DNA of 64,000 nt from Salinisphaera sp. T31B1 (GTDB taxonomy: Bacteria; Pseudomonadota; Gammaproteobacteria; Nevskiales; Salinisphaeraceae), in the NCBI RefSeq assembly GCF_040361275.1, contig NZ_APNH01000003.1, forward strand, positions 248,001 to 312,000, written 5' to 3'. This document shows, in pieces, positions 1-64,000 of the stretch. The position numbers and the translations under genes were made by a program. Each line of letters opens with the position of its first letter. Position 1 is the first letter of the stretch. The notes beneath the pieces are model-generated. The model saw only the letters and a program-made list of their open reading frames with translations. It had not been told where the DNA came from and did no database searches.

Positions 1-2133
1 CCCGAGCTCGCCGGCGGCCGGGGACGGGCGATCTACAACGACGCCGACCAGATTTATCTGAGCGATCCGGCCCGGCTGTTCGATCTGGAGATGGGCGAGG
101 CCGGCGTGCTGTCGATCAACGATCGCGACACCTCGGTGATGCTGATCGACTGCGAGAAGATGCGGCCGCTGTGGAATGGCGCCGCGGCCCGGCGTACGGG
201 TAACCGCGAACTGGAAAAGCGCATGCGCGAGGCCGGTCTGTGGGCCGATCTGGACGACGCCTGGAACGCGCGCGACGCAGAATATGTACCGGACGTGTCG
301 CATGTCGTGCATTACACGACGATCCATAGCCAGCCCTGGCGGCCGACGCCGCAGGATTATGTCTACCGTGCAAACCCGGCCGAAGCGGTCTGGACACGGA
401 TCGACCGGGAGGCCGACGAGGCGGGCTTTCAGCTGTTCGGCCCCGAGCAACCGAGCCCGGCCTTCCGACAGCGGGCAGGCGGTATTCACGCCGAGCCGGA
501 GGCCGCCGCACGTCGGGCCGAAATCCAGCGTCTGGCTCGCGATGCCGCGCCCGAGTCGTTGTTGTATTGCGGCGGCGACGAGGCCGGAACACGGGCCTCG
601 GTCGAGGCGATCGTGCCGCGGGCAGCGCGCCGGATTGCGAGTATCGATTTCACCGCCTTGACCGATCCTGTCTCGAGCGAGACGGTCGATATGGTGGCCG
701 TCGACGGGCTGGCCCAGCTGCCGGATCTGGATATCGCCTGGGTGCTTGATGCACTGTTTGCCCGGGCGCGTCGCGCGATTTCGGTCCATGTGAGCCTCGA
801 CAGCAGCCGCCACCGCAGCACGCCTGCCGATCAGATCTGGTGGTATCAGCAGATGGCCGCGGCCGGCGCACGCTATCCCGATCGGCACTGGCGCCTCGCG
901 GTTCGCTGGCCGCGACGTCTGGGCAAGACCCGCGTGTGGCGGTGGTCGGGCGGGGCGCTGCTGAGCAGGCGTCCGCGGGTCTGGGCCCTGCTGCATTACA
1001 AGACCGGCCATCGCAGCCAGGCCCTGGGCGTGGCAGACGCGCTCGGCTGGCCGTTCGAGACCCGAGACCTGGTACGTGAACCGTTGCGCTACGCCAGCGC
1101 ACTGGCGCGCGAGCGACTCGGTCTCGGCGGGCCGAGTCTGCCGGGCGGTCTGCGTCCGCCCTGGCCCGAGGTGGTGATTGCCTCCGGCTGGCTGCCTGCG
1201 GTCATGGCGCGCACCATCAATGCGCGCAATCGCGGTGCCAGCCGGCTGATTTTGCTCGGTCGGCGTGGGGGCCGGGTCGGTGAGAGCCAGGACATCGGCC
1301 TGGTCTGCCGACATTTCGATCTGCCGCCCAATCCGCGCGAGTTGATCACCACCTTGCCTCCGAACAAGGTCGACGACACACGGCTGGCTGCGGCTCGGGC
1401 GCGCTGGCCCAACCTGTATGCGCCCGGCGTGTCGCCACGTATAGCCTGGTTGGTCGGCGGCAATAGCGCTCAGCACGAACTCACGCCGGCCATGGCACGG
1501 CGTCTCGCGGAACAGATTCGCGCCGCCACAACGGCCGAATCGGGGCAGCTGGCAGTGCTGACCAGTCGCCGTACCGGCGCTGATGGCGTGGAGGCCATCC
1601 GCGAAGCGGTCGGCCGCGACACGATCTTCGAGCCCTGGAATGCCCATGCCGGCGATGCCAATCCCTATCTTGGCTATCTCGCCAACGCCGATGTCCTGAT
1701 CGTGACCGGTGAGAGCGAATCGATGCTGGCCGAAGCGGTGGCGACCGGCAAACCGGTGTATATCGTCGCCCTGCCCGAAAGGGCGCCCGGCGTTCGCCGG
1801 CGTCTGGCCGATTGGGTGGTCGGCCAGGCCAATACGGATCGTTTCAACGCGCGCGGTTCGCGCCGGCCTCAGGAAGGGCTGCAATATCTGTGCGCGCGTC
1901 TGGTCGAGCGTCGGGTGTTCGTGCCCCGACGCAACATGCCCCAGCTACACCAGGCGTTGGTGAACCAGGGTGTGGCCCGGTTGTTCGATGGCCATCTGAG
2001 CCCCTGGACGCCGCCGGTCTGGCACGAAACCGAGTGGGTCGCCCAGCGTATCCGTGCGCTGCTGCCGGCGGCCGGGCGGAGCGGGTCTGGCGCCGAGGGC
2101 GCGCGTCCGGTGAGCCGTGCGCTTCATGGCTGA
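1..2133 (+). CDS. Glycosyltransferase-like / ELM1-family fusion protein (5' end outside window)
   Basis: The frame is open from base 1, so the true start lies upstream; 710 residues are visible. The first residues carry an Asp-rich YNDADQIY motif followed by DPARLF, resembling the DxD region of nucleotide-sugar glycosyltransferases of the GT8 type. A middle part (about residues 180-310) looks like a degenerate Rossmann domain with LLYCGGDEAG but no clear SAM-binding glycine motif. From about residue 324 (RVWALLHYKTGHRSQ) to about 640 it matches the mitochondrial-fission ELM1 family (PF06258), a predicted GT-B fold of unknown activity in bacteria. It overlaps the next gene, another ELM1 protein, which suggests a shared role in surface-glycan assembly. 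Family placement of the C-terminal part is fairly secure; the N-terminal and middle assignments are inference. Confidence 0.75.
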   Translation, partial: PELAGGRGRAIYNDADQIYLSDPARLFDLEMGEAGVLSINDRDTSVMLIDCEKMRPLWNGAAARRTGNRELEKRMREAGLWADLDDAWNARDAEYVPDVSHVVHYTTIHSQPWRPTPQDYVYRANPAEAVWTRIDREADEAGFQLFGPEQPSPAFRQRAGGIHAEPEAAARRAEIQRLARDAAPESLLYCGGDEAGTRASVEAIVPRAARRIASIDFTALTDPVSSETVDMVAVDGLAQLPDLDIAWVLDALFARARRAISVHVSLDSSRHRSTPADQIWWYQQMAAAGARYPDRHWRLAVRWPRRLGKTRVWRWSGGALLSRRPRVWALLHYKTGHRSQALGVADALGWPFETRDLVREPLRYASALARERLGLGGPSLPGGLRPPWPEVVIASGWLPAVMARTINARNRGASRLILLGRRGGRVGESQDIGLVCRHFDLPPNPRELITTLPPNKVDDTRLAAARARWPNLYAPGVSPRIAWLVGGNSAQHELTPAMARRLAEQIRAATTAESGQLAVLTSRRTGADGVEAIREAVGRDTIFEPWNAHAGDANPYLGYLANADVLIVTGESESMLAEAVATGKPVYIVALPERAPGVRRRLADWVVGQANTDRFNARGSRRPQEGLQYLCARLVERRVFVPRRNMPQLHQALVNQGVARLFDGHLSPWTPPVWHETEWVAQRIRALLPAAGRSGSGAEGARPVSRALHG

Positions 2134-3211
2134 TGCCGCGAGCCGGCCCAGGGTATGGGTGTTGCTGGGTGAGGGCGCGGGCGGGAACGCCCAGATGATC
2201 GCGCTGGCCGAGGCGCTTGGCTGGGCCTACGAGACACGCCAGCTGGCCTGGAATCGGCTCAATCATCTGCCCAACCCGCTGATCGGCGCCCGCGCCTTCA
2301 CGCTCGATCGTCGCCGCTCGGATCGTCTGACGCCGCCCTGGCCGGATCTGGTCATCGCGGCGTCGCGTCGGTCGGCACCGATCGCGCGGTGGATCAAGCG
2401 TCAGTCCGGCGGACAGACGCGACTGGTCCACCTGCTGCATACCCAGATGTCGTTACATGCGTTCGATCTGGTGGTCACTCAGGCCCAGTTTCGGGTGCCC
2501 GCTGCGCCCAACGTGCTCCGTACCACGCTGCCGCTCAATCGTATCTCCACGGCGCGGCGCGCCGAGGCCGGGCGACGTTGGGCCGCGCGTCTGGCCGGTC
2601 TGCCCCGGCCCTGGATCGCGGTGCTCGTGGGAGGCAACAGTTCCAGCTACCGGCTGGATGCACGCACTGCCGCGGAACTGGGCGAAGCCGCGAACCGACA
2701 GGCCGCCGGGCTCGCGGGCAGCCTGTTGATCACCACCAGCCGGCGTACGCCGGCGGCCTCGACGGATGCGCTGATGGCACGGATCGACGTACCCCACCAT
2801 CTCTATCGATGGCGTGCCGAGGATGCGGACAACCCTTACGCTGGCTATCTTGCGCTGGCCGATCGCTTCATCGTCACCGGGGACAGCGCATCGCTACCGG
2901 CCGAGGCCTGTGCCACCGGCCGGCCGGTGCAGCTGTTCGAGTGGGCGCCGAGAAAACGACCGCGTCGGCTGCCGGCGTTGGCCAGCCGTATTCACGATCG
3001 CTTAGTCTATGCCGGCTGGATCAAACCGCGTCGCGATTTTGCTGCCTTTCATGCGACGCTGCGGGCACAGGGACTGGTCGACCGCGAGCCCTCGGCCCGG
3101 CCGGCCGACGATCTGGCCGTCGTGGTGGAGGCCGTGCAAGCCCTGATGACCGGCCAGGACAGCCGGACTGCGAATCTTTCAACCCGTCAACCGAGTGACG
3201 CTAGGTCATGA
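2126..3211 (+). CDS. ELM1-family protein (PF06258)
   Basis: A protein of 361 residues from the ATG at 2126; a GTG at 2117 in frame would add three residues. It begins RPRVWVLLGEGAGGNAQM and continues with PPWPDLVIAASRRSAPIARW, VGGNSSSYRL and a late ITTSRRTP block. All are typical of the ELM1/DUF1022 family and parallel the C-terminal half of the preceding gene, so the two are likely paralogues. Bacterial members often sit in lipopolysaccharide or capsule loci and may be GT-B-like transferases, but no reaction is established. The start overlaps the upstream stop (2131-2133) and the stop overlaps the next start (3208), so the genes are probably translationally coupled. Confidence 0.82.
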   Translation: MADAASRPRVWVLLGEGAGGNAQMIALAEALGWAYETRQLAWNRLNHLPNPLIGARAFTLDRRRSDRLTPPWPDLVIAASRRSAPIARWIKRQSGGQTRLVHLLHTQMSLHAFDLVVTQAQFRVPAAPNVLRTTLPLNRISTARRAEAGRRWAARLAGLPRPWIAVLVGGNSSSYRLDARTAAELGEAANRQAAGLAGSLLITTSRRTPAASTDALMARIDVPHHLYRWRAEDADNPYAGYLALADRFIVTGDSASLPAEACATGRPVQLFEWAPRKRPRRLPALASRIHDRLVYAGWIKPRRDFAAFHATLRAQGLVDREPSARPADDLAVVVEAVQALMTGQDSRTANLSTRQPSDARS

Positions 3212-3930
3212 CATATCTGGATTTCGCCCGTCTCGATGCCATGGACGGCAAAGCGTTCCGTAATACCGCGCCCTATCCGTGGGCCAATCCGGCAGGGCTG
3301 CTGACCGACGACGGATATCGGCGGCTGCTCGAGACCATGCCCACGACCGACAAGATGACCCCACAGTTCGGCCACGCCCGCTCACATGGGCAGAAGCCGC
3401 ACGACCGGTATTCACTGGAGTACCGCGAGGGCGTGGACATCTCGCCGGAATGGCAGGCCTTCATCGACGAACTGCAGGGGGATCGCTACCACGCGTTCAT
3501 CAAGCGCATGTTCGGGCGCGGTCTGTTCAAGCTCAATTTTCACTGGCACTACGCGCCCCGTGGCGCGTCGGTCTCGCCGCACTGCGATGCCCAGCGCAAA
3601 CTCGGCTCGCATATCTTCTATTTCAGCTCGCCCGACAACTGGCAGGCCGACTGGGGCGGCGATACGGTCATTCTGGACGACCATGGCAAGTTCGATCGTA
3701 AATCGGCGCCCGAGTTCGAGGACTTTCCCGACGCCTACGAAGGCGAGAGCATGGGCAACTACAGCCTGCTGTTCCAGCGCCAGTCCAAGTCCTGGCATGG
3801 GGTACGCGAGATCACCTGTCCCGAAGGCATGTATCGCAAGGTCTTCATCGTCGTGATCAACGATCGGGTACGCGCCGCCGTGCGTCGGATCAAGGGCCGG
3901 CTCAAGGGCGAGGAAATCCGGGATGTCTGA
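3208..3930 (+). CDS. 2-oxoglutarate/Fe(II) oxygenase-like protein
   Basis: A protein of 240 residues. The middle holds an HCD triplet (SPHCDAQRKLGSH) followed by a beta-strand-rich stretch (GGDTVIL), a distal histidine in SWHGVREI and an arginine in MYRKVFIVV. This order (HxD, distal His, Arg) is that of the double-stranded beta-helix 2-oxoglutarate-dependent dioxygenases, where the first three bind iron and the arginine binds the cosubstrate. Such enzymes hydroxylate proteins, lipids or sugars; the substrate here is unknown. It overlaps the ELM1 gene by four bases and the sulfotransferase by eight, so it is probably co-expressed with glycan-modifying enzymes. The superfamily is inferred from motifs alone. 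Confidence 0.6.
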   Translation: MTYLDFARLDAMDGKAFRNTAPYPWANPAGLLTDDGYRRLLETMPTTDKMTPQFGHARSHGQKPHDRYSLEYREGVDISPEWQAFIDELQGDRYHAFIKRMFGRGLFKLNFHWHYAPRGASVSPHCDAQRKLGSHIFYFSSPDNWQADWGGDTVILDDHGKFDRKSAPEFEDFPDAYEGESMGNYSLLFQRQSKSWHGVREITCPEGMYRKVFIVVINDRVRAAVRRIKGRLKGEEIRDV

Positions 3931-4936
3931 GGCGGTTGCCGCGACCGCACCGCCGGGCGTGGTAGCGCCGCTGAATCCGGATCGCCCGACCGTGATCCCC
4001 GTGCTCGGCGCCGGGCGTAGCGGCACCAGTGCTATCACGCGCGGGCTGGCAGCGCTCGGGGTGGATCTCGGCGACCGGCTGCGTCGGCCCGGTGGCAAGA
4101 ACCCGACCGGCTTTTTCGAAGATCGTGACGTCTTGTCGATCAGCAAGCAGCTCAAGCGTGCGCTGGGTATTCGCGGGCACAGCGTTCGCCTGCTCGACGA
4201 CACGGTGTTCGAGACTCCTCGCCTCAGGCATATACAAACGCGCGCGATCGAGACGCTCGGCCGGCGTTTCGGAGATACGCCGCTGTGGGGCTACAAGTAT
4301 TCCCGCACGCTGCGCACCATGCCGTTCTGGCAGGGCATTCACGAGGCCCTGGACCTGGACGTGCGCTATGTCATTGCGTTGCGCAATCCGCTGTCAGTCG
4401 CGCGTTCGCGAGGACAGATCAACCCGCAGCGCGGCCGTCAGGTCTGGTCGGACATGGAATGGCTGGTCAACGTGGTGCCCTATTTTCATCGCACCGCGGG
4501 CTGCCCGCGGGTGGTGGTCGACTTCGATCGTCTGATGCGCGACCCGCAGGGCCAGCTGGCGCGAGTGGCCCGTGATCTGGGGCTGCCCCTGGGCAAGGCC
4601 GAACAGTCGGGCATCCATGAATACGCCACCCGTTTCCTGAAGCAGGACAAGCCCAGAACACGGTTCACCCGTGCTGACCTGCTGGCCGATCCGCTGGCCA
4701 ATCGCTGGACGGCCGAGGGCTACGGTCTGCTCGACGAAGTGGCGGCCGACGAGCTCGCGCTCGACTCCCCCGAGTTCGTCGAACGCTGGGGGGCGATCGA
4801 GCAGGCGGTGACCGATCTCGCGCCTTTTCTGGCCGAGTTCGATCATCTGCGCGGCCAATTGGTGCAGGCGCGCTGGAACCCGACCAGCCCGCTGCAGGAA
4901 GCACGGCAGGTCTGGCGCGATCTCAAGGCCAAATGA
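3923..4936 (+). CDS. Sulfotransferase family protein
   Basis: A protein of 337 residues. The region PVLGAGRSGTSAITRGLAAL near residue 25 matches the 5'-phosphosulfate-binding loop of PAPS-dependent sulfotransferases. Later RNPLSVARSRGQ matches the 3'-phosphate-binding region (Arg and Ser contacting PAPS), and a VVVDFDRLMRDP segment is common in the family. It would transfer sulfate from PAPS to a hydroxyl or amine, probably on a cell-surface saccharide given the surrounding glycosyltransferases; the acceptor is unknown. It is the last gene of the plus-strand run and converges on a GT4 gene 18 bases away. Length is normal for bacterial members of this family. Confidence 0.82.
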   Translation: MSEAVAATAPPGVVAPLNPDRPTVIPVLGAGRSGTSAITRGLAALGVDLGDRLRRPGGKNPTGFFEDRDVLSISKQLKRALGIRGHSVRLLDDTVFETPRLRHIQTRAIETLGRRFGDTPLWGYKYSRTLRTMPFWQGIHEALDLDVRYVIALRNPLSVARSRGQINPQRGRQVWSDMEWLVNVVPYFHRTAGCPRVVVDFDRLMRDPQGQLARVARDLGLPLGKAEQSGIHEYATRFLKQDKPRTRFTRADLLADPLANRWTAEGYGLLDEVAADELALDSPEFVERWGAIEQAVTDLAPFLAEFDHLRGQLVQARWNPTSPLQEARQVWRDLKAK

Positions 4937-4954
4937 GATGGTCGCGCGCACACC

Positions 4955-6178
4955 TCATGTCGGTTCTGTGCCGGTCATCAGCTCGGCGTACCGTCGCGCC
5001 GAGCGCTCGGCGGAGTAGTCCTCGGCACGCGCCTTGAGCCGCGCCCGATCGGGCGGGTCATCCAGTGTCGCGGTGATGGCCTCTGCCATTGCGTCTACGT
5101 CGGCGACCGGGACCAGACGTCCGTATGCGCCGTGATCGAGTATTTCTGCGCTGCCGCCGGGGCAGTCCGTTGCCACCACCGGACAGCCGCAGGCCAGCGC
5201 CTGGATCAACACGCCGGGCAACCCCTCCCATTTCGAGGGCAGCACGAATACGGCCGCCCCTGCCATGGCCGGAAAAGGATGGTCATCCCAGCCGGGCAGC
5301 ATCACGTCGTCGGCCAGACCCAGTGTGTCGGCCAGTCGCATCATCGCCGTGCGTAGCGGGCCGTCGCCGATCAGCATGAGCCGCAGGGGCCGTGTTGAAC
5401 GCACCCGGGCGAATGCGTGCATGAGCGTGGCCGGGTCTTTCTGGTCCAGCAGGCGTCCGACGCCCAGAACCACCGGCGGCTCGTCCGCGGCGAACCAGGG
5501 GTGATCACTGCGTCGAGTCGCTGCGTCTCGCAGGGCGTCGTCGACCACGGGGTTGGGCGCGGTCGTGATGGATGCGCGCGCCAGGCCGGTGCATTCGGAC
5601 AGATCGTCGGCTACGGCCTGCGACACACCGACGATGGCATCGGCGGCCGGGTAGGAATGCGCCACCAGCGCCGGCAGGTGCCGCCAGCGGGATTTCGCCG
5701 CGTGACGCGCCACGAAATTCGAAAGCATGTTGCGCTCGCTGACCACGACCCGGCCGTCTATGCCCGCCAGCCGGTGCGCCCAGAGGGCGACCAGATTGCA
5801 CTGGGTCATGGCCGATAACAGCCCGATCGGACGCGTGGCCGCCAAGTGGTCGCGAAGGGCGGCCAGATAGGCGATCTTCGACCAGGTTTTGAGCGGCCAG
5901 AGCACGGTCGGACCGAGCGGGCGCAGCGCCGTCGGGTCGGCGCGCAGCGCCAGCGCCCGGCCGATCAGCGGCGCCGATCGTGCCAGCTCCACCACGTTGA
6001 CCCCGGCCCGACGAAGCTCGGCGGCAAGCACATCGTGGCCGTGGCAGACCACCAGATCCACGGCGAAGCCATCACGCGTCAACGCGGTGGCCAGGTTGCG
6101 CATGGAGCGCTGTACGCCGCCGCCGTTGAGCGAGGAAGTGAAGACCGTCAGACGTTCGGGCATGGATGGCATGGTCAT
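4955..6178 (-). CDS. Glycosyltransferase family 4 protein
   Basis: A protein of 407 residues from the ATG at 6178. It starts MPERLTVFTSSLNGGGVQRS, the N-terminal glycine-rich acceptor loop of GT-B retaining transferases, and has the C-terminal nucleotide-sugar site KWEGLPGVLIQALACGCPVV. The usual E-x7-E motif reads E-x7-Q here, a variant also seen in other GT4 enzymes. Downstream GGSAEIL is the usual family continuation. It would add a sugar to a lipid-linked glycan at the inner membrane. The chosen ATG overlaps the stop of a decayed GT2 reading frame (ATGA), a sign of former operon coupling; ATGs at 6172 and 6163 are alternatives. Confidence 0.85.
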   Translation of the reverse strand: MTMPSMPERLTVFTSSLNGGGVQRSMRNLATALTRDGFAVDLVVCHGHDVLAAELRRAGVNVVELARSAPLIGRALALRADPTALRPLGPTVLWPLKTWSKIAYLAALRDHLAATRPIGLLSAMTQCNLVALWAHRLAGIDGRVVVSERNMLSNFVARHAAKSRWRHLPALVAHSYPAADAIVGVSQAVADDLSECTGLARASITTAPNPVVDDALRDAATRRSDHPWFAADEPPVVLGVGRLLDQKDPATLMHAFARVRSTRPLRLMLIGDGPLRTAMMRLADTLGLADDVMLPGWDDHPFPAMAGAAVFVLPSKWEGLPGVLIQALACGCPVVATDCPGGSAEILDHGAYGRLVPVADVDAMAEAITATLDDPPDRARLKARAEDYSAERSARRYAELMTGTEPT

Positions 6179-6576
6179 GTGCCCGCACGCAGCCGGGGCT
6201 GTGTTGCGGCGCTCAGGACGGCCCATAGAGTCGCATGCAGCGCCCGGTGCAGCCATCGGGCAAGTGCGCCGAGGGCCATCGCCCGCCGCTGCGGCTGGGC
6301 GCAGTCTTCGCTGTGCGGACACGCCGGAAATTCGCTGCGCGCGGCCTCGATGCAGCGGTTGCATGGTGCGGCAACGGGCCGGCTTTCCGGGGTTCCGATC
6401 AGCGGCAGGGGTACATCGCGCTGACTGCCGATCAGCGCCGGGCGGTTGTCGATCGAACCGTCGTCGACCCGCAGCCATTCGAACTCCGTATGGAGCCGGC
6501 CCAGTCGGCTATCGATCGCCTCGCCCATGGAACGGGCACGATTGTTGACTGGAATGAAAGGCGTGACTCGAGGCAT
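6175..6576 (-). pseudogene. Truncated, decayed glycosyltransferase family 2 gene
   Basis: The frame reads MPRVTPFIPVNNRARSMGEA, then EFEWLRVDDGSIDN, ESRPVAAPCNRCIEAARSEF and HSEDCAQPQRRA. This tracks the GT2 N-terminus step by step: IPVYN, the DDGS nucleotide-binding motif, and NRGIEAARGE. Where the metal-binding D-x-D motif should be, the sequence reads HSED, and homology fades after about 100 residues; the frame stops at 133 residues whereas GT2 enzymes usually have 250 or more. I read it as the remnant of a once functional transferase co-transcribed with the downstream GT4 gene, whose ATG it overlaps. An upstream TTG at 6597 is in frame. A short expressed product cannot be excluded. Confidence 0.6.
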
Positions 6577-6680
6577 AGAGGACCGAACGGACGGCAAGCG
6601 CCGCCTTTATAAAACCGATAGGATACCCGGTCGCGCGGGATGTCGTGCGACGCCGCTCCGGGACGGCACGGGTCGGACGG

Positions 6681-6686
6681 TATAAT
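6681..6686 (+). promoter_or_regulatory. Possible -10 box upstream of the MsbA-type exporter
   Basis: A perfect TATAAT lies 30 bases upstream of the GTG start at 6716, in the gap between divergent genes. No good -35 hexamer is visible at 16-18 bases, so this is only a candidate promoter element. Confidence 0.35.
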
Positions 6687-6715
6687 GCATTTCCGAGCCA
6701 CGGTGAGCCGATCGC

Positions 6716-8434
6716 GTGCAACTGATCAAAGCCTTTTTCAAGCGGTACCCGCTGCAGTGCCTGATCGTCTGGAGTTGTCTGGTCGTGGCCAGCATCGCCG
6801 AGGGGCTGAGTCTGTCTACGCTTTTGCCGCTATTGTCGATCGCCACCGGCAACGACAACGGGCTGGTCGACCAGCGGACGTCGGATTTTCTCAGCGCGGC
6901 GCTCCACGATCTGTCGATCACCCCCACGATCGGTACGATGATCGTACTGGTGCTGGTCGGGTTGATGGTCAAGGCCGGCCTGACGCTGATCGCCTACCGG
7001 CAGGTCGGCTTCACCGTCGCCAATATCGCCACCGATGTGCGGCTGTCGTTTCTGCGCGCGCTGTCCGCCTCACGCTGGGAGTATTTCCTGCGTCAGCGCA
7101 CCGGCCGGCTGGCCAACTCGATCTCCACCGAAGCCTCGAGCAGTGCCAGCGCATTTCAAAGCGTCGCGGCGCTGTCGGCGCTGGTGTCGCAGTCGCTGGT
7201 GTTCCTCGTTGTGGCCTTGCTGATCAACTGGCATATCGCATTACTGGCATTGGCAGTGGGCGCGGTCATATTCGGCGTGCTCAAGGTCATGGTATCGATC
7301 TCGCGCGATGCCGGCGGCCGCCAGAAAGGCTTGTTCCAGCAGCTCATGGCCCTGCTGACCGACTCGTTGTCGTCGCTCAAGCCGCTCAAATCGATGGCGC
7401 GCGAAGGCGAGATGGATTCGCTGCTCGAGCGGCAGACGCGCGAGCTCAACGGCACCATGCGGACGCAGGTACTGGCCAGCGAAGTGCTCAAGGCCATGCA
7501 GGAGCTGCTGATCGGCCTGGTGCTGGTTGCCGGTGTGGCCGTATCGCTGCTGGTATGGCAGCTCGAACTCGCCGAGATCATGGTGCTCACGATCGTGCTC
7601 GCACGTATGCTCACGCGGCTGAGCAAGGTCCAGCAGGAATATCAGAAGCTGGCGTCCAAGGAGGCGTTCTACTGGGCCATGGACGATGCGGTCAACGAAG
7701 CGCGGGAAGCGCGCGAGGCCCCGTTCGGCACACGCCAGCCGACGTTAGCACAGGGCATCCGTCTGACCGGTCTCGGGTTTGGCTACGGCGAGTCGCGCGT
7801 ACTCGACAACTTCGAGCTTGAGATTCCTGCCGGCCAGGTCACGGCACTGATCGGCCCGTCCGGTGCCGGCAAGACCACGGCGGTGGATCTGATTATCGGT
7901 CTGCTGCGTGCCGATTCAGGAGAGGTGCTGATCGACGGCGTACCGCTGACCGATATCGATATCCGCCAGTGGCGCCGCATGATCGGGTATGTACCGCAGG
8001 ACACCACACTGCTGCACGACACGATTCTCAACAATGTTCGCATCGGCCATGAGGGCATCACCGAGGCAGATGCGCTATGGGCGCTCGACAAGGCGGGCGC
8101 GCTGGGCTTCATCGAGTCGCTGCCCGAAGGCGTGCATACGCCGGTCGGCGAACACGGCGCCCGTTTCTCCGGCGGTCAGCGCCAACGCATCGTGATCGCA
8201 CGTGCGCTGGCTCACCGGCCCAGCCTGCTGATTCTCGATGAAGCGACCAGCGCGCTGGACCCGGAAACAGAACGCGCGGTCAGCCAGACGCTGCGTGCAT
8301 TGGGCGATCGTTTCACGGTGCTGGCGATCTCGCATCGGCCGACGCTCATGGAGCTGGCCGATCATGTCTACCGTATCGAGGCCGGCAAGGCCTGGCCGTT
8401 GAGCGCCGATCAGGCGAATGCCGCGGCCGGCTGA
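6716..8434 (+). CDS. ABC exporter, fused permease-ATPase (MsbA/lipid-exporter type)
   Basis: A protein of 572 residues with a GTG start. Residues 1-310 form a six-helix ABC transmembrane domain. The nucleotide-binding domain follows with Walker A GPSGAGKTT, a Q-loop (YVPQDTTL), the signature FSGGQRQR, Walker B LLILDEATSALD and a switch histidine (ISHRPT). The half-transporter would work as a homodimer exporting a lipid-linked molecule or polysaccharide precursor across the inner membrane. Its place beside glycosyltransferase and sulfotransferase genes suggests export of a surface glycolipid. MsbA itself usually precedes lpxK, which is absent here, so a dedicated glycan or lipid flippase is equally possible; I therefore give no symbol. 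Confidence 0.85.
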   Translation: MQLIKAFFKRYPLQCLIVWSCLVVASIAEGLSLSTLLPLLSIATGNDNGLVDQRTSDFLSAALHDLSITPTIGTMIVLVLVGLMVKAGLTLIAYRQVGFTVANIATDVRLSFLRALSASRWEYFLRQRTGRLANSISTEASSSASAFQSVAALSALVSQSLVFLVVALLINWHIALLALAVGAVIFGVLKVMVSISRDAGGRQKGLFQQLMALLTDSLSSLKPLKSMAREGEMDSLLERQTRELNGTMRTQVLASEVLKAMQELLIGLVLVAGVAVSLLVWQLELAEIMVLTIVLARMLTRLSKVQQEYQKLASKEAFYWAMDDAVNEAREAREAPFGTRQPTLAQGIRLTGLGFGYGESRVLDNFELEIPAGQVTALIGPSGAGKTTAVDLIIGLLRADSGEVLIDGVPLTDIDIRQWRRMIGYVPQDTTLLHDTILNNVRIGHEGITEADALWALDKAGALGFIESLPEGVHTPVGEHGARFSGGQRQRIVIARALAHRPSLLILDEATSALDPETERAVSQTLRALGDRFTVLAISHRPTLMELADHVYRIEAGKAWPLSADQANAAAG

Positions 8435-8444
8435 ACCGCGTTCA

Positions 8445-8888
8445 CTACGGCGTACGTCCGGCACGGGCCAGACGGGCCAGAGCCTCGGCCAAGCCGGGAT
8501 CGCCCACATGGCCGGCCACGCGCTGGATATGCGAACGGCTGGCATGGCTGATCACGCGCGGCACCGGCGCGGCCCGCGGTCGATCGCGACGCGGGCGCAC
8601 GCGTACCTCGACTGATTCGATATGCAGCTGCATGCGCTGGGCCAGCGCGCGCACGATCGCTGGCTGCATGTAGCGCAATCGCGTCGCCCAGCCGGCGTGT
8701 TCGACATGCAGCGTCAGACGGTAATGATCGTAGGCGGCAACCTGGAACTGGCGATCCGCGGCCTCGGGCAGGATCTCGGCAATCGCGGCGCGCATGCGAT
8801 CGAGAAACCGGGCGCGGCCGATCAGGTCCGCGACGTCCGGAGTGGCTGTATGCAGCAAGGACTGGATTGAACGCGGCGTCGTCCCCAT
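8445..8888 (-). CDS. dciA: DUF721/DciA-family protein, likely DnaB helicase loader
   Basis: A protein of 147 residues that begins [12 protein letters not shown], with an N-terminal part typical of DUF721 (a KH-like fold) containing [16 protein letters not shown]. The C-terminal part is Arg-rich and probably disordered. DciA is the ancestral bacterial operator of the replicative helicase in lineages lacking DnaC. In many gammaproteobacteria it lies beside secA, as here, transcribed divergently. It converges on the ABC exporter with a gap of 10 bases. Assignment rests on fold-like motifs, length and location. Confidence 0.78.
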
Positions 8889-8975
8889 AGTATCGGCTAC
8901 ACGTGTCCTGGACAGGCGCGACGAGCGTATCAGGTCCTTCGGCCGCCGGTTACTGAAAGCCGCGCCGGGCCTGCG

Positions 8976-8981
8976 GTATCA
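8976..8981 (+). promoter_or_regulatory. Possible -10 box of secA
   Basis: TATCAT lies 69 bases upstream of the secA start within GCGGTATCATGC. It matches a sigma-70 -10 element at five of six positions; no convincing -35 hexamer is seen. It would place the downstream hairpin inside the secA leader. Confidence 0.3.
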
Positions 8982-8993
8982 TGCCCGTTTTGG

Positions 8994-9024
8994 GCCGACC
9001 GGCCGGGTTTTCCCGCCGGTCGGC
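8994..9024 (+). promoter_or_regulatory. Perfect 10-bp hairpin in the secA leader
   Basis: GCCGACCGGC (8994-9003) and its exact reverse complement GCCGGTCGGC (9015-9024) flank an 11-base loop. The stem ends 26 bases before the secA ATG. There is no T-run after it, so it is not a typical terminator. In E. coli a hairpin in the secM-secA leader masks the secA ribosome site, but no secM-like reading frame is seen here; a regulatory role is inference. Confidence 0.5.
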
Positions 9025-9050
9025 GCGATCGGGCGAGACGACGAGGGTTC

Positions 9051-11846
9051 ATGAGCAATTTCCTGACCAAACTGATCGGCAGCCGCAATCAGCGTGTCGT
9101 CAAGCGCCTGCACCGCATCGTCGGTTCCGTGAATGCCCTCGAGGCCGATTACGAGGCGCTCAGCGACGACGCGCTGGCCGCCAAGACTGCCGAACTGCGT
9201 GAGCGCCTCGACGGCGGGGCGAGCCTGGACGACGTGATGGCGGATGCGTTCGCGACCGTACGCGAAGCCGGCAAGCGCGTGCTCGGGATGCGCCATTTCG
9301 ATGTGCAGCTGGTCGGCGGCATGGTCCTGCATCAGGGCAAGATCGCCGAAATGAAGACCGGCGAGGGCAAGACCCTGGTGGCGACGCTCGCGACCTATCT
9401 GAACGCGCTGTCGGGCAAGGGTGTTCATATCGTTACGGTCAACGACTATCTGGCCGCGCGCGACGCCGAATGGATGGGCCGGCTCTATCGTTTTCTCGGT
9501 CTGACCGTCGGCGTGATCTTCTCCGGCCAGGATCCGCAGGCCAAGCGCGCAGCGTACGCCTGCGATATCACCTACGGCACGAACAACGAATACGGCTTCG
9601 ATTATCTGCGCGACAACATGGCCTTCTCCCCGGGCGACCGGGTCCAGCGGCCGCTGAATTACGCCATCATCGACGAGGTCGACTCGATTCTCATCGACGA
9701 AGCGCGCACGCCGCTGATCATCTCCGGACCCACGGACGACGACCCCGAAACCTCGCTGCGCGTGGACAAGCTCGTTGGCCATCTTGAACGCCAGGAAGAG
9801 GAGGAAGGTCCGGGCGACTATTACGCCGAAGAGAAGAACAAGCAGGTCTTTCTGACCGAAGACGGGCATCAGAAAGTCGAAGGCCTGATGCGCGACGCCG
9901 GCCTGCTCGATGCCGACGAGAGCCTGTACGACGCCAACAACGTGGTGCTGATGCACCACATGAACGCCGCGCTGCGTGCACACGTGCTCTACCAAAAGGA
10001 TATCGAGTACATCGTCGCCGACAACCAGATCGTGATCGTCGACGAATTCACCGGCCGTACCATGCCGGGCCGGCGCTGGTCGGACGGGCTTCATCAGGCC
10101 ATCGAGGCCAAGGAAGGCGTCAAGATCCAGAAGGAGAACCAGACGCTGGCCTCCATCACCTTCCAGAATTTCTTCCGGCTCTACGACAAGCTCTCCGGCA
10201 TGACCGGCACCGCCGACACCGAGGCCTTCGAGTTCCAGTCGATCTACGGCCTGGAAGTGGTCGTGATCCCGACCAACCGCCCGCTGTTGCGTCGTGACCT
10301 GCCCGACCAGATCTACATGACGGGTACGGAGAAATTCGAGGCGATCGCCGACGAGGCCAAGACAGCCAGCGATCGCGGCCAGCCGGTACTCATCGGTACG
10401 GCTTCGATCGAAGCCTCGGAGCTGCTGTCACGGCTGCTGCGCCAGCGTGGATTGCGCCACGAGGTGCTCAACGCCAAGCAGCACGAGCGCGAGGCCGACA
10501 TCATCGCTCAGGCGGGCCGCCCCGGGGCGGTGACCATCGCCACCAACATGGCCGGCCGCGGTACCGATATCGTGCTCGGTGGCAACGTCGAGGAAGCCAT
10601 CGAGGCGCTGGAAGAAGGTGACGAGGTCGGACGCCAACGTATTCGCGACGAGTGGCAGAAGACCCACGAAGCCGTGCTCGAGGCCGGCGGGCTGTATGTC
10701 ATCGGCTCCGAACGCCACGAGTCGCGCCGTGTCGACAACCAGCTGCGCGGCCGGTCCGGCCGCCAGGGCGATCCGGGTGCGTCCCGCTTCTATCTGTCGC
10801 TCGAAGACAGCCTGATGCGCATCTTCACACCGCCGCGGCTACGGTCGATGTTGCAGAACCTGGGGCTGGAAAAAGGCGAAGCGATCGAGCACAAGTGGGT
10901 ATCGCGTGCGATCGAGAACGCCCAGCGCAAGGTCGAATCGCACCATTTCGATATCCGCAAGCAGCTGCTTGAATACGACAACGTGGCCAATGACCAGCGT
11001 CAGGTCGTCTACGAGCAGCGCAACGAACTCATGGATTCGGAAGACGTCGGCGATGTGGTGGAAAACATCTGGGACGATGTCGTCAACGATGCGATCAGCG
11101 AGCATATCCCACCGCAGAGTCTCGAAGAGCAGTGGGATGTGCCCGGCCTGACCGAGGCGATCCAGCGCGACTTCGGCCAGGAGCTGCCGATCCAGCAATG
11201 GCTCGACGAAGAAAAGAATCTGGACGAGGAAGGGCTGCGCGAGCGGATCAGCGTGCAGCTCAAGGCGGCCTACGAGGCCAAGCGCGAGGAGGCTGGTGCC
11301 GACGTGCTGGCCCAGATCGAGAAAGCCGTGTTGTTGCAGGTGCTCGACTCGCTCTGGCGCGAACACCTCGCCTCGATGGATTATCTGCGCAAGGGCATCC
11401 ATCTGCGCGGGTATGCCCAAAAGGATCCGAAGAACGAGTACAAGCGTGAGGCGTTCAACATGTTCCAGGACATGCTGGCTCGCCTCAAGCACGAAACCGT
11501 GACCGTACTTGCACGCGGACGTGTGCGGGCCGACATCACCGACGAAGCGCGGGAAGAACGCCGGCGGCAGATGGAGCACCTCGACTATCAGCACGCCGAG
11601 GCGGCCTCGGCGGCCGATCAGGCGGTTGCAGCCGCAGCGGCGCAGCCGGCCGAGGACGGCCACCCGGTGGCGCCCGAACAGGCCGCGCAGGCCAGCCTGC
11701 CGGGGTCGGGCGACCCGGCGCCGGTGACCGAGGACGACGCGCAGCGCCCGGAGACGTTCGTCCGCGGCGAGCGCAAGATCGGTCGCAACGAGCCCTGTCC
11801 CTGTGGCTCGGGCAAGAAATTCAAGCACTGCCACGGTCGCGATTGA
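9051..11846 (+). CDS. secA: Protein translocase ATPase SecA
   Basis: A protein of 931 residues, a normal length for SecA. It is the motor that pushes preproteins through SecYEG. Motif I ([13 protein letters not shown]) and the DEAD-like [15 protein letters not shown] form the first nucleotide-binding fold. [10 protein letters not shown] and [12 protein letters not shown] belong to the second, followed by the helical scaffold and wing domains. The variable C-terminal linker is Ala/Gln-rich and ends in the zinc-binding tail [15 protein letters not shown] that contacts SecB. The ATG at 9051 has a GAGG ribosome site eight bases upstream. dciA is divergent upstream and argJ follows 99 bases downstream. 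Confidence 0.98.
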
Positions 11847-11945
11847 ACAGCAATCGGACCATCGCAGCGGCAGCGAACAACGGGCGGGCCTTGTCCGAAG
11901 CCCGTCCGCGTGTCGCCCGGACTCTCTCGGACCAAGGATGACGCC

Positions 11946-13160
11946 ATGGCGGTGAATCTGCACGCGCCCGAACGGATATTGCCGGTCTCCGGCCTATGCT
12001 GGGCCGTGGCCGAAGCGGCGATCAAGAAACCCGGCCGGCTCGATATGGCGCTGATGGTATTGCCGCCTAGCGCGCGGGTGGCCGGAGTGTTCACACAGAA
12101 CGCTTTTGCGGCCGCGCCCGTTCGCGTGGCCCAGCAGCATCTGGGGGCCGGGACGATCCGTGCGTTGCTGATCAACAGCGGCAATGCCAATGCCGGGACT
12201 GGCCGTGCCGGGCTGGCTGACGCACAGGCCTGCTGTGCAAGGGTCGCCGACGGGCTTGGCATCGAGCCGCAGCAGGTACTGCCATTTTCCACCGGCGTGA
12301 TTGGCCAGGCGTTGCCCATGGAGCGCATCGTCGGTGCGGTGGATCGTATGGCCACGGGCCTGTCCGAACACGCCTGGCTGGATGCCGCAACGGCCATCAT
12401 GACCACCGATACGGTGCCCAAAGGCGGCTCGCGGATCGTCGAGGTCGATGGCGGCGAGCAAATCGTGCTCAGCGGCATCGCCAAGGGGTCGGGCATGATC
12501 CGGCCCGACATGGCGACGATGCTGTCGTTCATCGCCACGGATGCGGCGATTGACTCCACCGATCTGGATGCCGCCCTGCGCCAGGCGATGGCGGGCTCGT
12601 TCAATGCGATTTCCGTGGACGGTGACACCTCGACCAACGATGCCTGCATGCTGTGTGCGACCGGCGCCGGCGTGGCGCTGGGGCCGTCGGATCCCGTCTG
12701 GCCGCGGTTCGTATCCGCGCTGACCGATCTGGCCCGCGAGCTGGCCCAAGCGATCGTACGGGACGGCGAGGGCGCGACGCGGTTCATCACGCTCGCTGTG
12801 ACCGGTGCGCGTGATGACGCCGAAGCCCGTGAGGTGGCGTTCACCGTGGCGCACTCGCCGCTGGTCAAGACCGCCTGCTTTGCCGGCGACCCGAACTGGG
12901 GCCGTATCCTGGCGGCCGTCGGGCGGGCCCCGGTTGCGGATTTATCGATCGATCGCGTGGCGATCGCCCTGGACGACGTCGCTATCGTCGCCGACGGCGA
13001 ACCCCGTGCAGACTATGCCGAGGCGGATGCCGCGGCCGTGATGGCCCGGCCGGAGTACACGGTGGCGATCGACCTGGGCCGCGGCGAGGGCCGTGCCACG
13101 ATATGGACATCGGACCTGTCGTACGAGTACGTGCGTATCAACGCGGAGTACCGCAGCTGA
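11946..13160 (+). CDS. argJ: Glutamate N-acetyltransferase / amino-acid N-acetyltransferase ArgJ
   Basis: A protein of 404 residues. ArgJ moves acetyl from N-acetylornithine to glutamate in the cyclic arginine pathway; some forms also use acetyl-CoA. The precursor cleaves itself at a threonine inside GMIRPDMATMLSF, seen near residue 190, giving alpha and beta chains with a new N-terminal nucleophile. LLINSGNANAGTG and FSTGVIG are the conserved oxyanion and substrate motifs. The ATG at 11946 is preferred over upstream starts because AAGGA precedes it by about nine bases and the product then begins with the conserved MAVNLHAPE. Its stop overlaps the next start by one base. Confidence 0.95.
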   Translation: MAVNLHAPERILPVSGLCWAVAEAAIKKPGRLDMALMVLPPSARVAGVFTQNAFAAAPVRVAQQHLGAGTIRALLINSGNANAGTGRAGLADAQACCARVADGLGIEPQQVLPFSTGVIGQALPMERIVGAVDRMATGLSEHAWLDAATAIMTTDTVPKGGSRIVEVDGGEQIVLSGIAKGSGMIRPDMATMLSFIATDAAIDSTDLDAALRQAMAGSFNAISVDGDTSTNDACMLCATGAGVALGPSDPVWPRFVSALTDLARELAQAIVRDGEGATRFITLAVTGARDDAEAREVAFTVAHSPLVKTACFAGDPNWGRILAAVGRAPVADLSIDRVAIALDDVAIVADGEPRADYAEADAAAVMARPEYTVAIDLGRGEGRATIWTSDLSYEYVRINAEYRS

Positions 13161-14143
13161 TGACGGCTGCCGACGGTATGGTCGATGATCGCACCGCAGG
13201 CCAGCAGCCGCTGGATATCGCGGTCGGCGTGCTTATCGGACGTGACGGGCGTCTGCTCATCGCACAGCGCCGCGAGGGTACGCCCGGCGCAGGCTGCTGG
13301 GAATTTCCCGGCGGCAAGCACGAGCCGCCGGAGGCGATGCACGACTGCCTGGCGCGCGAGCTGGCCGAAGAGATCGGCGTGGAAAATCTGCAGGCGCGGC
13401 CGGTGATCCGCTTTTCGCACGCCCATGGGGAGCGTCCGGTGCGCCTGCACGTCTGGCGTATCGACCACTGGTCGGGCGAGCCGACCGGCCGCGAAGGCCA
13501 GACGCTGCGCTGGGTCGAGCGCAAAGCACTTGCCGACTATGAACTGCTGCCGGCCACCGATGCGATCATCAAGGCGTTGTTCCTGCCTGCTCGCTACGCG
13601 ATCACGCCTTCTCGGGCCGCCGCCGACCCTGGTCAATGGTTCGCCGCGCTGGAACGCTGTCTTGCCGGGGGGATCCGTCTTCTACGCCTGCGCGATCAGG
13701 GATTGGACGATACGGCCTACGCCGCGCTTGCCACGGACGTGATCGTCGCAGCCCGTGCCTACGGCGCGGTGGTACTGCTCGATCGCGATGCAGAGATGTG
13801 CCGTGCGGTGGGCGCCGACGGCCTGCACTGGCCGGTTGGCCGTCTGCTCGAGGCCGGCGCCCGGCCGCTGGGGCGTGAGCACCTGGTTGCAGTCTCGGCT
13901 CATACGAGCTTCGATCTGGCCGCGGCGGTACGTCTGGAGGCGGATTTCGCAGTGCTTTCGCCGGTGGCTGCCACGCCAACACATCCGGGCGCCCCGGGCA
14001 TGGGCTGGGAGGCCTGGCGCGTGGCACGCGGCGACCACGCATTGCCGGTGTACGCGCTCGGTGGGCTCGACGAGGCCGATCTGGATACGGCAATCGAACA
14101 GGGCGCACAGGGCGTGGCGGCGATCCGCGCGTTCTGGCGCTGA
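13160..14143 (+). CDS. Nudix hydrolase (MutT) fused to a thiamine-phosphate-synthase-like domain
   Basis: A protein of 327 residues. Residues 20-145 are a MutT-type Nudix domain with the full box GGKHEPPEAMHDCLARELAEEIG, expected to clear 8-oxo-dGTP from the nucleotide pool. Residues 150-327 resemble ThiE/TenI (GADGLHWPVG, LSPVAATPTHPGAPGMGW, ALGGL). In true ThiE the P-T-x-T-K segment provides a lysine contacting pyrophosphate; here it reads T-P-T-H, so thiamine-phosphate synthesis is doubtful. This fusion, downstream of secA/argJ, recurs in gammaproteobacteria. The start overlaps the argJ stop (TGATG), so translation is coupled. Confidence 0.9.
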   Translation: MTAADGMVDDRTAGQQPLDIAVGVLIGRDGRLLIAQRREGTPGAGCWEFPGGKHEPPEAMHDCLARELAEEIGVENLQARPVIRFSHAHGERPVRLHVWRIDHWSGEPTGREGQTLRWVERKALADYELLPATDAIIKALFLPARYAITPSRAAADPGQWFAALERCLAGGIRLLRLRDQGLDDTAYAALATDVIVAARAYGAVVLLDRDAEMCRAVGADGLHWPVGRLLEAGARPLGREHLVAVSAHTSFDLAAAVRLEADFAVLSPVAATPTHPGAPGMGWEAWRVARGDHALPVYALGGLDEADLDTAIEQGAQGVAAIRAFWR

Positions 14144-14165
14144 TCGGACAGGACACGTCTCAAGG

Positions 14166-14381
14166 CTAGTGGGGCTGGCCCGATTCGTCGGGGCGGCTAC
14201 CGTCCCACGGCGCGGTGCCTGCCGAGCCGCTCGGGTCGGCGATGCGGTTGCTCTCGTCCAGCCAGTCGCCCAGATCGATCAGCTTGCACCGGCGCGAACA
14301 GAATGGCCGGTACGGATTATCGGCGCCGATCCGGGCCGGTTCGCCGCAGTAAGGACAGTCGATGGTCTTGGCTTGAGTCAT
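14166..14381 (-). CDS. yacG: DNA gyrase inhibitor / zinc-binding protein YacG
   Basis: A protein of 71 residues with a four-cysteine zinc site, CPYCGEP followed by FCSRRCKLIDLGDWLDE, the signature of YacG. The family binds GyrB and inhibits gyrase in E. coli. The ATG at 14381 gives the usual N-terminus (MTQAKTIDCPYC); an in-frame upstream start at 14405 adds eight residues. It is the last gene of the coaE-zapD-yacG set, the usual gammaproteobacterial arrangement, and converges on the mutT/thiE fusion with a 22-base gap. Confidence 0.92.
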   Translation of the reverse strand: MTQAKTIDCPYCGEPARIGADNPYRPFCSRRCKLIDLGDWLDESNRIADPSGSAGTAPWDGSRPDESGQPH

Positions 14382-14523
14382 GATATCGGCGCGTTGGCGC
14401 GGCAAGGCCGGGGCCCGGCGAATGCCGCTGCGGGTCGGATCGCCGGCAGTTTAGCCCAGCCGACCTACGGGTCAACCGTCGGCGATGGCGACGATCCGGC
14501 CCGTGCGCCCCGTCTGCGCGGGC

Positions 14524-15294
14524 CTAGAACCGGCAGCAGGCCATACGGAAATGCACCGGCGATTGGGTCTGGCGCACATGCAGCTGATCGTCGGCGTGCT
14601 GCATGAACCGGATGGTCGCCCGGTGGCGGCCGGCGCTGATCTCCGGATAGACCGTCGCGTCCTCTAGCAGGACTCGGATCATCTGGGTGCCGCTTTCGGT
14701 GTTGTGAACCAGTACGCCTGTCTCGGCAACGGTTTCACGAGCGGGGCTGGTCTCGCGCAGTAGCCGCAGGATCGTCGCGATGGCCTGTTCGAAGGGAGCG
14801 ATACGCCGGCACCAGTCCTCGATATGCTGTTCGATACGCGGTGCTTTCTGAGCAAGCCAGTGCTGATAGGCCGGCAGGTCGAAACTGCAGCTGCCTCCCG
14901 GGATGGGCATGCGGTTGTTCAGGCTGTTGAGCAGTTCGTTGTCGCGCAATTGATACGAGGCGAATTGCGGCGGCATGCGCTGCATGTCCCGACCGAGGGT
15001 GTCCAGGGTCTCGAGCATGCTCGCGAGCGCAGCCGAATCCACGTCGTCGCGGTCGGCCAGGCGTTCCAGCCACGCGTAGCGCAGCCCGAGTTCCTTACTC
15101 ACTTCGCCGCGCGTGTCGTAGCGCGACATCACGTTGAGGATGTCCAGCAGCGCGTCCATGGTCGCGCGCCGGCCCCAGTGGCTCGGGTCGGCCTGGTGGT
15201 ATCGAAGGCGCGCGATCAGGTGCTCGAGACGCAGAAACGTCCGAATCCTCTCGTTCAGCGGCTGCTCGAAACAGATCGCGCCTTCGTCGGCCAC
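14524..15294 (-). CDS. zapD: Cell division protein ZapD
   Basis: A protein of 256 residues using GTG at 15294, with AAGAGG six bases upstream. ZapD bundles FtsZ filaments at the division ring. The conserved N-terminus CFEQPLNERIRTFLRLEHL and the inner FDLPAYQHWL and GSCSFDLPAY region match the family (DUF1342), which has a helical domain and a beta domain. Length is close to the 247 residues of the E. coli protein. It lies between coaE and yacG on the minus strand. Confidence 0.93.
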   Translation of the reverse strand: MADEGAICFEQPLNERIRTFLRLEHLIARLRYHQADPSHWGRRATMDALLDILNVMSRYDTRGEVSKELGLRYAWLERLADRDDVDSAALASMLETLDTLGRDMQRMPPQFASYQLRDNELLNSLNNRMPIPGGSCSFDLPAYQHWLAQKAPRIEQHIEDWCRRIAPFEQAIATILRLLRETSPARETVAETGVLVHNTESGTQMIRVLLEDATVYPEISAGRHRATIRFMQHADDQLHVRQTQSPVHFRMACCRF

Positions 15295-15413
15295 TCACAG
15301 CCTCTTGGCAAAGAAATTCCAGCGCACAGTCTATGCCGCCTGAGACGGGGCGCAAAATCAATTCGTTGCGGCGACTCGTCCGGGGCGTTCCCGGTGCGTG
15401 AGCGTGGCCCGGC

Positions 15414-16055
15414 TCAACCGGGCAACAGCAGAGGCGGCAAGTCGTCGACCTCGCCCTGGGCCAGGCGCAGATAACCGGCATGCAGGGCAGCGGCCAGATC
15501 GGCGATATCCTTGCGCGGTCCGGTGTTGATCAGTACGTCGTCGGCCATGGCCAGGCGATCGGCGCGCGAATCCTGGGCAGCGATCATGCGCCGCGCCAGC
15601 GGTTCGTCGATATCGTCCCGCGACATCAGCCGTTCGAGCTGGGTCGCCTCCGGGGCGTCGATCACCAGTACGCGATCGACCAGATCGATCATGCTGGACT
15701 TGACCAGCAACGGCACCACGAGCAGACAGTAGTCGGACTGGGCGCTGTCCCGCTCGGCAGCCAGACCCTGGCGAATACGCGGATGGGTGATGGTCTCCAG
15801 ATCGGCGCGCGCCGCGTCGTCGGCGAACACGATCTCGCGCAGGGCGCGTCGCCTGAGCTGTCCATCGCTGTCGACGATATCCTCGCCGAAACGCGCCATG
15901 ATCTCGGCCAGCGCCGGCTGGCCGGGTTCGACGATCTGTCGTGCCACCACGTCCGCATCGATGATCTTCACGCCCATGCGTTGGAAGGCACTGGCCACGG
16001 CCGATTTGCCGCTGGCGATGCCGCCGGTCAGGCCGACGGTGAGTTTGCTGGTCAT
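15414..16055 (-). CDS. coaE: Dephospho-CoA kinase
   Basis: A protein of 213 residues catalysing the last step of coenzyme A synthesis, ATP-dependent 3'-phosphorylation of dephospho-CoA. The P-loop GLTGGIASGKS lies at residues 8-18, followed by the conserved DADVVARQIVEPG that binds the CoA moiety, and THPRIRQGL and VPLLVKS of the lid region. Length is standard. It sits about 100 bases after pilD, as in Pseudomonas, and precedes zapD and yacG. Confidence 0.96.
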   Translation of the reverse strand: MTSKLTVGLTGGIASGKSAVASAFQRMGVKIIDADVVARQIVEPGQPALAEIMARFGEDIVDSDGQLRRRALREIVFADDAARADLETITHPRIRQGLAAERDSAQSDYCLLVVPLLVKSSMIDLVDRVLVIDAPEATQLERLMSRDDIDEPLARRMIAAQDSRADRLAMADDVLINTGPRKDIADLAAALHAGYLRLAQGEVDDLPPLLLPG

Positions 16056-16152
16056 GGGCAGGTGCTCCGCAGGCGATCGAATCGGCGGCCGAGAGGATGG
16101 CCGAGGCAGGAATGGCGATCGCCGAGCACGTCGGCGCAGAGAGGCAGGGGCA

Positions 16153-17034
16153 CTAGCGCAGTCCCGAAATCGACAAGTAAGCGGACAGGATTGTATCGCC
16201 TGCGATCAGCGTCAGCCAGCCGGCCAGCGCCAGCCACGGGCCGAACGGCATGGGTTTGCCACGCTCGAGTAGGCCCAGCGCCATTAGCACGCCGCCGAAC
16301 AGCGCGCCGCCGAGTGAGGCCATGAGCAGTATCATCGGCAATGCCTGCCAGCCTAGCCATGCGCCGAGTGCGGCGAGCAGCTTGAAATCGCCGTAACCCA
16401 TCCCTTCCTTGCCGGTGAGCAGCAGGAAAAGCTGGAAGACGCCCCATAGCACCAGATAGCCGGCCGTCGCGCCGACGATGGCCGTCGCCGGGTCAATACG
16501 TGCCAGACCCATGCCATGGCCGAGGCTGAGCAGCAGGCCCAGCCAGATCAGTGGCAGGGTCAGCGCGTCCGGTAGAAACTGGGTACGCCAATCGATCATC
16601 GCCAGGGCCAGCAGCATCCAGGACAACACGAGCGCGGCCGGCATGAACGGGCTGGCGCCGAAGCGCCAGGCCACCAGCACAGCCATCATGCAGCTGGCCA
16701 TTTCCACGGCCGGGTATTGCGGGGAGATCCGTCCGCGACAGTGGGCGCATCGACCGCCGAGCAGCAGGTAGCTGAACAGCGGGATGTTATCGCGGATACG
16801 AATCGGCGTATGACAGTGGACGCAGCGCGAGCGCGGCTGCGACAGATTCACCCGGACCGTATCGGCCTGGGTGGCCGGCTGGCCCAGAATCTCCGCGGCG
16901 CTGGCGCGCCACTGGGCTTCCATCATGACCGGGAGGCGCAGAATCACGACGTTCAGGAAGCTGCCCACGATCAGGCCGAACAGACCGACGGCGCCGTAGG
17001 CCAGCCACGGCTGCTGGATGAACAGTTCGGTCAC
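16153..17034 (-). CDS. pilD: Prepilin peptidase / N-methyltransferase PilD
   Basis: A protein of 293 residues starting at GTG 17034, whose first base is the last base of the pilC stop (TAGTG). PilD removes the leader of type IV pilins and pseudopilins and methylates the new N-terminus. The N-terminal cytoplasmic domain has the two zinc CxxC pairs (RCVHCHTPI and RCAHCRGRI). The two catalytic aspartates of the GxGD-type peptidase are visible in AMIDWRTQFLPD and GMGYGDFKLL. About seven membrane helices are evident. It follows pilC directly. Confidence 0.94.
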   Translation of the reverse strand: MTELFIQQPWLAYGAVGLFGLIVGSFLNVVILRLPVMMEAQWRASAAEILGQPATQADTVRVNLSQPRSRCVHCHTPIRIRDNIPLFSYLLLGGRCAHCRGRISPQYPAVEMASCMMAVLVAWRFGASPFMPAALVLSWMLLALAMIDWRTQFLPDALTLPLIWLGLLLSLGHGMGLARIDPATAIVGATAGYLVLWGVFQLFLLLTGKEGMGYGDFKLLAALGAWLGWQALPMILLMASLGGALFGGVLMALGLLERGKPMPFGPWLALAGWLTLIAGDTILSAYLSISGLR

Positions 17035-18260
17035 TAGACGACCGATCCGAGTTTGAAGATCGGCAGGTACATCGCGATGACCAGGCCGCCGACCAGCACG
17101 CCGATGATCGCCATGATCATCGGCTCGAGCAGGCTCGACAGCGAATCGACCTGGTTGTCGACCTCGGCTTCGTAGAAATCGGCGACGCGCGAGCACATGC
17201 CGTCCAGCGAGCCGGATTCCTCGCCGATCGCCACCATCTGCTGGGCCATGCTCGGGAACTGGCCGGTGTTGTTCATGGCCAGTTGAAGCTGCACGCCCGA
17301 GGACACCTGATCTCGCATCTGCAGGATCGCTTCCTCGAACACGATGTTGCCGGAGGCACGGGCGACAGAATCCATCGCCTCGACCAGTGGAACGCCGGCC
17401 GCGAACATGGTCGACAGTGTGCGAGCGAAACGCGCGACCGCGGCTTTGTACAGGATATCGCCGATCACCGGCAGTCTCAGCGCGATGCGGTCGTTGGCAC
17501 GGCGGAAGGCACGCGATCGCAGACGCGCCTGGAAGAATGCGTAGAACGCCAGGCCGATGCTGCCCAGAATCGCCCACCACCAGCTCTGCACGAACTCCGA
17601 CAGGCCGATGACCAGCAGCGTGAAAGCCGGCAGATCGGCGCCGAAGCCCTGGAACAGCGACTGAAACTGCGGCACCACGAAATACAGAAGGATGCCCATG
17701 ACGATGATCGCGACGATGATCACCGCGCTCGGGTAGAACAATGCCTTGCGTACCTTGGCCTTGATCTCCTCGGTTTTCTCCTTGTAGGTCGCGATCTTGT
17801 CCAGCAGGGCTTCGAGCGCACCGGATTTTTCACCGGCATCGACCAGATTAACGAACAGGTCGTCGAAATGCTTCGGGTGCCGGGCGAGCGCCTCGGCCAG
17901 GGTGATGCCGTCCTCGATATCGTCTCGGATGGTCGCGACCAGTTCGGCCAGCGACGGGTTGTCGGCACCCTTGGTGATGATATCCAGCGACTGGACCAGG
18001 GGTACGCCGGCGGTGAGCATGGTTGCCAGCTGGCGCGCGAACAGAGCGATATCGCCGGCCTTGATCTTTTTCTTGCGCTTGCCGCCGAGACCGAAGATCG
18101 TCGTCTGCTTGCGCACCCGGATAGGGTTGATGCCCTGCTTGCGCAAGGCAACCTTGACCATTGCCTCGTTGGGGCCGTCGGTCTGGCCCTTGACTCGACT
18201 GCCGCTGCGGTCCGTGCCGATCCAGAAAAACGTCTGCTGTTCGGCTACTGTCTTGGCCAT
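17034..18260 (-). CDS. pilC: Type IV pilus inner-membrane platform protein PilC
   Basis: A protein of 408 residues of the GspF/PilC family, the inner-membrane platform on which the pilus motor ATPases act. Two repeated T2SSF domains are visible: the first around ALFARQLATMLTAGVPLVQS and the second around ARFARTLSTMFAAGVPLVEA, each followed by a membrane hairpin. AAAGGGGG precedes the ATG closely. The gene follows pilR after an 83-base gap and overlaps pilD. The motor gene pilB and pilin gene pilA, usual neighbours in Pseudomonas, are not in this window. Confidence 0.95.
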   Translation of the reverse strand: MAKTVAEQQTFFWIGTDRSGSRVKGQTDGPNEAMVKVALRKQGINPIRVRKQTTIFGLGGKRKKKIKAGDIALFARQLATMLTAGVPLVQSLDIITKGADNPSLAELVATIRDDIEDGITLAEALARHPKHFDDLFVNLVDAGEKSGALEALLDKIATYKEKTEEIKAKVRKALFYPSAVIIVAIIVMGILLYFVVPQFQSLFQGFGADLPAFTLLVIGLSEFVQSWWWAILGSIGLAFYAFFQARLRSRAFRRANDRIALRLPVIGDILYKAAVARFARTLSTMFAAGVPLVEAMDSVARASGNIVFEEAILQMRDQVSSGVQLQLAMNNTGQFPSMAQQMVAIGEESGSLDGMCSRVADFYEAEVDNQVDSLSSLLEPMIMAIIGVLVGGLVIAMYLPIFKLGSVV

Positions 18261-18342
18261 CGGTGGCCCCCTTTGGCCGTAAATCCCTGTTGCAGGAGCA
18301 CTAACCTGCCTCGTCGCACCGTTGTGGGCAAGCAGGCGCCGG

Positions 18343-19763
<1,421 letters not shown>

Positions 19764-19767
<4 letters not shown>

Positions 19768-21401
19768 GAAACCTGCTTGATCTGCGATGCTGACGGCGAA
19801 TCCATGGCATCCGAAGATGCCTGTGCAAATATGATACGAAAGCAGGCGCCGCCGGTTTGTGCAACTGGCAGCAATTGCGCGCCGTTGGCCTCGCACAGTT
19901 CTGCGGCGATATGCAGACCCAGTCCGGTACCGTCGCGCGCGGTCGTGAAGAACGGTTCCATGATCTCGTCGAGGATGGCGGCATCGATGCCGGGGCCGTT
20001 GTCGATCACATCCAGACAGGCGTGCAGCGCGCGATTGCGGTGGCCGATCAGCCACAGCGTCAGCGGCTCGTCGTCACGCCGCGCATACCGCCGCGCATTG
20101 TCCCAGAGGTTGAACAGTGTCTGGCGCAGATGGTCCGGGTCGAACGTCACACGCAGCGAAGGGTCGATATCGATGCGCTCGAAATCGGGCGCCTGATCGC
20201 TGGTCTCCCGGTAGATCTCGATCGTCTCGTCAAGCCAGGCGGCCAGCGGCAGATTGCGCCGCGCGCGCTGGGAGCGACGCGACAGGCCGAGCACGCTGTT
20301 GACGATGGCATCGATGCGACGCGTGTGCCGGTGGATGATGTCGAGCATGCGTACGTCTTCGGCATCGACTCGGGGCGATTCGGCCAGTAGCTGGCCGGCA
20401 TGGCTGATTGCGCCCAGCGGATTTCGAATTTCGTGAGCTATGTTGGCCGTCAGCCGGCCGATGGACACGAGCTTGAGTTGCTGCGCCTGCTCGCGTTGAC
20501 GCATGGCGTCTTCCACGAAGATCAGGCTCGGCGCATCGTCGCCCTCACCCAGCGCGGAAAAACTCGGCAACAACGACCGGTGGCCGACACGCACGGGTTC
20601 GACTACCGAATGCCGCCCTTCGCGCCAGCGGGCCAGCGCCGTGGCCAGTGCCGGCGCGATGTCGGCGAGCGGCTGGCCGGGCGGGACGGTCGGCTCCAGC
20701 TCCAGCAGGCCCTGCGCCGCATCGTTGATCAACTCGATTCGACCGTCGGGTTCGACCACGATCGCGCCCATGCCCATTTGCTGGATGATACGGCGATTGA
20801 GTGCGGCCAGATCCCGGACCTCGGTGGCGCGTTCGGCGGCCAGGGCCTCGCTGAGCCGCGCGCGGCGTGCCAGCCAGTGCGCCAGGCCGGCGGTGATGAA
20901 AAACAACATGCCCAATATGCCGGCCTGGACGAACTCGTCCGGTGCGCTCGTCTCGCTCAGGCTTCGCCAGACCTCCTGACCCAGCATGCCGATGGCGGCA
21001 CAGGCAGCGATCAGGGCCGCCAGCCGGGCTGGCAGCAGCATGCCGCCCGCAGCAACCGGGGCAAGCAGCAACATGCCAAGCCCGCCGGCCACACCGGTGC
21101 TGGACAGGGTAAGACAGGTGAAAAACGCGATATCCACCGCACAGGCCGCCACCACCTGCGCCCGCAGCGACGGGCGTCGCATGAGCGCGGCCCCCACCGC
21201 CATCACGCACTGAACCAGATAGATGAGCGACGCACCACGAAACAGATCCGGCAGGGTCAGATCGAGCAGCCGGCTGGTCGAGCCGAACAGCAGCAGGGCG
21301 ACGAGTCCGAAACCGATCAGGCTTCGATAGGCGTTGAACGACAGGATTGCCCGCCAGTCATCGACATGGCGGATGAGCGGCGTACTCGCCGGAGCGGTCA
21401 T
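19764..21401 (-). CDS. pilS: Sensor histidine kinase PilS
   Basis: A protein of 545 residues starting at ATG 21401, overlapping the stop of the upstream small gene. About six N-terminal membrane helices (residues 20-180) are followed by a PAS-like segment (VVEPDGRIELINDAAQGLL). The H-box is IAHEIRNPLGAISHAGQLL, and the ATPase domain has NLWDNARRY, DNGPGID and GTGLGLHIAAEL. PilS is the membrane partner of PilR in pilin control. The last part overlaps pilR by four bases, typical of a coupled two-component pair. Confidence 0.93.
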
Positions 21402-21658
21402 GGACGCCGCTCTGGCCCCGCTGCGGTATTGCGGCGCGTGTCGGTACGTGCCTGGCATTCGTCATCGGCGCATACCGGCCCGACCTCGGAGCTGCGGGTC
21501 AGCGCCGGCGGCAGATGTACGCCGCAACGGGCGCAGCGCACCGTCTTTTCGAAGCGCGGCTGGGGCGGATCCCGTCTTACCGGGGCGGGGCCGAGTAACC
21601 GTTTGACCACCAGCCAGCCGAGGCCGAGCAGAACGAGCAATCCGAGGAGTTTAGCCAT
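21398..21658 (-). CDS. PP0621-family small membrane/zinc-ribbon protein
   Basis: A protein of 86 residues from ATG 21658. One membrane helix (MAKLLGLLVLLGLGWLVVKRLL) is followed by a short ribbon with four cysteines (CARCGV and a later VCADDEC pair). This layout matches the PP0621 family, often found directly upstream of pilS in Pseudomonas and relatives. The stop overlaps the pilS start by four bases. The in-frame upstream start at 21688 would place ten hydrophilic residues before the helix and is less likely. No function is established. Confidence 0.75.
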   Translation of the reverse strand: MAKLLGLLVLLGLGWLVVKRLLGPAPVRRDPPQPRFEKTVRCARCGVHLPPALTRSSEVGPVCADDECQARTDTRRNTAAGPERRP

Positions 21659-21816
21659 GGGGTTGGGGCGCGTGGCCAGACAAGCCATGATCCCGGATCA
21701 TACGTCAGCCGTGGGTCGAGCACGATGTCTGGCACTGCCAGACAAGTTGTCGTGCCGTGCCCAAGGGGCCACAATGCGCGGCAATCATCAGGTTTGGTTC
21801 CCAAATAGGCATTGCG

Positions 21817-22980
21817 ATGAACGTTCACGAATATCAGGCCAAGGAAATCTTTGCGCGCTTCGGCGTGCCTGCCGGTGAGGGCAAGGTCGCCCGGAGCGCC
21901 GACGAGGCGGTGGACGTCGCCAAGGCACTGGGCGGCGAGCGCTGGGTGGTCAAGGCGCAGGTTCATGCCGGTGGTCGTGGCAAGGCCGGTGGCGTGAAGA
22001 TCTGCGACAGCGTGGATGAGGTCAAGCAAGCGGCCGGCGACATGATCGGCGGTGAACTCAAGACCAAGCAGACCGGCGACGTTGGCCTGCCCATCAACGC
22101 GGTCTATGTCGAGAAGCCGGCCGATATCGAATCCGAGCTGTATCTGTCCGTGCTGGTCGACCGCGCCACCCGACGCGTGACCTTCATCGCCTCACCCGAA
22201 GGCGGCATGGATATCGAGGAAGTCGCCGAGTCCACGCCCGAAAAGATCACCCAGGTCGCGATCCATCCGGCCGCCGGTTTTCAGGCCTACCAGGGTCGCC
22301 AGCTCGGCTTCTTCCTGGGTCTGGACAAGAAGCAGGTCGGCGAATTCGTGAAAGTCATGAAGGGTCTCTACGAGATGTTCGTGACCTGCGACGCCTCACT
22401 GGTCGAGATCAACCCGCTGGTGACGACCAAGCAGGGTGGTCTCGTCGCGCTCGACGGCAAGCTTAACTTCGATGACAACGCGCTGTTCCGGCAGAAAGAG
22501 TTCGCCGACATGCGTGATCTCACCCAGGAAAACGAGCGCGAAGCCCAGGCGGCCGAGTTCGATCTGAATTACATCCAGCTCGACGGCAACATCGGCTGCA
22601 TGGTCAACGGCGCGGGCCTGGCCATGGGCACGATGGATCTGGTCAAGCTGCACGGTGGCGAGCCGGCCAACTTCCTGGACGTGGGCGGCGGCGCCACCAC
22701 CGAGCGCGTGACCGAGGCGTTCAAGCTGATTACCGCCGGTGAAGGCGTCAAGGCCATTCTGGTCAACATCTTCGGCGGCATCGTGCGGTGCGATCTGATC
22801 GCCGAAGGGATCATCACCGCCGCCAAGGACGTCGGTATCGAGGTGCCGGTGGTCGTGCGCCTGGAGGGCACCAATGCCGAGGAAGGCCGCAAGCTGCTGG
22901 ACGAGTCCGACTTCGATCTCATCGCCGCACAGGATCTGACCGATGCGGCCAAGAAGGTCGTCGCCGAAGCCAAGGGCTGA
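21817..22980 (+). CDS. sucC: Succinyl-CoA synthetase (ADP-forming) beta subunit
   Basis: A protein of 387 residues. The N-terminus [18 protein letters not shown] starts the ATP-grasp domain. [16 protein letters not shown] is the nucleotide loop, VEINPLV carries metal ligands and [12 protein letters not shown] belongs to the CoA-ligase domain. With SucD it converts succinyl-CoA to succinate with ATP formation in the citric acid cycle. It starts at ATG 21817 and is followed 54 bases later by sucD, so both form one transcript ending at the terminator after sucD. Confidence 0.97.
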
Positions 22981-23034
22981 TCCGCCCGCACGCGACGCCT
23001 CTTCTATCGAACAGCTTCCAGATCAGGATTATTC

Positions 23035-23904
<870 letters not shown>

Positions 23905-23942
23905 TCGATGCATTGATTGCATCGTCATCCGCTGGATGATCG

Positions 23943-23978
23943 AAGCCGGCGTCCGTTTTGGCGGACCCCGGCTTTTTT
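23943..23978 (+). terminator. Rho-independent terminator after sucCD
   Basis: AAGCCGG (23943-23949) pairs with CCGGCTT (23968-23974). An inner GTCCG/CGGAC stem surrounds a short TTTTGG-type loop, with one C-C mismatch between the two stem parts. A run of six T follows. It sits 39 bases after the sucD stop. Confidence 0.85.
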
Positions 23979-24089
23979 GTGGGTGAAGGTTCGAGACCCT
24001 TGTCTCGTTTCGCTTTTATTCAGAGCGAAGCTTGGTTCGGTTTCGGTGACTAGTGTCGAATCAACTGTTTGGATTGATTCTGGCTTGGT

Positions 24090-24589
24090 GTTTCGCACGG
24101 CTGTACGAGTCACCTTCATTTGCTTGTCCAGGTAAGTCACCAAAGCAAACGACACCCTGTCTTGCGTCGGCGCTACGCGCCGATGCCCTGCGCTGCTCAC
24201 GCGGCCGGGGCGCAGCCGGAACTCGCCGTGCTGCGCCCAGGGAGGTGAATACAGCCTTGTAGGTCGGATTAGCGCAGCGTAATCCGACACGAACGCCACT
24301 CGAGACAAGCCGGAGCCCGAACAGTGACCCAGGTCGGATCCTGGCGGAGCGCCTGTATTGGCCCCGTGTGGAGCGACGAGACGCACAGCGCCCAAGGGTG
24401 TCCGGCGCACTGCGCCGGTGCGGCCAGCCTGTCCGAGCGTCGCCCAAGCGACGTGAGTTCTGGCCGCGACCCTTGGGGGCGAGCATCGCAGTGCACCGGC
24501 GTCAGCCGGCGCGCAATCCGGGTGTCTTTTCTCTTGGTTACTTCTCTTTGGACAAGCAAAGAGAAGTAGCTTGCGCGGCAGCGCGAAAC
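24090..24589. repeat. Non-coding element A, bounded by imperfect ~70-bp inverted repeats
   Basis: The 500-base stretch begins GTTTCGCACGGCTG and ends CAGCGCGAAAC. Its first ~68 bases match the reverse complement of its last ~70, both containing TTTGCTTGTCC and GACACCC. Inside are a hairpin (24263-24288) and a block beginning GCCTGTATTG (24351). The same left end, hairpin, inner block and right end recur in order in element B at 24678-25445. No reading frame with recognisable protein similarity is present; long frames here are by-products of high GC. It may be a non-autonomous mobile element or a structured RNA-encoding repeat. Confidence 0.75.
24263..24288. repeat. Inner palindrome of element A
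   Basis: GTCGGATTA and TAATCCGAC form a perfect 9-bp stem around GCGCAGCG. The matching palindrome in element B has a compensated base-pair change, which argues for a conserved hairpin. Palindromes of this kind (GTCGGATTA...TAATCCGAC) are common extragenic repeats in proteobacteria. Confidence 0.75.
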
Positions 24590-24677
24590 AAGCGTGCCGT
24601 CGAACTCGTGAGTGCCGGAAGACGGATGGCTTAATCCAGCGGCTTGAATCGACCACGCAGGCGAATTCTCGCTTGGG

Positions 24678-25445
24678 GTTTCGCACGGCTGTGCGAGTGA
24701 CTTTCATTCGCTTGTCCATGTAAGTCACCTAAGCAAACGACACCCTGTCTTGCGTCGATGCTGCGCATCGATGCCCTGCGCTGCTCGCCCGCCCGGGGCG
24801 CAGCCGGAACTCGCCGCGCTACGCGCGACTCAGACACCCGGCTGCTTCATCCCCGGCCGGCCTCCGCTGCTCGGCGCTACGCCCAAGGGGTCCAATACAG
24901 GCACGCCCGCTGCTGCTCGCTCAATGCCGTTATCGTTCGTAGGTCGGCTTAGCCGAAGGCGTAAGCCGACAGGAACGAAGACGCGGACCGTAGAGACAAT
25001 GCGGTATCCGATGACGACTGGATGCCCGGCATTTCGGCGCCTGTATTCGGCGTCCATGTGTGCAGCGACGCAGAGGAGGGCGACCGCTGTCCGGCGCACG
25101 GCGCCGGTGCGGCGAGCTGTTTGAGCATCGCTAGTGCGAGGCGAGCGATATCAAGGACTAGGGTCGCATCCTGTCGCCGCTGCGCATCGGCGTATCGTCC
25201 CGAGCGGCGGAGCGGGGCGTTCCCGCAGGTAAGCGGTGGGATGCGATGCTCGGCGGGGCGAACCGTACGAGTCGTCGCCTCGGGGCGCGTGCCGACCGCC
25301 GGCGGTCGCATGCCAGCCCCGCTGGGAAGGCCCTGCTCCTCGCCTAGTACGGCATGGCGTAGCCGACGCTGTGTCGGGTGTCTCATTCTCTGTTTGCTTT
25401 CATTTGGACAAGCAAATCTAAGTGAGTCGCACAGCGGTGCGAAAC
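24678..25445. repeat. Non-coding element B, larger relative of element A
   Basis: This 768-base stretch starts GTTTCGCACGGCTGTGCGAG and ends CGGTGCGAAAC. Its first ~150 bases closely match those of element A (for example AAGCAAACGACACCCTGTC, and later GGGGCGCAGCCGGAACTCGC). It carries the equivalent palindrome at 24943-24970, the inner GCCTGTATTC block from 25040 and the right end (GGACAAGCAAATCTAAGTG). About 270 extra bases relative to A explain the length difference. It has the same orientation as A, with about 90 bases between them. No coding function is visible. Confidence 0.75.
24943..24970. repeat. Inner palindrome of element B
   Basis: GTCGGCTTA and TAAGCCGAC form a 9-bp stem around GCCGAAGGCG. 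Relative to element A, one A-T pair has become C-G on both arms, so pairing is kept. Confidence 0.75.
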
Positions 25446-25615
25446 AAAAGGAACAGTAAGCTCGTGGGGCCGAAAGCCCCATGGCGTGAATCGTTCGACC
25501 CTTGAATGAACGTTTCGCCTGAGTTCCGACCCGCTGATCCAGGCTTTCGACGTTATAGCGTTACGCCAACGCCGCGTGATCGAATGATCCCACGGTTTGA
25601 TTGAGCACAATCGAT

Positions 25616-26044
25616 ATGAGTGATACTTACGAACTCAGCTGTGATTGCGGTCACGTGAAGATGACCGCGCGAGGGACTCCGAAGCTGTCGCTGTACTGTC
25701 ATTGCGGCAGCTGTCGCGATCTGTACAGCGTGGATGTGCTGTCGGCTACGGGATGGGCGGATGAGGATGTCGAATTGCCCGCCGAAAACGATCTGGTGGT
25801 ACACAAGGTCGACGGCAAGCAGATGACTCGCTACAGCTGCCCCGAGTGCGGTCTGACCATGTACGGTCGTCACAAGCCCGGTATCCCGGTGATCCCGCAC
25901 GGGCTGTTCCGCAAGGCCAACGGCGGACGGTTGCCCGCCGAGCTCGCGCCGACGCTGCATCTGTTCTATCGCGATCGGGTGCTGGAGATCGATGACGGGC
26001 TGGACAAATCCCAGGGCGGCGAAGCGATCGGCCTGGAAGACTAG
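25616..26044 (+). CDS. GFA-family (CENP-V/glutathione-dependent formaldehyde-activating-like) zinc protein
   Basis: A protein of 142 residues from ATG 25616; a TTG at 25601 is in frame but weaker. The zinc-binding cysteines are seen in CDCGHVK, YCHCGSCRDLY and SCPECGL, the pattern of the GFA/CENP-V domain. Members bind zinc and were named for a role in glutathione-dependent formaldehyde removal; for most, including this one, the substrate is unknown. It stands alone between the repeat elements and nadE, both with gaps over 100 bases. Confidence 0.82.
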   Translation: MSDTYELSCDCGHVKMTARGTPKLSLYCHCGSCRDLYSVDVLSATGWADEDVELPAENDLVVHKVDGKQMTRYSCPECGLTMYGRHKPGIPVIPHGLFRKANGGRLPAELAPTLHLFYRDRVLEIDDGLDKSQGGEAIGLED

Positions 26045-26204
26045 GGCGACCTAGGCGGTCCGGGCTCGGCGGCATGCGGTCGTCGGGCCCGTCGACGCTC
26101 GCACTGGCGTATCCTGTGCGCCACGAACGGACCAGATGCCGATCCGGCATACCGCACAGCCGCTCGTGTGCACCGCGAGCCCGAGTCGAGGAGACAGTTA
26201 CGCC

Positions 26205-27824
26205 ATGGGCGATTCGTCACTGCGCATCGCGCTGGCCCAGATCAATGTCTGGGTCGGCGATATCGAAGGCAATGCCCGCCAGATGCTGGAAGCCGCCGCC
26301 ACCGCGCGCGATCGCGACGGGGCGACGATCGTGGCCTTTCCCGAAATGGCGTTGCTGGGATACCCGCCGGACGATCTGCTGCTTCGACGCGGCTTGCCCG
26401 CGGCGATCGAATCCGCGCTGGAACGGCTGGCGCATGAACTCAGCGGCATCACCGCGATCATCGGTTATCCGGAGTACGACGGGCAGACGATATACAACGC
26501 CGCAGTCGTATTGCGTGACGGTGAGCGTATCGGCCATTACCGCAAGCAGTGTTTGCCCAACTATGGCGTGTTCGACGAGCGTCGCCATTACCGACCGGGT
26601 GAAGCGCCCTGCGTGTTCGAACAGGGTGGACGCCGGATCGGAGTGACCATCTGCGAAGACATCTGGGAGACCGGCCCGGCAGCGCAGGCCGTCGAAGCCG
26701 GGGCCGAATGTCTGATCAATCTCAATGCCTCGCCGTTTCATGCGCACAAGCAGGCCGAGCGCGAGGATCTGCTGGTACGTCGTGCACGCGCGAACGGTAT
26801 TCCCATCTGCTATGTCAATTGCGTCGGCGGGCAGGACGAACTGGTCTTCGACGGGCGCTCCTGTGCGGTCGACGAAGCCGGCCGGCTCATGCTGCGTGCA
26901 CCGGCGTTCGAGGCCGGTGTGTACTGTATCGACTGGCCGGCTGGGCCGGGCGACAGCGAGTCCATTGCGCCGATGCCCGGGGCTGAGGCGCTCATTTACG
27001 ATGCCCTGGTCCGAGCGACCCGCGACTATGTCGACCGCAACGGCTTTCCGGGCGCGCTGATCGGCGCCTCGGGCGGTATCGATTCGGCGCTGGTCATGGC
27101 CATCGCCGCCGACGCACTGGGCGGCGAACGGGTCTGGGCGGTTTCGATGCCATCGCGTTACACCGCGGCGATCAGCAACGCCGATGCGGCCGAACAGGCT
27201 CAGCGAATGGGCGTTCGTTACGACGAACTGCCGATCGAGGCCGGCTTTACCGCCTTGCTGGATACGCTCGCACCGCTGTTCGGTGATCGGGAAGCCGATA
27301 CGGCCGAGGAAAACCTGCAGTCTCGTATTCGTGGCGCGCTGCTCATGTCGTTGTCGAACAAGTTCGGGCACGTCGTGCTGGCCACCGGTAACAAATCCGA
27401 GATGGCGGTGGGCTATGCAACGCTCTACGGCGACATGTGCGGCGGCTTCGCGCCGCTCAAGGATGTCTACAAGACGTGGGTGTATCGGCTGGCCCGTTTC
27501 CGCAATACACGCGGCGCGGTGATTCCCGAGCGGGTGATCACCCGGCCGCCGTCCGCCGAGCTCAGGGACGACCAGGCCGATACCGACACCTTGCCGGAAT
27601 ACGATGTGCTGGACCCGATCATCGAGGCGTACGTCGAGGACGGGGAGTCGATCGAGGGTATCTGCGAACGCGGGTTCGGCGAAGCCGACGTCCGTCAGGT
27701 CGCCGGATTGATCCGTCGCAACGAGTACAAGCGTCGTCAGGCCGCGCCCGGACCCAAGGTCACGCTACGCGCGTTCGGGCGCGACCGTCGCTATCCGATT
27801 ACCGCCGTCTACGGTGATTTGTAG
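26205..27824 (+). CDS. nadE: Glutamine-dependent NAD+ synthetase
   Basis: A protein of 539 residues making NAD from nicotinate adenine dinucleotide with ATP and glutamine. The N-terminal nitrilase-type amidase has the Glu (FPEMALLGYPPDD), Lys (YRKQCLPNYGVFDE) and Cys (TICEDIW) triad. The C-terminal synthetase has the P-loop SGGIDSALV and TGNKSEMAVGYATLYGDMCGG. ATG 26205 is chosen for a GAGGAG site just upstream and the conserved start. It converges on bamD. Confidence 0.95.
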   Translation: MGDSSLRIALAQINVWVGDIEGNARQMLEAAATARDRDGATIVAFPEMALLGYPPDDLLLRRGLPAAIESALERLAHELSGITAIIGYPEYDGQTIYNAAVVLRDGERIGHYRKQCLPNYGVFDERRHYRPGEAPCVFEQGGRRIGVTICEDIWETGPAAQAVEAGAECLINLNASPFHAHKQAEREDLLVRRARANGIPICYVNCVGGQDELVFDGRSCAVDEAGRLMLRAPAFEAGVYCIDWPAGPGDSESIAPMPGAEALIYDALVRATRDYVDRNGFPGALIGASGGIDSALVMAIAADALGGERVWAVSMPSRYTAAISNADAAEQAQRMGVRYDELPIEAGFTALLDTLAPLFGDREADTAEENLQSRIRGALLMSLSNKFGHVVLATGNKSEMAVGYATLYGDMCGGFAPLKDVYKTWVYRLARFRNTRGAVIPERVITRPPSAELRDDQADTDTLPEYDVLDPIIEAYVEDGESIEGICERGFGEADVRQVAGLIRRNEYKRRQAAPGPKVTLRAFGRDRRYPITAVYGDL

Positions 27825-27860
27825 CGCGCGGCAGGCGACGACGTAGCGTCCCGTGCCGGG

Positions 27861-27906
27861 CGGCGATGGCCTCAGACCGAGTCGACGTCTACTGCGGCCA
27901 TCGCCG
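27861..27906. repeat. 11-bp inverted repeat between nadE and bamD
   Basis: CGGCGATGGCC (27861-27871) is the exact reverse complement of GGCCATCGCCG (27896-27906), with a 24-base spacer. It lies between convergent genes, so a transcription-ending or barrier role is possible. There is no T-run. Confidence 0.5.
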
Positions 27907-27937
27907 GTCGCGATGATCGACCGCCGCGAAACGAGCG

Positions 27938-28816
27938 TCAGCCGGCGCTTTGGCTCGCCGTCGAGTCTTCGCTCAGATTCGGCAGCTCGTAGCGCGGCGT
28001 CTCGCCCGCGCGCTGGCGATAGAACTCGTCGCGGTTGAGAATGTAGTTCGGATACGAGGCCTGCAGAATCGCCCGTGTGTCCTTGGCCAGATCCGGCAGC
28101 CCCAGCCGCGCATAGGACTCTTCCATGATCTCGAGCGCCCGCGGGACCGAATCCGAGCCCTGATAGCGAGCCACGACCAGCTCGGCACGACGGCTGGCCG
28201 CAACATAGGCATGCCGGCGCAGATAGTACTCGGCGACGTAGATATCGAACTGGGCCAGGCGGTTGCGGATCTCCACCATATGCAGCTGCGCGTCCTTGCG
28301 GTAGACGCTGTTCGGGAAGTTCTTTACCAACAGGCCGAAGTCGGTGAAGGCCTGTTCCAGATACCCGGTATCACGCTTGTCGGCATCGCCGCCAAGGATG
28401 CCGGTCTGGTTGCGGTGGTAGTTGGACAGGCCGCGCAGATAGTAGATGTAGTCGATATGCGGGTTGCGCGGCCGCTGTTTGATGAAACGGTCCGCGCTGG
28501 ATACGGCTGCATCGTATTCGCCGGCCTGGTAGTGGGCGGCCACGGACTCCATCTCGGACTGGGCCGCATAGGGCGAGAACGGGAAGCGGGCCTGTACTTC
28601 GGCGTATAATCTCAGCGCCTTGGCGGGCTGCTCGTCGACCATGAAATCGCGTCCGGCGCGATACATGCGTTCGGCGTCGGCGGAGTCGAGCTTGTTGCCT
28701 TCGCGATCGATGAGCGGCTCGTTGCTGTAGCCGGTCTCGTTGATGCCCTTGTCGCCGCCACAGCCGGCGATGCCGAGTACCGTGAAGATACACAGTGCGA
28801 GAACGATTTTCCGCAT
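27938..28816 (-). CDS. bamD: Outer-membrane assembly lipoprotein BamD
   Basis: A protein of 292 residues with a lipoprotein signal (VLALCIFTVLGIAGC) and lipobox cysteine at about residue 19. The mature part holds tetratricopeptide-like helices: ADAERMYRAGRDFMVDEQPAKALRLY, the conserved RFPFSPYAAQSEM, and DYIYYLRGLSNYHR. BamD works with BamA to insert outer-membrane proteins. Length is somewhat above the E. coli protein. It is divergent from rluD across a 198-base gap, the usual gammaproteobacterial arrangement. Confidence 0.95.
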   Translation of the reverse strand: MRKIVLALCIFTVLGIAGCGGDKGINETGYSNEPLIDREGNKLDSADAERMYRAGRDFMVDEQPAKALRLYAEVQARFPFSPYAAQSEMESVAAHYQAGEYDAAVSSADRFIKQRPRNPHIDYIYYLRGLSNYHRNQTGILGGDADKRDTGYLEQAFTDFGLLVKNFPNSVYRKDAQLHMVEIRNRLAQFDIYVAEYYLRRHAYVAASRRAELVVARYQGSDSVPRALEIMEESYARLGLPDLAKDTRAILQASYPNYILNRDEFYRQRAGETPRYELPNLSEDSTASQSAG

Positions 28817-29014
28817 GCCAGCCCCGGGCGCGCGTCGGCGCGCGTCATTGAAGTAACAGAAACAGGGGCGGAGTATACCTAGGAAACTCCAGCCCAGTCA
28901 TACGTTGCAGCGTCGTGCAGCACTCGCCGCCGGCGCTTTACGGAGAATCTCGTGTTTGTTGTCGACTCACCATTCCAGACCATGGCCCGGCGTATGCCGG
29001 GCGAGGCTCGATAG

Positions 29015-29989
29015 ATGACGGCCGAACGTCCGCCGTGTGATTTCGATGCGCCCATTCCGCCCGAGTTCATCGGCCAACGACTAGACCGTGCGCTCGCGGC
29101 CATGCTGCCGGACTATTCCCGTTCGCGTTTGCAGCGCTGGCTGGCCGACGGCGACCTCACGGTGGATGATGCCACGCCGCCGGCGAAGACGCCGGTGGTC
29201 GGTGGCGAACAGGTCAGATTGCGTGTCCCGCAGACTGCTGATGACGACACGGTGCAGCCGGAACCGATGCGGCTGAACGTCATTCACGAAGACGAGGCGC
29301 TGATCGTGCTCGACAAGCCGGCGGGCCTGGTCATGCATCCGGGCGCGGGCAATCCGGACGGCACACTTCAGAACGCGCTCGTGGCATTCGATCCGGCCCT
29401 GGCCGCGCTGCCGCGGGCAGGCATCGTGCATCGTCTGGATAAGGACACCTCCGGCATTCTGGTGGTTGCACGAACCTTTGCAGCACACCGGCAGCTCGTG
29501 GCCGATCTGGCCGAGCGCACCGTCAAGCGCGAATACGAGGCGGTGGCCGTGGGCGTTATGACCGCGGGCGGACATGTGGATGCGCCGATCGACCGGCATC
29601 CGGTCGACCGGAAGCGCATGGCCGTACGTGAATTCGGCCGCGAGGCCGTCACGCATTATCGGGTGATCCAGCGTTACCGCGCCCACACCCACGTACGCTG
29701 TTCCCTGGAAACCGGCCGTACTCATCAGATCCGTGTGCATATGGCCCATATCCGTTACCCGCTGCTGGGCGATGCAACCTATGGACGGCGTCTGGCGTTG
29801 CCGCGCGATGCCAGCGAGGAATTCGTACAGGCCCTGCGCGGCTTCCGACGTCAGGCCCTGCACGCCCGCACGCTCGGCCTGATCCATCCGGTGACGGGCG
29901 AAGCGATGCGTTGGCAGGCCGCGCGGCCCGCCGACTTTCAGGGCTTGCTGGATGCGCTGGCCGCCGACGCGAGCGCGCACACCCGATGA
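29015..29989 (+). CDS. rluD: 23S rRNA pseudouridine synthase RluD
   Basis: A protein of 324 residues. An S4 RNA-binding domain (RLDRALAAMLPDYSRSRLQRWL) comes first. The catalytic segment GIVHRLDKDTSGILVVA carries the aspartate nucleophile, and GRTHQIRVHMAHI follows. RluD makes pseudouridines in helix 69 of 23S rRNA and helps late ribosome assembly. The gene is divergent from bamD and its stop overlaps the pgeF start (ATGA), an order conserved in many gammaproteobacteria. Confidence 0.95.
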   Translation: MTAERPPCDFDAPIPPEFIGQRLDRALAAMLPDYSRSRLQRWLADGDLTVDDATPPAKTPVVGGEQVRLRVPQTADDDTVQPEPMRLNVIHEDEALIVLDKPAGLVMHPGAGNPDGTLQNALVAFDPALAALPRAGIVHRLDKDTSGILVVARTFAAHRQLVADLAERTVKREYEAVAVGVMTAGGHVDAPIDRHPVDRKRMAVREFGREAVTHYRVIQRYRAHTHVRCSLETGRTHQIRVHMAHIRYPLLGDATYGRRLALPRDASEEFVQALRGFRRQALHARTLGLIHPVTGEAMRWQAARPADFQGLLDALAADASAHTR

Positions 29990-30735
29990 GCGACACCATC
30001 GGCTTTCTGGCGGCCGATTGGCCGGCACCGGCCGGTATAGGTGCCGGTACGACGCTGCGTCGCGGTGGGGTCAGCGCGCCGCCGTTCGATACGTTCAATC
30101 TGGGTGACCGGGCCGGCGACGACCCCGCAGCGGTCGCGGTCAATCGACAGCGTCTCCGCCAGGCGCTCGGTTTGCCGGGCGAGCCGAGCTGGTTGCAACA
30201 GGTCCATGGTGCGGGCGTCGTTGAAGCCGGGCAGCAGGCCGTGCCCGAAGCCGATGCCAGCGTGGCTTCGCACGGCGAGGCGGTGTGTGTCGTGTTGACC
30301 GCCGATTGCCTGCCGGTGTTGTTGTGCGATCGCGACGGGCGCTGTTTCGGGGCCGCCCACGCCGGCTGGCGCGGGCTGGCCGCCGGAGTGCTCGAGGCCA
30401 CGGTGGCCCGGCTGCCGTCGCCGCCGGACCAGATCATGGCCTGGCTGGGCCCCGCCATTGGAGCGCACAACTTCGAAGTGGGCGAGGACGTTCGGCAGGC
30501 GTTTTGCCGCACCTGCGTGGACGATGCATCGGCGTTCGTGCCGGCCGCTCAAGTCGGCAAGTATCGGGCCGATATCTATGCGTTGGCGCGTAACCGTCTC
30601 GCCCGCGCCGGATTGGCTGGCGATTCGGTCTACGGCGGCGGGTTGTGCACGATCGACGATCAGGCACGCTTCTATTCCTATCGCCGTTCGTCGACCACCG
30701 GCCGCATGGCCAGCCTCGTCTGGCGTTCGCGCTGA
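29986..30735 (+). CDS. pgeF: Laccase-domain protein PgeF/YfiH (multicopper-like, purine nucleoside phosphorylase family)
   Basis: A protein of 249 residues from ATG 29986, overlapping the rluD stop. Metal ligands expected for the family are visible in QQVHGAGVV, TADCLPVLL and HAGWRGLAAG. E. coli YfiH edits peptidoglycan precursors, and other members act as adenosine/inosine phosphorylases. The position after rluD is the conserved one. It ends 140 bases before the PKD lipoprotein gene. Confidence 0.92.
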   Translation: MSDTIGFLAADWPAPAGIGAGTTLRRGGVSAPPFDTFNLGDRAGDDPAAVAVNRQRLRQALGLPGEPSWLQQVHGAGVVEAGQQAVPEADASVASHGEAVCVVLTADCLPVLLCDRDGRCFGAAHAGWRGLAAGVLEATVARLPSPPDQIMAWLGPAIGAHNFEVGEDVRQAFCRTCVDDASAFVPAAQVGKYRADIYALARNRLARAGLAGDSVYGGGLCTIDDQARFYSYRRSSTTGRMASLVWRSR

Positions 30736-30874
30736 TTGGAGCGGGCACGGCGATGGCGACGACCGCGGGCGCTGTCGCACCAATGGGTCGTGCACAATAG
30801 ATTGTCATCGCCTGTGGGTTTGTCGTTTACTAGCCCGATACACCGGGTTTTCAAAGTTGGGGCCGTTATACGTC

Positions 30875-32278
30875 ATGCGTAATCATCGAGTTTTATGGGC
30901 AGCGGTGCTGCTGCTGTCGCTGTGTTTGAGCGCGTGTGGCGGTGGTGGCGGTGGCGGTAGCGACGACGATCGCAACGACGGTGGCGGTGACCCGGATCCG
31001 GGCGTACCGAGCGCGACTCTGAACGCTGACGCCGGCAACGACCGTGATGTGGTCACCGGCAGCTCGGTCACGCTGGATGGTTCGAACACTCGCGTAGCCG
31101 AGGGTGTCACCATCGAGTTCGCATGGCGGTTGACCTCCAAACCGTCGAATAGTCAGGCACAGCTGGACGAAGCCAACACAGCAACGCCGCGCTTCTCGGC
31201 CGATGCCGATGGCCGCTATGTGGCCGAGCTCGTTGTTACCGACGGCGACGGCAACCGGTCCACCGACCGCGTGGTAATCACCGCGACATCGGCCAACACG
31301 CGCCCCCTGGCCCGGGCCGGGGCAGATCAGTCGGTCAAGACCGGTGTCACGGTCACGCTGGATGGCCGCAACAGCAATGACGCCGATGGCGACACGCTGA
31401 CCTACCGATGGACATTCGTTTCGCGGGCTGCCGGCAGCAACGCGCGCCTGAACAACGCCGCGACGGCGACCCCTTCGTTCGTCGCCGATGAAAGCGGTGA
31501 GTACGTGCTGTCGTTGGTGGTCAGCGACGGCCGTCTCACCAGCTTGGCGGATCGCGTGACGATCACCGCAGCTAGGGCCAACAGTGCGCCCATGGCCGTC
31601 GCCGGCGATGACCAGAGCGTTGCGGTCAATGACCAGGTGCAACTCGATGGCAGTGCCAGCAGTGATGCCGACGGGGACCGGCTCAGCTATGCATGGCGCA
31701 TCGTTTCCAGACCCCAGGGAAGCTCGGCCAGCCTGGCCAGTCCCAACAGCGTGCGGCCGTCGTTGACCACGGATACGGTCGGCGATTACGTGCTCGAGCT
31801 CCGCGTTTCCGACGGGCAGGCGAGTGCCACCGACCGTGTCACTGTCAGTGCCGGCCCGGTGCTGGTGTTCTCCGTCGACGCAGGGGATCCGACCGATGGT
31901 TCGCCAGACTACGAGGTGGTCGAGCCGAACATCTTCGCCTCGCAGCTGACTGTCCAGAACATACCGGCCGGTTCCAACGAGCTCGAATCGCTGCGCGCCG
32001 GTCGCTTTCGGCTGACGGCTATTGGCCAAGATTTCACCGTCGTCGATCTGACGTCGACGATCGTACGTGCGAGCAATACGACCGCGTCCCCGCAGTTGTC
32101 CTTCAACGGGCTGGCACAGGGCGACACGATCGCTGCCGGCGACTCGCTGGATTTCGCGACCATGGCGGAAAACATCCCGGTGCCCGGCGAGTATCGGTTC
32201 GACTTCGGCTTCAAGATACGGGAAACCGGAGAGACCTTCAGCCTGCGCTTTCGTGTCGATTTGACTGATATCGACTGA
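30875..32278 (+). CDS. PKD-type repeat lipoprotein
   Basis: A protein of 467 residues from ATG 30875. A signal peptide with lipobox LCLSAC precedes a Gly/Asp-rich linker. Three similar 90-residue immunoglobulin-like modules follow: each starts near AGxDQSV or AGNDRDV, has LDGSNT/LDGRNS/LDGSAS and DADGDxLxYxW, and ends DGxxxxxDRVTI. These are PKD/Ig-like domains common in surface proteins. The last 130 residues (VFSVDAGDPTDGSPDYEVV to the end) form a separate beta-rich domain I do not recognise. It is probably anchored in the outer membrane with an adhesive or binding role. It stands alone. Confidence 0.75.
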   Translation: MRNHRVLWAAVLLLSLCLSACGGGGGGGSDDDRNDGGGDPDPGVPSATLNADAGNDRDVVTGSSVTLDGSNTRVAEGVTIEFAWRLTSKPSNSQAQLDEANTATPRFSADADGRYVAELVVTDGDGNRSTDRVVITATSANTRPLARAGADQSVKTGVTVTLDGRNSNDADGDTLTYRWTFVSRAAGSNARLNNAATATPSFVADESGEYVLSLVVSDGRLTSLADRVTITAARANSAPMAVAGDDQSVAVNDQVQLDGSASSDADGDRLSYAWRIVSRPQGSSASLASPNSVRPSLTTDTVGDYVLELRVSDGQASATDRVTVSAGPVLVFSVDAGDPTDGSPDYEVVEPNIFASQLTVQNIPAGSNELESLRAGRFRLTAIGQDFTVVDLTSTIVRASNTTASPQLSFNGLAQGDTIAAGDSLDFATMAENIPVPGEYRFDFGFKIRETGETFSLRFRVDLTDID

Positions 32279-32573
32279 GGCCAGCGTTCATGCCGGGCCT
32301 GTGATCCCACCGATCTGGGCCCGGCTGTGCCGCTCGGGTGGATGTCCGGTCGGGGGTTGGAGCGGTCGCTCGGCGATAGCCGCGCCGGCCAACGATATCG
32401 CCGGTTACTCATAATGCGGGTAACCGACGCGGCCGATCCACGGCTCTCAGCGCCGTTCGGGCTGCGTGGCCCGGCGCGTCATCGGGCCGATGAACGCCGC
32501 GCTCGTCTCATCCATGCCCGATCGAAAGCCCCGCCGCGTGCGGTGATCGCACCGGACGCGGCAGTCCGCACGG
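32279..32573. other. Convergent intergenic gap after the PKD lipoprotein
   Basis: Between the lipoprotein stop and the end of uvrA. A hairpin is possible at 32292-32325 and a 7-bp inverted repeat (CGGTTAC/GTAACCG, 32402-32426) is present. I see no gene in it. Confidence 0.6.
32292..32325. terminator. Possible hairpin terminator after the PKD lipoprotein
   Basis: GCCGGGCC (32292-32299) pairs perfectly with GGCCCGGC (32318-32325) over an 18-base loop, 14 bases after the lipoprotein stop. No T-run follows, so it may only assist Rho-type ending. Confidence 0.3.
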
Positions 32574-35549
<2,976 letters not shown>

Positions 35550-35744
35550 GCGAGTGTGGCAATGGCAGGGGGATAACCCGCGAGTATACGTGGGCCGGCA
35601 AGCGCGTCACAAAGCGATGGCTCAGAGTGCCTGTGCTAGACTGCGCGCCCTGTCGATGACGCCGATTCACGGCGTGACCGCGGCCCGGACGCAGCGTATG
35701 CGGCCGAGCCGCCAGCGGCCTATTGCACACTCAGCGGGCGGCCT

Positions 35745-37109
35745 ATGACCAAGTTCGAGACGCGGGCGGCATTCTCTCTCGCAGGCATCTTTTCCCTGCG
35801 GATGCTCGGCCTGTTCATGATCTATCCGGTATTTACCTTCTATGCGAACACGCTGGAGGGTTCGACACCGGTGACGGTCGGATTGGCCCTTGGGGCGTAT
35901 GGGCTGACCCAGGCATTACTGCAGATTCCCTTCGGCATGCTCTCGGACCGGTTCGGCCGTAAACCCATGATTACCGTCGGGCTGATCATATTCGCCCTGG
36001 GCAGTGTGGTGGCGGCGCTGTCGGGTTCGATCACGGGGGTGATCATCGGTCGCGTGCTGCAAGGCGCCGGCGCCGTCGGCTCGGTCATCCTCGCGCTGGG
36101 GGCCGACCTGACTCGTGAAGAAGCGCGCACCAAGACCATGGCCGTGATCGGTATGACCATCGGCCTGTCGTTCGCGGTGGCACTGGTGGTTGGGCCGTTG
36201 CTGAATGCGGTGGTGGGTGTCGCCGGCATCTTCTGGCTGACCGCCGTACTGGCGCTGCTGGGCATCGGTGTGCTCTATGCCGTCACGCCACAGCCGATCG
36301 CCCTGCGAAGCCACCGCGATACCGGTGCCGTACCGGCCCTGTTCGCCCGTGTGCTCGGCGATGCTCAGCTGTTGCGGCTGGATTTCGGCATCTTCGCGCT
36401 GCATGCGATTCTCACGGCCAGCTTCATCGCGTTGCCCAACGTGCTGCACGACGTCATCGGTATCGACCAGGCGCATCAGTGGATGGTCTATCTGCCGGTA
36501 CTCATCGCCTCGGTCGTGCTGATGGTCCCGATGATCATCATCGCCGAAGCCAAGCGACAGATGAAGCCGGTGTTCATCGGTGCGATCGCCACCCTCGGCC
36601 TGACCCAGATCGCGCTGCTGGTCTGGCATGCCAGCCTGGTCGAACTGGTAATCGTGCTGACGCTGTTCTTCGCCGCCTTCAACCTCATGGAGGCCAGCCT
36701 GCCGTCGCTGATTTCCAAGGTGGCCCCCGCTGATGCCAAGGGGACTGCCATGGGCGTGTATTCGTCGTCGCAGTTTTTCGGCATATTCATCGGCGGGACC
36801 GTGGGCGGCTGGGCCTATGGCCTGGACGGGCCGTCCGGCGTGTTTATTTTCTCGGCGATCGCCGCGCTGCTATGGTTTGGCGTGGCGGTCACGATGAAGG
36901 CGCCGCGCTTCACCCAGAGCCGCATGTTGCGGGTCGAGGTGGCCGACCGCGCCGACGCGCGACGGCTGACCGAACAGCTACTCGCGCAAAACGGCGTGGT
37001 GGAGGCCGTTGTGGTACCGGAGGACGGCGTGGCCTATCTGAAGATCGACAGTGCGCAGGCCGATGAGGTCGATCTGGACAAGTTTTCCGAACGTCCGGCC
37101 GAAGCGTAG
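35745..37109 (+). CDS. yajR: MFS transporter of the YajR type with C-terminal YAM domain
   Basis: A protein of 454 residues with twelve membrane helices over residues 1-390. MFS motif A is seen as GMLSDRFGRKP after helix two. The last 65 residues (MLRVEVADRADARRLTEQLL to the end) form a ferredoxin-like YAM domain as in E. coli YajR, a proton-driven drug/H+ antiporter-like protein of unknown natural substrate. It lies between divergent uvrA and downstream ssb, and is probably co-transcribed with ssb across a 39-base gap. Confidence 0.85.
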   Translation: MTKFETRAAFSLAGIFSLRMLGLFMIYPVFTFYANTLEGSTPVTVGLALGAYGLTQALLQIPFGMLSDRFGRKPMITVGLIIFALGSVVAALSGSITGVIIGRVLQGAGAVGSVILALGADLTREEARTKTMAVIGMTIGLSFAVALVVGPLLNAVVGVAGIFWLTAVLALLGIGVLYAVTPQPIALRSHRDTGAVPALFARVLGDAQLLRLDFGIFALHAILTASFIALPNVLHDVIGIDQAHQWMVYLPVLIASVVLMVPMIIIAEAKRQMKPVFIGAIATLGLTQIALLVWHASLVELVIVLTLFFAAFNLMEASLPSLISKVAPADAKGTAMGVYSSSQFFGIFIGGTVGGWAYGLDGPSGVFIFSAIAALLWFGVAVTMKAPRFTQSRMLRVEVADRADARRLTEQLLAQNGVVEAVVVPEDGVAYLKIDSAQADEVDLDKFSERPAEA

Positions 37110-37148
37110 CGCGGCCGCGGACGTTTCAACCCGTTATGGAGTGTGGCA

Positions 37149-37682
37149 ATGGCAAGTAGGGGCGTGAACAAGGCGATCCTGATCGGCAACCTCGGCGCCG
37201 ATCCGGAAACCCGCTATACCGCGGGCGGAACCGCCGTGACGAATATCAATGTCGCCACGTCGGATACCTGGCGCGACAAGAGCTCCGGCGAAATGCAGGA
37301 GCGCACCGAATGGCATCGTGTGGTGTTTTTCGCACGCCTGGCTGAGGTGGCTGGCGAATATCTACGCAAGGGTTCCAAGGTCTATGTCGAGGGCCGTATT
37401 CAGACCCGCAAGTGGCAGAACAAGGACGGCGTCGATCAGTACACCACCGAGATCGTCGCCAACGAGATGCAGATGCTCGATTCGAAAGGCGGCGGTGGCG
37501 GCAGCGCGCCGTTCGGTGGCGGCGGTGGCCAGCAGCAGCGCCCGCAATCCTCGGGCGGTGGCTATGGCGGGGCCCAGCGTGGCGGCGGACAGTCTGGCCC
37601 GGGTAATCAGCCGCAGCCGCAGCGTCAGCCGGCCGGTGATCCGGGCTTCGACGACGATCTGGACGACGATATTCCGTTCTGA
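37149..37682 (+). CDS. ssb: Single-stranded DNA-binding protein
   Basis: A protein of 177 residues. The OB-fold covers residues 1-110 ([42 protein letters not shown]). A Gly/Gln-rich linker follows, ending in the acidic tip DDLDDDIPF that recruits repair and replication partners. ATG 37149 with GGAG upstream is preferred to GTG 37143. It follows yajR and precedes a CsoR-family gene. A small GGCCGC/GCGGCC hairpin (37691-37710) lies just after the stop. Confidence 0.96.
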
Positions 37683-37772
37683 GCCGGCCGGGCCGCGAGC
37701 GATTGCGGCCGATTCGTTGTACGCTATCGATCTGGGCTAACAGCGCGCGATATTGCAGGCTTGGAGTAGATA

Positions 37773-38075
37773 ATGGCCGATCCGGTGGAACTGCCACAGT
37801 CTGATCATGACTGGGAAACCAGCAAGAATTCGCTGATCCGGCGTCTCAAGCGCGTCGAGGGCCAGGTGCGTGGTCTGCAGGCCATGCTCGAACGCGATGC
37901 CGAATGCGAGGATATCGCGGTGCAGATGTCGGCCGCGCGCAAGGCGCTGGATCGGACGTTCTACAACATGCTGTCGTGCGTGATCGAGCGCGAACTGTCC
38001 TGCTCGCATCTCGATTCCGCCGATGCCCGGGAACGGCTCAAGTACGCCACGGAGCTGCTCGCTCGCTATGGTTAG
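37773..38075 (+). CDS. CsoR/RcnR-family (DUF156) transcriptional repressor, likely sulfide/persulfide-responsive
   Basis: A protein of 100 residues, the all-helical CsoR/FrmR fold: LIRRLKRVEGQVRGLQAMLE is the DNA-contacting helix region and ECEDIAVQMSAARKALDR the sensor helix. Aligned to copper CsoR, the first cysteine (Cys45) is kept, but the metal-binding His is Val70 and the second Cys is Glu74. Instead Cys69 and Cys77 are present. This makes copper or nickel sensing unlikely and recalls CstR-type thiol switches. Nearby genes handle sulfide and persulfide, and a TACC-N6-GGTA palindrome lies between two of them. The ligand is inferred. Confidence 0.85.
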   Translation: MADPVELPQSDHDWETSKNSLIRRLKRVEGQVRGLQAMLERDAECEDIAVQMSAARKALDRTFYNMLSCVIERELSCSHLDSADARERLKYATELLARYG

Positions 38076-38377
38076 CGGTCCGGTTCTTCGGAACGGGACG
38101 CCAACGCCTGAACCCGCCAGTGGGGCCGACCCGTCCGGCTGGGTTTGTCGATATGAACGATCGTACAGGCTGACCGGCGACGGTCACGATTAGCTGACAA
38201 ACGCGCCATCCCCGGTTGCCGCAAGCGTGCCGGACACGAGTTCATCACGCGTGCGCGCGGTATCGATCAAGCCGACTGGCAAAACCGGGTGGATGGCTAT
38301 GCCTGTCGGTAATAGGCGTAGCAGCCGGATGTCGCGAGTCCAGCGGTCGGTCGACGGCTCCCGTCGCGCTATTCTGT
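38076..38377. other. Gap of about 300 bases between the CsoR-family gene and the YeeE/YedE genes
   Basis: It lies between convergent genes. An AACCC...GGGTT pairing at 38111-38145 followed by TTGT may act as a weak terminator. No reading frame of interest or RNA gene is evident. Confidence 0.5.
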
Positions 38378-38785
38378 TTACCGGAGCCGACGCATGAGGG
38401 CGCTACCGGCGATAAACGCCAAACCGAACCAGGCCGCCTCGCGCGGATTGAGTGCGAGAGCCGCCAGGGCCGGGCCCGGGCAATAGCCGGCCAGGCCCCA
38501 GCCGATGCCGAACAGTACGGCCCCGCCCAGCAGCGGCCGATCCACGCCTTGTCGAGACGGCGATTGAAACGTTGCCGCCAGCCACGGGTGTTTCAGGCGC
38601 CTGGATACGGCATAGGTCAGCCCGAACGCGGTCAGCGCGCCACCCATGACCAGGGCAAGACTCGGATCCCACGGGCCGACAATATCCAGAAACGCCAGAA
38701 CCTTGGTCGGATCGGCCATCTGCGACAGCCACAGGCCGGTACCGAACAGCCCGCCGGCTGCCATGGCCAGCAGATTCGTCTTCAT
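38378..38785 (-). CDS. YeeE/YedE-family sulfur transporter half (PmpB-like)
   Basis: A protein of 135 residues, about four membrane helices. The conserved GIGWGLAGYCPGPALAAL motif with its cysteine is the hallmark of the shorter YeeE/YedE partner (DUF6691). Full-length YeeE imports thiosulfate through a line of cysteines; split PmpA/PmpB pairs carry a similar role. The ATG overlaps the stop of the preceding half by four bases, so the two form a unit downstream of the SQR-like gene. Substrate (thiosulfate or another sulfane sulfur) is inferred. Confidence 0.85.
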   Translation of the reverse strand: MKTNLLAMAAGGLFGTGLWLSQMADPTKVLAFLDIVGPWDPSLALVMGGALTAFGLTYAVSRRLKHPWLAATFQSPSRQGVDRPLLGGAVLFGIGWGLAGYCPGPALAALALNPREAAWFGLAFIAGSALMRRLR

Positions 38786-39231
38786 GAGCCGATGCCCAGG
38801 ACGTGGCGTGTCAGCACCGCTGTCAGAATCCCGGCCAGCATGAACACCGCGGTGGCGGTCAGCGAGCGCCGCGAGCCCCGGCCGATACCGCAGACGCCGT
38901 GGCCGCTGGTGCAGCCATTACCCATGCGTGTACCGATGCCTACGAGTACGCCGGCGATCACCAGCCACACGGCGGGAAAACCCGCGCGTACAGACACGTG
39001 TTCGGGCCAGATCAGGCTGAAAACGGCCGCGCTAACGATCAATCCGGCCAGGAACCAGCCGCGCCAGGCGCTACCTGTCTCGCGTCCGACCAACGCATGC
39101 ACCATCCCCGATATACCCGCGATTCGGCCAAGGCCCAGCCACAGCAGGGCTGCAGCCGCGCCGATCAGCACACCCCCGGCGAGGGCGCTTATGGGGGTGA
39201 AGTCGACGACGCCGGTGAACAGGCCGATCAT
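38782..39231 (-). CDS. YeeE/YedE-family sulfur transporter half (PmpA-like)
   Basis: A protein of 149 residues, about four membrane helices, with the signature GTRMGNGCTSGHGVCGIGRGS containing two cysteines that would line the sulfur path. It lies 27 bases after the SQR-like flavoprotein and overlaps the second half gene, indicating one minus-strand operon (flavoprotein, PmpA-like, PmpB-like) under the divergent promoter at about 40.5 kb. It probably moves thiosulfate or another sulfur compound through the inner membrane. Confidence 0.86.
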   Translation of the reverse strand: MIGLFTGVVDFTPISALAGGVLIGAAAALLWLGLGRIAGISGMVHALVGRETGSAWRGWFLAGLIVSAAVFSLIWPEHVSVRAGFPAVWLVIAGVLVGIGTRMGNGCTSGHGVCGIGRGSRRSLTATAVFMLAGILTAVLTRHVLGIGS

Positions 39232-39258
39232 GGTTGGTTCCTATGGAAAACGGCCCGA

Positions 39259-40497
39259 TCATGCACTCAGATCCGGACGCGGTTTCGGCCGGGGCCAGTG
39301 CCAGTCGCGTCCCTTGAGCATGACGTGCCAGTACAGCCAGGGGAAAAACTGTGCCTTGAGCGGCCAGTGGATACGGCGCACCTTGCGCGGGTCGAGCGGA
39401 AAGCTGGAGACGACCTCACCGCCATAGCGGAATTCGGCGAGCAGTACCTTGCCATGGGCGACCGTCAACGGGCACGCGCCGTAGCCGTCGTAATCGTCGG
39501 CTGGCGACACGTTCTCGCCAAGTGCGCGGCGCAGCCCGGCGACCACCACGGGGAACTGGCGACGGATCGCAGCCATGGTCTTGGCGTTCGGCGTGTCGGT
39601 ACAGTCGCCCAACGCGAACACGTTGTCGTAACGGCTATGGGTGAGCCGATTCTTATCGACGCTGACCCAGCCCGCGTCCCCTGCCAGCGAGCTGTGCTTG
39701 ATCACGTCCGGTGCCGATTGCGGGGGCACGACATGCAGCATCTCGAAGCCGCGTGTGACGTGCCCGTCGTCGGTATCGAACGTGGCTTCACGGCGGTCGC
39801 CGTCGACGGCGATCAGCGAATGCTTGAAATACGGTGTCGCCCCGTAGCCGGCGATCACCTTGTCGAGCTCGCGTGCATAGGCCGGTACGCCGAACATCGC
39901 GCCGCCCTGATTGTAGAACGCGACTTCGGCTTTCACGTCGCGCTTTCTCAGGGTGGCCGCGGTCAAATACAATGCTTTCTGAGGTGCGCCCGCACACTTG
40001 ATCGGCATCGCGGGTTGGGTAAACAGTGCCCGGTCGCCGTCTTTGAGCGATTGGGCCAGCTCGTGGGTATAGGGTGCGAGATCGAATCGGTAATTCGAGG
40101 TAACGCCGTTACGGCCCAGCGTCTGTTTCAGGCCGTCGATTGCGCCCCAATCCAGCTGCAGGCCGAGGGCGACGACCAGGAAGTCGTAGGTCACGGCCGC
40201 GCCAGAGGCCAGATCGACCCGATTCGCGTCGGGATCGAAGCCGGCCACCGTATCGCGAATCCAGTGAGCCTTGGCAGGCATCACATCGGCCTCGGCGCAT
40301 CGGGTGGCCTCTGCGCGCATATCGCCGCCGCCGACGAGCGTCCAGCCTGGCTGGTAATAGTGATCGCGACTCGGTTCGATGACGGCGACGTCGAGCGACG
40401 GATCGGCCTTGAGCAGGGCCGCCGCCACCGGAATACCGGCCGTACCACCGCCGGCGATCACGACGCGATGATGTAGGGAGGTCGCTGAATCGGTCAT
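39259..40497 (-). CDS. FAD-dependent sulfide:quinone oxidoreductase-like protein
   Basis: A protein of 412 residues. The N-terminal dinucleotide fold is VVIAGGGTAGIPVAAAL, and the late FAD motif is NVFALGDCTDTPNAKT. Cysteines expected for type II SQR appear in PIKCAGAPQKALYL and YGACPLTV. A C-terminal stretch with PWLYWHVMLKG may bind the membrane. It would oxidise sulfide to persulfide or polysulfide and pass electrons to quinone. The operon continues to the YeeE/YedE pair and its promoter shares a palindrome with the divergent persulfide-dioxygenase gene, supporting this role. Confidence 0.85.
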   Translation of the reverse strand: MTDSATSLHHRVVIAGGGTAGIPVAAALLKADPSLDVAVIEPSRDHYYQPGWTLVGGGDMRAEATRCAEADVMPAKAHWIRDTVAGFDPDANRVDLASGAAVTYDFLVVALGLQLDWGAIDGLKQTLGRNGVTSNYRFDLAPYTHELAQSLKDGDRALFTQPAMPIKCAGAPQKALYLTAATLRKRDVKAEVAFYNQGGAMFGVPAYARELDKVIAGYGATPYFKHSLIAVDGDRREATFDTDDGHVTRGFEMLHVVPPQSAPDVIKHSSLAGDAGWVSVDKNRLTHSRYDNVFALGDCTDTPNAKTMAAIRRQFPVVVAGLRRALGENVSPADDYDGYGACPLTVAHGKVLLAEFRYGGEVVSSFPLDPRKVRRIHWPLKAQFFPWLYWHVMLKGRDWHWPRPKPRPDLSA

Positions 40498-40510
40498 GGC
40501 TTGCTCGATC

Positions 40511-40538
40511 TTGCTGTGAATACCCTATAGGGTATAAT
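40511..40538 (+). promoter_or_regulatory. Sigma-70-like promoter of the persulfide-dioxygenase gene
   Basis: TTGCTG (40511-40516) and TATAAT (40533-40538) are separated by 16 bases. The palindromic operator occupies the spacer and enters the -10 box, so binding there would block polymerase. The start codon lies 86 bases downstream. Confidence 0.6.
40520..40535. promoter_or_regulatory. Perfect 16-base palindrome, probable CsoR-family operator
   Basis: ATACCCTATAGGGTAT is its own reverse complement. It lies in the short gap between the divergent SQR-like and persulfide-dioxygenase genes, with an A/T centre and G/C-rich arms as in CsoR/CstR-type operators. The regulator gene lies 2.4 kb away, at 37773. 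Confidence 0.7.
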
Positions 40539-40623
40539 CCATATCCACCGCTATTTGCAAATGACTCGCCGGCAGGCGCCGATCGGCGTCTGCCAGCGAA
40601 CACCGACATCGGGACACAAGACC

Positions 40624-41484
40624 ATGACACGACCGGAAGTCGTCGGATTCTTCGATCGGAAGACCTTCAGCGTTCAATATATCTGTATCGATATCGAGTC
40701 AGGACGCTGTGCCATCATCGATCCGGTGCTCAACTACGACGAGGCGTCAGCCACCACGAGCACCGAGTCGGCGGACGAGATCGCTACGTTTGTCAAAAAG
40801 CGCGGGCTGACCGTCGACTGGATCCTGGATACCCACCCGCACGCCGACCATCTGTCGGCCGCTTTCTATCTGCAGGGTATATTCGATGCCCCCCGCGGTA
40901 TCGGCGAGCATGTGATCGACGTTCAGAAGCTCTGGAAGAATATCTACAACTTCGGAGACGACTTCAAAACCGACGGCCGGCAGTGGGATCGGCTGTTCGC
41001 CGACGGCGACACGTTCACCGTCGGCAACCTCGATGCACGAGTGATGCACTCGCCGGGCCATACCCTGGCCTCGATCACCTACGTGATCGGCGACGCCGCG
41101 TTCGTGCACGACACGCTGTTCCAGCCTGATTTCGGCACCGCGCGCGCCGATTTCCCCGGCGGCGATGCGGCCACGCTGTATCGCTCGATCCAGGCGATTC
41201 TCGAACTGCCCGACGACACGCGGCTGTTCACCGGTCACGACTACATGCCGGACGGCCGCGAGCCGCGCTGGGAATCCACGGTCGCCGAGCAGCGTGCAAA
41301 CAACCCGCACCTGCAGGACATCGACGAAGCGGCATACGTTGCGCTGCGTAATAAACGCGATGCCGAGCTGCCGTTGCCCGCACTCATGCTGGCCGCGCTG
41401 CAGATCAACACCCGCGGCGGACGCCTGCCGGAGCCTGAAGACAACGGCACTGCCTATCTCAAGATACCGCTCGACCGGTTCTAG
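40624..41484 (+). CDS. MBL-fold persulfide dioxygenase-like hydrolase
   Basis: A protein of 286 residues from ATG 40624. The metal site motif is THPHADH, followed by HSPGHTLASITY, an aspartate in FVHDTLFQPDFG and FTGHDY. These are typical of ETHE1/Blh-type beta-lactamase-fold enzymes that oxidise glutathione persulfide to sulfite. It is divergent from the SQR-like gene, the two activities being consecutive in sulfide oxidation. The TTG/ATG frames upstream of 40624 are ignored because they cross the promoter. Confidence 0.86.
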   Translation: MTRPEVVGFFDRKTFSVQYICIDIESGRCAIIDPVLNYDEASATTSTESADEIATFVKKRGLTVDWILDTHPHADHLSAAFYLQGIFDAPRGIGEHVIDVQKLWKNIYNFGDDFKTDGRQWDRLFADGDTFTVGNLDARVMHSPGHTLASITYVIGDAAFVHDTLFQPDFGTARADFPGGDAATLYRSIQAILELPDDTRLFTGHDYMPDGREPRWESTVAEQRANNPHLQDIDEAAYVALRNKRDAELPLPALMLAALQINTRGGRLPEPEDNGTAYLKIPLDRF

Positions 41485-41511
41485 TCACGGTCGTTGTACC
41501 GGTACGACGCC

Positions 41512-42066
41512 CTATTGAGGGACCAGCGCGTAACCCCGTTCGCCGTAGATGACCAGATCGCTGAGTGCAGACAGCGCGACGTCCACGTCGTCGTCCACCC
41601 ACGACTGATCGAACGCGTGTTCGGCGAGTGCCTGGCCACAGACATGTACGGTGACGCCTGCCTTGCGTAGGGCGGCGATCAGCGCGGTATTGGGGTTGGC
41701 CTGTCCGAACTGCTCCTGGTATTGCGCGTCATTGAGGATACTGGGTGTCGCCGGCCCGTGGACCACGGCCACGAAGTCGAGTTTGTCGACGGGCACGCCG
41801 GCCGAGGCGAATACGTTGACCGCCCGCGCGACGTGTTCCAGACCCGGATTCGGCTGATCGGGGCTTTTCGCTGCCTTGGTCACATCGAACACGGCCTTGT
41901 GCCGGGCATCCGTCGAGGGCTGGTTGACGGCATCCGGCAGCGGCTTGATCCCGCCATAATCCTTGATCGCCGGATATTGCCAGCCGCCCCCCGCGGCCCA
42001 CGCGGGCACAGACCCGGCCAGCAACAAACTGAAGATAATCAGGGCCACACGAAATATCCTCTTCAC
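41512..42066 (-). CDS. Periplasmic DsrE-like protein
   Basis: A protein of 184 residues from GTG 42066, with AAGGAG about seven bases upstream; the ATG at 42090 has no such site. The N-terminus is a signal peptide (RVALIIFSLLLAGSVPAWA). The mature part carries FVAVVHGPATPSIL and VHVCGQALAEH, the DsrE/F-like fold with one conserved cysteine. Cytoplasmic relatives carry persulfide sulfur; secreted ones are often next to sulfide oxidation genes. It converges on the persulfide-dioxygenase gene with a 27-base gap. Confidence 0.75.
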   Translation of the reverse strand: MKRIFRVALIIFSLLLAGSVPAWAAGGGWQYPAIKDYGGIKPLPDAVNQPSTDARHKAVFDVTKAAKSPDQPNPGLEHVARAVNVFASAGVPVDKLDFVAVVHGPATPSILNDAQYQEQFGQANPNTALIAALRKAGVTVHVCGQALAEHAFDQSWVDDDVDVALSALSDLVIYGERGYALVPQ

Positions 42067-42165
42067 GGCGAACTCCTTGTTGCCTAACAAACTGATTGAT
42101 TAGCGGGTTGAAAGGCTGCATGCAATCGTCGAACGCGGGCAGGCGGCCAGGCCCGCGGGTCGATG

Positions 42166-42465
42166 TCAGCAGGGTCGGTGTCCGATAGCGTTCGACACGG
42201 CCGAACCCCGCGCGGCGCTGGCCGGTTCATGGGCGGCCTGTTGGCGTTCGAGCGCATTCACACGGCGCTCGAGATCCTGAATGGCGGCGCGCTCATCCGA
42301 CACGGTCGTCTCGTCCGTCACATGCGTGCCGGACGCCGCGTGATGATTCACCGGCCCGTCCAATGCTTGAATGGCTTTCTGTTGCGCCACGGCCGCCGTG
42401 GGCAGGCATAACGTTGCGGCACACACCGTAAACAGGAGCATTCTGTATCGGTGAGATCGGGTCAT
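42166..42465 (-). CDS. Small secreted protein of unknown function
   Basis: A protein of 99 residues. A signal peptide (MLLFTVCAATLCLPTAAVAQ) is followed by a short region and a probable coiled coil (ERAAIQDLERRVNALERQQAA). No family is recognised. It lies alone between the DsrE-like and dsbG genes, in the same direction as both. The reading frame is short, but the signal sequence and heptad pattern favour a real gene. Confidence 0.55.
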   Translation of the reverse strand: MTRSHRYRMLLFTVCAATLCLPTAAVAQQKAIQALDGPVNHHAASGTHVTDETTVSDERAAIQDLERRVNALERQQAAHEPASAARGSAVSNAIGHRPC

Positions 42466-42545
42466 GGCAAATCCTTGAGTGCAGAATGGATGCGGCTGTC
42501 GTAGTGAGTGGCCATAAATGGGCTATAAATGCGCGAGCGTTGCAT

Positions 42546-43340
42546 TCAGGGTTTAGGCCCCAGAATTTTCTCTACGTCGTCGCCGCGCGGCATGCCCTGT
42601 TTGAGGCCGATATCGCCATTGGCCTTGCGATAGAGAATGGTCGGCGTGGCGAAATAACCCAGCGCCTCCATGAGGCTGTTGTTGTCCAGGATCTTGTCGC
42701 GGGCGGCGTCGGGGATATCCTCGGCGATATCGATACCGCCGCTGGCATAGTTGCGTTCCTGGCGTTCGAGCGCGGCTTCCGGATCGTCTGCGCCCACGAT
42801 CGTCGCTGCCTTGGGCACACTGTCGGCCTTGAGAATGCCGACCATCACGTGACGGATCTGAACCTCGCCGGCTTCGACCCAGGGCCGCGCCGTTTGCCAG
42901 AACTGGTTGCAGTAAGGGCAGTTCGGATCGGTGATCTCGTAGACGATACGCGGCGCGTCTGCCTTGCCATCGCGAATCCATGTGGCTTTGCCGAGCTGTT
43001 CCCAGGCTTTCTCGTTCTGCGGGCCGGACGCGATTCGCTCCAGGGGTTCGGCGGTGAGATTGTTGCCGTTTTCGTCCACCAACGTGCCCAGTACCGCGTG
43101 TTGGCCGTCTTCGGTGACATAGATCGCCATCGGACGGCCCTGGAATGTTGCGGCATAGCCCCGCAGGCCGCCGGGGGCATCGAACGGCCCGAGAATCTCC
43201 AGGCCGCGATCGGCCATGGCTACCACGGGCGCGGGCGGGTCGGTCTTGTCCTCCGGGGCGGACCAGGCCACCAGGGCGTAGGCGCCGATCGCCACCGCGG
43301 CGATCATGCCGATGATCGGCAGTCGTAGATTTCGGGTCAT
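42546..43340 (-). CDS. dsbG: Thiol:disulfide interchange protein DsbG
   Basis: A protein of 264 residues. A signal anchor begins it, then the DsbC/DsbG dimerisation part. The thioredoxin domain has the active site NCPYCNQFW and cis-proline FATPTILY. DsbG keeps single cysteines of periplasmic proteins reduced or isomerises disulfides, receiving electrons from DsbD. The ATG overlaps the upstream TlpA-fusion stop by four bases, so it is the third gene of a dsbD operon. Confidence 0.9.
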   Translation of the reverse strand: MTRNLRLPIIGMIAAVAIGAYALVAWSAPEDKTDPPAPVVAMADRGLEILGPFDAPGGLRGYAATFQGRPMAIYVTEDGQHAVLGTLVDENGNNLTAEPLERIASGPQNEKAWEQLGKATWIRDGKADAPRIVYEITDPNCPYCNQFWQTARPWVEAGEVQIRHVMVGILKADSVPKAATIVGADDPEAALERQERNYASGGIDIAEDIPDAARDKILDNNSLMEALGYFATPTILYRKANGDIGLKQGMPRGDDVEKILGPKP

Positions 43341-44188
43341 GGTTGCTCCGAGTCGTCGTTGGAAGAAGCGGCGGTGGCGAAGCGTTCGAGCGCCGCTGTG
43401 AGGGTCGCGCGCGACAGCTGGCCGAGATGGCTGTCGACCAGCCGACCGTCGCCGTCGTAGAACAGGGTCGTGGGCAGCGCGACCGAGCCGGCCTGCTGGG
43501 CGAGGCGCCCGCCGGGGTCGCGGACGACGTGATCGAGCGCCAGCCCCTGGCCGTCGAGGAATCGCTGGATGGTCGGCGCGGCTTCGGCCTGGTTCGCGAA
43601 CACGAACAGCACGTCATCGCGTGCCGCCTGGGCGGCCTCGAGTACCGGCATCTCGGCCCGGCAGGGCGGGCACCAGGTCGCCCATAGATTGACGACCACG
43701 GGACGGCCGTCGGCTTGTGCCTGCAGGGCGGCCAGATCGGTCTGCTGGCCATCGAGGGTGGTCAGCGCGGCATCCGGCAGCCGGCTGGCCTCGTGCTCGA
43801 TCAATGACAGCGCCCCGCCGGTCAGCCCCCAGGTCAATGCACCGGCCACCAGCGCCGCGCCCAGCGGCCGACGCAATACAGGCCGGCGCCGCATGACCAG
43901 CGCGGCATAGAACGCCATGCCGATCAGCCCGCCGACCGCGTCGAAGCCGCCGTCGCGAATATCGATCACGCCGATCGGCTGATCGCGATATTCGCCCAGA
44001 TAACGCAGCACGAAGATCACGCGTGCGGCGACTACGCCCACCAGCGCGAGGTTGAACAACGTGTCGCTGATCGGCACATCGCGCCGCCGGGCGGCGAGCT
44101 TGCCCGCGATCAGGGCCGCGACGAGCGCGACGATCATCAAGGCGTGGGCCACCGACAGCGCGAACGGCCCGACGGAAAACGACAGCAT
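43337..44188 (-). CDS. Lgt-like membrane domain fused to TlpA-type thioredoxin
   Basis: A protein of 283 residues. Residues 1-135 are four membrane helices with GVVAARVIFVLRYLGEYRDQ and GGFDAVGGLIGM, resembling part of prolipoprotein diacylglyceryl transferase (Lgt) but shorter, so transferase activity is unlikely. Residues 140-283 form a periplasmic thioredoxin domain with NLWATWCPPCRAEMPVL. It probably passes electrons from DsbD to a periplasmic target. The start overlaps the dsbD stop by one base and the end overlaps dsbG. I infer the topology from hydrophobicity alone. Confidence 0.85.
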   Translation of the reverse strand: MLSFSVGPFALSVAHALMIVALVAALIAGKLAARRRDVPISDTLFNLALVGVVAARVIFVLRYLGEYRDQPIGVIDIRDGGFDAVGGLIGMAFYAALVMRRRPVLRRPLGAALVAGALTWGLTGGALSLIEHEASRLPDAALTTLDGQQTDLAALQAQADGRPVVVNLWATWCPPCRAEMPVLEAAQAARDDVLFVFANQAEAAPTIQRFLDGQGLALDHVVRDPGGRLAQQAGSVALPTTLFYDGDGRLVDSHLGQLSRATLTAALERFATAASSNDDSEQP

Positions 44189-46011
44189 CAGGATTCACCA
44201 CCGGATTGATGGGCGCGGGCCCAATGATCGAGAAACGCCTCGGCGTCCAGTTCACCGACGATACGTGCGGCGCGGCGTTCCCGGCCATCCGGGCCGATCA
44301 ACAGGATCGTCGGCGGGCCGACCACCCCGAAACGGCGCATCAGTTCGCGATCGGCCGTATCGTTGTCGGTGACATCCGGGCGCAATAGCTCGACATCGGC
44401 CAGCGCGCGCTGGACATCGGCATCGCCGAAGACTTCTTTTTCGATCACCTTGCACGAGACACACCAGTCGGCATAGAAATCGACCAGGGTCCAGCGGCCG
44501 TCCTGGGCGGCGCTGGCTACCTTGTCGTCCAGATCATCGAGATCGGCCACGTTGTCGAAGCGGGCCATGAATCCCTGTGCCTCGCCCGGCCCGGCATCGG
44601 AGGTGACAGCGGACAGGCCCGCGAACGCCAGCGGCTGGCTCAGGCTGTCGTTACCGGCCGCGCCGCCGATGATGAGCAGCCCGCCCCACAGCCCGACGAT
44701 CGATCCGGCCACGCATGCGGTCATCGCCGCTGGTCGCGGCGTCGACGACGCGGACACGCCCAGTTGGTACAACGTCATGCCGGCGGCCATGGTCAGCACA
44801 CCGGCGCCGACCATGGTCCAGTGATCGGGAATCACCCGCGCGATGAACCACAGCGCCATACCCAGCAGTACGAAGCCGAACACCACCTTGACGCCGGTCA
44901 TCCACGGCCCGGGTCGCGGCAACAGATGTGCGCCGAGGCTGCCGACCGCGACCAGCGGCGCGCCCATGCCCAGGCCTAGAGAGAACAAGGCCGCGCCGCC
45001 GAGCCACACGTTGCCGGAATCGGCGATATACAGCAGGGCGCCGGCCAGCGGCGCAGTCATGCAAGGGCCGACGACGAGCGCGGACAGCCCGCCCATGAGT
45101 GCTGCGCCGCCCAGGCTGCCGCCGCGCTGATCGGCGCTGGCACTCTGGAGTCGATCGCGCAACGGCGCGGGCAGCTGCAGTTCGTAGAAACCGAACATCG
45201 CCAAGGCCAGCGCGATGAAGATCGCCGCGAATACCCCGAGCACCGTCGGCGTCTGCAGCCAGGCCTGGAGATTCGCCCCCGCCAGGGCAGCGGCGACGCC
45301 GAGTAGCGCATAGACCACGGCCATGGGCAGCACATAAGCCAGCGACAGCGCGAACCCCCGGCCGCTGCGCGCGTCACTGCCCACGATCAGGCTGGTCAGG
45401 ATCGGCAGCATGGGCAGTACGCAGGGGGTGAACACCAGCAGCACGCCGAGGCCGAAGAACACGGCCAGCACCCAGCCGGTATCGGCGTCGGCCAGACGTG
45501 CGGACAGCTGCTGGTCTTCAGCCAGCGATGTCGCGCCGGCGGCGATCGACTGGTCAGCGCCGTGCCCGGCCGTTGCCGCCACGCCGTCAAGTTCGATGCT
45601 TGCATGCTGCGGCGGATAGCAAAGCCCGGCTTCGGCGCAACCTTGCCAACCCAGGTCGATCGTGCGGGCCGTGCCGGGGTCGATGGTCGCGGCCACCTGA
45701 TCGTGGTAGACCTCCGAGTCGCCGAAGAACTCGTCGGATATCGGCTTGCCGTGCGGCAGCGTGACGCCGGCGATCGGCGTGGGTTTGCCGTCGAATGCGA
45801 ACTGATGCCGATACAGATAGTAGCCGGGGGCGATGTCCCATGTGACGGTGAGGGTGCCGTCGTCGTGGCGCGTCACGTCGTGAGTGAATGCCTGGGCGGC
45901 GCTCAGGAAATCGTCTCCGGCGGCCGAGCCCTGGGCGAAGCCCACACCTGATGTCATCACGCCGGCGAGCAGCGTGGCGAACAGCGTCGCGAAGATGAAC
46001 ATGCGTCTCAT
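44188..46011 (-). CDS. dsbD: Thiol:disulfide interchange protein DsbD
   Basis: A protein of 607 residues from ATG 46011. After a signal peptide, the alpha domain has WQGCAEAGLCYPP. Eight membrane helices carry the cysteines FTPCVLPMLPIL and VVGPCMTAPL. The C-terminal thioredoxin has DWCVSCKVIEKEVF. It moves electrons from cytoplasmic thioredoxin to the periplasm. The operon continues to the TlpA fusion and dsbG. It is divergent from a two-component system 127 bases away, as in P. aeruginosa PA2476-PA2480, where the same set of families occurs. Confidence 0.95.
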   Translation of the reverse strand: MRRMFIFATLFATLLAGVMTSGVGFAQGSAAGDDFLSAAQAFTHDVTRHDDGTLTVTWDIAPGYYLYRHQFAFDGKPTPIAGVTLPHGKPISDEFFGDSEVYHDQVAATIDPGTARTIDLGWQGCAEAGLCYPPQHASIELDGVAATAGHGADQSIAAGATSLAEDQQLSARLADADTGWVLAVFFGLGVLLVFTPCVLPMLPILTSLIVGSDARSGRGFALSLAYVLPMAVVYALLGVAAALAGANLQAWLQTPTVLGVFAAIFIALALAMFGFYELQLPAPLRDRLQSASADQRGGSLGGAALMGGLSALVVGPCMTAPLAGALLYIADSGNVWLGGAALFSLGLGMGAPLVAVGSLGAHLLPRPGPWMTGVKVVFGFVLLGMALWFIARVIPDHWTMVGAGVLTMAAGMTLYQLGVSASSTPRPAAMTACVAGSIVGLWGGLLIIGGAAGNDSLSQPLAFAGLSAVTSDAGPGEAQGFMARFDNVADLDDLDDKVASAAQDGRWTLVDFYADWCVSCKVIEKEVFGDADVQRALADVELLRPDVTDNDTADRELMRRFGVVGPPTILLIGPDGRERRAARIVGELDAEAFLDHWARAHQSGGES

Positions 46012-46138
46012 GCCGTCATGGTTCCGGCCCGAAGTGGCCGAGCGATGCTCGAACGCCGGTATTAAGTCAGAATTAACGACGGGCAGGGTGCGACGCTTCA
46101 TACCCGCTTAATCCGGCCCGTGATAATCGAGCCCAGCC

Positions 46139-46825
46139 ATGCATGTACTGTTGATCGAAGATGACACGCTCGTGGGCGGCGGCATCCGCACCGGGCTGGA
46201 AGTCGCCGGCTTCACGGTCGACTGGGTGACGTGCGCGGCCGACGCGCGCCTGGCCGTGACGGCCGTGGCCAGCGATATCGTGGTGCTGGATCTCGGCCTG
46301 CCGGACACCGACGGGCTGAGCCTGTTGCGCGAATGGCGCTCGGCCGGTCTGGCCGTGCCGGTACTCGTGCTCACGGCCCGCGATGCGGTGGCCGATCGGG
46401 TGACGGGTCTGCAGGCGGGTGCCGACGACTACCTGCTCAAGCCGTTCGATCTAGACGAGCTCAGCGCGCGATTGCAGGCGCTGCTTCGACGCGCGGCCGG
46501 ACACAGCGGGCCAATGATCGTGCACGGGCCGATCGCGCTCGATCCCGCCACGCACGCGGTACGGCGCGACGGCCAAGTGGTCGATCTGACCCGTCGCGAA
46601 TACACGCTGTTACGCAAGCTGCTGTTCGCCCGCCGCGCGATCCTGTCGGCCGAGCAGCTCAAGGACAGCCTGTACGGGCTGGATACGGAAGTCGATAGCA
46701 ATGCCGTCAACGTGCATATCTATCATCTGCGACGAAAGCTGGGCGCCCACGTGATCCGGACCGTGCGCGGCCTGGGCTACCAGTTGGGTGCCGCGGCGGA
46801 CATCGAACGGACCCCGCCGGCATGA
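46139..46825 (+). CDS. OmpR-family response regulator (QseB/PmrA type)
   Basis: A protein of 228 residues. The receiver domain has acidic pair EDD, phospho-acceptor Asp in IVVLDLGLPDTDG and Lys in LLKPFD. The winged-helix domain follows (LTRREYTLLRKLL, SNAVNVHIYHLRRKLG). It lies divergent from dsbD and overlaps the kinase gene by four bases, so it likely controls the dsb operon; the signal could be periplasmic thiol or metal stress. Confidence 0.9.
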   Translation: MHVLLIEDDTLVGGGIRTGLEVAGFTVDWVTCAADARLAVTAVASDIVVLDLGLPDTDGLSLLREWRSAGLAVPVLVLTARDAVADRVTGLQAGADDYLLKPFDLDELSARLQALLRRAAGHSGPMIVHGPIALDPATHAVRRDGQVVDLTRREYTLLRKLLFARRAILSAEQLKDSLYGLDTEVDSNAVNVHIYHLRRKLGAHVIRTVRGLGYQLGAAADIERTPPA

Positions 46826-48156
46826 GTCTGCGACGGCAACTGTTGCTCTGGCTCGGGCTGTCGTTCTGTCTGCTCTGGACGATCGCCGCGGCCTGGCTCT
46901 ACAGCGATCTGCGTCAACAGATGCGCACCACCCTCGATCAACGGCTGGCGGCCTCGGCGCGCATGGTTGCCGGGCTGGTCGCGCAGCTGCCGGCCGATGC
47001 CTGGCGCCAGGCCGGCGAGCCGATACTCTCGATTCCCCAGAGCGCCGGCGTGGCCTGTCAGATCAATTCACCGACCGGCCAGGTACTCATGCGTACGCAC
47101 GGCGAGTTCGACGGTCAGCTCGATATGCCGGCCCCTGGCTTCAGCGACCGTCTTATCGACGGCCAGCCCTGGCGCCTGTTCACCTATGTACAGAACGGGC
47201 TGCATATCACCACCGCCGATCGCCTGGCCGAGCGTGTCACGCTCCAGCGCAACGTCATCGTCGTAGCGGTCGTGCCGTTCGTGGTCGCGCTGCTGGGCAG
47301 CCTGCTGGTGCTCTGGCTGGGGCTGCGGCGCGGCTTGCGGCCGCTGGAACGCCTGCGCCGAGAGCTGTCCCGACGGGCACCGGACACCCTGACGCCGATC
47401 GAGGTCGAGCACGCGCCGAGCGAACTGCGCCCGGCCATCGATACGCTCAACCGGCTGCTGGTCCGGACCGGTGAAGCACTAACACGCGAACAGCGGTTTA
47501 CCAGTGATGCCGCCCACGAGCTGCGGACACCGCTGACCGCCATCAAGACCCATGTACAGCTTGCCTCGCGGCTGGAGCCTGCCCGCGCCGGCCAGGCGCT
47601 GGCCGATGCACAAGCCGGAATCGCGCGCCTGCAGCGCACCCTGGAGCAACTGCTACTTCTGGCACGAGTGGAAGCCGACGAAACGGCGTTCGATCGGGTG
47701 CCGGTAGCCTGTTCGATCGTGGTGGATGCGGCCCTCGCTGACCTGCCCGATGCAGCACGTATCTGCACCGACGATGGATCCGCCGGGTCGTTGACGATCG
47801 CAGCGCCACAGGGGCTTGCGACCGCGGCGTTGCGCAATCTGCTCGAAAACGCGTTGCGTCATTCGCCAGCCACGGATTCGATCGAACTGGCCATCGACGC
47901 CACGCCCGAACAGGTGGTGTTCTCGGTACGCGACCGCGGCGACTGGCCGGCCGAACGCGACACCGCCGACCTGACACGTCGTTTCTGGCGTGGTGCTTGC
48001 GGCCGCGGGCCGGACAGCGGGAGTGGTCTGGGACTGACCATCGTGGCCGCGATCGCAACGCGGATGGGCGGCGAGCTCGTCTTTGAGCCGCGTGCCAACG
48101 GTGGCCTGGTGGCCCTGCTGTCGCTGCCGCGGGTTTCCGACCGACCGTATTCTTAA
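46822..48156 (+). CDS. Sensor histidine kinase (QseC/PmrB type)
   Basis: A protein of 444 residues. Two membrane helices (residues 10-30 and 145-170) enclose a periplasmic part of about 115 residues with a single cysteine (VACQINSPTG). The cytoplasmic part has a HAMP-like linker, the H-box SDAAHELRTPLTAIKTHVQ, the N-box LLENALRHSP and GSGLGLTIVAAI. It partners the preceding regulator. The ligand is unknown. Confidence 0.9.
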   Translation: MSLRRQLLLWLGLSFCLLWTIAAAWLYSDLRQQMRTTLDQRLAASARMVAGLVAQLPADAWRQAGEPILSIPQSAGVACQINSPTGQVLMRTHGEFDGQLDMPAPGFSDRLIDGQPWRLFTYVQNGLHITTADRLAERVTLQRNVIVVAVVPFVVALLGSLLVLWLGLRRGLRPLERLRRELSRRAPDTLTPIEVEHAPSELRPAIDTLNRLLVRTGEALTREQRFTSDAAHELRTPLTAIKTHVQLASRLEPARAGQALADAQAGIARLQRTLEQLLLLARVEADETAFDRVPVACSIVVDAALADLPDAARICTDDGSAGSLTIAAPQGLATAALRNLLENALRHSPATDSIELAIDATPEQVVFSVRDRGDWPAERDTADLTRRFWRGACGRGPDSGSGLGLTIVAAIATRMGGELVFEPRANGGLVALLSLPRVSDRPYS

Positions 48157-48423
48157 GTCGAAGGTCGGAATTCATATCGAACTGCAGCGATCGGCCGCTC
48201 GGGCACGATCGACCAATGCCCGGGCCATGCTCGGGTACGCAGCGTGGACTACGGCTTGCGACGGGCGGGTGCTGGCCGCGGGATGATCGATGCGGATCAG
48301 GCGCGGTGTCCGGGCCGTCCAGAGCGTCGCCAGCGCGGGCTGTGAGTCATTGGAGCCGATTGCTACAAGCAGCCGCCGCGCCGGCCCGACCGCTTTGACA
48401 GGATAAGGCCTGCGTGCAGGCTC

Positions 48424-49044
48424 TCAGCCGTGGCCATGAGCCTGGCCGCGATAGTGATGGGTGAGCGGTTTCGGGCCGGCAATATAGCCCGCGTCCAGCC
48501 AGTCGAGCGAGAAACCGGCGCCGGCCAGCAGATGCGGTACGTCTCGATCCAGATGACAGCCGCCGGCCAACCGGCGCCAGGTCGGGGTTAGCCGTGCCTG
48601 CCACCGGGCAATGTGGGGCTCTCGAGCGAGGCCGTGTTCGCAGAACAGCAGAGTGCCGTCGGGTTTGAGCACGCGGCGCATCTCGGCCAGTGCGACAAGC
48701 GGTTCGGCGATGGAGCACAGGCTATAGGTGACCACGACCGTATCGAAGCTGTTCGCCGCCGCCGGAATTCGTTCGGCGGCGACGGGGAGCAGGGACACAT
48801 CGAGACCGAGTCCGGCAAGCCGGGACTTGGCACGCGGCTGCATTGCCGTCGCCGGGTCCAGGCCGACGATTTCGTTGACCCTACGGGCGTCGTAGTGACG
48901 AAGATTGCGCCCGGTCCCGATACCGACTTCCAGTACGCGTCCGTGGGCGAGCGGTACGAGCCGGGCGCGCTCGGCCTCGACCTGGGCCAGGCCGCACGCA
49001 CAGTCGAGCATATGCGGCAGGACATATCGGGCGTAGACGCCCAT
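48424..49044 (-). CDS. Class I SAM-dependent methyltransferase
   Basis: A protein of 206 residues. The SAM-binding motif I is VLEVGIGTGRNLRHY, followed by VGLDPATAM, then motif post-III with VVVTYSLCSIAEP and RVLKPDGTLLFCEHG, as in the UbiE-like Methyltransf_11 group. The N-terminus MGVYARYVLPHMLDCACG contains paired cysteines. The substrate is unknown. It starts 15 bases after the DUF442 gene and is the last of the tsdBA operon, which hints at a role in thiol or sulfur methylation, though nothing in the protein proves it. Confidence 0.85.
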   Translation of the reverse strand: MGVYARYVLPHMLDCACGLAQVEAERARLVPLAHGRVLEVGIGTGRNLRHYDARRVNEIVGLDPATAMQPRAKSRLAGLGLDVSLLPVAAERIPAAANSFDTVVVTYSLCSIAEPLVALAEMRRVLKPDGTLLFCEHGLAREPHIARWQARLTPTWRRLAGGCHLDRDVPHLLAGAGFSLDWLDAGYIAGPKPLTHHYRGQAHGHG

Positions 49045-49059
49045 GGCCCCGGTACGTGC

Positions 49060-49506
49060 TCAGCCGAGCTTGGCGCGTGTGGCATCGAACAGCGGCGACT
49101 GCTTGTTCAGCCCGGACGCCTGGCCGATCTCCATGGCCTGATCGGCGCTCTTGTCTTGAATATGGCGGGCGCGATACGCCATCAACGCGCCGACCCGGTT
49201 GCTGCTCGCACAGTGAACCATCGCCGGTACGCCGTCGGCGCCGAGTGCTTCGTCGAGGGTGCGGGCATTGGCATCGTTGATATCGTCCGGGCCGGCGACC
49301 GGGATATGCACATAGCGCATGCCCAGATCGCGCACATGGGCGGCTTCGTCGAACTCGTCGAATTCGCCGACGGGCCGCAGATTGACCACGGTCTTGACGC
49401 CCTGGTCAGCAGCAGCGGCCAATTGGTCGGCGCTCGGCTGACCGGCGGTGACGATATCGTTGTCGGGGCGGCGCGCGTTGGCCAGATCCTGGGTGTAGTC
49501 CGTCAT
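49060..49506 (-). CDS. DUF442 / protein-tyrosine-phosphatase-like protein
   Basis: A protein of 148 residues. The cysteine phosphatase loop HCASSNRVG (HCx5R type) and the preceding VVNLRPVGEFDEFDEAAHV and YVHIPVAGPDD match PF04273, which is often joined to the beta-lactamase-like Blh persulfide hydrolase. Here it stands alone while a Blh-like enzyme occurs at 40.6 kb. Some members may act as sulfurtransferases rather than phosphatases. ATG 49506 gives better spacing to AGGAG than ATG 49509. It sits between tsdA and a methyltransferase gene. Confidence 0.82.
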   Translation of the reverse strand: MTDYTQDLANARRPDNDIVTAGQPSADQLAAAADQGVKTVVNLRPVGEFDEFDEAAHVRDLGMRYVHIPVAGPDDINDANARTLDEALGADGVPAMVHCASSNRVGALMAYRARHIQDKSADQAMEIGQASGLNKQSPLFDATRAKLG

Positions 49507-49531
49507 CATCGTCTCCTGGTGTTCATGAGTG

Positions 49532-50626
49532 TCAGGGTTTGCCTGTCCTGGGTACGGTGCCCGCCGGCGGCGCGTTTTCGCCGAGCACGCGGCCGTTGAC
49601 GGTCTTGCCGTACATCGACTGCTTGCCGTGATATTTCTCGGCGGTTTCGGCGACCGAGCCGTTGAAGCGCGGATCCTGGGGGCGCGGCTGGCTGTCGATG
49701 TACTGGGCCACGTCCCAGGCCTGCTGGTCGCTCAGGGTGGCAGCACCTAGCGGCATATTGGCCTTGATGAACCCGGCGGCGGTATTTACTCGGTGCATGC
49801 CCGCGCCCCAGTTGAACGAGCGCGCCCCCCACAGCGGCGGGAAGGCGATGCTGCCGTCGGCCGCACGCTGACCCTGGCCGTCACTGCCGTGACAGAGCGC
49901 GCAATGGGTTTCGAAGACCTTCTCTCCACGCGCATAGCTCGGCGGCTGCTCGGGTTCGTCGAGTTTCGGGTAGCCGGCGCCCGGCATCTTCTTGCCCACC
50001 GGCGCGCCGCTGGCCAACCAGTAGGCATAGGTCTGCAGTGCAGTGAGCACGTCGTCGCCGCGCGGCGGGGCGGTGCCGTTCATGCTGTAGCGGAAACAGC
50101 CCTGGATCCGCTCGGCGAAGTCGTTGACGTGCTTGTTCTTGCCGCGATACGCCGGATACATGCCCCATGCAGCCCATAGCGGCGCCGAGTCGGCCAGCCG
50201 CCCGGCATCCAGATGACAGTTGGCACACTGCAGATCGTTGCCGACGAACGGGCCCGCATGCTGCTGGGTGTTCGTGAAGATCTGTTCGCCCTTGCGCACC
50301 ATCGCGCCGAACTCGTTGTCGGGTATCGCATCGCGGGCGGGGGGCGAGAACACGGCGGTGTCGTCCTCGTTCGGGTCACTCGTGGCGGGCTGAGCGGTGG
50401 CCGGTGCGTCGGCCTTGTCCGCAGGCGCTTCGTCGGCCGTGGCCGGCGGATGGTCCTTGGTCTTGTTGATTGTCTGGGCGCCAGCATTGGCCTTGGCCGG
50501 GCTCGTGACCGGGCCGGTCTGACTCGCGGCCGTGCGATCGTCGGCATGGCTTGCCACCCACACGATCACCGCCGCTAGCAGGAAAAAGGACACGGCCACG
50601 GTCAGCAGCGGGATACGGCTACTCAT
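49532..50626 (-). CDS. tsdA: Thiosulfate dehydrogenase TsdA (di-haem cytochrome c)
   Basis: A protein of 364 residues. A membrane anchor/signal (LLTVAVSFFLLAAVIVWVA) is followed by a disordered Ala/Pro/Asp-rich stretch to about residue 95. Two haem c sites are CANCH and CALCH. RIQGCFRYSMNGTAPP carries the cysteine that ligates the first haem in TsdA enzymes. The enzyme joins two thiosulfates into tetrathionate or works in reverse. The gene follows tsdB, with the AAGGAG site inside the tsdB end. The long linker is unusual. Confidence 0.92.
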   Translation of the reverse strand: MSSRIPLLTVAVSFFLLAAVIVWVASHADDRTAASQTGPVTSPAKANAGAQTINKTKDHPPATADEAPADKADAPATAQPATSDPNEDDTAVFSPPARDAIPDNEFGAMVRKGEQIFTNTQQHAGPFVGNDLQCANCHLDAGRLADSAPLWAAWGMYPAYRGKNKHVNDFAERIQGCFRYSMNGTAPPRGDDVLTALQTYAYWLASGAPVGKKMPGAGYPKLDEPEQPPSYARGEKVFETHCALCHGSDGQGQRAADGSIAFPPLWGARSFNWGAGMHRVNTAAGFIKANMPLGAATLSDQQAWDVAQYIDSQPRPQDPRFNGSVAETAEKYHGKQSMYGKTVNGRVLGENAPPAGTVPRTGKP

Positions 50627-51290
50627 GTTCGTCTCCTTCGGTCTTGTGGGTAGCGGGTGTCTGTGCGGCGAAATACGCGGCGACCGGCGCCAGGTCGTCG
50701 TCGTGCAGCTGGCTGGCGATGGATGCCATCAATCCCATGGGCCCGCCGGGGCGCTTGCCGGTGCGCCAGGCGCGCAACTGAGCTTCGATATAGCCGGCGG
50801 GCTGGCCGGCCAGAGGCGGGAAGTACTCACCGACCCCGACGCCGGCCGGTCCGTGGCACTGTACGCACGCCGGTATCCCGTCGGCCCAGCGGCCGTGTTC
50901 GGCCAGCGCGGTGCCCGCCGCCGGAATATCGCCGGTATCGGTGCCTGTGCTTCGGGCGGTCGGAACCGGCAGCCGGCTGTAGTAAACAGCCATCGCCTGC
51001 CGCTGCTCGTCGGACATCGCGCCTGCGATCGGCATCATCACCGCGTTGGCGCGCTGACCCGAGGCAAACGCATCCAGTTGTTCGGCGAGATATGTTTTAC
51101 CCAGACCGGCCAGGCGGGGAAATCCCGCGGCCGAATTGCCGCCGCCGTCGGCGCCATGGCAACTGCTGCACGGGGCAATCTTGTCGCCGAGGCCCTGCTT
51201 GGCGATCGACGCGGCGTCGGGCGAGGCTGCGTGGGTGGCGACAGGTAACAGAAAAAGGGTCGTTATGACCGCTTGTAGAATCCGTCTCAT
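50619..51290 (-). CDS. tsdB: Di-haem cytochrome c4-like electron partner TsdB
   Basis: A protein of 223 residues with a cleavable signal peptide (FLLPVATHAAS) and two c-type haem sites, CSSCH and CVQCH, in the cytochrome c4-like double-domain layout (GFPRLAGLGKTYLAEQLDAF and YFPPLAGQPAGYIEAQLRAW). In TsdBA systems TsdB accepts electrons from TsdA and passes them to the terminal oxidase. It overlaps tsdA by eight bases and is divergent from the TauE/SafE exporter gene across a 143-base gap. Confidence 0.88.
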   Translation of the reverse strand: MRRILQAVITTLFLLPVATHAASPDAASIAKQGLGDKIAPCSSCHGADGGGNSAAGFPRLAGLGKTYLAEQLDAFASGQRANAVMMPIAGAMSDEQRQAMAVYYSRLPVPTARSTGTDTGDIPAAGTALAEHGRWADGIPACVQCHGPAGVGVGEYFPPLAGQPAGYIEAQLRAWRTGKRPGGPMGLMASIASQLHDDDLAPVAAYFAAQTPATHKTEGDEHE

Positions 51291-51336
51291 GCCGATTGCT
51301 CCTCTGCCGTCAACTGCCGATCATCGTATGATCAGA

Positions 51337-51350
51337 TACCCCGGCAGGTA
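51337..51350. promoter_or_regulatory. Candidate second operator, TACC-N6-GGTA
   Basis: TACCCCGGCAGGTA lies between divergent tsdB and tauE. Arms and spacing equal those of the perfect palindrome at 40520, though its core differs and is less symmetric. It could be another site for the CsoR-family regulator; short matches of this size can be chance. Confidence 0.4.
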
Positions 51351-51433
51351 ATGGTACAATAATTACTGTTATAACCATATATCTCATAATTCTATACTTC
51401 GAGCGCCAACGAGCGGCATTGCGGGAATAGGTC

Positions 51434-52264
51434 ATGGCCATACTGTTCGGCATCATCGTGGGACTCGCGCTGGGGTTGACCGGTGGCGGCGGATCGATAT
51501 TCGCGGTGCCGCTGTTGATTTACGGCCTCGGCGTGGCGCCGGCCAGTGCGGTGGCGATCTCGCTGGGCGCCGTCGCGATCACCGCGGCGTTCGGGGCCGC
51601 CGAGGGCCTGTATCGCGGTGTCGTCGAGCTGCGGGCCGCGCTGATCTTCGCCGTGGCCGGCATGGTGGCCGCGCCGCTGGGCGTATATATCGGCGGCCGG
51701 GTGAGCGATACGGTGGTGGTGCTGTTGTTCGCCGGGCTGATGATCGTCGTGGCTGTCCGCATGGGCTTGAAGGCGCGGCGTACGCCGGATGAATCCGCGG
51801 TCGTACGGGCTCGTTTTGCCGAACAGGCGACGGCCGATCCCGGAACGGTGTGTCGCTACAGCGGCGACGGCCGGCTTCGTCTGAATGCGCCCTGTAGCGC
51901 GGCCCTGGCCGCAGTCGGGCTGGTCGTGGGCGTGTTGTCGGGCTTTTTCGGGGTCGGCGGCGGTTTCCTGATCGTGCCGGCGCTGATCCTGATCACCGAA
52001 ATGGGTATCCACCGAGCGGTGGCGACATCGTTGCTCGTGATTACCTTGATCGGGCTGTCGGGAGTGGCCTCGGCGATGTTTTCCGGCCGCGAGATCGACT
52101 GGGCGCTGACCGCGCTGTTCGTTGTGGGCGGCGTGCTGGGCATGGCCGGCGGTCGCCGGTTGGCCCGTCACCTGGCCGGGCCGCGGTTGCAGTGGCTGTT
52201 TGCGGCTGCAATGCTCGCGACCGCCGGTTTCATTATCGTCGAACGCCTGTTGTTCGGCGGTTGA
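51434..52264 (+). CDS. TauE/SafE-family sulfite/anion exporter
   Basis: A protein of 276 residues of eight or so membrane helices in two repeated halves, the first beginning LFGIIVGLALGLTGGGGSIFAVPLL and the second LVVGVLSGFFGVGGGFLIVPALIL. These Gly-rich repeats are typical of TauE/SafE, which exports sulfite, sulfoacetate or related anions. Its place divergent from tsdBA suggests removal of sulfite made in sulfur oxidation. It has an AT-rich promoter region just before it. Confidence 0.88.
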   Translation: MAILFGIIVGLALGLTGGGGSIFAVPLLIYGLGVAPASAVAISLGAVAITAAFGAAEGLYRGVVELRAALIFAVAGMVAAPLGVYIGGRVSDTVVVLLFAGLMIVVAVRMGLKARRTPDESAVVRARFAEQATADPGTVCRYSGDGRLRLNAPCSAALAAVGLVVGVLSGFFGVGGGFLIVPALILITEMGIHRAVATSLLVITLIGLSGVASAMFSGREIDWALTALFVVGGVLGMAGGRRLARHLAGPRLQWLFAAAMLATAGFIIVERLLFGG

Positions 52265-52296
52265 TCCGGTACCCACCGCGTATCTGGCGCAAGCGT

Positions 52297-52310
52297 TTGA
52301 TCCAGATCAA
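52297..52310. promoter_or_regulatory. FNR/Anr box upstream of the PdxH-like gene
   Basis: TTGATCCAGATCAA is a perfect TTGAT-N4-ATCAA site, 60 bases before the ATG at 52370. Such sites bind Fnr/Anr at low oxygen. Confidence 0.8.
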
Positions 52311-52369
52311 TCCCGGGCCGGAGTGCCGTGATTATCGTGACGCTTGCATCGATACACGAGTGACATCCG

Positions 52370-52966
52370 ATGGCTAAGCCGTGTTCTTACAACGACCCCA
52401 TAACCTACCTCGGCCAACTCATGGACGAAGCCGTTAGGCGTGGCGTGCCCGATTACCAGGCGGCGGCGTTGGCGACCGTGGAGCCCACCACCGGGCGACC
52501 ATCGGTACGGACTGTGTACGTACATCGATTGGGCGACACACTCGGTTTGTTCGTCAACAGCCGGACCGGCAAGGGCCGGCAGCTGGAGTGGAACCCTCAC
52601 GCTGGGCTGTGTTTCTTCTGGCGTAGTCTGCAGACACAGGTAGTGATCGACGGTACCGTGGAGTTGTTGGATGAGGCCAGCGCCGATCATCTATGGTCGC
52701 GGCGATCGCGTGAGTGTTCGTTGGTTGCCAGCGCGTCGCATCCGGAACGCGTCACTGCTGGTTCCGTAACCTTGCCCGAGCGCATCAGCCAGCGGCGCCA
52801 CCGATACGACTTCCAACCGGTACCCAGACCACTCTACTGGGTTGCCTACCGGCTGATTCCCATCCGAATGGAGTTCTGGGCCACGGGCTGGCAACGGGCG
52901 CGGCTGCGACGTCTGTTCGAACGTGCGCCCGACGGCGGTTGGCAGCATGTTCTACGTGAACCGTGA
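52370..52966 (+). CDS. PdxH-like pyridoxamine 5'-phosphate oxidase-family flavoprotein
   Basis: A protein of 198 residues with an FMN-binding split barrel: GRPSVRTVYVHRLG, the LFVNSRTGKGRQLEWNP loop, FFWRSLQTQVVIDG and the C-terminal PIRMEFW. The order matches PdxH, which oxidises PNP/PMP to pyridoxal phosphate with oxygen. The C-terminal RLHDR motif of PdxH is changed to RARLRR, and the protein is about 20 residues shorter, so it may be a paralogue with another substrate. An FNR box precedes it, odd for an oxygen-using enzyme. Confidence 0.75.
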   Translation: MAKPCSYNDPITYLGQLMDEAVRRGVPDYQAAALATVEPTTGRPSVRTVYVHRLGDTLGLFVNSRTGKGRQLEWNPHAGLCFFWRSLQTQVVIDGTVELLDEASADHLWSRRSRECSLVASASHPERVTAGSVTLPERISQRRHRYDFQPVPRPLYWVAYRLIPIRMEFWATGWQRARLRRLFERAPDGGWQHVLREP

Positions 52967-53383
52967 TCGACGGTCTGCTAACCCGTTGGTGTCCGCCGTA
53001 GTTGATCCTGCCGGCTTGGCCGCGGCGTGAATAGGTGGTTTCGCGCGAGAGGCTGTTTTATCCATCGCTGCAGGGGGTCTGTGCCATGGATGACGTACGC
53101 GCGGATCGGTGTCTGGCCAGGCGATCCGACCGGATCAGCTATCCGGACGGGGAGGTATCGCCGGTCGGCCGGCGGCACCTGCTCGCGCCCGGCGATCGAT
53201 ACCCAAGCATGGCCTGTTGTGATCTCCTCGGGCCGCCATGCGCGATACGCCTGCTCCTGCCGTTCGGCCGATGGACGTACCGGCAAGTCGCGACGGTAGA
53301 TTGATTGGTCAGGCGGGGCCGGCTTTTGCAGGGGGCAAACGACAGGTCGCCCGGATGGCCGCGCTCGTCGCTGGGCCGGATGC
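52967..53383. other. Gap of about 420 bases with one weak small frame
   Basis: The convergent gap between the PdxH-like gene and the first UspA gene. Apart from a small candidate gene at 53086-53304 I see no gene, RNA or clear repeat. Confidence 0.5.
53086..53304 (+). CDS. Possible small hypothetical protein
   Basis: The frame encodes 72 residues (starts MDDVRADRCLARRSD). AGGGGG precedes the ATG by eight bases. It contains PVGRRHLLAPGDRYPS and LLGPPCAIRLLLPFGRW but no known domain. Overlapping frames exist on both strands, so coding is uncertain. Confidence 0.3.
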   Translation: MDDVRADRCLARRSDRISYPDGEVSPVGRRHLLAPGDRYPSMACCDLLGPPCAIRLLLPFGRWTYRQVATVD

Positions 53384-53830
53384 TCAGCCGCTCCACCGCC
53401 ATCCGCCGGCGGCACGCAGTACCACGACCGAGCAGGGCGCTCGGCGCAGCACGCGATCGGCGGTGCCGCCCAGCAGGATGTCGCGGCTGCGGGGGTTGTG
53501 AGAAGCCATGACGATCAGCCCGGCGCCGATGTCCACCGCCCGGCCGACAACGGTCGGTGCGACCGGGCCCGCCAGGGCGGTACTTTGCCAGTGGGTGCCG
53601 TCGCGAAATTCCAGCTGCGCGATTTCACGCAGTTCGGTGCCGGCTTCCTCGATCGCCTCGTCGACGCTGTTGCGTGGCACATAGGGCCAGATCGCCACGT
53701 CGTCGGGCACGACGGTGATCAGATGAATTTCAGCGTCGTATTGAACGGCCATTGCGGCCACGGCAGAGAAAACCAGATCGAAGACGGCTTCATGCCCTAG
53801 ATCGATCGGTACCAGCATGCGGTTGTTCAT
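53384..53830 (-). CDS. Universal stress protein (UspA family)
   Basis: A protein of 148 residues. It begins with MLVPIDLGHEAVFD, and ends with the nucleotide-binding pattern VMASHNPRSRDILLGGTADRVLRRAPCSVVVLR (G-x2-G-x9-G-x-S/T-like). UspA proteins bind ATP or signal nucleotides and aid survival under energy or oxygen stress. It lies 35 bases behind a second UspA gene and probably shares its FNR-controlled transcript. Confidence 0.88.
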   Translation of the reverse strand: MNNRMLVPIDLGHEAVFDLVFSAVAAMAVQYDAEIHLITVVPDDVAIWPYVPRNSVDEAIEEAGTELREIAQLEFRDGTHWQSTALAGPVAPTVVGRAVDIGAGLIVMASHNPRSRDILLGGTADRVLRRAPCSVVVLRAAGGWRWSG

Positions 53831-53865
53831 GATCAGATCTCCCGTTGAGCATCATGCGCCGGGTA

Positions 53866-54348
53866 TCAGTCAAGCGCGTTGCGGCTTTGATCAGCCCGGG
53901 CCGGATCGTCGTCGGCAATCGCTTTCTGGCGCACGACGAGTACCGAATGCCGGGCATGCTTGACGACTTGGCTTGCCGTGCTGCCCAGCAGCACATCCCA
54001 GAACGCGGGGTTGTGCGAGGCCATGACGATCAGATCAGCATCGAAATAATCCGCACGGCGCACGATCGTGCGTGCCACCGGACCGACCCGCACATCGGCT
54101 TCCCACGCCACCCCGGGCGCCAGGTGCCGTACGGCGATGTCTGCCAGCGCCTGTTTGGCATGCTCGCCGAGCGCTCGTACCTGATCGGTGGCGACATAAG
54201 GGAAGTCGCCCACATCGATCTGGGGGATGACGTTGAGGAGCACGATACGATCCCGGTCGTCCAGCCGCGCGCGCTCGACCGCGCCGAAGACGCTGTCGAG
54301 CACGAGTTCGTGGTTAAGATCCAGGGGAACGACGATGGTCTGTGACAT
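53866..54348 (-). CDS. Universal stress protein (UspA family), second copy
   Basis: A protein of 160 residues from ATG 54348, with GGAGAA upstream. It begins SQTIVVPLDLNHELVLD and has VMASHNPAFWDVLLGSTASQVVKHARHSVLVVR. It is similar to the neighbouring UspA along its length, so the pair look like a tandem duplication. An FNR box lies 62 bases upstream, as for UspA genes of Anr regulons in Pseudomonas. Confidence 0.9.
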   Translation of the reverse strand: MSQTIVVPLDLNHELVLDSVFGAVERARLDDRDRIVLLNVIPQIDVGDFPYVATDQVRALGEHAKQALADIAVRHLAPGVAWEADVRVGPVARTIVRRADYFDADLIVMASHNPAFWDVLLGSTASQVVKHARHSVLVVRQKAIADDDPARADQSRNALD

Positions 54349-54409
54349 GGCGAGTTCTCCAGTGGGGCGGGTTCGGTGTCCAGTGTGCGGTCGTGGCCGG
54401 CCCAGCGTG

Positions 54410-54423
54410 TTGATCTGGATCAA
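54410..54423. promoter_or_regulatory. FNR/Anr box upstream of the UspA pair
   Basis: TTGATCTGGATCAA, a perfect site, lies 62 bases before the second UspA gene's ATG and 24 bases past the CydX-like stop. Confidence 0.82.
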
Positions 54424-54446
54424 GCGCTCGCGGCGGCGACCGCCGC

Positions 54447-54632
54447 TCAATCGCGCTCGGCGGGCTCGTCGACTTCGAGGATGACGGTGCCGGTGGCCGC
54501 GATGAGCATCATCATCACGGTGCCCAGCACCCAGGCCAGGTACCAGGCGCCGGCCTCGCCGAGGACGATGGCCAGGAACAGGGCGATCAGTCCGACGAGA
54601 AACCAGAACGCGAACAGCAGAATGTTTTTCAT
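54447..54632 (-). CDS. CydX-like small membrane protein of the cytochrome bd operon
   Basis: A protein of 61 residues from ATG 54632. Its second half, GAWYLAWVLGTVMMMLIAATG, matches CydX (WYxAWxLG), the short subunit that stabilises cytochrome bd. It differs by an additional N-terminal helix (ILLFAFWFLVGLIALFLAIVLGE). It lies 20 bases after cydB. Placement and motif support a role in the oxidase; the extra helix may replace another small subunit such as YbgE or CydY/CydH. Confidence 0.65.
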   Translation of the reverse strand: MKNILLFAFWFLVGLIALFLAIVLGEAGAWYLAWVLGTVMMMLIAATGTVILEVDEPAERD

Positions 54633-54651
54633 GGGTAGCTCCTGAAAGACG

Positions 54652-55785
54652 CTAGTAGGCGTGTTCGTCGTGTTCGATGGTTTCCGGGGTGACCTTGCCG
54701 CGCATGACCCAGAACGCCCAGCTGGTATAGATCGCAACGATCGGGATGAAGATGGCGGTGAACACCAGCATCCAGCCCAGCGTGGTCGCGCTCGACGAGG
54801 CGTCCCATACGGTCAGGCTGTGTCCGGGGTTCGTCGACGACGGCATGAGGAACGGGAACATCGCCGTGCCCACGGTGCCGATCGTGCCGGCCCAGGCCAG
54901 CGCGCCCAGCCACCAGCTGGCATGCGACCAGCCGCGGCGAGCACAGGCGATGCCGGCCAGCACGGCGGCATACACCAGCCCCGGTACCAGCCACAGCAGC
55001 GGGTAGGCAGCAAAATTATTCAGCCAAGCGCCGGAAACCATGTCGACGGTCTTGCGCAGCGGCATCGCCGGGCCGGCCGGGTCGGCTCCGCCGGCGATCA
55101 CATAACCGGGCATGAACCATACCCACAGCCCGCAGACCGTGAACAGCACGACGGCGGCAAGCCCGGCCATCGTGAGCAGTTTAGCCGCGCGCTCGCGGAT
55201 CACGCCCGTGCCGCGGTTCATCACCATGGCACTGCCCTGATAGAGCGCGAGCGCGATCGACATCAGCCCGCAGAGCACCGCGAACGGGTTGAACAGCGCG
55301 ATGAAGCTGCCGGTGTAGTAGGACACCATGTTCCACTCGAAGTGAAAGGGCACCCCGCGCAGCATGTTGCCCATGGCCGCGCCGAACACGATCATCGGCA
55401 CCGCGCCGGAAACGAACAGCGCGGTATCCCACACGCCGCGCCAGCGCAGCGAGGGCAGCTTGCTGCGGTACTCGAAGCCCAGCGGACGCACGATCATGCT
55501 CCACAGCAGCACGAGCATGACGACATACAGCCCGGAAAAGGCGGTGGCATAGATCGTCGGCCAGGCCGCGAACACCGCACCGCCGCCGAGAATGAACCAC
55601 ACCTGATTGCCGTCCCAGTGCGGGGCGATCATGTTGATCACCGCGCGGCGCTCGCCGTCGGTACGCCCCAGGTAGCGCAGGCCTGCGCCGACGCCCATGT
55701 CCATGCCGACCATCACGGCCAGGCCGATCAGCAGCACGCCGAGCAGTGCCCACCAGACGAGCTTGAGAACGATATAGATTTCCAT
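54652..55785 (-). CDS. cydB: Cytochrome bd ubiquinol oxidase subunit II
   Basis: A protein of 377 residues with about nine membrane helices. It begins with LKLVWWALLGVLLIGLAVMVGMDMGVGA and has HWDGNQVWFILGGGAVFAAWP, conserved in CydB. It forms the oxidase with CydA. The start lies three bases after the cydA stop and the gene is followed by the cydX-like gene. Confidence 0.96.
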   Translation of the reverse strand: MEIYIVLKLVWWALLGVLLIGLAVMVGMDMGVGAGLRYLGRTDGERRAVINMIAPHWDGNQVWFILGGGAVFAAWPTIYATAFSGLYVVMLVLLWSMIVRPLGFEYRSKLPSLRWRGVWDTALFVSGAVPMIVFGAAMGNMLRGVPFHFEWNMVSYYTGSFIALFNPFAVLCGLMSIALALYQGSAMVMNRGTGVIRERAAKLLTMAGLAAVVLFTVCGLWVWFMPGYVIAGGADPAGPAMPLRKTVDMVSGAWLNNFAAYPLLWLVPGLVYAAVLAGIACARRGWSHASWWLGALAWAGTIGTVGTAMFPFLMPSSTNPGHSLTVWDASSSATTLGWMLVFTAIFIPIVAIYTSWAFWVMRGKVTPETIEHDEHAY

Positions 55786-55788
55786 GGC

Positions 55789-57369
55789 TTAAGCCTCGCT
55801 CCACTGCGACGTGTGGCCGGGGCCGACAACGGTGGCCGCGGCGGGCGGGCCGTCGTCCGGCCCTTTCTTGATGAATTTCACCATCAGGAACATCTCGACG
55901 ATGATGAACAGGGTGTAGATCGCCACGAATCCCGACAGCGAGAAGATCATGTAGCCCACGCTGTGCGTCGATGCCGAGATCCAGGTCGGCAGCTGGCCGT
56001 AGACCGTCCACGGCTGGCGGCCGAGCTCGGCGACCACCCAGCCGGCCTCGTTGGCGATGAAGGGCACGGGGATCATCCACGGCGCGATCTTGAGGAACAT
56101 GCGCTTGTCGGTGATCTGTCCGCGCAGCGAATAGATCGTGGCCAGGATCAGGAAACCGAGCATCAGGAATGCCGCAGCGACCATGATCCGGAACGACCAG
56201 AACACCGGCCCCACGGGCGGAATGGTGTCGCGTGCCGCCTGGGTGATCTGTTCCGGCGTCGCCTGGGTGACATCGGGGGCATAGCGCTTGACCAGCAACG
56301 CATAGCCGAGGTTGTCGCCGTGGCTGCGGAACGTACGCAGGGCGTCGCGATCGTTCGGGTTGTGGCTGAGCGTTTCCAGGGCCGCGAGTGCTGGAATACC
56401 GTCGCGGATCCGGGTCTCGGCGCGGTGGACCAGATCGTGCGCGCCGGGAATCGTGCCGTCGAAACTATGGGTGACCAGCGGCGTGAGCACGTAGGGAATC
56501 TGCAGCTCGAAGCGATTCTCCATCGCCTGCTGATCCGGCCAGGCGACCACGTTGAAGCCGGCCGGCGCCTCGGCGGTTTCCCACAGGCCTTCCATGGCAA
56601 CCAGCTTGTTGGGCTGGCCTTCGCCGCTGATGAAGCCGAGCGCGTCGCCCAGACAGATCACGCCGATACTGGCGAATACGCCGAACAGCGCCGCGACCCG
56701 GAACGAGCGCACGGCGATCGCCATGTGGCGCTTGCGCAACATATAGAACGCGCTGATGCCGATCACGAAGATGGCCGCGGTCAGAAAACCCGCCACGCTG
56801 GTATGCACGAACTTGGCCTGGGCATCGTGGCTGAAGAACAGCGCGGTGAAGCTGTCCAGCTCCATGCGCATGGTGGCCGGATTGAAGGTCGAGCCGACCG
56901 GATGCTGCATGTAGGCGTTGGCCACCAGAATCCACAGCGCCGAGAGATTCGAGCCGAGCGCGACCATATAGGTCACCAGCAGATGCTTGCCGCGGGAGAG
57001 CTTGTCCCAGCCGAACAGCATCAGGCCGACGAAGGTCGATTCCAGGAAAAAGGCCATCAGGCCTTCGATCGCCAGCGGCGCGCCGAAGATGTCGCCGACG
57101 AAATGCGAGTAGGTCGACCAGTTGGTGCCGAACTCGAACTCCATGGTCAGCCCGGTGGCCACGCCGAGCGCGAAGTTGATCGCGAACAGCTTCGACCAGA
57201 ACTGGGTCATCTGGCGATAGACCTCGCGGCCGCTGATGACGTAGATGGTCTCCATCGTCGCCAGCAGCACGGCCAGGCCGAGCGTGAGCGGTACGAACAA
57301 ATAGTGATAGAGCGCGGTCGCGGCAAACTGCGTGCGCGAGAGCGCGATGACGGTTTCCAGTTCCTGCAT
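55789..57369 (-). CDS. cydA: Cytochrome bd ubiquinol oxidase subunit I
   Basis: A protein of 526 residues. The haem-ligand histidine is in TALYHYLFVPLTLGL, another in FVHTSVAGFLTAA, and WVVAELGRQPWTVYGQL is the family motif after the quinol loop. The loop is of the short type. The enzyme reduces oxygen with high affinity and makes proton motive force without pumping. An FNR box lies 84 bases upstream. Confidence 0.97.
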   Translation of the reverse strand: MQELETVIALSRTQFAATALYHYLFVPLTLGLAVLLATMETIYVISGREVYRQMTQFWSKLFAINFALGVATGLTMEFEFGTNWSTYSHFVGDIFGAPLAIEGLMAFFLESTFVGLMLFGWDKLSRGKHLLVTYMVALGSNLSALWILVANAYMQHPVGSTFNPATMRMELDSFTALFFSHDAQAKFVHTSVAGFLTAAIFVIGISAFYMLRKRHMAIAVRSFRVAALFGVFASIGVICLGDALGFISGEGQPNKLVAMEGLWETAEAPAGFNVVAWPDQQAMENRFELQIPYVLTPLVTHSFDGTIPGAHDLVHRAETRIRDGIPALAALETLSHNPNDRDALRTFRSHGDNLGYALLVKRYAPDVTQATPEQITQAARDTIPPVGPVFWSFRIMVAAAFLMLGFLILATIYSLRGQITDKRMFLKIAPWMIPVPFIANEAGWVVAELGRQPWTVYGQLPTWISASTHSVGYMIFSLSGFVAIYTLFIIVEMFLMVKFIKKGPDDGPPAAATVVGPGHTSQWSEA

Positions 57370-57452
57370 GGCTCGAAGCTCGTGGTCAGGCGGTCGGGAC
57401 GACCAGGACGGGTTGGTGTGGTCAAGCGTAGTCCGGCGGGGCGAGGTGCTTT

Positions 57453-57466
57453 TTGATCTGGATCAA
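57453..57466. promoter_or_regulatory. FNR/Anr box upstream of cydAB
   Basis: TTGATCTGGATCAA is perfect and sits 84 bases before the cydA ATG, just beyond the cydC stop. Confidence 0.85.
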
Positions 57467-57492
57467 ATCGCGCTCGCGCCCGTGCGGGCGGC

Positions 57493-59304
57493 TCAGGCGC
57501 GGCGGCGGATCGGTGGCGGCGCGGCGGTCTGGGCCGGCGCGTCCGCGGGCGCCAGTTCGCGCTGAAAATGGGCGCCGCTCAGGCGTTGGAAGGTAGGGCA
57601 GTGCGCGGCGAGCGTTGCGGGCTCGCCGTCGGCGACGAGCCGGGCGTTTTCGAATACCAGCACTCGGGCGAAGGCACGCACGCGGGCCATGTCGTGGGAG
57701 ACCACGATCAGCGTCTTGCCGGCCAGGTACTGCTCAAGACGTGTCCACAGGCTCGCCGCGGTGGCCGTATCCAGGCCCTCGAACGGTTCGTCGAGAATCA
57801 CCACGGATGCGTCGCGCAGCAGCGCGCGGGCGATGCCGATACGCCGGATCTGGCCGCCCGACAGGCGCAGGCCCTCTTCGCCCACGATGGTGTCGTAGCC
57901 GTCGGGCAGGGCCAGAATGTCGTCGTGGATACCGGCGATCCGGGCCGCATCGATCATCCGTTCCGGCGTAGCCTGCGGGTCGCCGACCAGCAGATTCTCG
58001 CGCACGCTGGTATGAAACAGATACACGCGCTGGGGCACGAGCGCGATACGCGCGCGCAGATCGGCGGCGCGGTAGGCCGAAAGCGGGCGGCCGTCCCAGA
58101 CGATATCGCCTTGCTCGATATCGGCGAGGCGCAGCAGCAGATGCACGAACGTCGACTTGCCCGCACCGCTGGGCCCGACGATGGCCAGATGCTCGCCGGG
58201 CGCGATATCGAGCGTGACGCCCTGCAGCGCCCAGGCGCTACCGGCATCGTAGCGCGTGCCCGCCTGCTGGAAGCGAATCGCGTCGCCTGTGGGGGACGGC
58301 GCGGGTTCGCTCGGCTCGGCAACGGCCGGCTCGCGCTGCTCGAACGCGCGCAGCCGCGCGGTCGCGGCACGAACCTGGCCGAGCGACTGCCAGGCACCGG
58401 GCATGAGCGCGACGGCTTCGAAACAGCCCATGACGAGCATCACCAGCGGCGCGAAGTCCACTGCCTGCAGCGCGCCGGCGCGGATCAGCGGGACGACGAA
58501 GACCGCCGTGCCGACAATCGCCAGATTCGTGAGCAGGAGCACGCCGGCGCTCGACAGGCCGTTGAGGCGGGACAGCGTTCGCTGGCGTGCGATCCAGTCG
58601 CGCGAGAGCGCGCCGATGCGTTCGCGTCGGGCGGTGGCCGCGCCGAAGACGCTCAGCTCGCCGATGCCTTCGACCCAGTCCACCGCGGCTGCCTTGAGCC
58701 GCGCGGCGTCATCGACCGCGGCCGCGCCCGGGCGCCGGCCGAGCCGGTAGACCAGCCCCGGCAGCGCCACACCCGCGACGCCGAGCAGGCCGAGATTCAC
58801 CAGCGCGATCGCCGGGCTGTACAACCACATCACCGCGCCGGCACCGGCCAGACAGACCAGTCCGACGATGCTGGGTGTGACCAGGCGCAGATAGACATGG
58901 TCGAGCGTGTCGATATCCGAGCGCACACGGGCGAGCAGATCGCCGTTGTGCAGGTCGACCGTCGACAGCGGCTCGATCTGGCGATAGAACCAGACCCGCA
59001 GGCCCGTGAGCAGGCGCAGCGTCGCATCGTGGGTGATCAACCGCTCGAGATAGCGCCCGCCGGTGCGGGTAATGGCCAGCCCGCGGATCATGGCCGCCGG
59101 GGTGAAATAGTTCATGTCCACGCCGGCCAGCCCCGCCGCGGCCATGCTGGCGATGAACCAGCCGGCGACGGCGAGCAGCGCCATGTTGGCCGATACCGTG
59201 ACGATCGATACGCCGATGCCGAGCGCAAACCAGCCGGCATAAGGTCGCGCCCGACGCCACCACCAGCGCAGATCGCTGCCGAGAGTGTGGGTGTCGTGAC
59301 TCAT
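57493..59304 (-). CDS. cydC: ABC transporter CydC, cytochrome bd assembly
   Basis: A protein of 603 residues. The N-terminal six-helix domain begins RPYAGWFALGIGVSIVTVSANMALL. The ATPase part has Walker A GPSGAGKST, signature LSGGQIRRIGIA and Walker B VVILDEPFEGLD. CydDC exports cysteine/glutathione or haem-related cargo needed for cytochrome bd. The start overlaps the cydD stop by four bases. The C-terminal tail is Ala/Pro-rich. Confidence 0.94.
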   Translation of the reverse strand: MSHDTHTLGSDLRWWWRRARPYAGWFALGIGVSIVTVSANMALLAVAGWFIASMAAAGLAGVDMNYFTPAAMIRGLAITRTGGRYLERLITHDATLRLLTGLRVWFYRQIEPLSTVDLHNGDLLARVRSDIDTLDHVYLRLVTPSIVGLVCLAGAGAVMWLYSPAIALVNLGLLGVAGVALPGLVYRLGRRPGAAAVDDAARLKAAAVDWVEGIGELSVFGAATARRERIGALSRDWIARQRTLSRLNGLSSAGVLLLTNLAIVGTAVFVVPLIRAGALQAVDFAPLVMLVMGCFEAVALMPGAWQSLGQVRAATARLRAFEQREPAVAEPSEPAPSPTGDAIRFQQAGTRYDAGSAWALQGVTLDIAPGEHLAIVGPSGAGKSTFVHLLLRLADIEQGDIVWDGRPLSAYRAADLRARIALVPQRVYLFHTSVRENLLVGDPQATPERMIDAARIAGIHDDILALPDGYDTIVGEEGLRLSGGQIRRIGIARALLRDASVVILDEPFEGLDTATAASLWTRLEQYLAGKTLIVVSHDMARVRAFARVLVFENARLVADGEPATLAAHCPTFQRLSGAHFQRELAPADAPAQTAAPPPIRRRA

Positions 59305-61046
59305 GCGGCGCGCCCCTCGGCACCGGCGGCCAGGCGCGCATAGACGCCGCCGCGCGCCAGCAATTGCGCGTGGCGGCCCTGTTCGACGATACGCCCGCCA
59401 TCCATCACCACGATACGATCGGCATGAACGACGCTGGCCAGGCGATGGGCGATCAGTACCATCGTGCGGCCCCGGGCCAGGGTGGCCAGGGCCGTGATCA
59501 GGCGGCGCTCGTTGTCGGCATCCAGATGCGCGCTGATCTCGTCGACCACCACGAAACGCGCGTCGCGCACGAACGCCCGCGCGATCGCCAGGCGCTGGGC
59601 CTGACCGCCGGACAGCCGTTGCCCGCGTTCGCCGATCGGCGTATCCAGGCCTTGCGGCAGGGCCGCGACGAAGTCACGCGCCTGGGCGCGTTCGAGCGCG
59701 GCCCAGAGTCTGGCGTCGTCGGCCGCCGCGTCGCCGAGACACAGGTTCTCGCGCACGCTGGCGTGAAACAGCCGGGGTTGTTGCGGTACCCAGGCCAGCT
59801 GCTCGTGCCAGGCATCGATCGCGATATCGGCCAGCGGCACGTCGTCGATACGAAGATCGCCGTGATCGGGCTTGATCAGCCCGAGCAGTGCCAGCGCGAG
59901 CGTGCTCTTGCCCGCGCCCGAAGCGCCCACGACCGCGATGGTTTCACCCGGCGCGATGGCCAGATCGATACCCGCCAGCGCCGGAGCGTCGTTTTCGGGG
60001 TAGGTATAGGTCAGGCCGGCCAGCGTCAGGCGCGGCGCCGTCGCGGCGAACATGTCGCGCCGCCTGCCCTGCCATTCGAGGGTGGGCGCGTCGAAGATCT
60101 CGACCATGCGCTCGGCGGCGGCGATCGCTTCCATGCGCGCGTGGTAGACGCTGCCCATATTGCGCAGCGGCAGATAGAACTCGGGCGCGAGCAGTAGCAC
60201 CAGAAAGCCCGCCTCGAAGCCGAGTTGGCCCCACATCAGACGAAAGCCGATCAGCACGGCGACCAGGGCGATGCTCACCGTGGCCAGAAATTCCAGCACC
60301 AGCGACGACAGGAAGGCGATACGCAACACGGCCATCGTGCTGCGGCGGTAGTCGTCGGACAGGCGCTCGATCAGCCGTGCCTCGCGCGCGCCGAGGTTGA
60401 AGATACGCAGCGTGGTCAGGCCCTGCAGCGCATCGAGAAAATGGCCCGACAGCAGCCCGAGCCGTTGCCACTGGCGCTGGTTGAGCTTCTCGGCGCCCTT
60501 GCCGATGAAGATCATGAATACCGGGATCAGGGGCGCGGTGGTCAGCAGGATCAGCCCGGACAGCCACTCGATGGGCGTGATCACCGCAAGGATGGAGACC
60601 GGCAGCAGCACCGCGATCGCGGTCTGCGACAGATAGCGGCCGTAGTAGGCCTCGAGCTTTTCCACGCCGTCGGTGAGTGTTTCCACCACATCGCCGCTGG
60701 CCATACGCCGTTGCCAGACGATGCCGAGGCCTTCGATCTGGCGAAACAGGCGGTCGCGGATCGCGGTCTTGATGGTCGCAGCCGCCTCGAAACGCGCGCG
60801 CTCGCCAGCATAGGCAAGCACGGCCCGCAGCCCGATGAGGGCAAGAAAAGCGAATAGCCAGGCGGTGACGCCGGCCAGTGCTGCGCCGGCGAAGATGACC
60901 GCATTGGCCACGTGCGCGAGCACGGCGGCCTGGGCGATGAGCAGGCCGCCGCCCAGGCTCTCGATCGCAATCGCGCGGCCGACCGGGCGGCGTACGGCCT
61001 CGCTTTCGGCCTTGAGCCAGCCAGCGGAGGGGGTGGTTTTGGACAT
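59301..61046 (-). CDS. cydD: ABC transporter CydD, cytochrome bd assembly
   Basis: A protein of 581 residues from ATG 61046. The membrane domain (LIAQAAVLAHVANAVIFAG, YYGRYLSQTAIAVLLP) precedes an ATPase with Walker A GASGAGKST, signature LSGGQAQRLAIA and Walker B VVVDEISAHLD. It pairs with CydC as a heterodimer. An FNR box lies 82 bases upstream, so cydDC is probably induced with cydAB. Confidence 0.94.
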   Translation of the reverse strand: MSKTTPSAGWLKAESEAVRRPVGRAIAIESLGGGLLIAQAAVLAHVANAVIFAGAALAGVTAWLFAFLALIGLRAVLAYAGERARFEAAATIKTAIRDRLFRQIEGLGIVWQRRMASGDVVETLTDGVEKLEAYYGRYLSQTAIAVLLPVSILAVITPIEWLSGLILLTTAPLIPVFMIFIGKGAEKLNQRQWQRLGLLSGHFLDALQGLTTLRIFNLGAREARLIERLSDDYRRSTMAVLRIAFLSSLVLEFLATVSIALVAVLIGFRLMWGQLGFEAGFLVLLLAPEFYLPLRNMGSVYHARMEAIAAAERMVEIFDAPTLEWQGRRRDMFAATAPRLTLAGLTYTYPENDAPALAGIDLAIAPGETIAVVGASGAGKSTLALALLGLIKPDHGDLRIDDVPLADIAIDAWHEQLAWVPQQPRLFHASVRENLCLGDAAADDARLWAALERAQARDFVAALPQGLDTPIGERGQRLSGGQAQRLAIARAFVRDARFVVVDEISAHLDADNERRLITALATLARGRTMVLIAHRLASVVHADRIVVMDGGRIVEQGRHAQLLARGGVYARLAAGAEGRAA

Positions 61047-61127
61047 GGTTGCAGCGTCGATGGGCCCGAACAAACGACGCTTTCGAAAGCGCCGGCGCCA
61101 GACTAGGCCCGGCGCCGGCCTCGCGGG

Positions 61128-61141
61128 TTGATCCAGATCAA
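61128..61141. promoter_or_regulatory. FNR/Anr box upstream of cydDC
   Basis: TTGATCCAGATCAA, perfect, is 82 bases before the cydD ATG and 26 bases past the ompW stop. Confidence 0.85.
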
Positions 61142-61166
61142 ATCCGGATCGCCGCCCTTGGTTCGG

Positions 61167-61850
61167 CTAGAAGCGATAGCCCGCCGCGAGCGTGTAGACC
61201 CAGGGGTCGACGTCGACATCCACATGGGTCGTCCCGGTGGCCGTACGCAGTTCGGCCGTGGTTTCGATCTGCAGATAGCGCACGTCGGCGTTGATCAGCC
61301 AGTGCTCGGTCAGCGCATAGTCGAGCCCGACCTGGGCGGCGGGGCCGAAGGAGTCGTCGAGCTTGATGTGCTGGATGCCCAGCGCCCGCGCCTGGTCCGA
61401 CAGATCCTCCGAGAAGAAGAACGTGTAGTTCAGACCGAGCCCGACATAGGGCGTGAAGGCGGAGTCGGTATCGAAGCGGTACTGCAGGCTCAGGGTGGGC
61501 GGCAGGTGCTTGATATCGCCGAGCGGCACGCCGTCGAGCGCACCGCCACTCAGGGTCAGATCGTGTTCGAACGGCGTGGCGGCCAGCAGCTCGACCGCCA
61601 GGTTGTCGGTCAGCAGATAGGCAGCGGTGACACCGAACTGCGGCTCGGAACTGACCGCGACATCGGTGCCGGCAAGAGCCGGCCCGAGCTCGCCGTTGCG
61701 GCTCGATGTGTGGTCGTTGGGCGCGACATAGGTCACGCCACCGCGCACGATCCAGTCGCCGGCGTCGGCGGCCTGTGTACTGAATGGCGACAACAGCACG
61801 ATCGTGCCGGTCAGCACGCGCGTCAGCGGACCGGGGTTTGGCATTTTCAT
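61167..61850 (-). CDS. ompW: Outer-membrane protein OmpW
   Basis: A protein of 227 residues from ATG 61850, with signal peptide ending STQAAD. The rest alternates as eight outer-membrane strands, with GDWIVRGGVTYVAPND near the start, LPPTLSLQYRF and VYTLAAGYRF (terminal Phe). OmpW forms a small hydrophobic channel and is commonly under Fnr/ArcA control; a divergent FNR box lies upstream. Confidence 0.93.
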   Translation of the reverse strand: MKMPNPGPLTRVLTGTIVLLSPFSTQAADAGDWIVRGGVTYVAPNDHTSSRNGELGPALAGTDVAVSSEPQFGVTAAYLLTDNLAVELLAATPFEHDLTLSGGALDGVPLGDIKHLPPTLSLQYRFDTDSAFTPYVGLGLNYTFFFSEDLSDQARALGIQHIKLDDSFGPAAQVGLDYALTEHWLINADVRYLQIETTAELRTATGTTHVDVDVDPWVYTLAAGYRF

Positions 61851-61915
61851 GGGATGGTCTCCGGTGATGCCCTGGGAACGGAGCCCAAGGATCACGTCCG
61901 AGCGCCACTGGCCGA

Positions 61916-61929
61916 TTGATCCATGTCAA
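61916..61929. promoter_or_regulatory. FNR-type box between ompW and the Fnr gene
   Basis: TTGATCCATGTCAA fits the FNR consensus with one change (GTCAA instead of ATCAA). It lies 66 bases before ompW and 127 bases before the Fnr-gene ATG, so it could serve ompW and possibly autoregulation. Confidence 0.7.
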
Positions 61930-62056
61930 TCGATGGCGGGCGGGTCGGCGCTGCACGAACCGATCGTCCAAAACCAGTCCCTGCGTTCCGGCATGGTTTG
62001 CCGGTATTCTGGGCGCCGATCACCGGCTACCGCCGGCCTTAACGAGGATGATGGCC

Positions 62057-62803
62057 ATGGCCGCCGATACGGCGTCGCTCGAGCAGCTCAGCGCGACTTG
62101 CAGTCATTGCTCGCTGCGCTATCTCTGCCTGCCCCACGGGCTCAGTGCCGATGACGTCGTGCGTCTGGAAACGCTGGTGGACACCGGAGCCACGATCGGC
62201 ACCGATCGGTCGCTGTTCGAGCAGGGCGATGCTCAGCAGGCCCTCTACGCGATACGCGATGGCTCCATGAAGACCGTGGCGGTGGACGAGGACGGTCTCG
62301 AACAGATTCTCGGTTTCTATTTTCCGGGCGATCTGCTCGGATTGGACGGGTTTGGCAATCAGCGGCATCAATGCACGGCGATCGCGCTCGAGGACAGCAC
62401 GGTGTGTCGTATTCCGGTCGAGCGGCTCGGGCATCTGAGCGACGAATTGCCCAGCCTGCGGCATCAGCTCATGCGGTTGATGGGCCAGGCGCTGTCCGAT
62501 GAAGAGCGGCTGCTGCTCACGCTCGGGCGAAAGAACGCCGAGGGTCGTATCGCCAGCCTGCTGCTGACCATGCGACGACGGCGCCAGCTGCGCGGGTTGC
62601 CCGAGGGCGCGTTGCCGCTACCGATGAAGCGCATCGAACTGGCCAACTTCCTGTCGATGCGGCTGGAAACGGTCAGCCGGGTGCTGACCCGCCTGCAGCG
62701 CGACGGCGTGATCCGGGTGTTGCCTGGGGCAATCGACATTCTGGATACGGCCATGTTGCGCACGCGGGCCGGCCAGGGCGCCTGGGCTGTCGACCAGGAC
62801 TGA
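62057..62803 (+). CDS. Fnr/Anr-type oxygen-sensing transcription factor
   Basis: A protein of 248 residues from ATG 62057, nine bases after GAGG. Cys15, Cys18, Cys24 and Cys106 match the four ligands of the oxygen-labile 4Fe-4S cluster of FNR (CSHCSLRYLC and HQC). A cNMP-like fold is followed by the helix-turn-helix ELANFLSMRLETVSRVLTRL with the E-x2-SR contacts for TTGAT. The boxes around cyd, ompW and usp genes are its likely targets. Confidence 0.93.
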   Translation: MAADTASLEQLSATCSHCSLRYLCLPHGLSADDVVRLETLVDTGATIGTDRSLFEQGDAQQALYAIRDGSMKTVAVDEDGLEQILGFYFPGDLLGLDGFGNQRHQCTAIALEDSTVCRIPVERLGHLSDELPSLRHQLMRLMGQALSDEERLLLTLGRKNAEGRIASLLLTMRRRRQLRGLPEGALPLPMKRIELANFLSMRLETVSRVLTRLQRDGVIRVLPGAIDILDTAMLRTRAGQGAWAVDQD

Positions 62804-62875
62804 TCGCGTCCCCTCGCTCACGGTGGCGCACCGACCGTCGGCGAACAACGCCGGCGGCCGGTATCCGTGGCCTGT

Positions 62876-63166
62876 CTAGCTATCGTCTTCGCGTATCGCC
62901 GAGGGATGCCGGCACAGCGGTTTGACGCGGATGTCCATGTACGGGAACAGCGGCAGCCCCGATACGATTTCCTGAAGTTCGGCGTTGTCGGCGACGTCGA
63001 AGATACTCACGTTGGAGTAGCTGCCGGCCACCCGCCAGAGATGGCGCCATGTGCCGCTGTGCTGGAGTGCCTGGGAATAGGCTTTCTCGCGCGCCTTGAT
63101 CTCGTCGGCGCGTTCGGCCGGCAGGTCGTGCGGCAGGCGCACCGTCATCTCGACATGAAAGAGCAT
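62876..63166 (-). CDS. Muconolactone delta-isomerase-like protein
   Basis: A protein of 96 residues from ATG 63166. It begins MLFHVEMTVRLPHDLPAERA and has WRHLWRVAGSYSNVSIFDV and LPLFPYMDIRVKPL, as in CatC/MLI-family ferredoxin-fold proteins. CatC isomerises muconolactone in the beta-ketoadipate path. No other catechol-pathway gene is nearby, so the substrate is uncertain. A frame start at 63208 is less likely. Confidence 0.8.
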   Translation of the reverse strand: MLFHVEMTVRLPHDLPAERADEIKAREKAYSQALQHSGTWRHLWRVAGSYSNVSIFDVADNAELQEIVSGLPLFPYMDIRVKPLCRHPSAIREDDS

Positions 63167-63292
63167 GGGTCGTCCTTGGTTAAGATGGGCCGAGAGGGGC
63201 TCGGTCATGCGGGCTGTCTCGTCCGCAGCGATCGCCGTTGTGCGCGCACAGGCGGTTACGGGGGACGATTTCGTCGGGTGTGGAAATCGCGC

Positions 63293-63589
63293 CTAGAGTA
63301 CGTTGCGGCCGTCGACATAGGCCTTGCGCCAGCGCGTGATCACCACGCGCTCGAACAGCTCGGCCTGGTGGAACGGATCGGCTTCGATGAAGCGCTCGGC
63401 GGCCGCGCGCGTGTCGACATCGACCAGGTAGATGCCGCCCGATGCGATTTCGCCGGCATCGTCGAGCTTGGCGCCACAGGCGATCAGACGCTCGGCGTTG
63501 GCATCCAGATATGCCAGATGCACGTCGCGGGTGGACAGCCGCAGATCATGGTGATCGGGCTTGTCGTAGGTTTCGATGAGATAAGGCAT
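63293..63589 (-). CDS. YciI-family protein
   Basis: A protein of 98 residues with the dimeric alpha/beta-barrel fold of YciI (MPYLIETYDKPDHHDLR, RAAAERFIEADPFHQAELFERV). The conserved histidine and aspartate of the putative active site are present (HLAYLD, DPF). Function is unknown. It follows, in transcription, the AtoE gene and precedes the CatC-like gene, so all three may form an operon. Confidence 0.83.
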   Translation of the reverse strand: MPYLIETYDKPDHHDLRLSTRDVHLAYLDANAERLIACGAKLDDAGEIASGGIYLVDVDTRAAAERFIEADPFHQAELFERVVITRWRKAYVDGRNVL

Positions 63590-63611
63590 GCAGGGTGCTC
63601 CGAATGAATTC

Positions 63612-64000
63612 TCAGGTGCCGAGTGCGCCCCAGATGAGGACGGCGCTGGCGAAGATGATGCCGAGGTAGCCGAGAATGAGCACCATATAGCCCATCACGT
63701 CGCGCAGCCTGAGCCCCGATATCGCCAGCACGGGGATAATCCAGAACGGTTGGATCATGTTGGTCCACTGGTCGCCGATCTGCACGGCGAGTGCGGTGGC
63801 GGCATTCGATGCGCCCAGCGCTTGCGCCGCCTGCACCATCACCGGGCCCTGTACCGCCCATTGCCCGCCGCCCGAAGGCGCCAGCAGATTGATCAGCGCC
63901 CCGCTGATGAACGACCAGATCGGCAGCGTCGCGGCACTTGAGATGTCCACGAACAGGTTGGCGAAGGTGACTACCAGTCCGGAACCCACCAGTATGCCCA
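63612..64000 (-). CDS. AtoE-family short-chain fatty-acid transporter (C-terminal part)
   Basis: The frame is open at the right window edge, so about 129 C-terminal residues are seen. It carries SGGGQWAVQGPVMVQAAQALG and QIGDQWTNMIQPFWIIPVL, typical of PF02667 (AtoE), an inner-membrane carrier for short-chain fatty acids such as acetoacetate or butyrate. Three or more helices are visible. The start lies outside the window. Confidence 0.88.
   Translation of the reverse strand, partial: GILVGSGLVVTFANLFVDISSAATLPIWSFISGALINLLAPSGGGQWAVQGPVMVQAAQALGASNAATALAVQIGDQWTNMIQPFWIIPVLAISGLRLRDVMGYMVLILGYLGIIFASAVLIWGALGT

Follow-up and report, generated by a model that had tools for sequence, protein, structure and literature searches.

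The window, a 64,000-nt stretch of DNA from Salinisphaera sp. T31B1, contains a gene cluster at 37773-42066 for which a preliminary description had claimed five kinds of gene forming a sulfide/persulfide module. Profile searches placed all five within the cluster, and the assignment as a sulfide/persulfide module was supported. The cluster and the adjoining periplasmic thiol genes comprise:

37773..38075, + strand: CsoR/DUF156-family regulator, 100 aa (PF02583, 71.6 bits)
38378..38785, - strand: PmpB-like half transporter, DUF6691 (PF20398, 124 bits)
38782..39231, - strand: PmpA-like half transporter (Sulf_transp, 25.2 bits, and homologues adjoining the regulator in other loci of its clade)
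39259..40497, - strand: sulfide:quinone oxidoreductase, SQR (phmmer to 6mp5/6oi5, E ~1e-94, with alignment)
40624..41484, + strand: persulfide-dioxygenase-like (PDO) MBL-fold protein (NF040641, 505 bits; PDB 9g8t, E 2e-96)
41512..42066, - strand: DsrE-family protein (PF02635, 42.5 bits)
42546..46101, - strand: DsbG, LGT-TlpA fusion and DsbD (periplasmic thiol genes adjoining the cluster)

The sqr, pmpA and pmpB genes show an operon-like arrangement, with a 4-bp overlap between pmpA and pmpB; the PmpA-like protein scored slightly below the Sulf_transp Pfam cut-off of 27. Human SQOR was the nearest solved relative of the SQR by phmmer, and two cysteines of the SQR, one within IKCAGAPQK and one within YGACPLT, match SQOR cysteines in the alignment; we take them to be catalytic. 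The dioxygenase-like protein resembles the C-terminal part of Blh, the N-terminal part being absent, and its NF040641 match spans positions 141-423 and stays below the cut-off of 625 bits. The DsrE-family protein has an apparent signal peptide, judged by eye, and a cysteine within VHVCGQ. Upstream of the regulator gene, 90 bp away, lies ssb. Periplasmic thiol (Dsb) genes adjoin pdo in loci L005, L009 and L010 as well; in L007 they were absent from the 3.9 kb that follow pdo. A PADLOC search returned no matches.

Residues and family placement of the regulator

The regulator belongs to the CsoR/RcnR (DUF156) superfamily by its profile score (threshold 22.8 bits), its three-helix fold and a cysteine, Cys45, at the start of helix 2. 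Its AlphaFold monomer (pLDDT 87) has helices at 9-40, 45-75 and 82-99, and the top Foldseek matches of this model were CsoR 4uig, CstR 7mq1 and FrmR 5lcy. Profile alignment to solved structures showed that Cys45 is the first cysteine of CsoR and CstR, while Val70 and Glu74 align with Asn/Cys of S. pneumoniae CstR and with His/Cys of S. lividans CsoR. The copper pattern Cys-x24-His-x3-Cys thus reads C45, V70 and E74, confirming the earlier statement that only Cys45 remains of the copper triad. Alignment with CstR and RcnR likewise found Glu74 at the +29 position of the second CstR cysteine, with cysteines instead at +24 and +32, and neither helix-2 metal histidine of RcnR/InrS (V70 and E74, against H and H in E. 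coli RcnR). Residue 2 is Ala and not Pro, whereas FrmR is reported to pair an N-terminal Pro2 with its cysteine (PMC5016687). The all-helical DUF156 fold also differs from the winged-helix ArsR fold of BigR/SqrR.

These residues bear on a reading in which the regulator senses a metal (Cu, Ni, Co) or formaldehyde and only happens to be located next to sulfur genes. The three-helix fold and the conserved cysteine are common to FrmR, RcnR, CsoR and the regulator, and weak NCBIfam matches were obtained to RicR (46 bits, cut-off 175), FrmR (35, cut-off 133) and RcnR (25, cut-off 138). Against this, the metal His/Cys ligands or Pro2 are absent and the neighbouring genes differ, no frmA-like or metal-efflux protein was found among the region's 19 proteins scanned with Pfam, and the genome's two other DUF156 proteins retain C-H-H.

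In the regulator tree, for which the tool warned of few columns and long branches, the protein fell in a 60-row clade with support of 100/96, apart from CsoR and CstR, and a branch of 100/94 separated this clade and 16 of the 17 CstR-type rows from those of CsoR. Membership of CstR was rejected on the position of the second cysteine and the separate clade, while a CstR-like mode of working was retained; CstR is also marked by sulfide/persulfide targets and by its type of operator, and the regulator shares both by position only.

The placement of the second cysteine unlike that of CstR proved to be a conserved feature of the clade, with C69 present in 55 of 60 rows at +24 from Cys45. C77, by comparison, was found only in Salinisphaera and one relative. 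Among the nine same-genus genomes that carry the regulator gene, C45 and C77 were present in all nine and C69 in six, the other three having Ser69 with Cys77 kept. The orthologue of S. halophila (L009) has Ser69, and that of locus L014 is a C69-only form. The description of both cysteines as new therefore holds in part: judged from the aligned sequences, C77 looks like a local gain, whereas C69 is old within the clade and was lost in three same-genus genomes. C69 aligns with Glu in both S. pneumoniae CstR and S. lividans CsoR. Arithmetic on an ideal helix places it ~100-140 degrees off the V70/E74 face, where the second CstR cysteine sits, although its height fits (45+69=114; the known site has 115-119); C77 lies just beyond the end of helix 2 in the AlphaFold monomer.

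An alternative that contests only the pairing of cysteines is that Cys45 senses alone, a persulfide or mixed disulfide being sufficient and Cys69/Cys77 being structural or incidental. Cys45 is the sole invariant cysteine in 66 aligned rows (57 clade and 9 CstR-type), the three Ser69 genomes lack the older partner, and three clade rows have a cysteine at position 45 only, of the positions compared. The presence of C69 in nearly all of the clade argues the other way, as do the three rows without C69 and C77, two of which are sisters, since no sulfur gene of the query set was found near them; yet six C69 rows also lie away from pmpAB, PDO and SQR. We consider sensing by Cys45 alone rather unlikely.

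Operator and neighbourhood of the clade loci

The divergent gap between sqr and pdo holds the following predicted elements:

40520..40535, no strand: probable operator ATACCCTATAGGGTAT, a perfect 16-bp palindrome
40531..40536, - strand: TATACC, probable -10 of sqr-pmpA-pmpB (read from sequence and alignment)
40533..40538, + strand: TATAAT, probable -10 of pdo, overlapping the right half of the operator (read from sequence)
40553-40562: conserved ATTTGCAAAT; the TTGCAA inside it is the probable -35 of sqr-pmpA-pmpB (sequence and alignment)

Because of its position in this gap, a single ATACCCTATAGGGTAT site could control both sqr-pmpA-pmpB and pdo. Allowing up to 3 mismatches, the window held this site alone, against 0.01 expected, and with up to 2 mismatches it was unique in the genome; ATACCC-N4-GGGTAT occurred at the same spot of the gap in 8 of 8 aligned same-genus loci, the window included. 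The looser pattern ATAC-N8-GTAT gave 55 sites across 58 loci, against 2.3 expected from base composition and 1-4 for six scrambled half-site controls. Of the 46 clade loci, 39 have it within 5 kb and seven lack it; the corresponding counts were 13 of 17 for CstR-type and 4 of 41 for CsoR-type loci. When a genome-wide regulon was looked for in T31B1 with this degenerate pattern, it gave 24 sites and the reversed control 12, so the pattern is not selective in this genome. A promoter scan reported no sigma-70 site at its threshold. ATTTGCAAAT at first resembled a second operator; it occurs once in the genome and is, in our reading, better taken as the sqr -35.

Neighbourhoods were searched by tblastn around 61 clade rows, of which 15 were dropped for short flanks, leaving 46 loci flanked on each side by 3 kb or more. 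With kinship ignored, pmpAB lay within 5 kb in 38 of these 46 loci and in none of 41 CsoR-type loci; the count was also 0 of 17 for CstR-type loci. PDO was present within the same distance in 25 of 46 clade loci and SQR in 9, at least one of the three kinds occurring in 39; all were missing in seven loci, six of which have C69. Across genomes of the order, DUF6691 was found in 44 of 45 with the regulator and 25 of 40 without it (Fisher p 3e-5, kinship ignored). Of 30 pmpB loci, three have a YgaV-like ArsR gene next to pmpAB, two of these being among the 12 loci from regulator-less genomes.

RND/MFP efflux genes adjoin four clade loci (L012, L013, L238 and L242), which a metal sensor would fit too. 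The synteny with pmpAB speaks against that reading, and on residues and genomic context together we rated metal and formaldehyde sensing as highly improbable. The recurrent neighbours among the genes searched for, namely pmpAB, PDO and SQR, similarly weigh against a general thiol/oxidant sensor, in which peroxide, HOCl or electrophiles would drive Cys45 and Cys69 or Cys77 into a simple disulfide, leaving persulfide as one inducer among others. The Dsb thiol genes beside the cluster would suit such a sensor, as would TTHA1953, a two-cysteine CsoR-family regulator whose DNA binding is reported to be weaker when disulfide-linked; H2O2 and Cu(II) weakened it, with disulfide-linked dimers, while NaHS gave no response in vitro (PMC10318464). 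We regard a general oxidant sensor as distinctly unlikely.

Proposed sulfane-sulfur switch and its relation to known systems

We propose, with a probability of about 0.78, that the regulator is a sulfane-sulfur-responsive repressor acting at the 40520-40535 site; its repression, ligand, cross-link and release are steps that we infer. The reduced protein, probably a tetramer of the CsoR fold, would bind ATACCCTATAGGGTAT, covering the -10 regions of both promoters and silencing sqr-pmpA-pmpB and pdo together in a CstR-like manner. A rise in sulfane sulfur (LMW persulfide or polysulfide) would persulfidate Cys45, which would then form a bridge with a cysteine of the partner protomer, located towards the end of its helix 2. 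For most clade members this would be Cys69, for the present regulator Cys69, Cys77 or both, and for proteins with Ser at 69, Cys77. This bridging step is one that we favour by a small degree. The bridged regulator would release the DNA, after which SQR would oxidise sulfide and the dioxygenase persulfide, and PmpAB would carry sulfur across the membrane; uptake of zero-valent sulfur has been reported for PmpAB-like proteins (PMC11582611). The weaker DNA binding of disulfide-linked TTHA1953 fits this proposal. Points against it are the off-face direction of C69, the position of C77 past helix 2, Ser69 in three same-genus genomes, the clade loci that lack the operator or all three kinds of sulfur gene, those beside efflux genes, the 25 order genomes with DUF6691 and no regulator, the negative promoter scan and the missing response of TTHA1953 to NaHS.

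Such a switch would resemble the Firmicutes persulfide sensors CstR and YrkD in fold, first cysteine, sulfide-oxidation targets and the ATAC-N8-GTAT-type site shared with CstR-type loci. In CstR a di- to tetrasulfide is reported to link Cys31 and Cys60 between protomers (PMC9774590), and B. licheniformis YrkD to repress sqr and pdo and sense sulfane sulfur (PMC9918477). The proteobacterial regulator differs in its cysteine spacing, its separate clade and its core neighbour pmpAB. TTHA1953, from Thermus, similarly shares the family, a two-cysteine switch and sulfur-oxidation (Sox) targets; unlike the regulator, its C39/C68 pair keeps the CstR spacing of 29 and its targets lie far from its own gene, and its DNA motif is reported to be unlike those of other family members (PMC10318464). 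The same kind of target genes is governed elsewhere by the ArsR-family proteins BigR/PigS, BigR being reported to control yeeE-yedE-pdo2 (PMC7315123); these have an unrelated winged-helix fold, whereas a CsoR-fold protein stands in that place here. The sensing mode had been called possibly undescribed, and no description of it or of such a regulator clade appeared among the matches listed in literature that covers CsoR-family persulfide sensors in part.

More tentatively, the proteobacterial clade may use the CsoR scaffold for another persulfide switch with a wiring of its own (Cys45-Cys69', at +24 and not +29), with the partner in Salinisphaera shifting again, from Cys69 to Cys77 (+32), and the C69-only, three-cysteine and C77-only stages all alive in related lineages. 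If true, the CsoR scaffold would have given rise to a persulfide sensor whose cysteine geometry is unlike the known one and whose partner cysteine can migrate, and would have done so in Proteobacteria, for which the controller described for this kind of gene is the ArsR-type BigR/PigS. With the operator conserved, the local regulon can be predicted, and the natural C69/C77 variants form a ready set for testing the traits of persulfide against metal or formaldehyde sensors. The second cysteine, probably the sulfur-sensing one, that this salt-tolerant species and related bacteria carry at a position unlike that in CstR would serve as a natural experiment on the evolution of such sensors.

Gene module around the regulator

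The window genome (4.36 Mb, 9 contigs) places the regulator gene 90 bp downstream of ssb, and the following features were considered:

37773-38075, plus strand, regulator gene (DUF156/CsoR family)
38378-40497, minus strand, sqr-pmpA-pmpB, convergent to the regulator gene
40624-41484, plus strand, pdo (persulfide dioxygenase-like)
41512-42066, minus strand, DsrE-family gene
49535-50626, SoxA/TsdA-like cytochrome
50622-51290, cytochrome c, two matched stretches
51434-52264, TauE
54655-57369, cytochrome bd oxidase

Because sqr and pmpA are spaced by 27 bp and pmpA and pmpB overlap by 4 bp on the same strand, these three genes look like a single operon, with pdo arranged divergently from sqr. SQR matched human SQOR (E 1e-94), and two of its cysteines, which we take to be the catalytic ones, lined up with SQOR cysteines; presumably it is a type II enzyme. 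The closest PDB entry to the dioxygenase was 9g8t (E 2e-96), and it also resembles the C-terminal part of Blh. Beyond pdo lie the DsrE-family gene, for which the L009 and L010 loci gave no match, and then DsbG, LGT-TlpA fusion and DsbD genes (42546-46101), which likewise adjoin pdo in L005, L009 and L010. With the further sulfur and respiration genes at 49535-57369, the larger region resembles a thiosulfate/sulfide island.

The regulator clade and its cysteines

A search profile built from 11 regulators matched 45 of the order's 85 genomes (E 1e-10), 13 of 369 in the class (E 1e-14; four of these matches, L122-L125, are C-H-C CsoR proteins) and 13 of 398 in the phylum (E 1e-18). In a tree of 134 rows, duplicates dropped, the window regulator fell within a clade of 60 rows with support of 100/96 on a branch of 1.19. 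A 100/94 branch separated the CsoR-type rows (His, Cys) from this clade plus 16 of the 17 CstR-type rows (Asn, Cys), in an alignment that the program flagged for few columns and for long branches meeting. The seven most similar regulators comprised five in Salinisphaera records and one each in records named Endozoicomonas sp. G2_2 (L005) and Lysobacterales SP48 (L006); the contigs of the last two match those of same-genus genomes G083 and G079, and G072 is also of the window's genus.

Cysteine occupied position 69 in 55 of 60 clade rows. Two rows, representing three genomes (L006, L009, L010), combined Ser69 with Cys77, and three (L151, L201, L202) had neither cysteine. Among the rows compared, Cys77 was confined to the genus and L146, from another family. 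A +24 cysteine (the C69 spacing) was also found outside the clade in L021 (Kaiserbacteria) and L038 (Bacillota). The regulator was present in 9 of 14 same-genus genomes, with C45 and C77 in all nine and C69 in six.

An AlphaFold monomer (pLDDT 87, pTM 0.70; helices 9-40, 45-75 and 82-99) puts C45 at the start of helix 2, C69 in its last third and C77 just past it. In FrmR, according to PMC5016687, the conserved helix-2 cysteine contacts residues 60 and 64 in helix 2 of the partner. Position sums put C69' level with C45, and its angle around the helix turns it away from the known face. Because C45 and C69 are, by arithmetic, ~36 Å apart along a single helix of one protomer, any bridge between them would form between protomers. 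A relay resembling the three-cysteine one reported for FisR (PMC9774590) may also operate. The closest systems are CstR, YrkD, TTHA1953 and BigR/PigS, and, set against the literature consulted (PMC10318464, PMC9918477, PMC9774590, PMC5016687, PMC7315123, PMC11582611, PMC9405070, PMC10509353, PMC8879271), the novelty of the clade's proposed switch is uncertain.

Gene neighbourhoods of the clade

We counted the 46 of 61 clade loci with at least 3 kb on each side. Within 5 kb, pmpAB occurred in 38, PDO in 25, SQR in 9, TauE in 16, at least one of pmpAB/PDO/SQR in 39 and the ATAC-N8-GTAT putative operator in 39, in counts that ignore kinship and are biased in the clade's favour by tblastn queries taken from the window and clade members. 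In contrast, the 41 CsoR-type loci had none of these genes and the operator in four, whereas the 17 CstR-type loci had PDO in 7, TauE in one, the operator in 13 and neither pmpAB nor SQR.

All of pmpAB, PDO and SQR were absent from seven clade loci (L012, L013, L137, L149-L152), six of which carry C69 (exception, L151). Eight more loci were examined: L236 and L237, without C69 and C77, had no other query-set gene near the regulator; L239 had TauE and PDO nearby; L240 and L241 had the operator ahead of pdo (cut by the edge in L241); L238 and L242 had RND/MFP/DUF2892, and L243 DUF2892. RND/MFP efflux and DUF2892 genes, found also at L012 and L013, replace pmpAB beside the regulators of L012, L013, L238 and L242.

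DUF6691, the PmpB-like half transporter, was found in 8 of 9 same-genus genomes with the regulator (missing in G079) versus 0 of 5 without it. A YgaV/BigR-like ArsR gene adjoins pmpAB in 3 of 30 pmpB loci: L206 and L208, from the 12 in regulator-less genomes, together with L226, where G065 has a further copy of pmpAB, its regulator lying elsewhere. In L008 (Salinisphaera sp. GH4, 4667-10129), sqr is apparently interrupted by ~5 kb bearing a second, inverted sqr.

A putative operator between sqr and pdo

The sqr/pdo gap contains a perfect 16-bp palindrome, ATACCCTATAGGGTAT, found once in the window at ≤3 mismatches (0.01 expected) and once in the whole genome at ≤2. ATACCC-N4-GGGTAT stood at the equivalent spot in 8 of 8 aligned same-genus loci, window included; the ninth genome (G078, L004) stops short of sqr and lies outside this alignment.

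Across 58 loci (642 kb), ATAC-N8-GTAT gave 55 sites versus 2.3 expected from base composition, with 1 to 4 matches for each of six scrambled half-site controls, and 47 loci had at least one site. Of the 44 clade loci from outside the genus (L126-L152, L157-L171, L177, L178; L160 was scored with help of the 58-locus scan), 36 carried a site ≤400 bp upstream of the regulator gene; L169 had one site at sqr/PDO and L148 one before pmpA. In L011 (1-1221 and 1397-1418) the operator lies between a clade regulator and a gene resembling, by eye, cytochrome bd subunit I, an oxidase that may be a target. No such site was found ahead of the window regulator gene, so this regulator may not control itself.

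As read from the sequence, the right half of the palindrome overlaps a probable -10 of pdo, TATAAT, and, on the opposite strand, one of sqr, TATACC. The -35 of sqr is probably TTGCAA, within the conserved ATTTGCAAAT (40553-40562), which occurs once in the genome and is identical in L005, L006, L009 and L010; an automatic scan called no promoter at its threshold. Because the palindrome overlaps both -10 readings, a single repressor bound at this predicted site could silence four genes, sqr, pmpA, pmpB and pdo.
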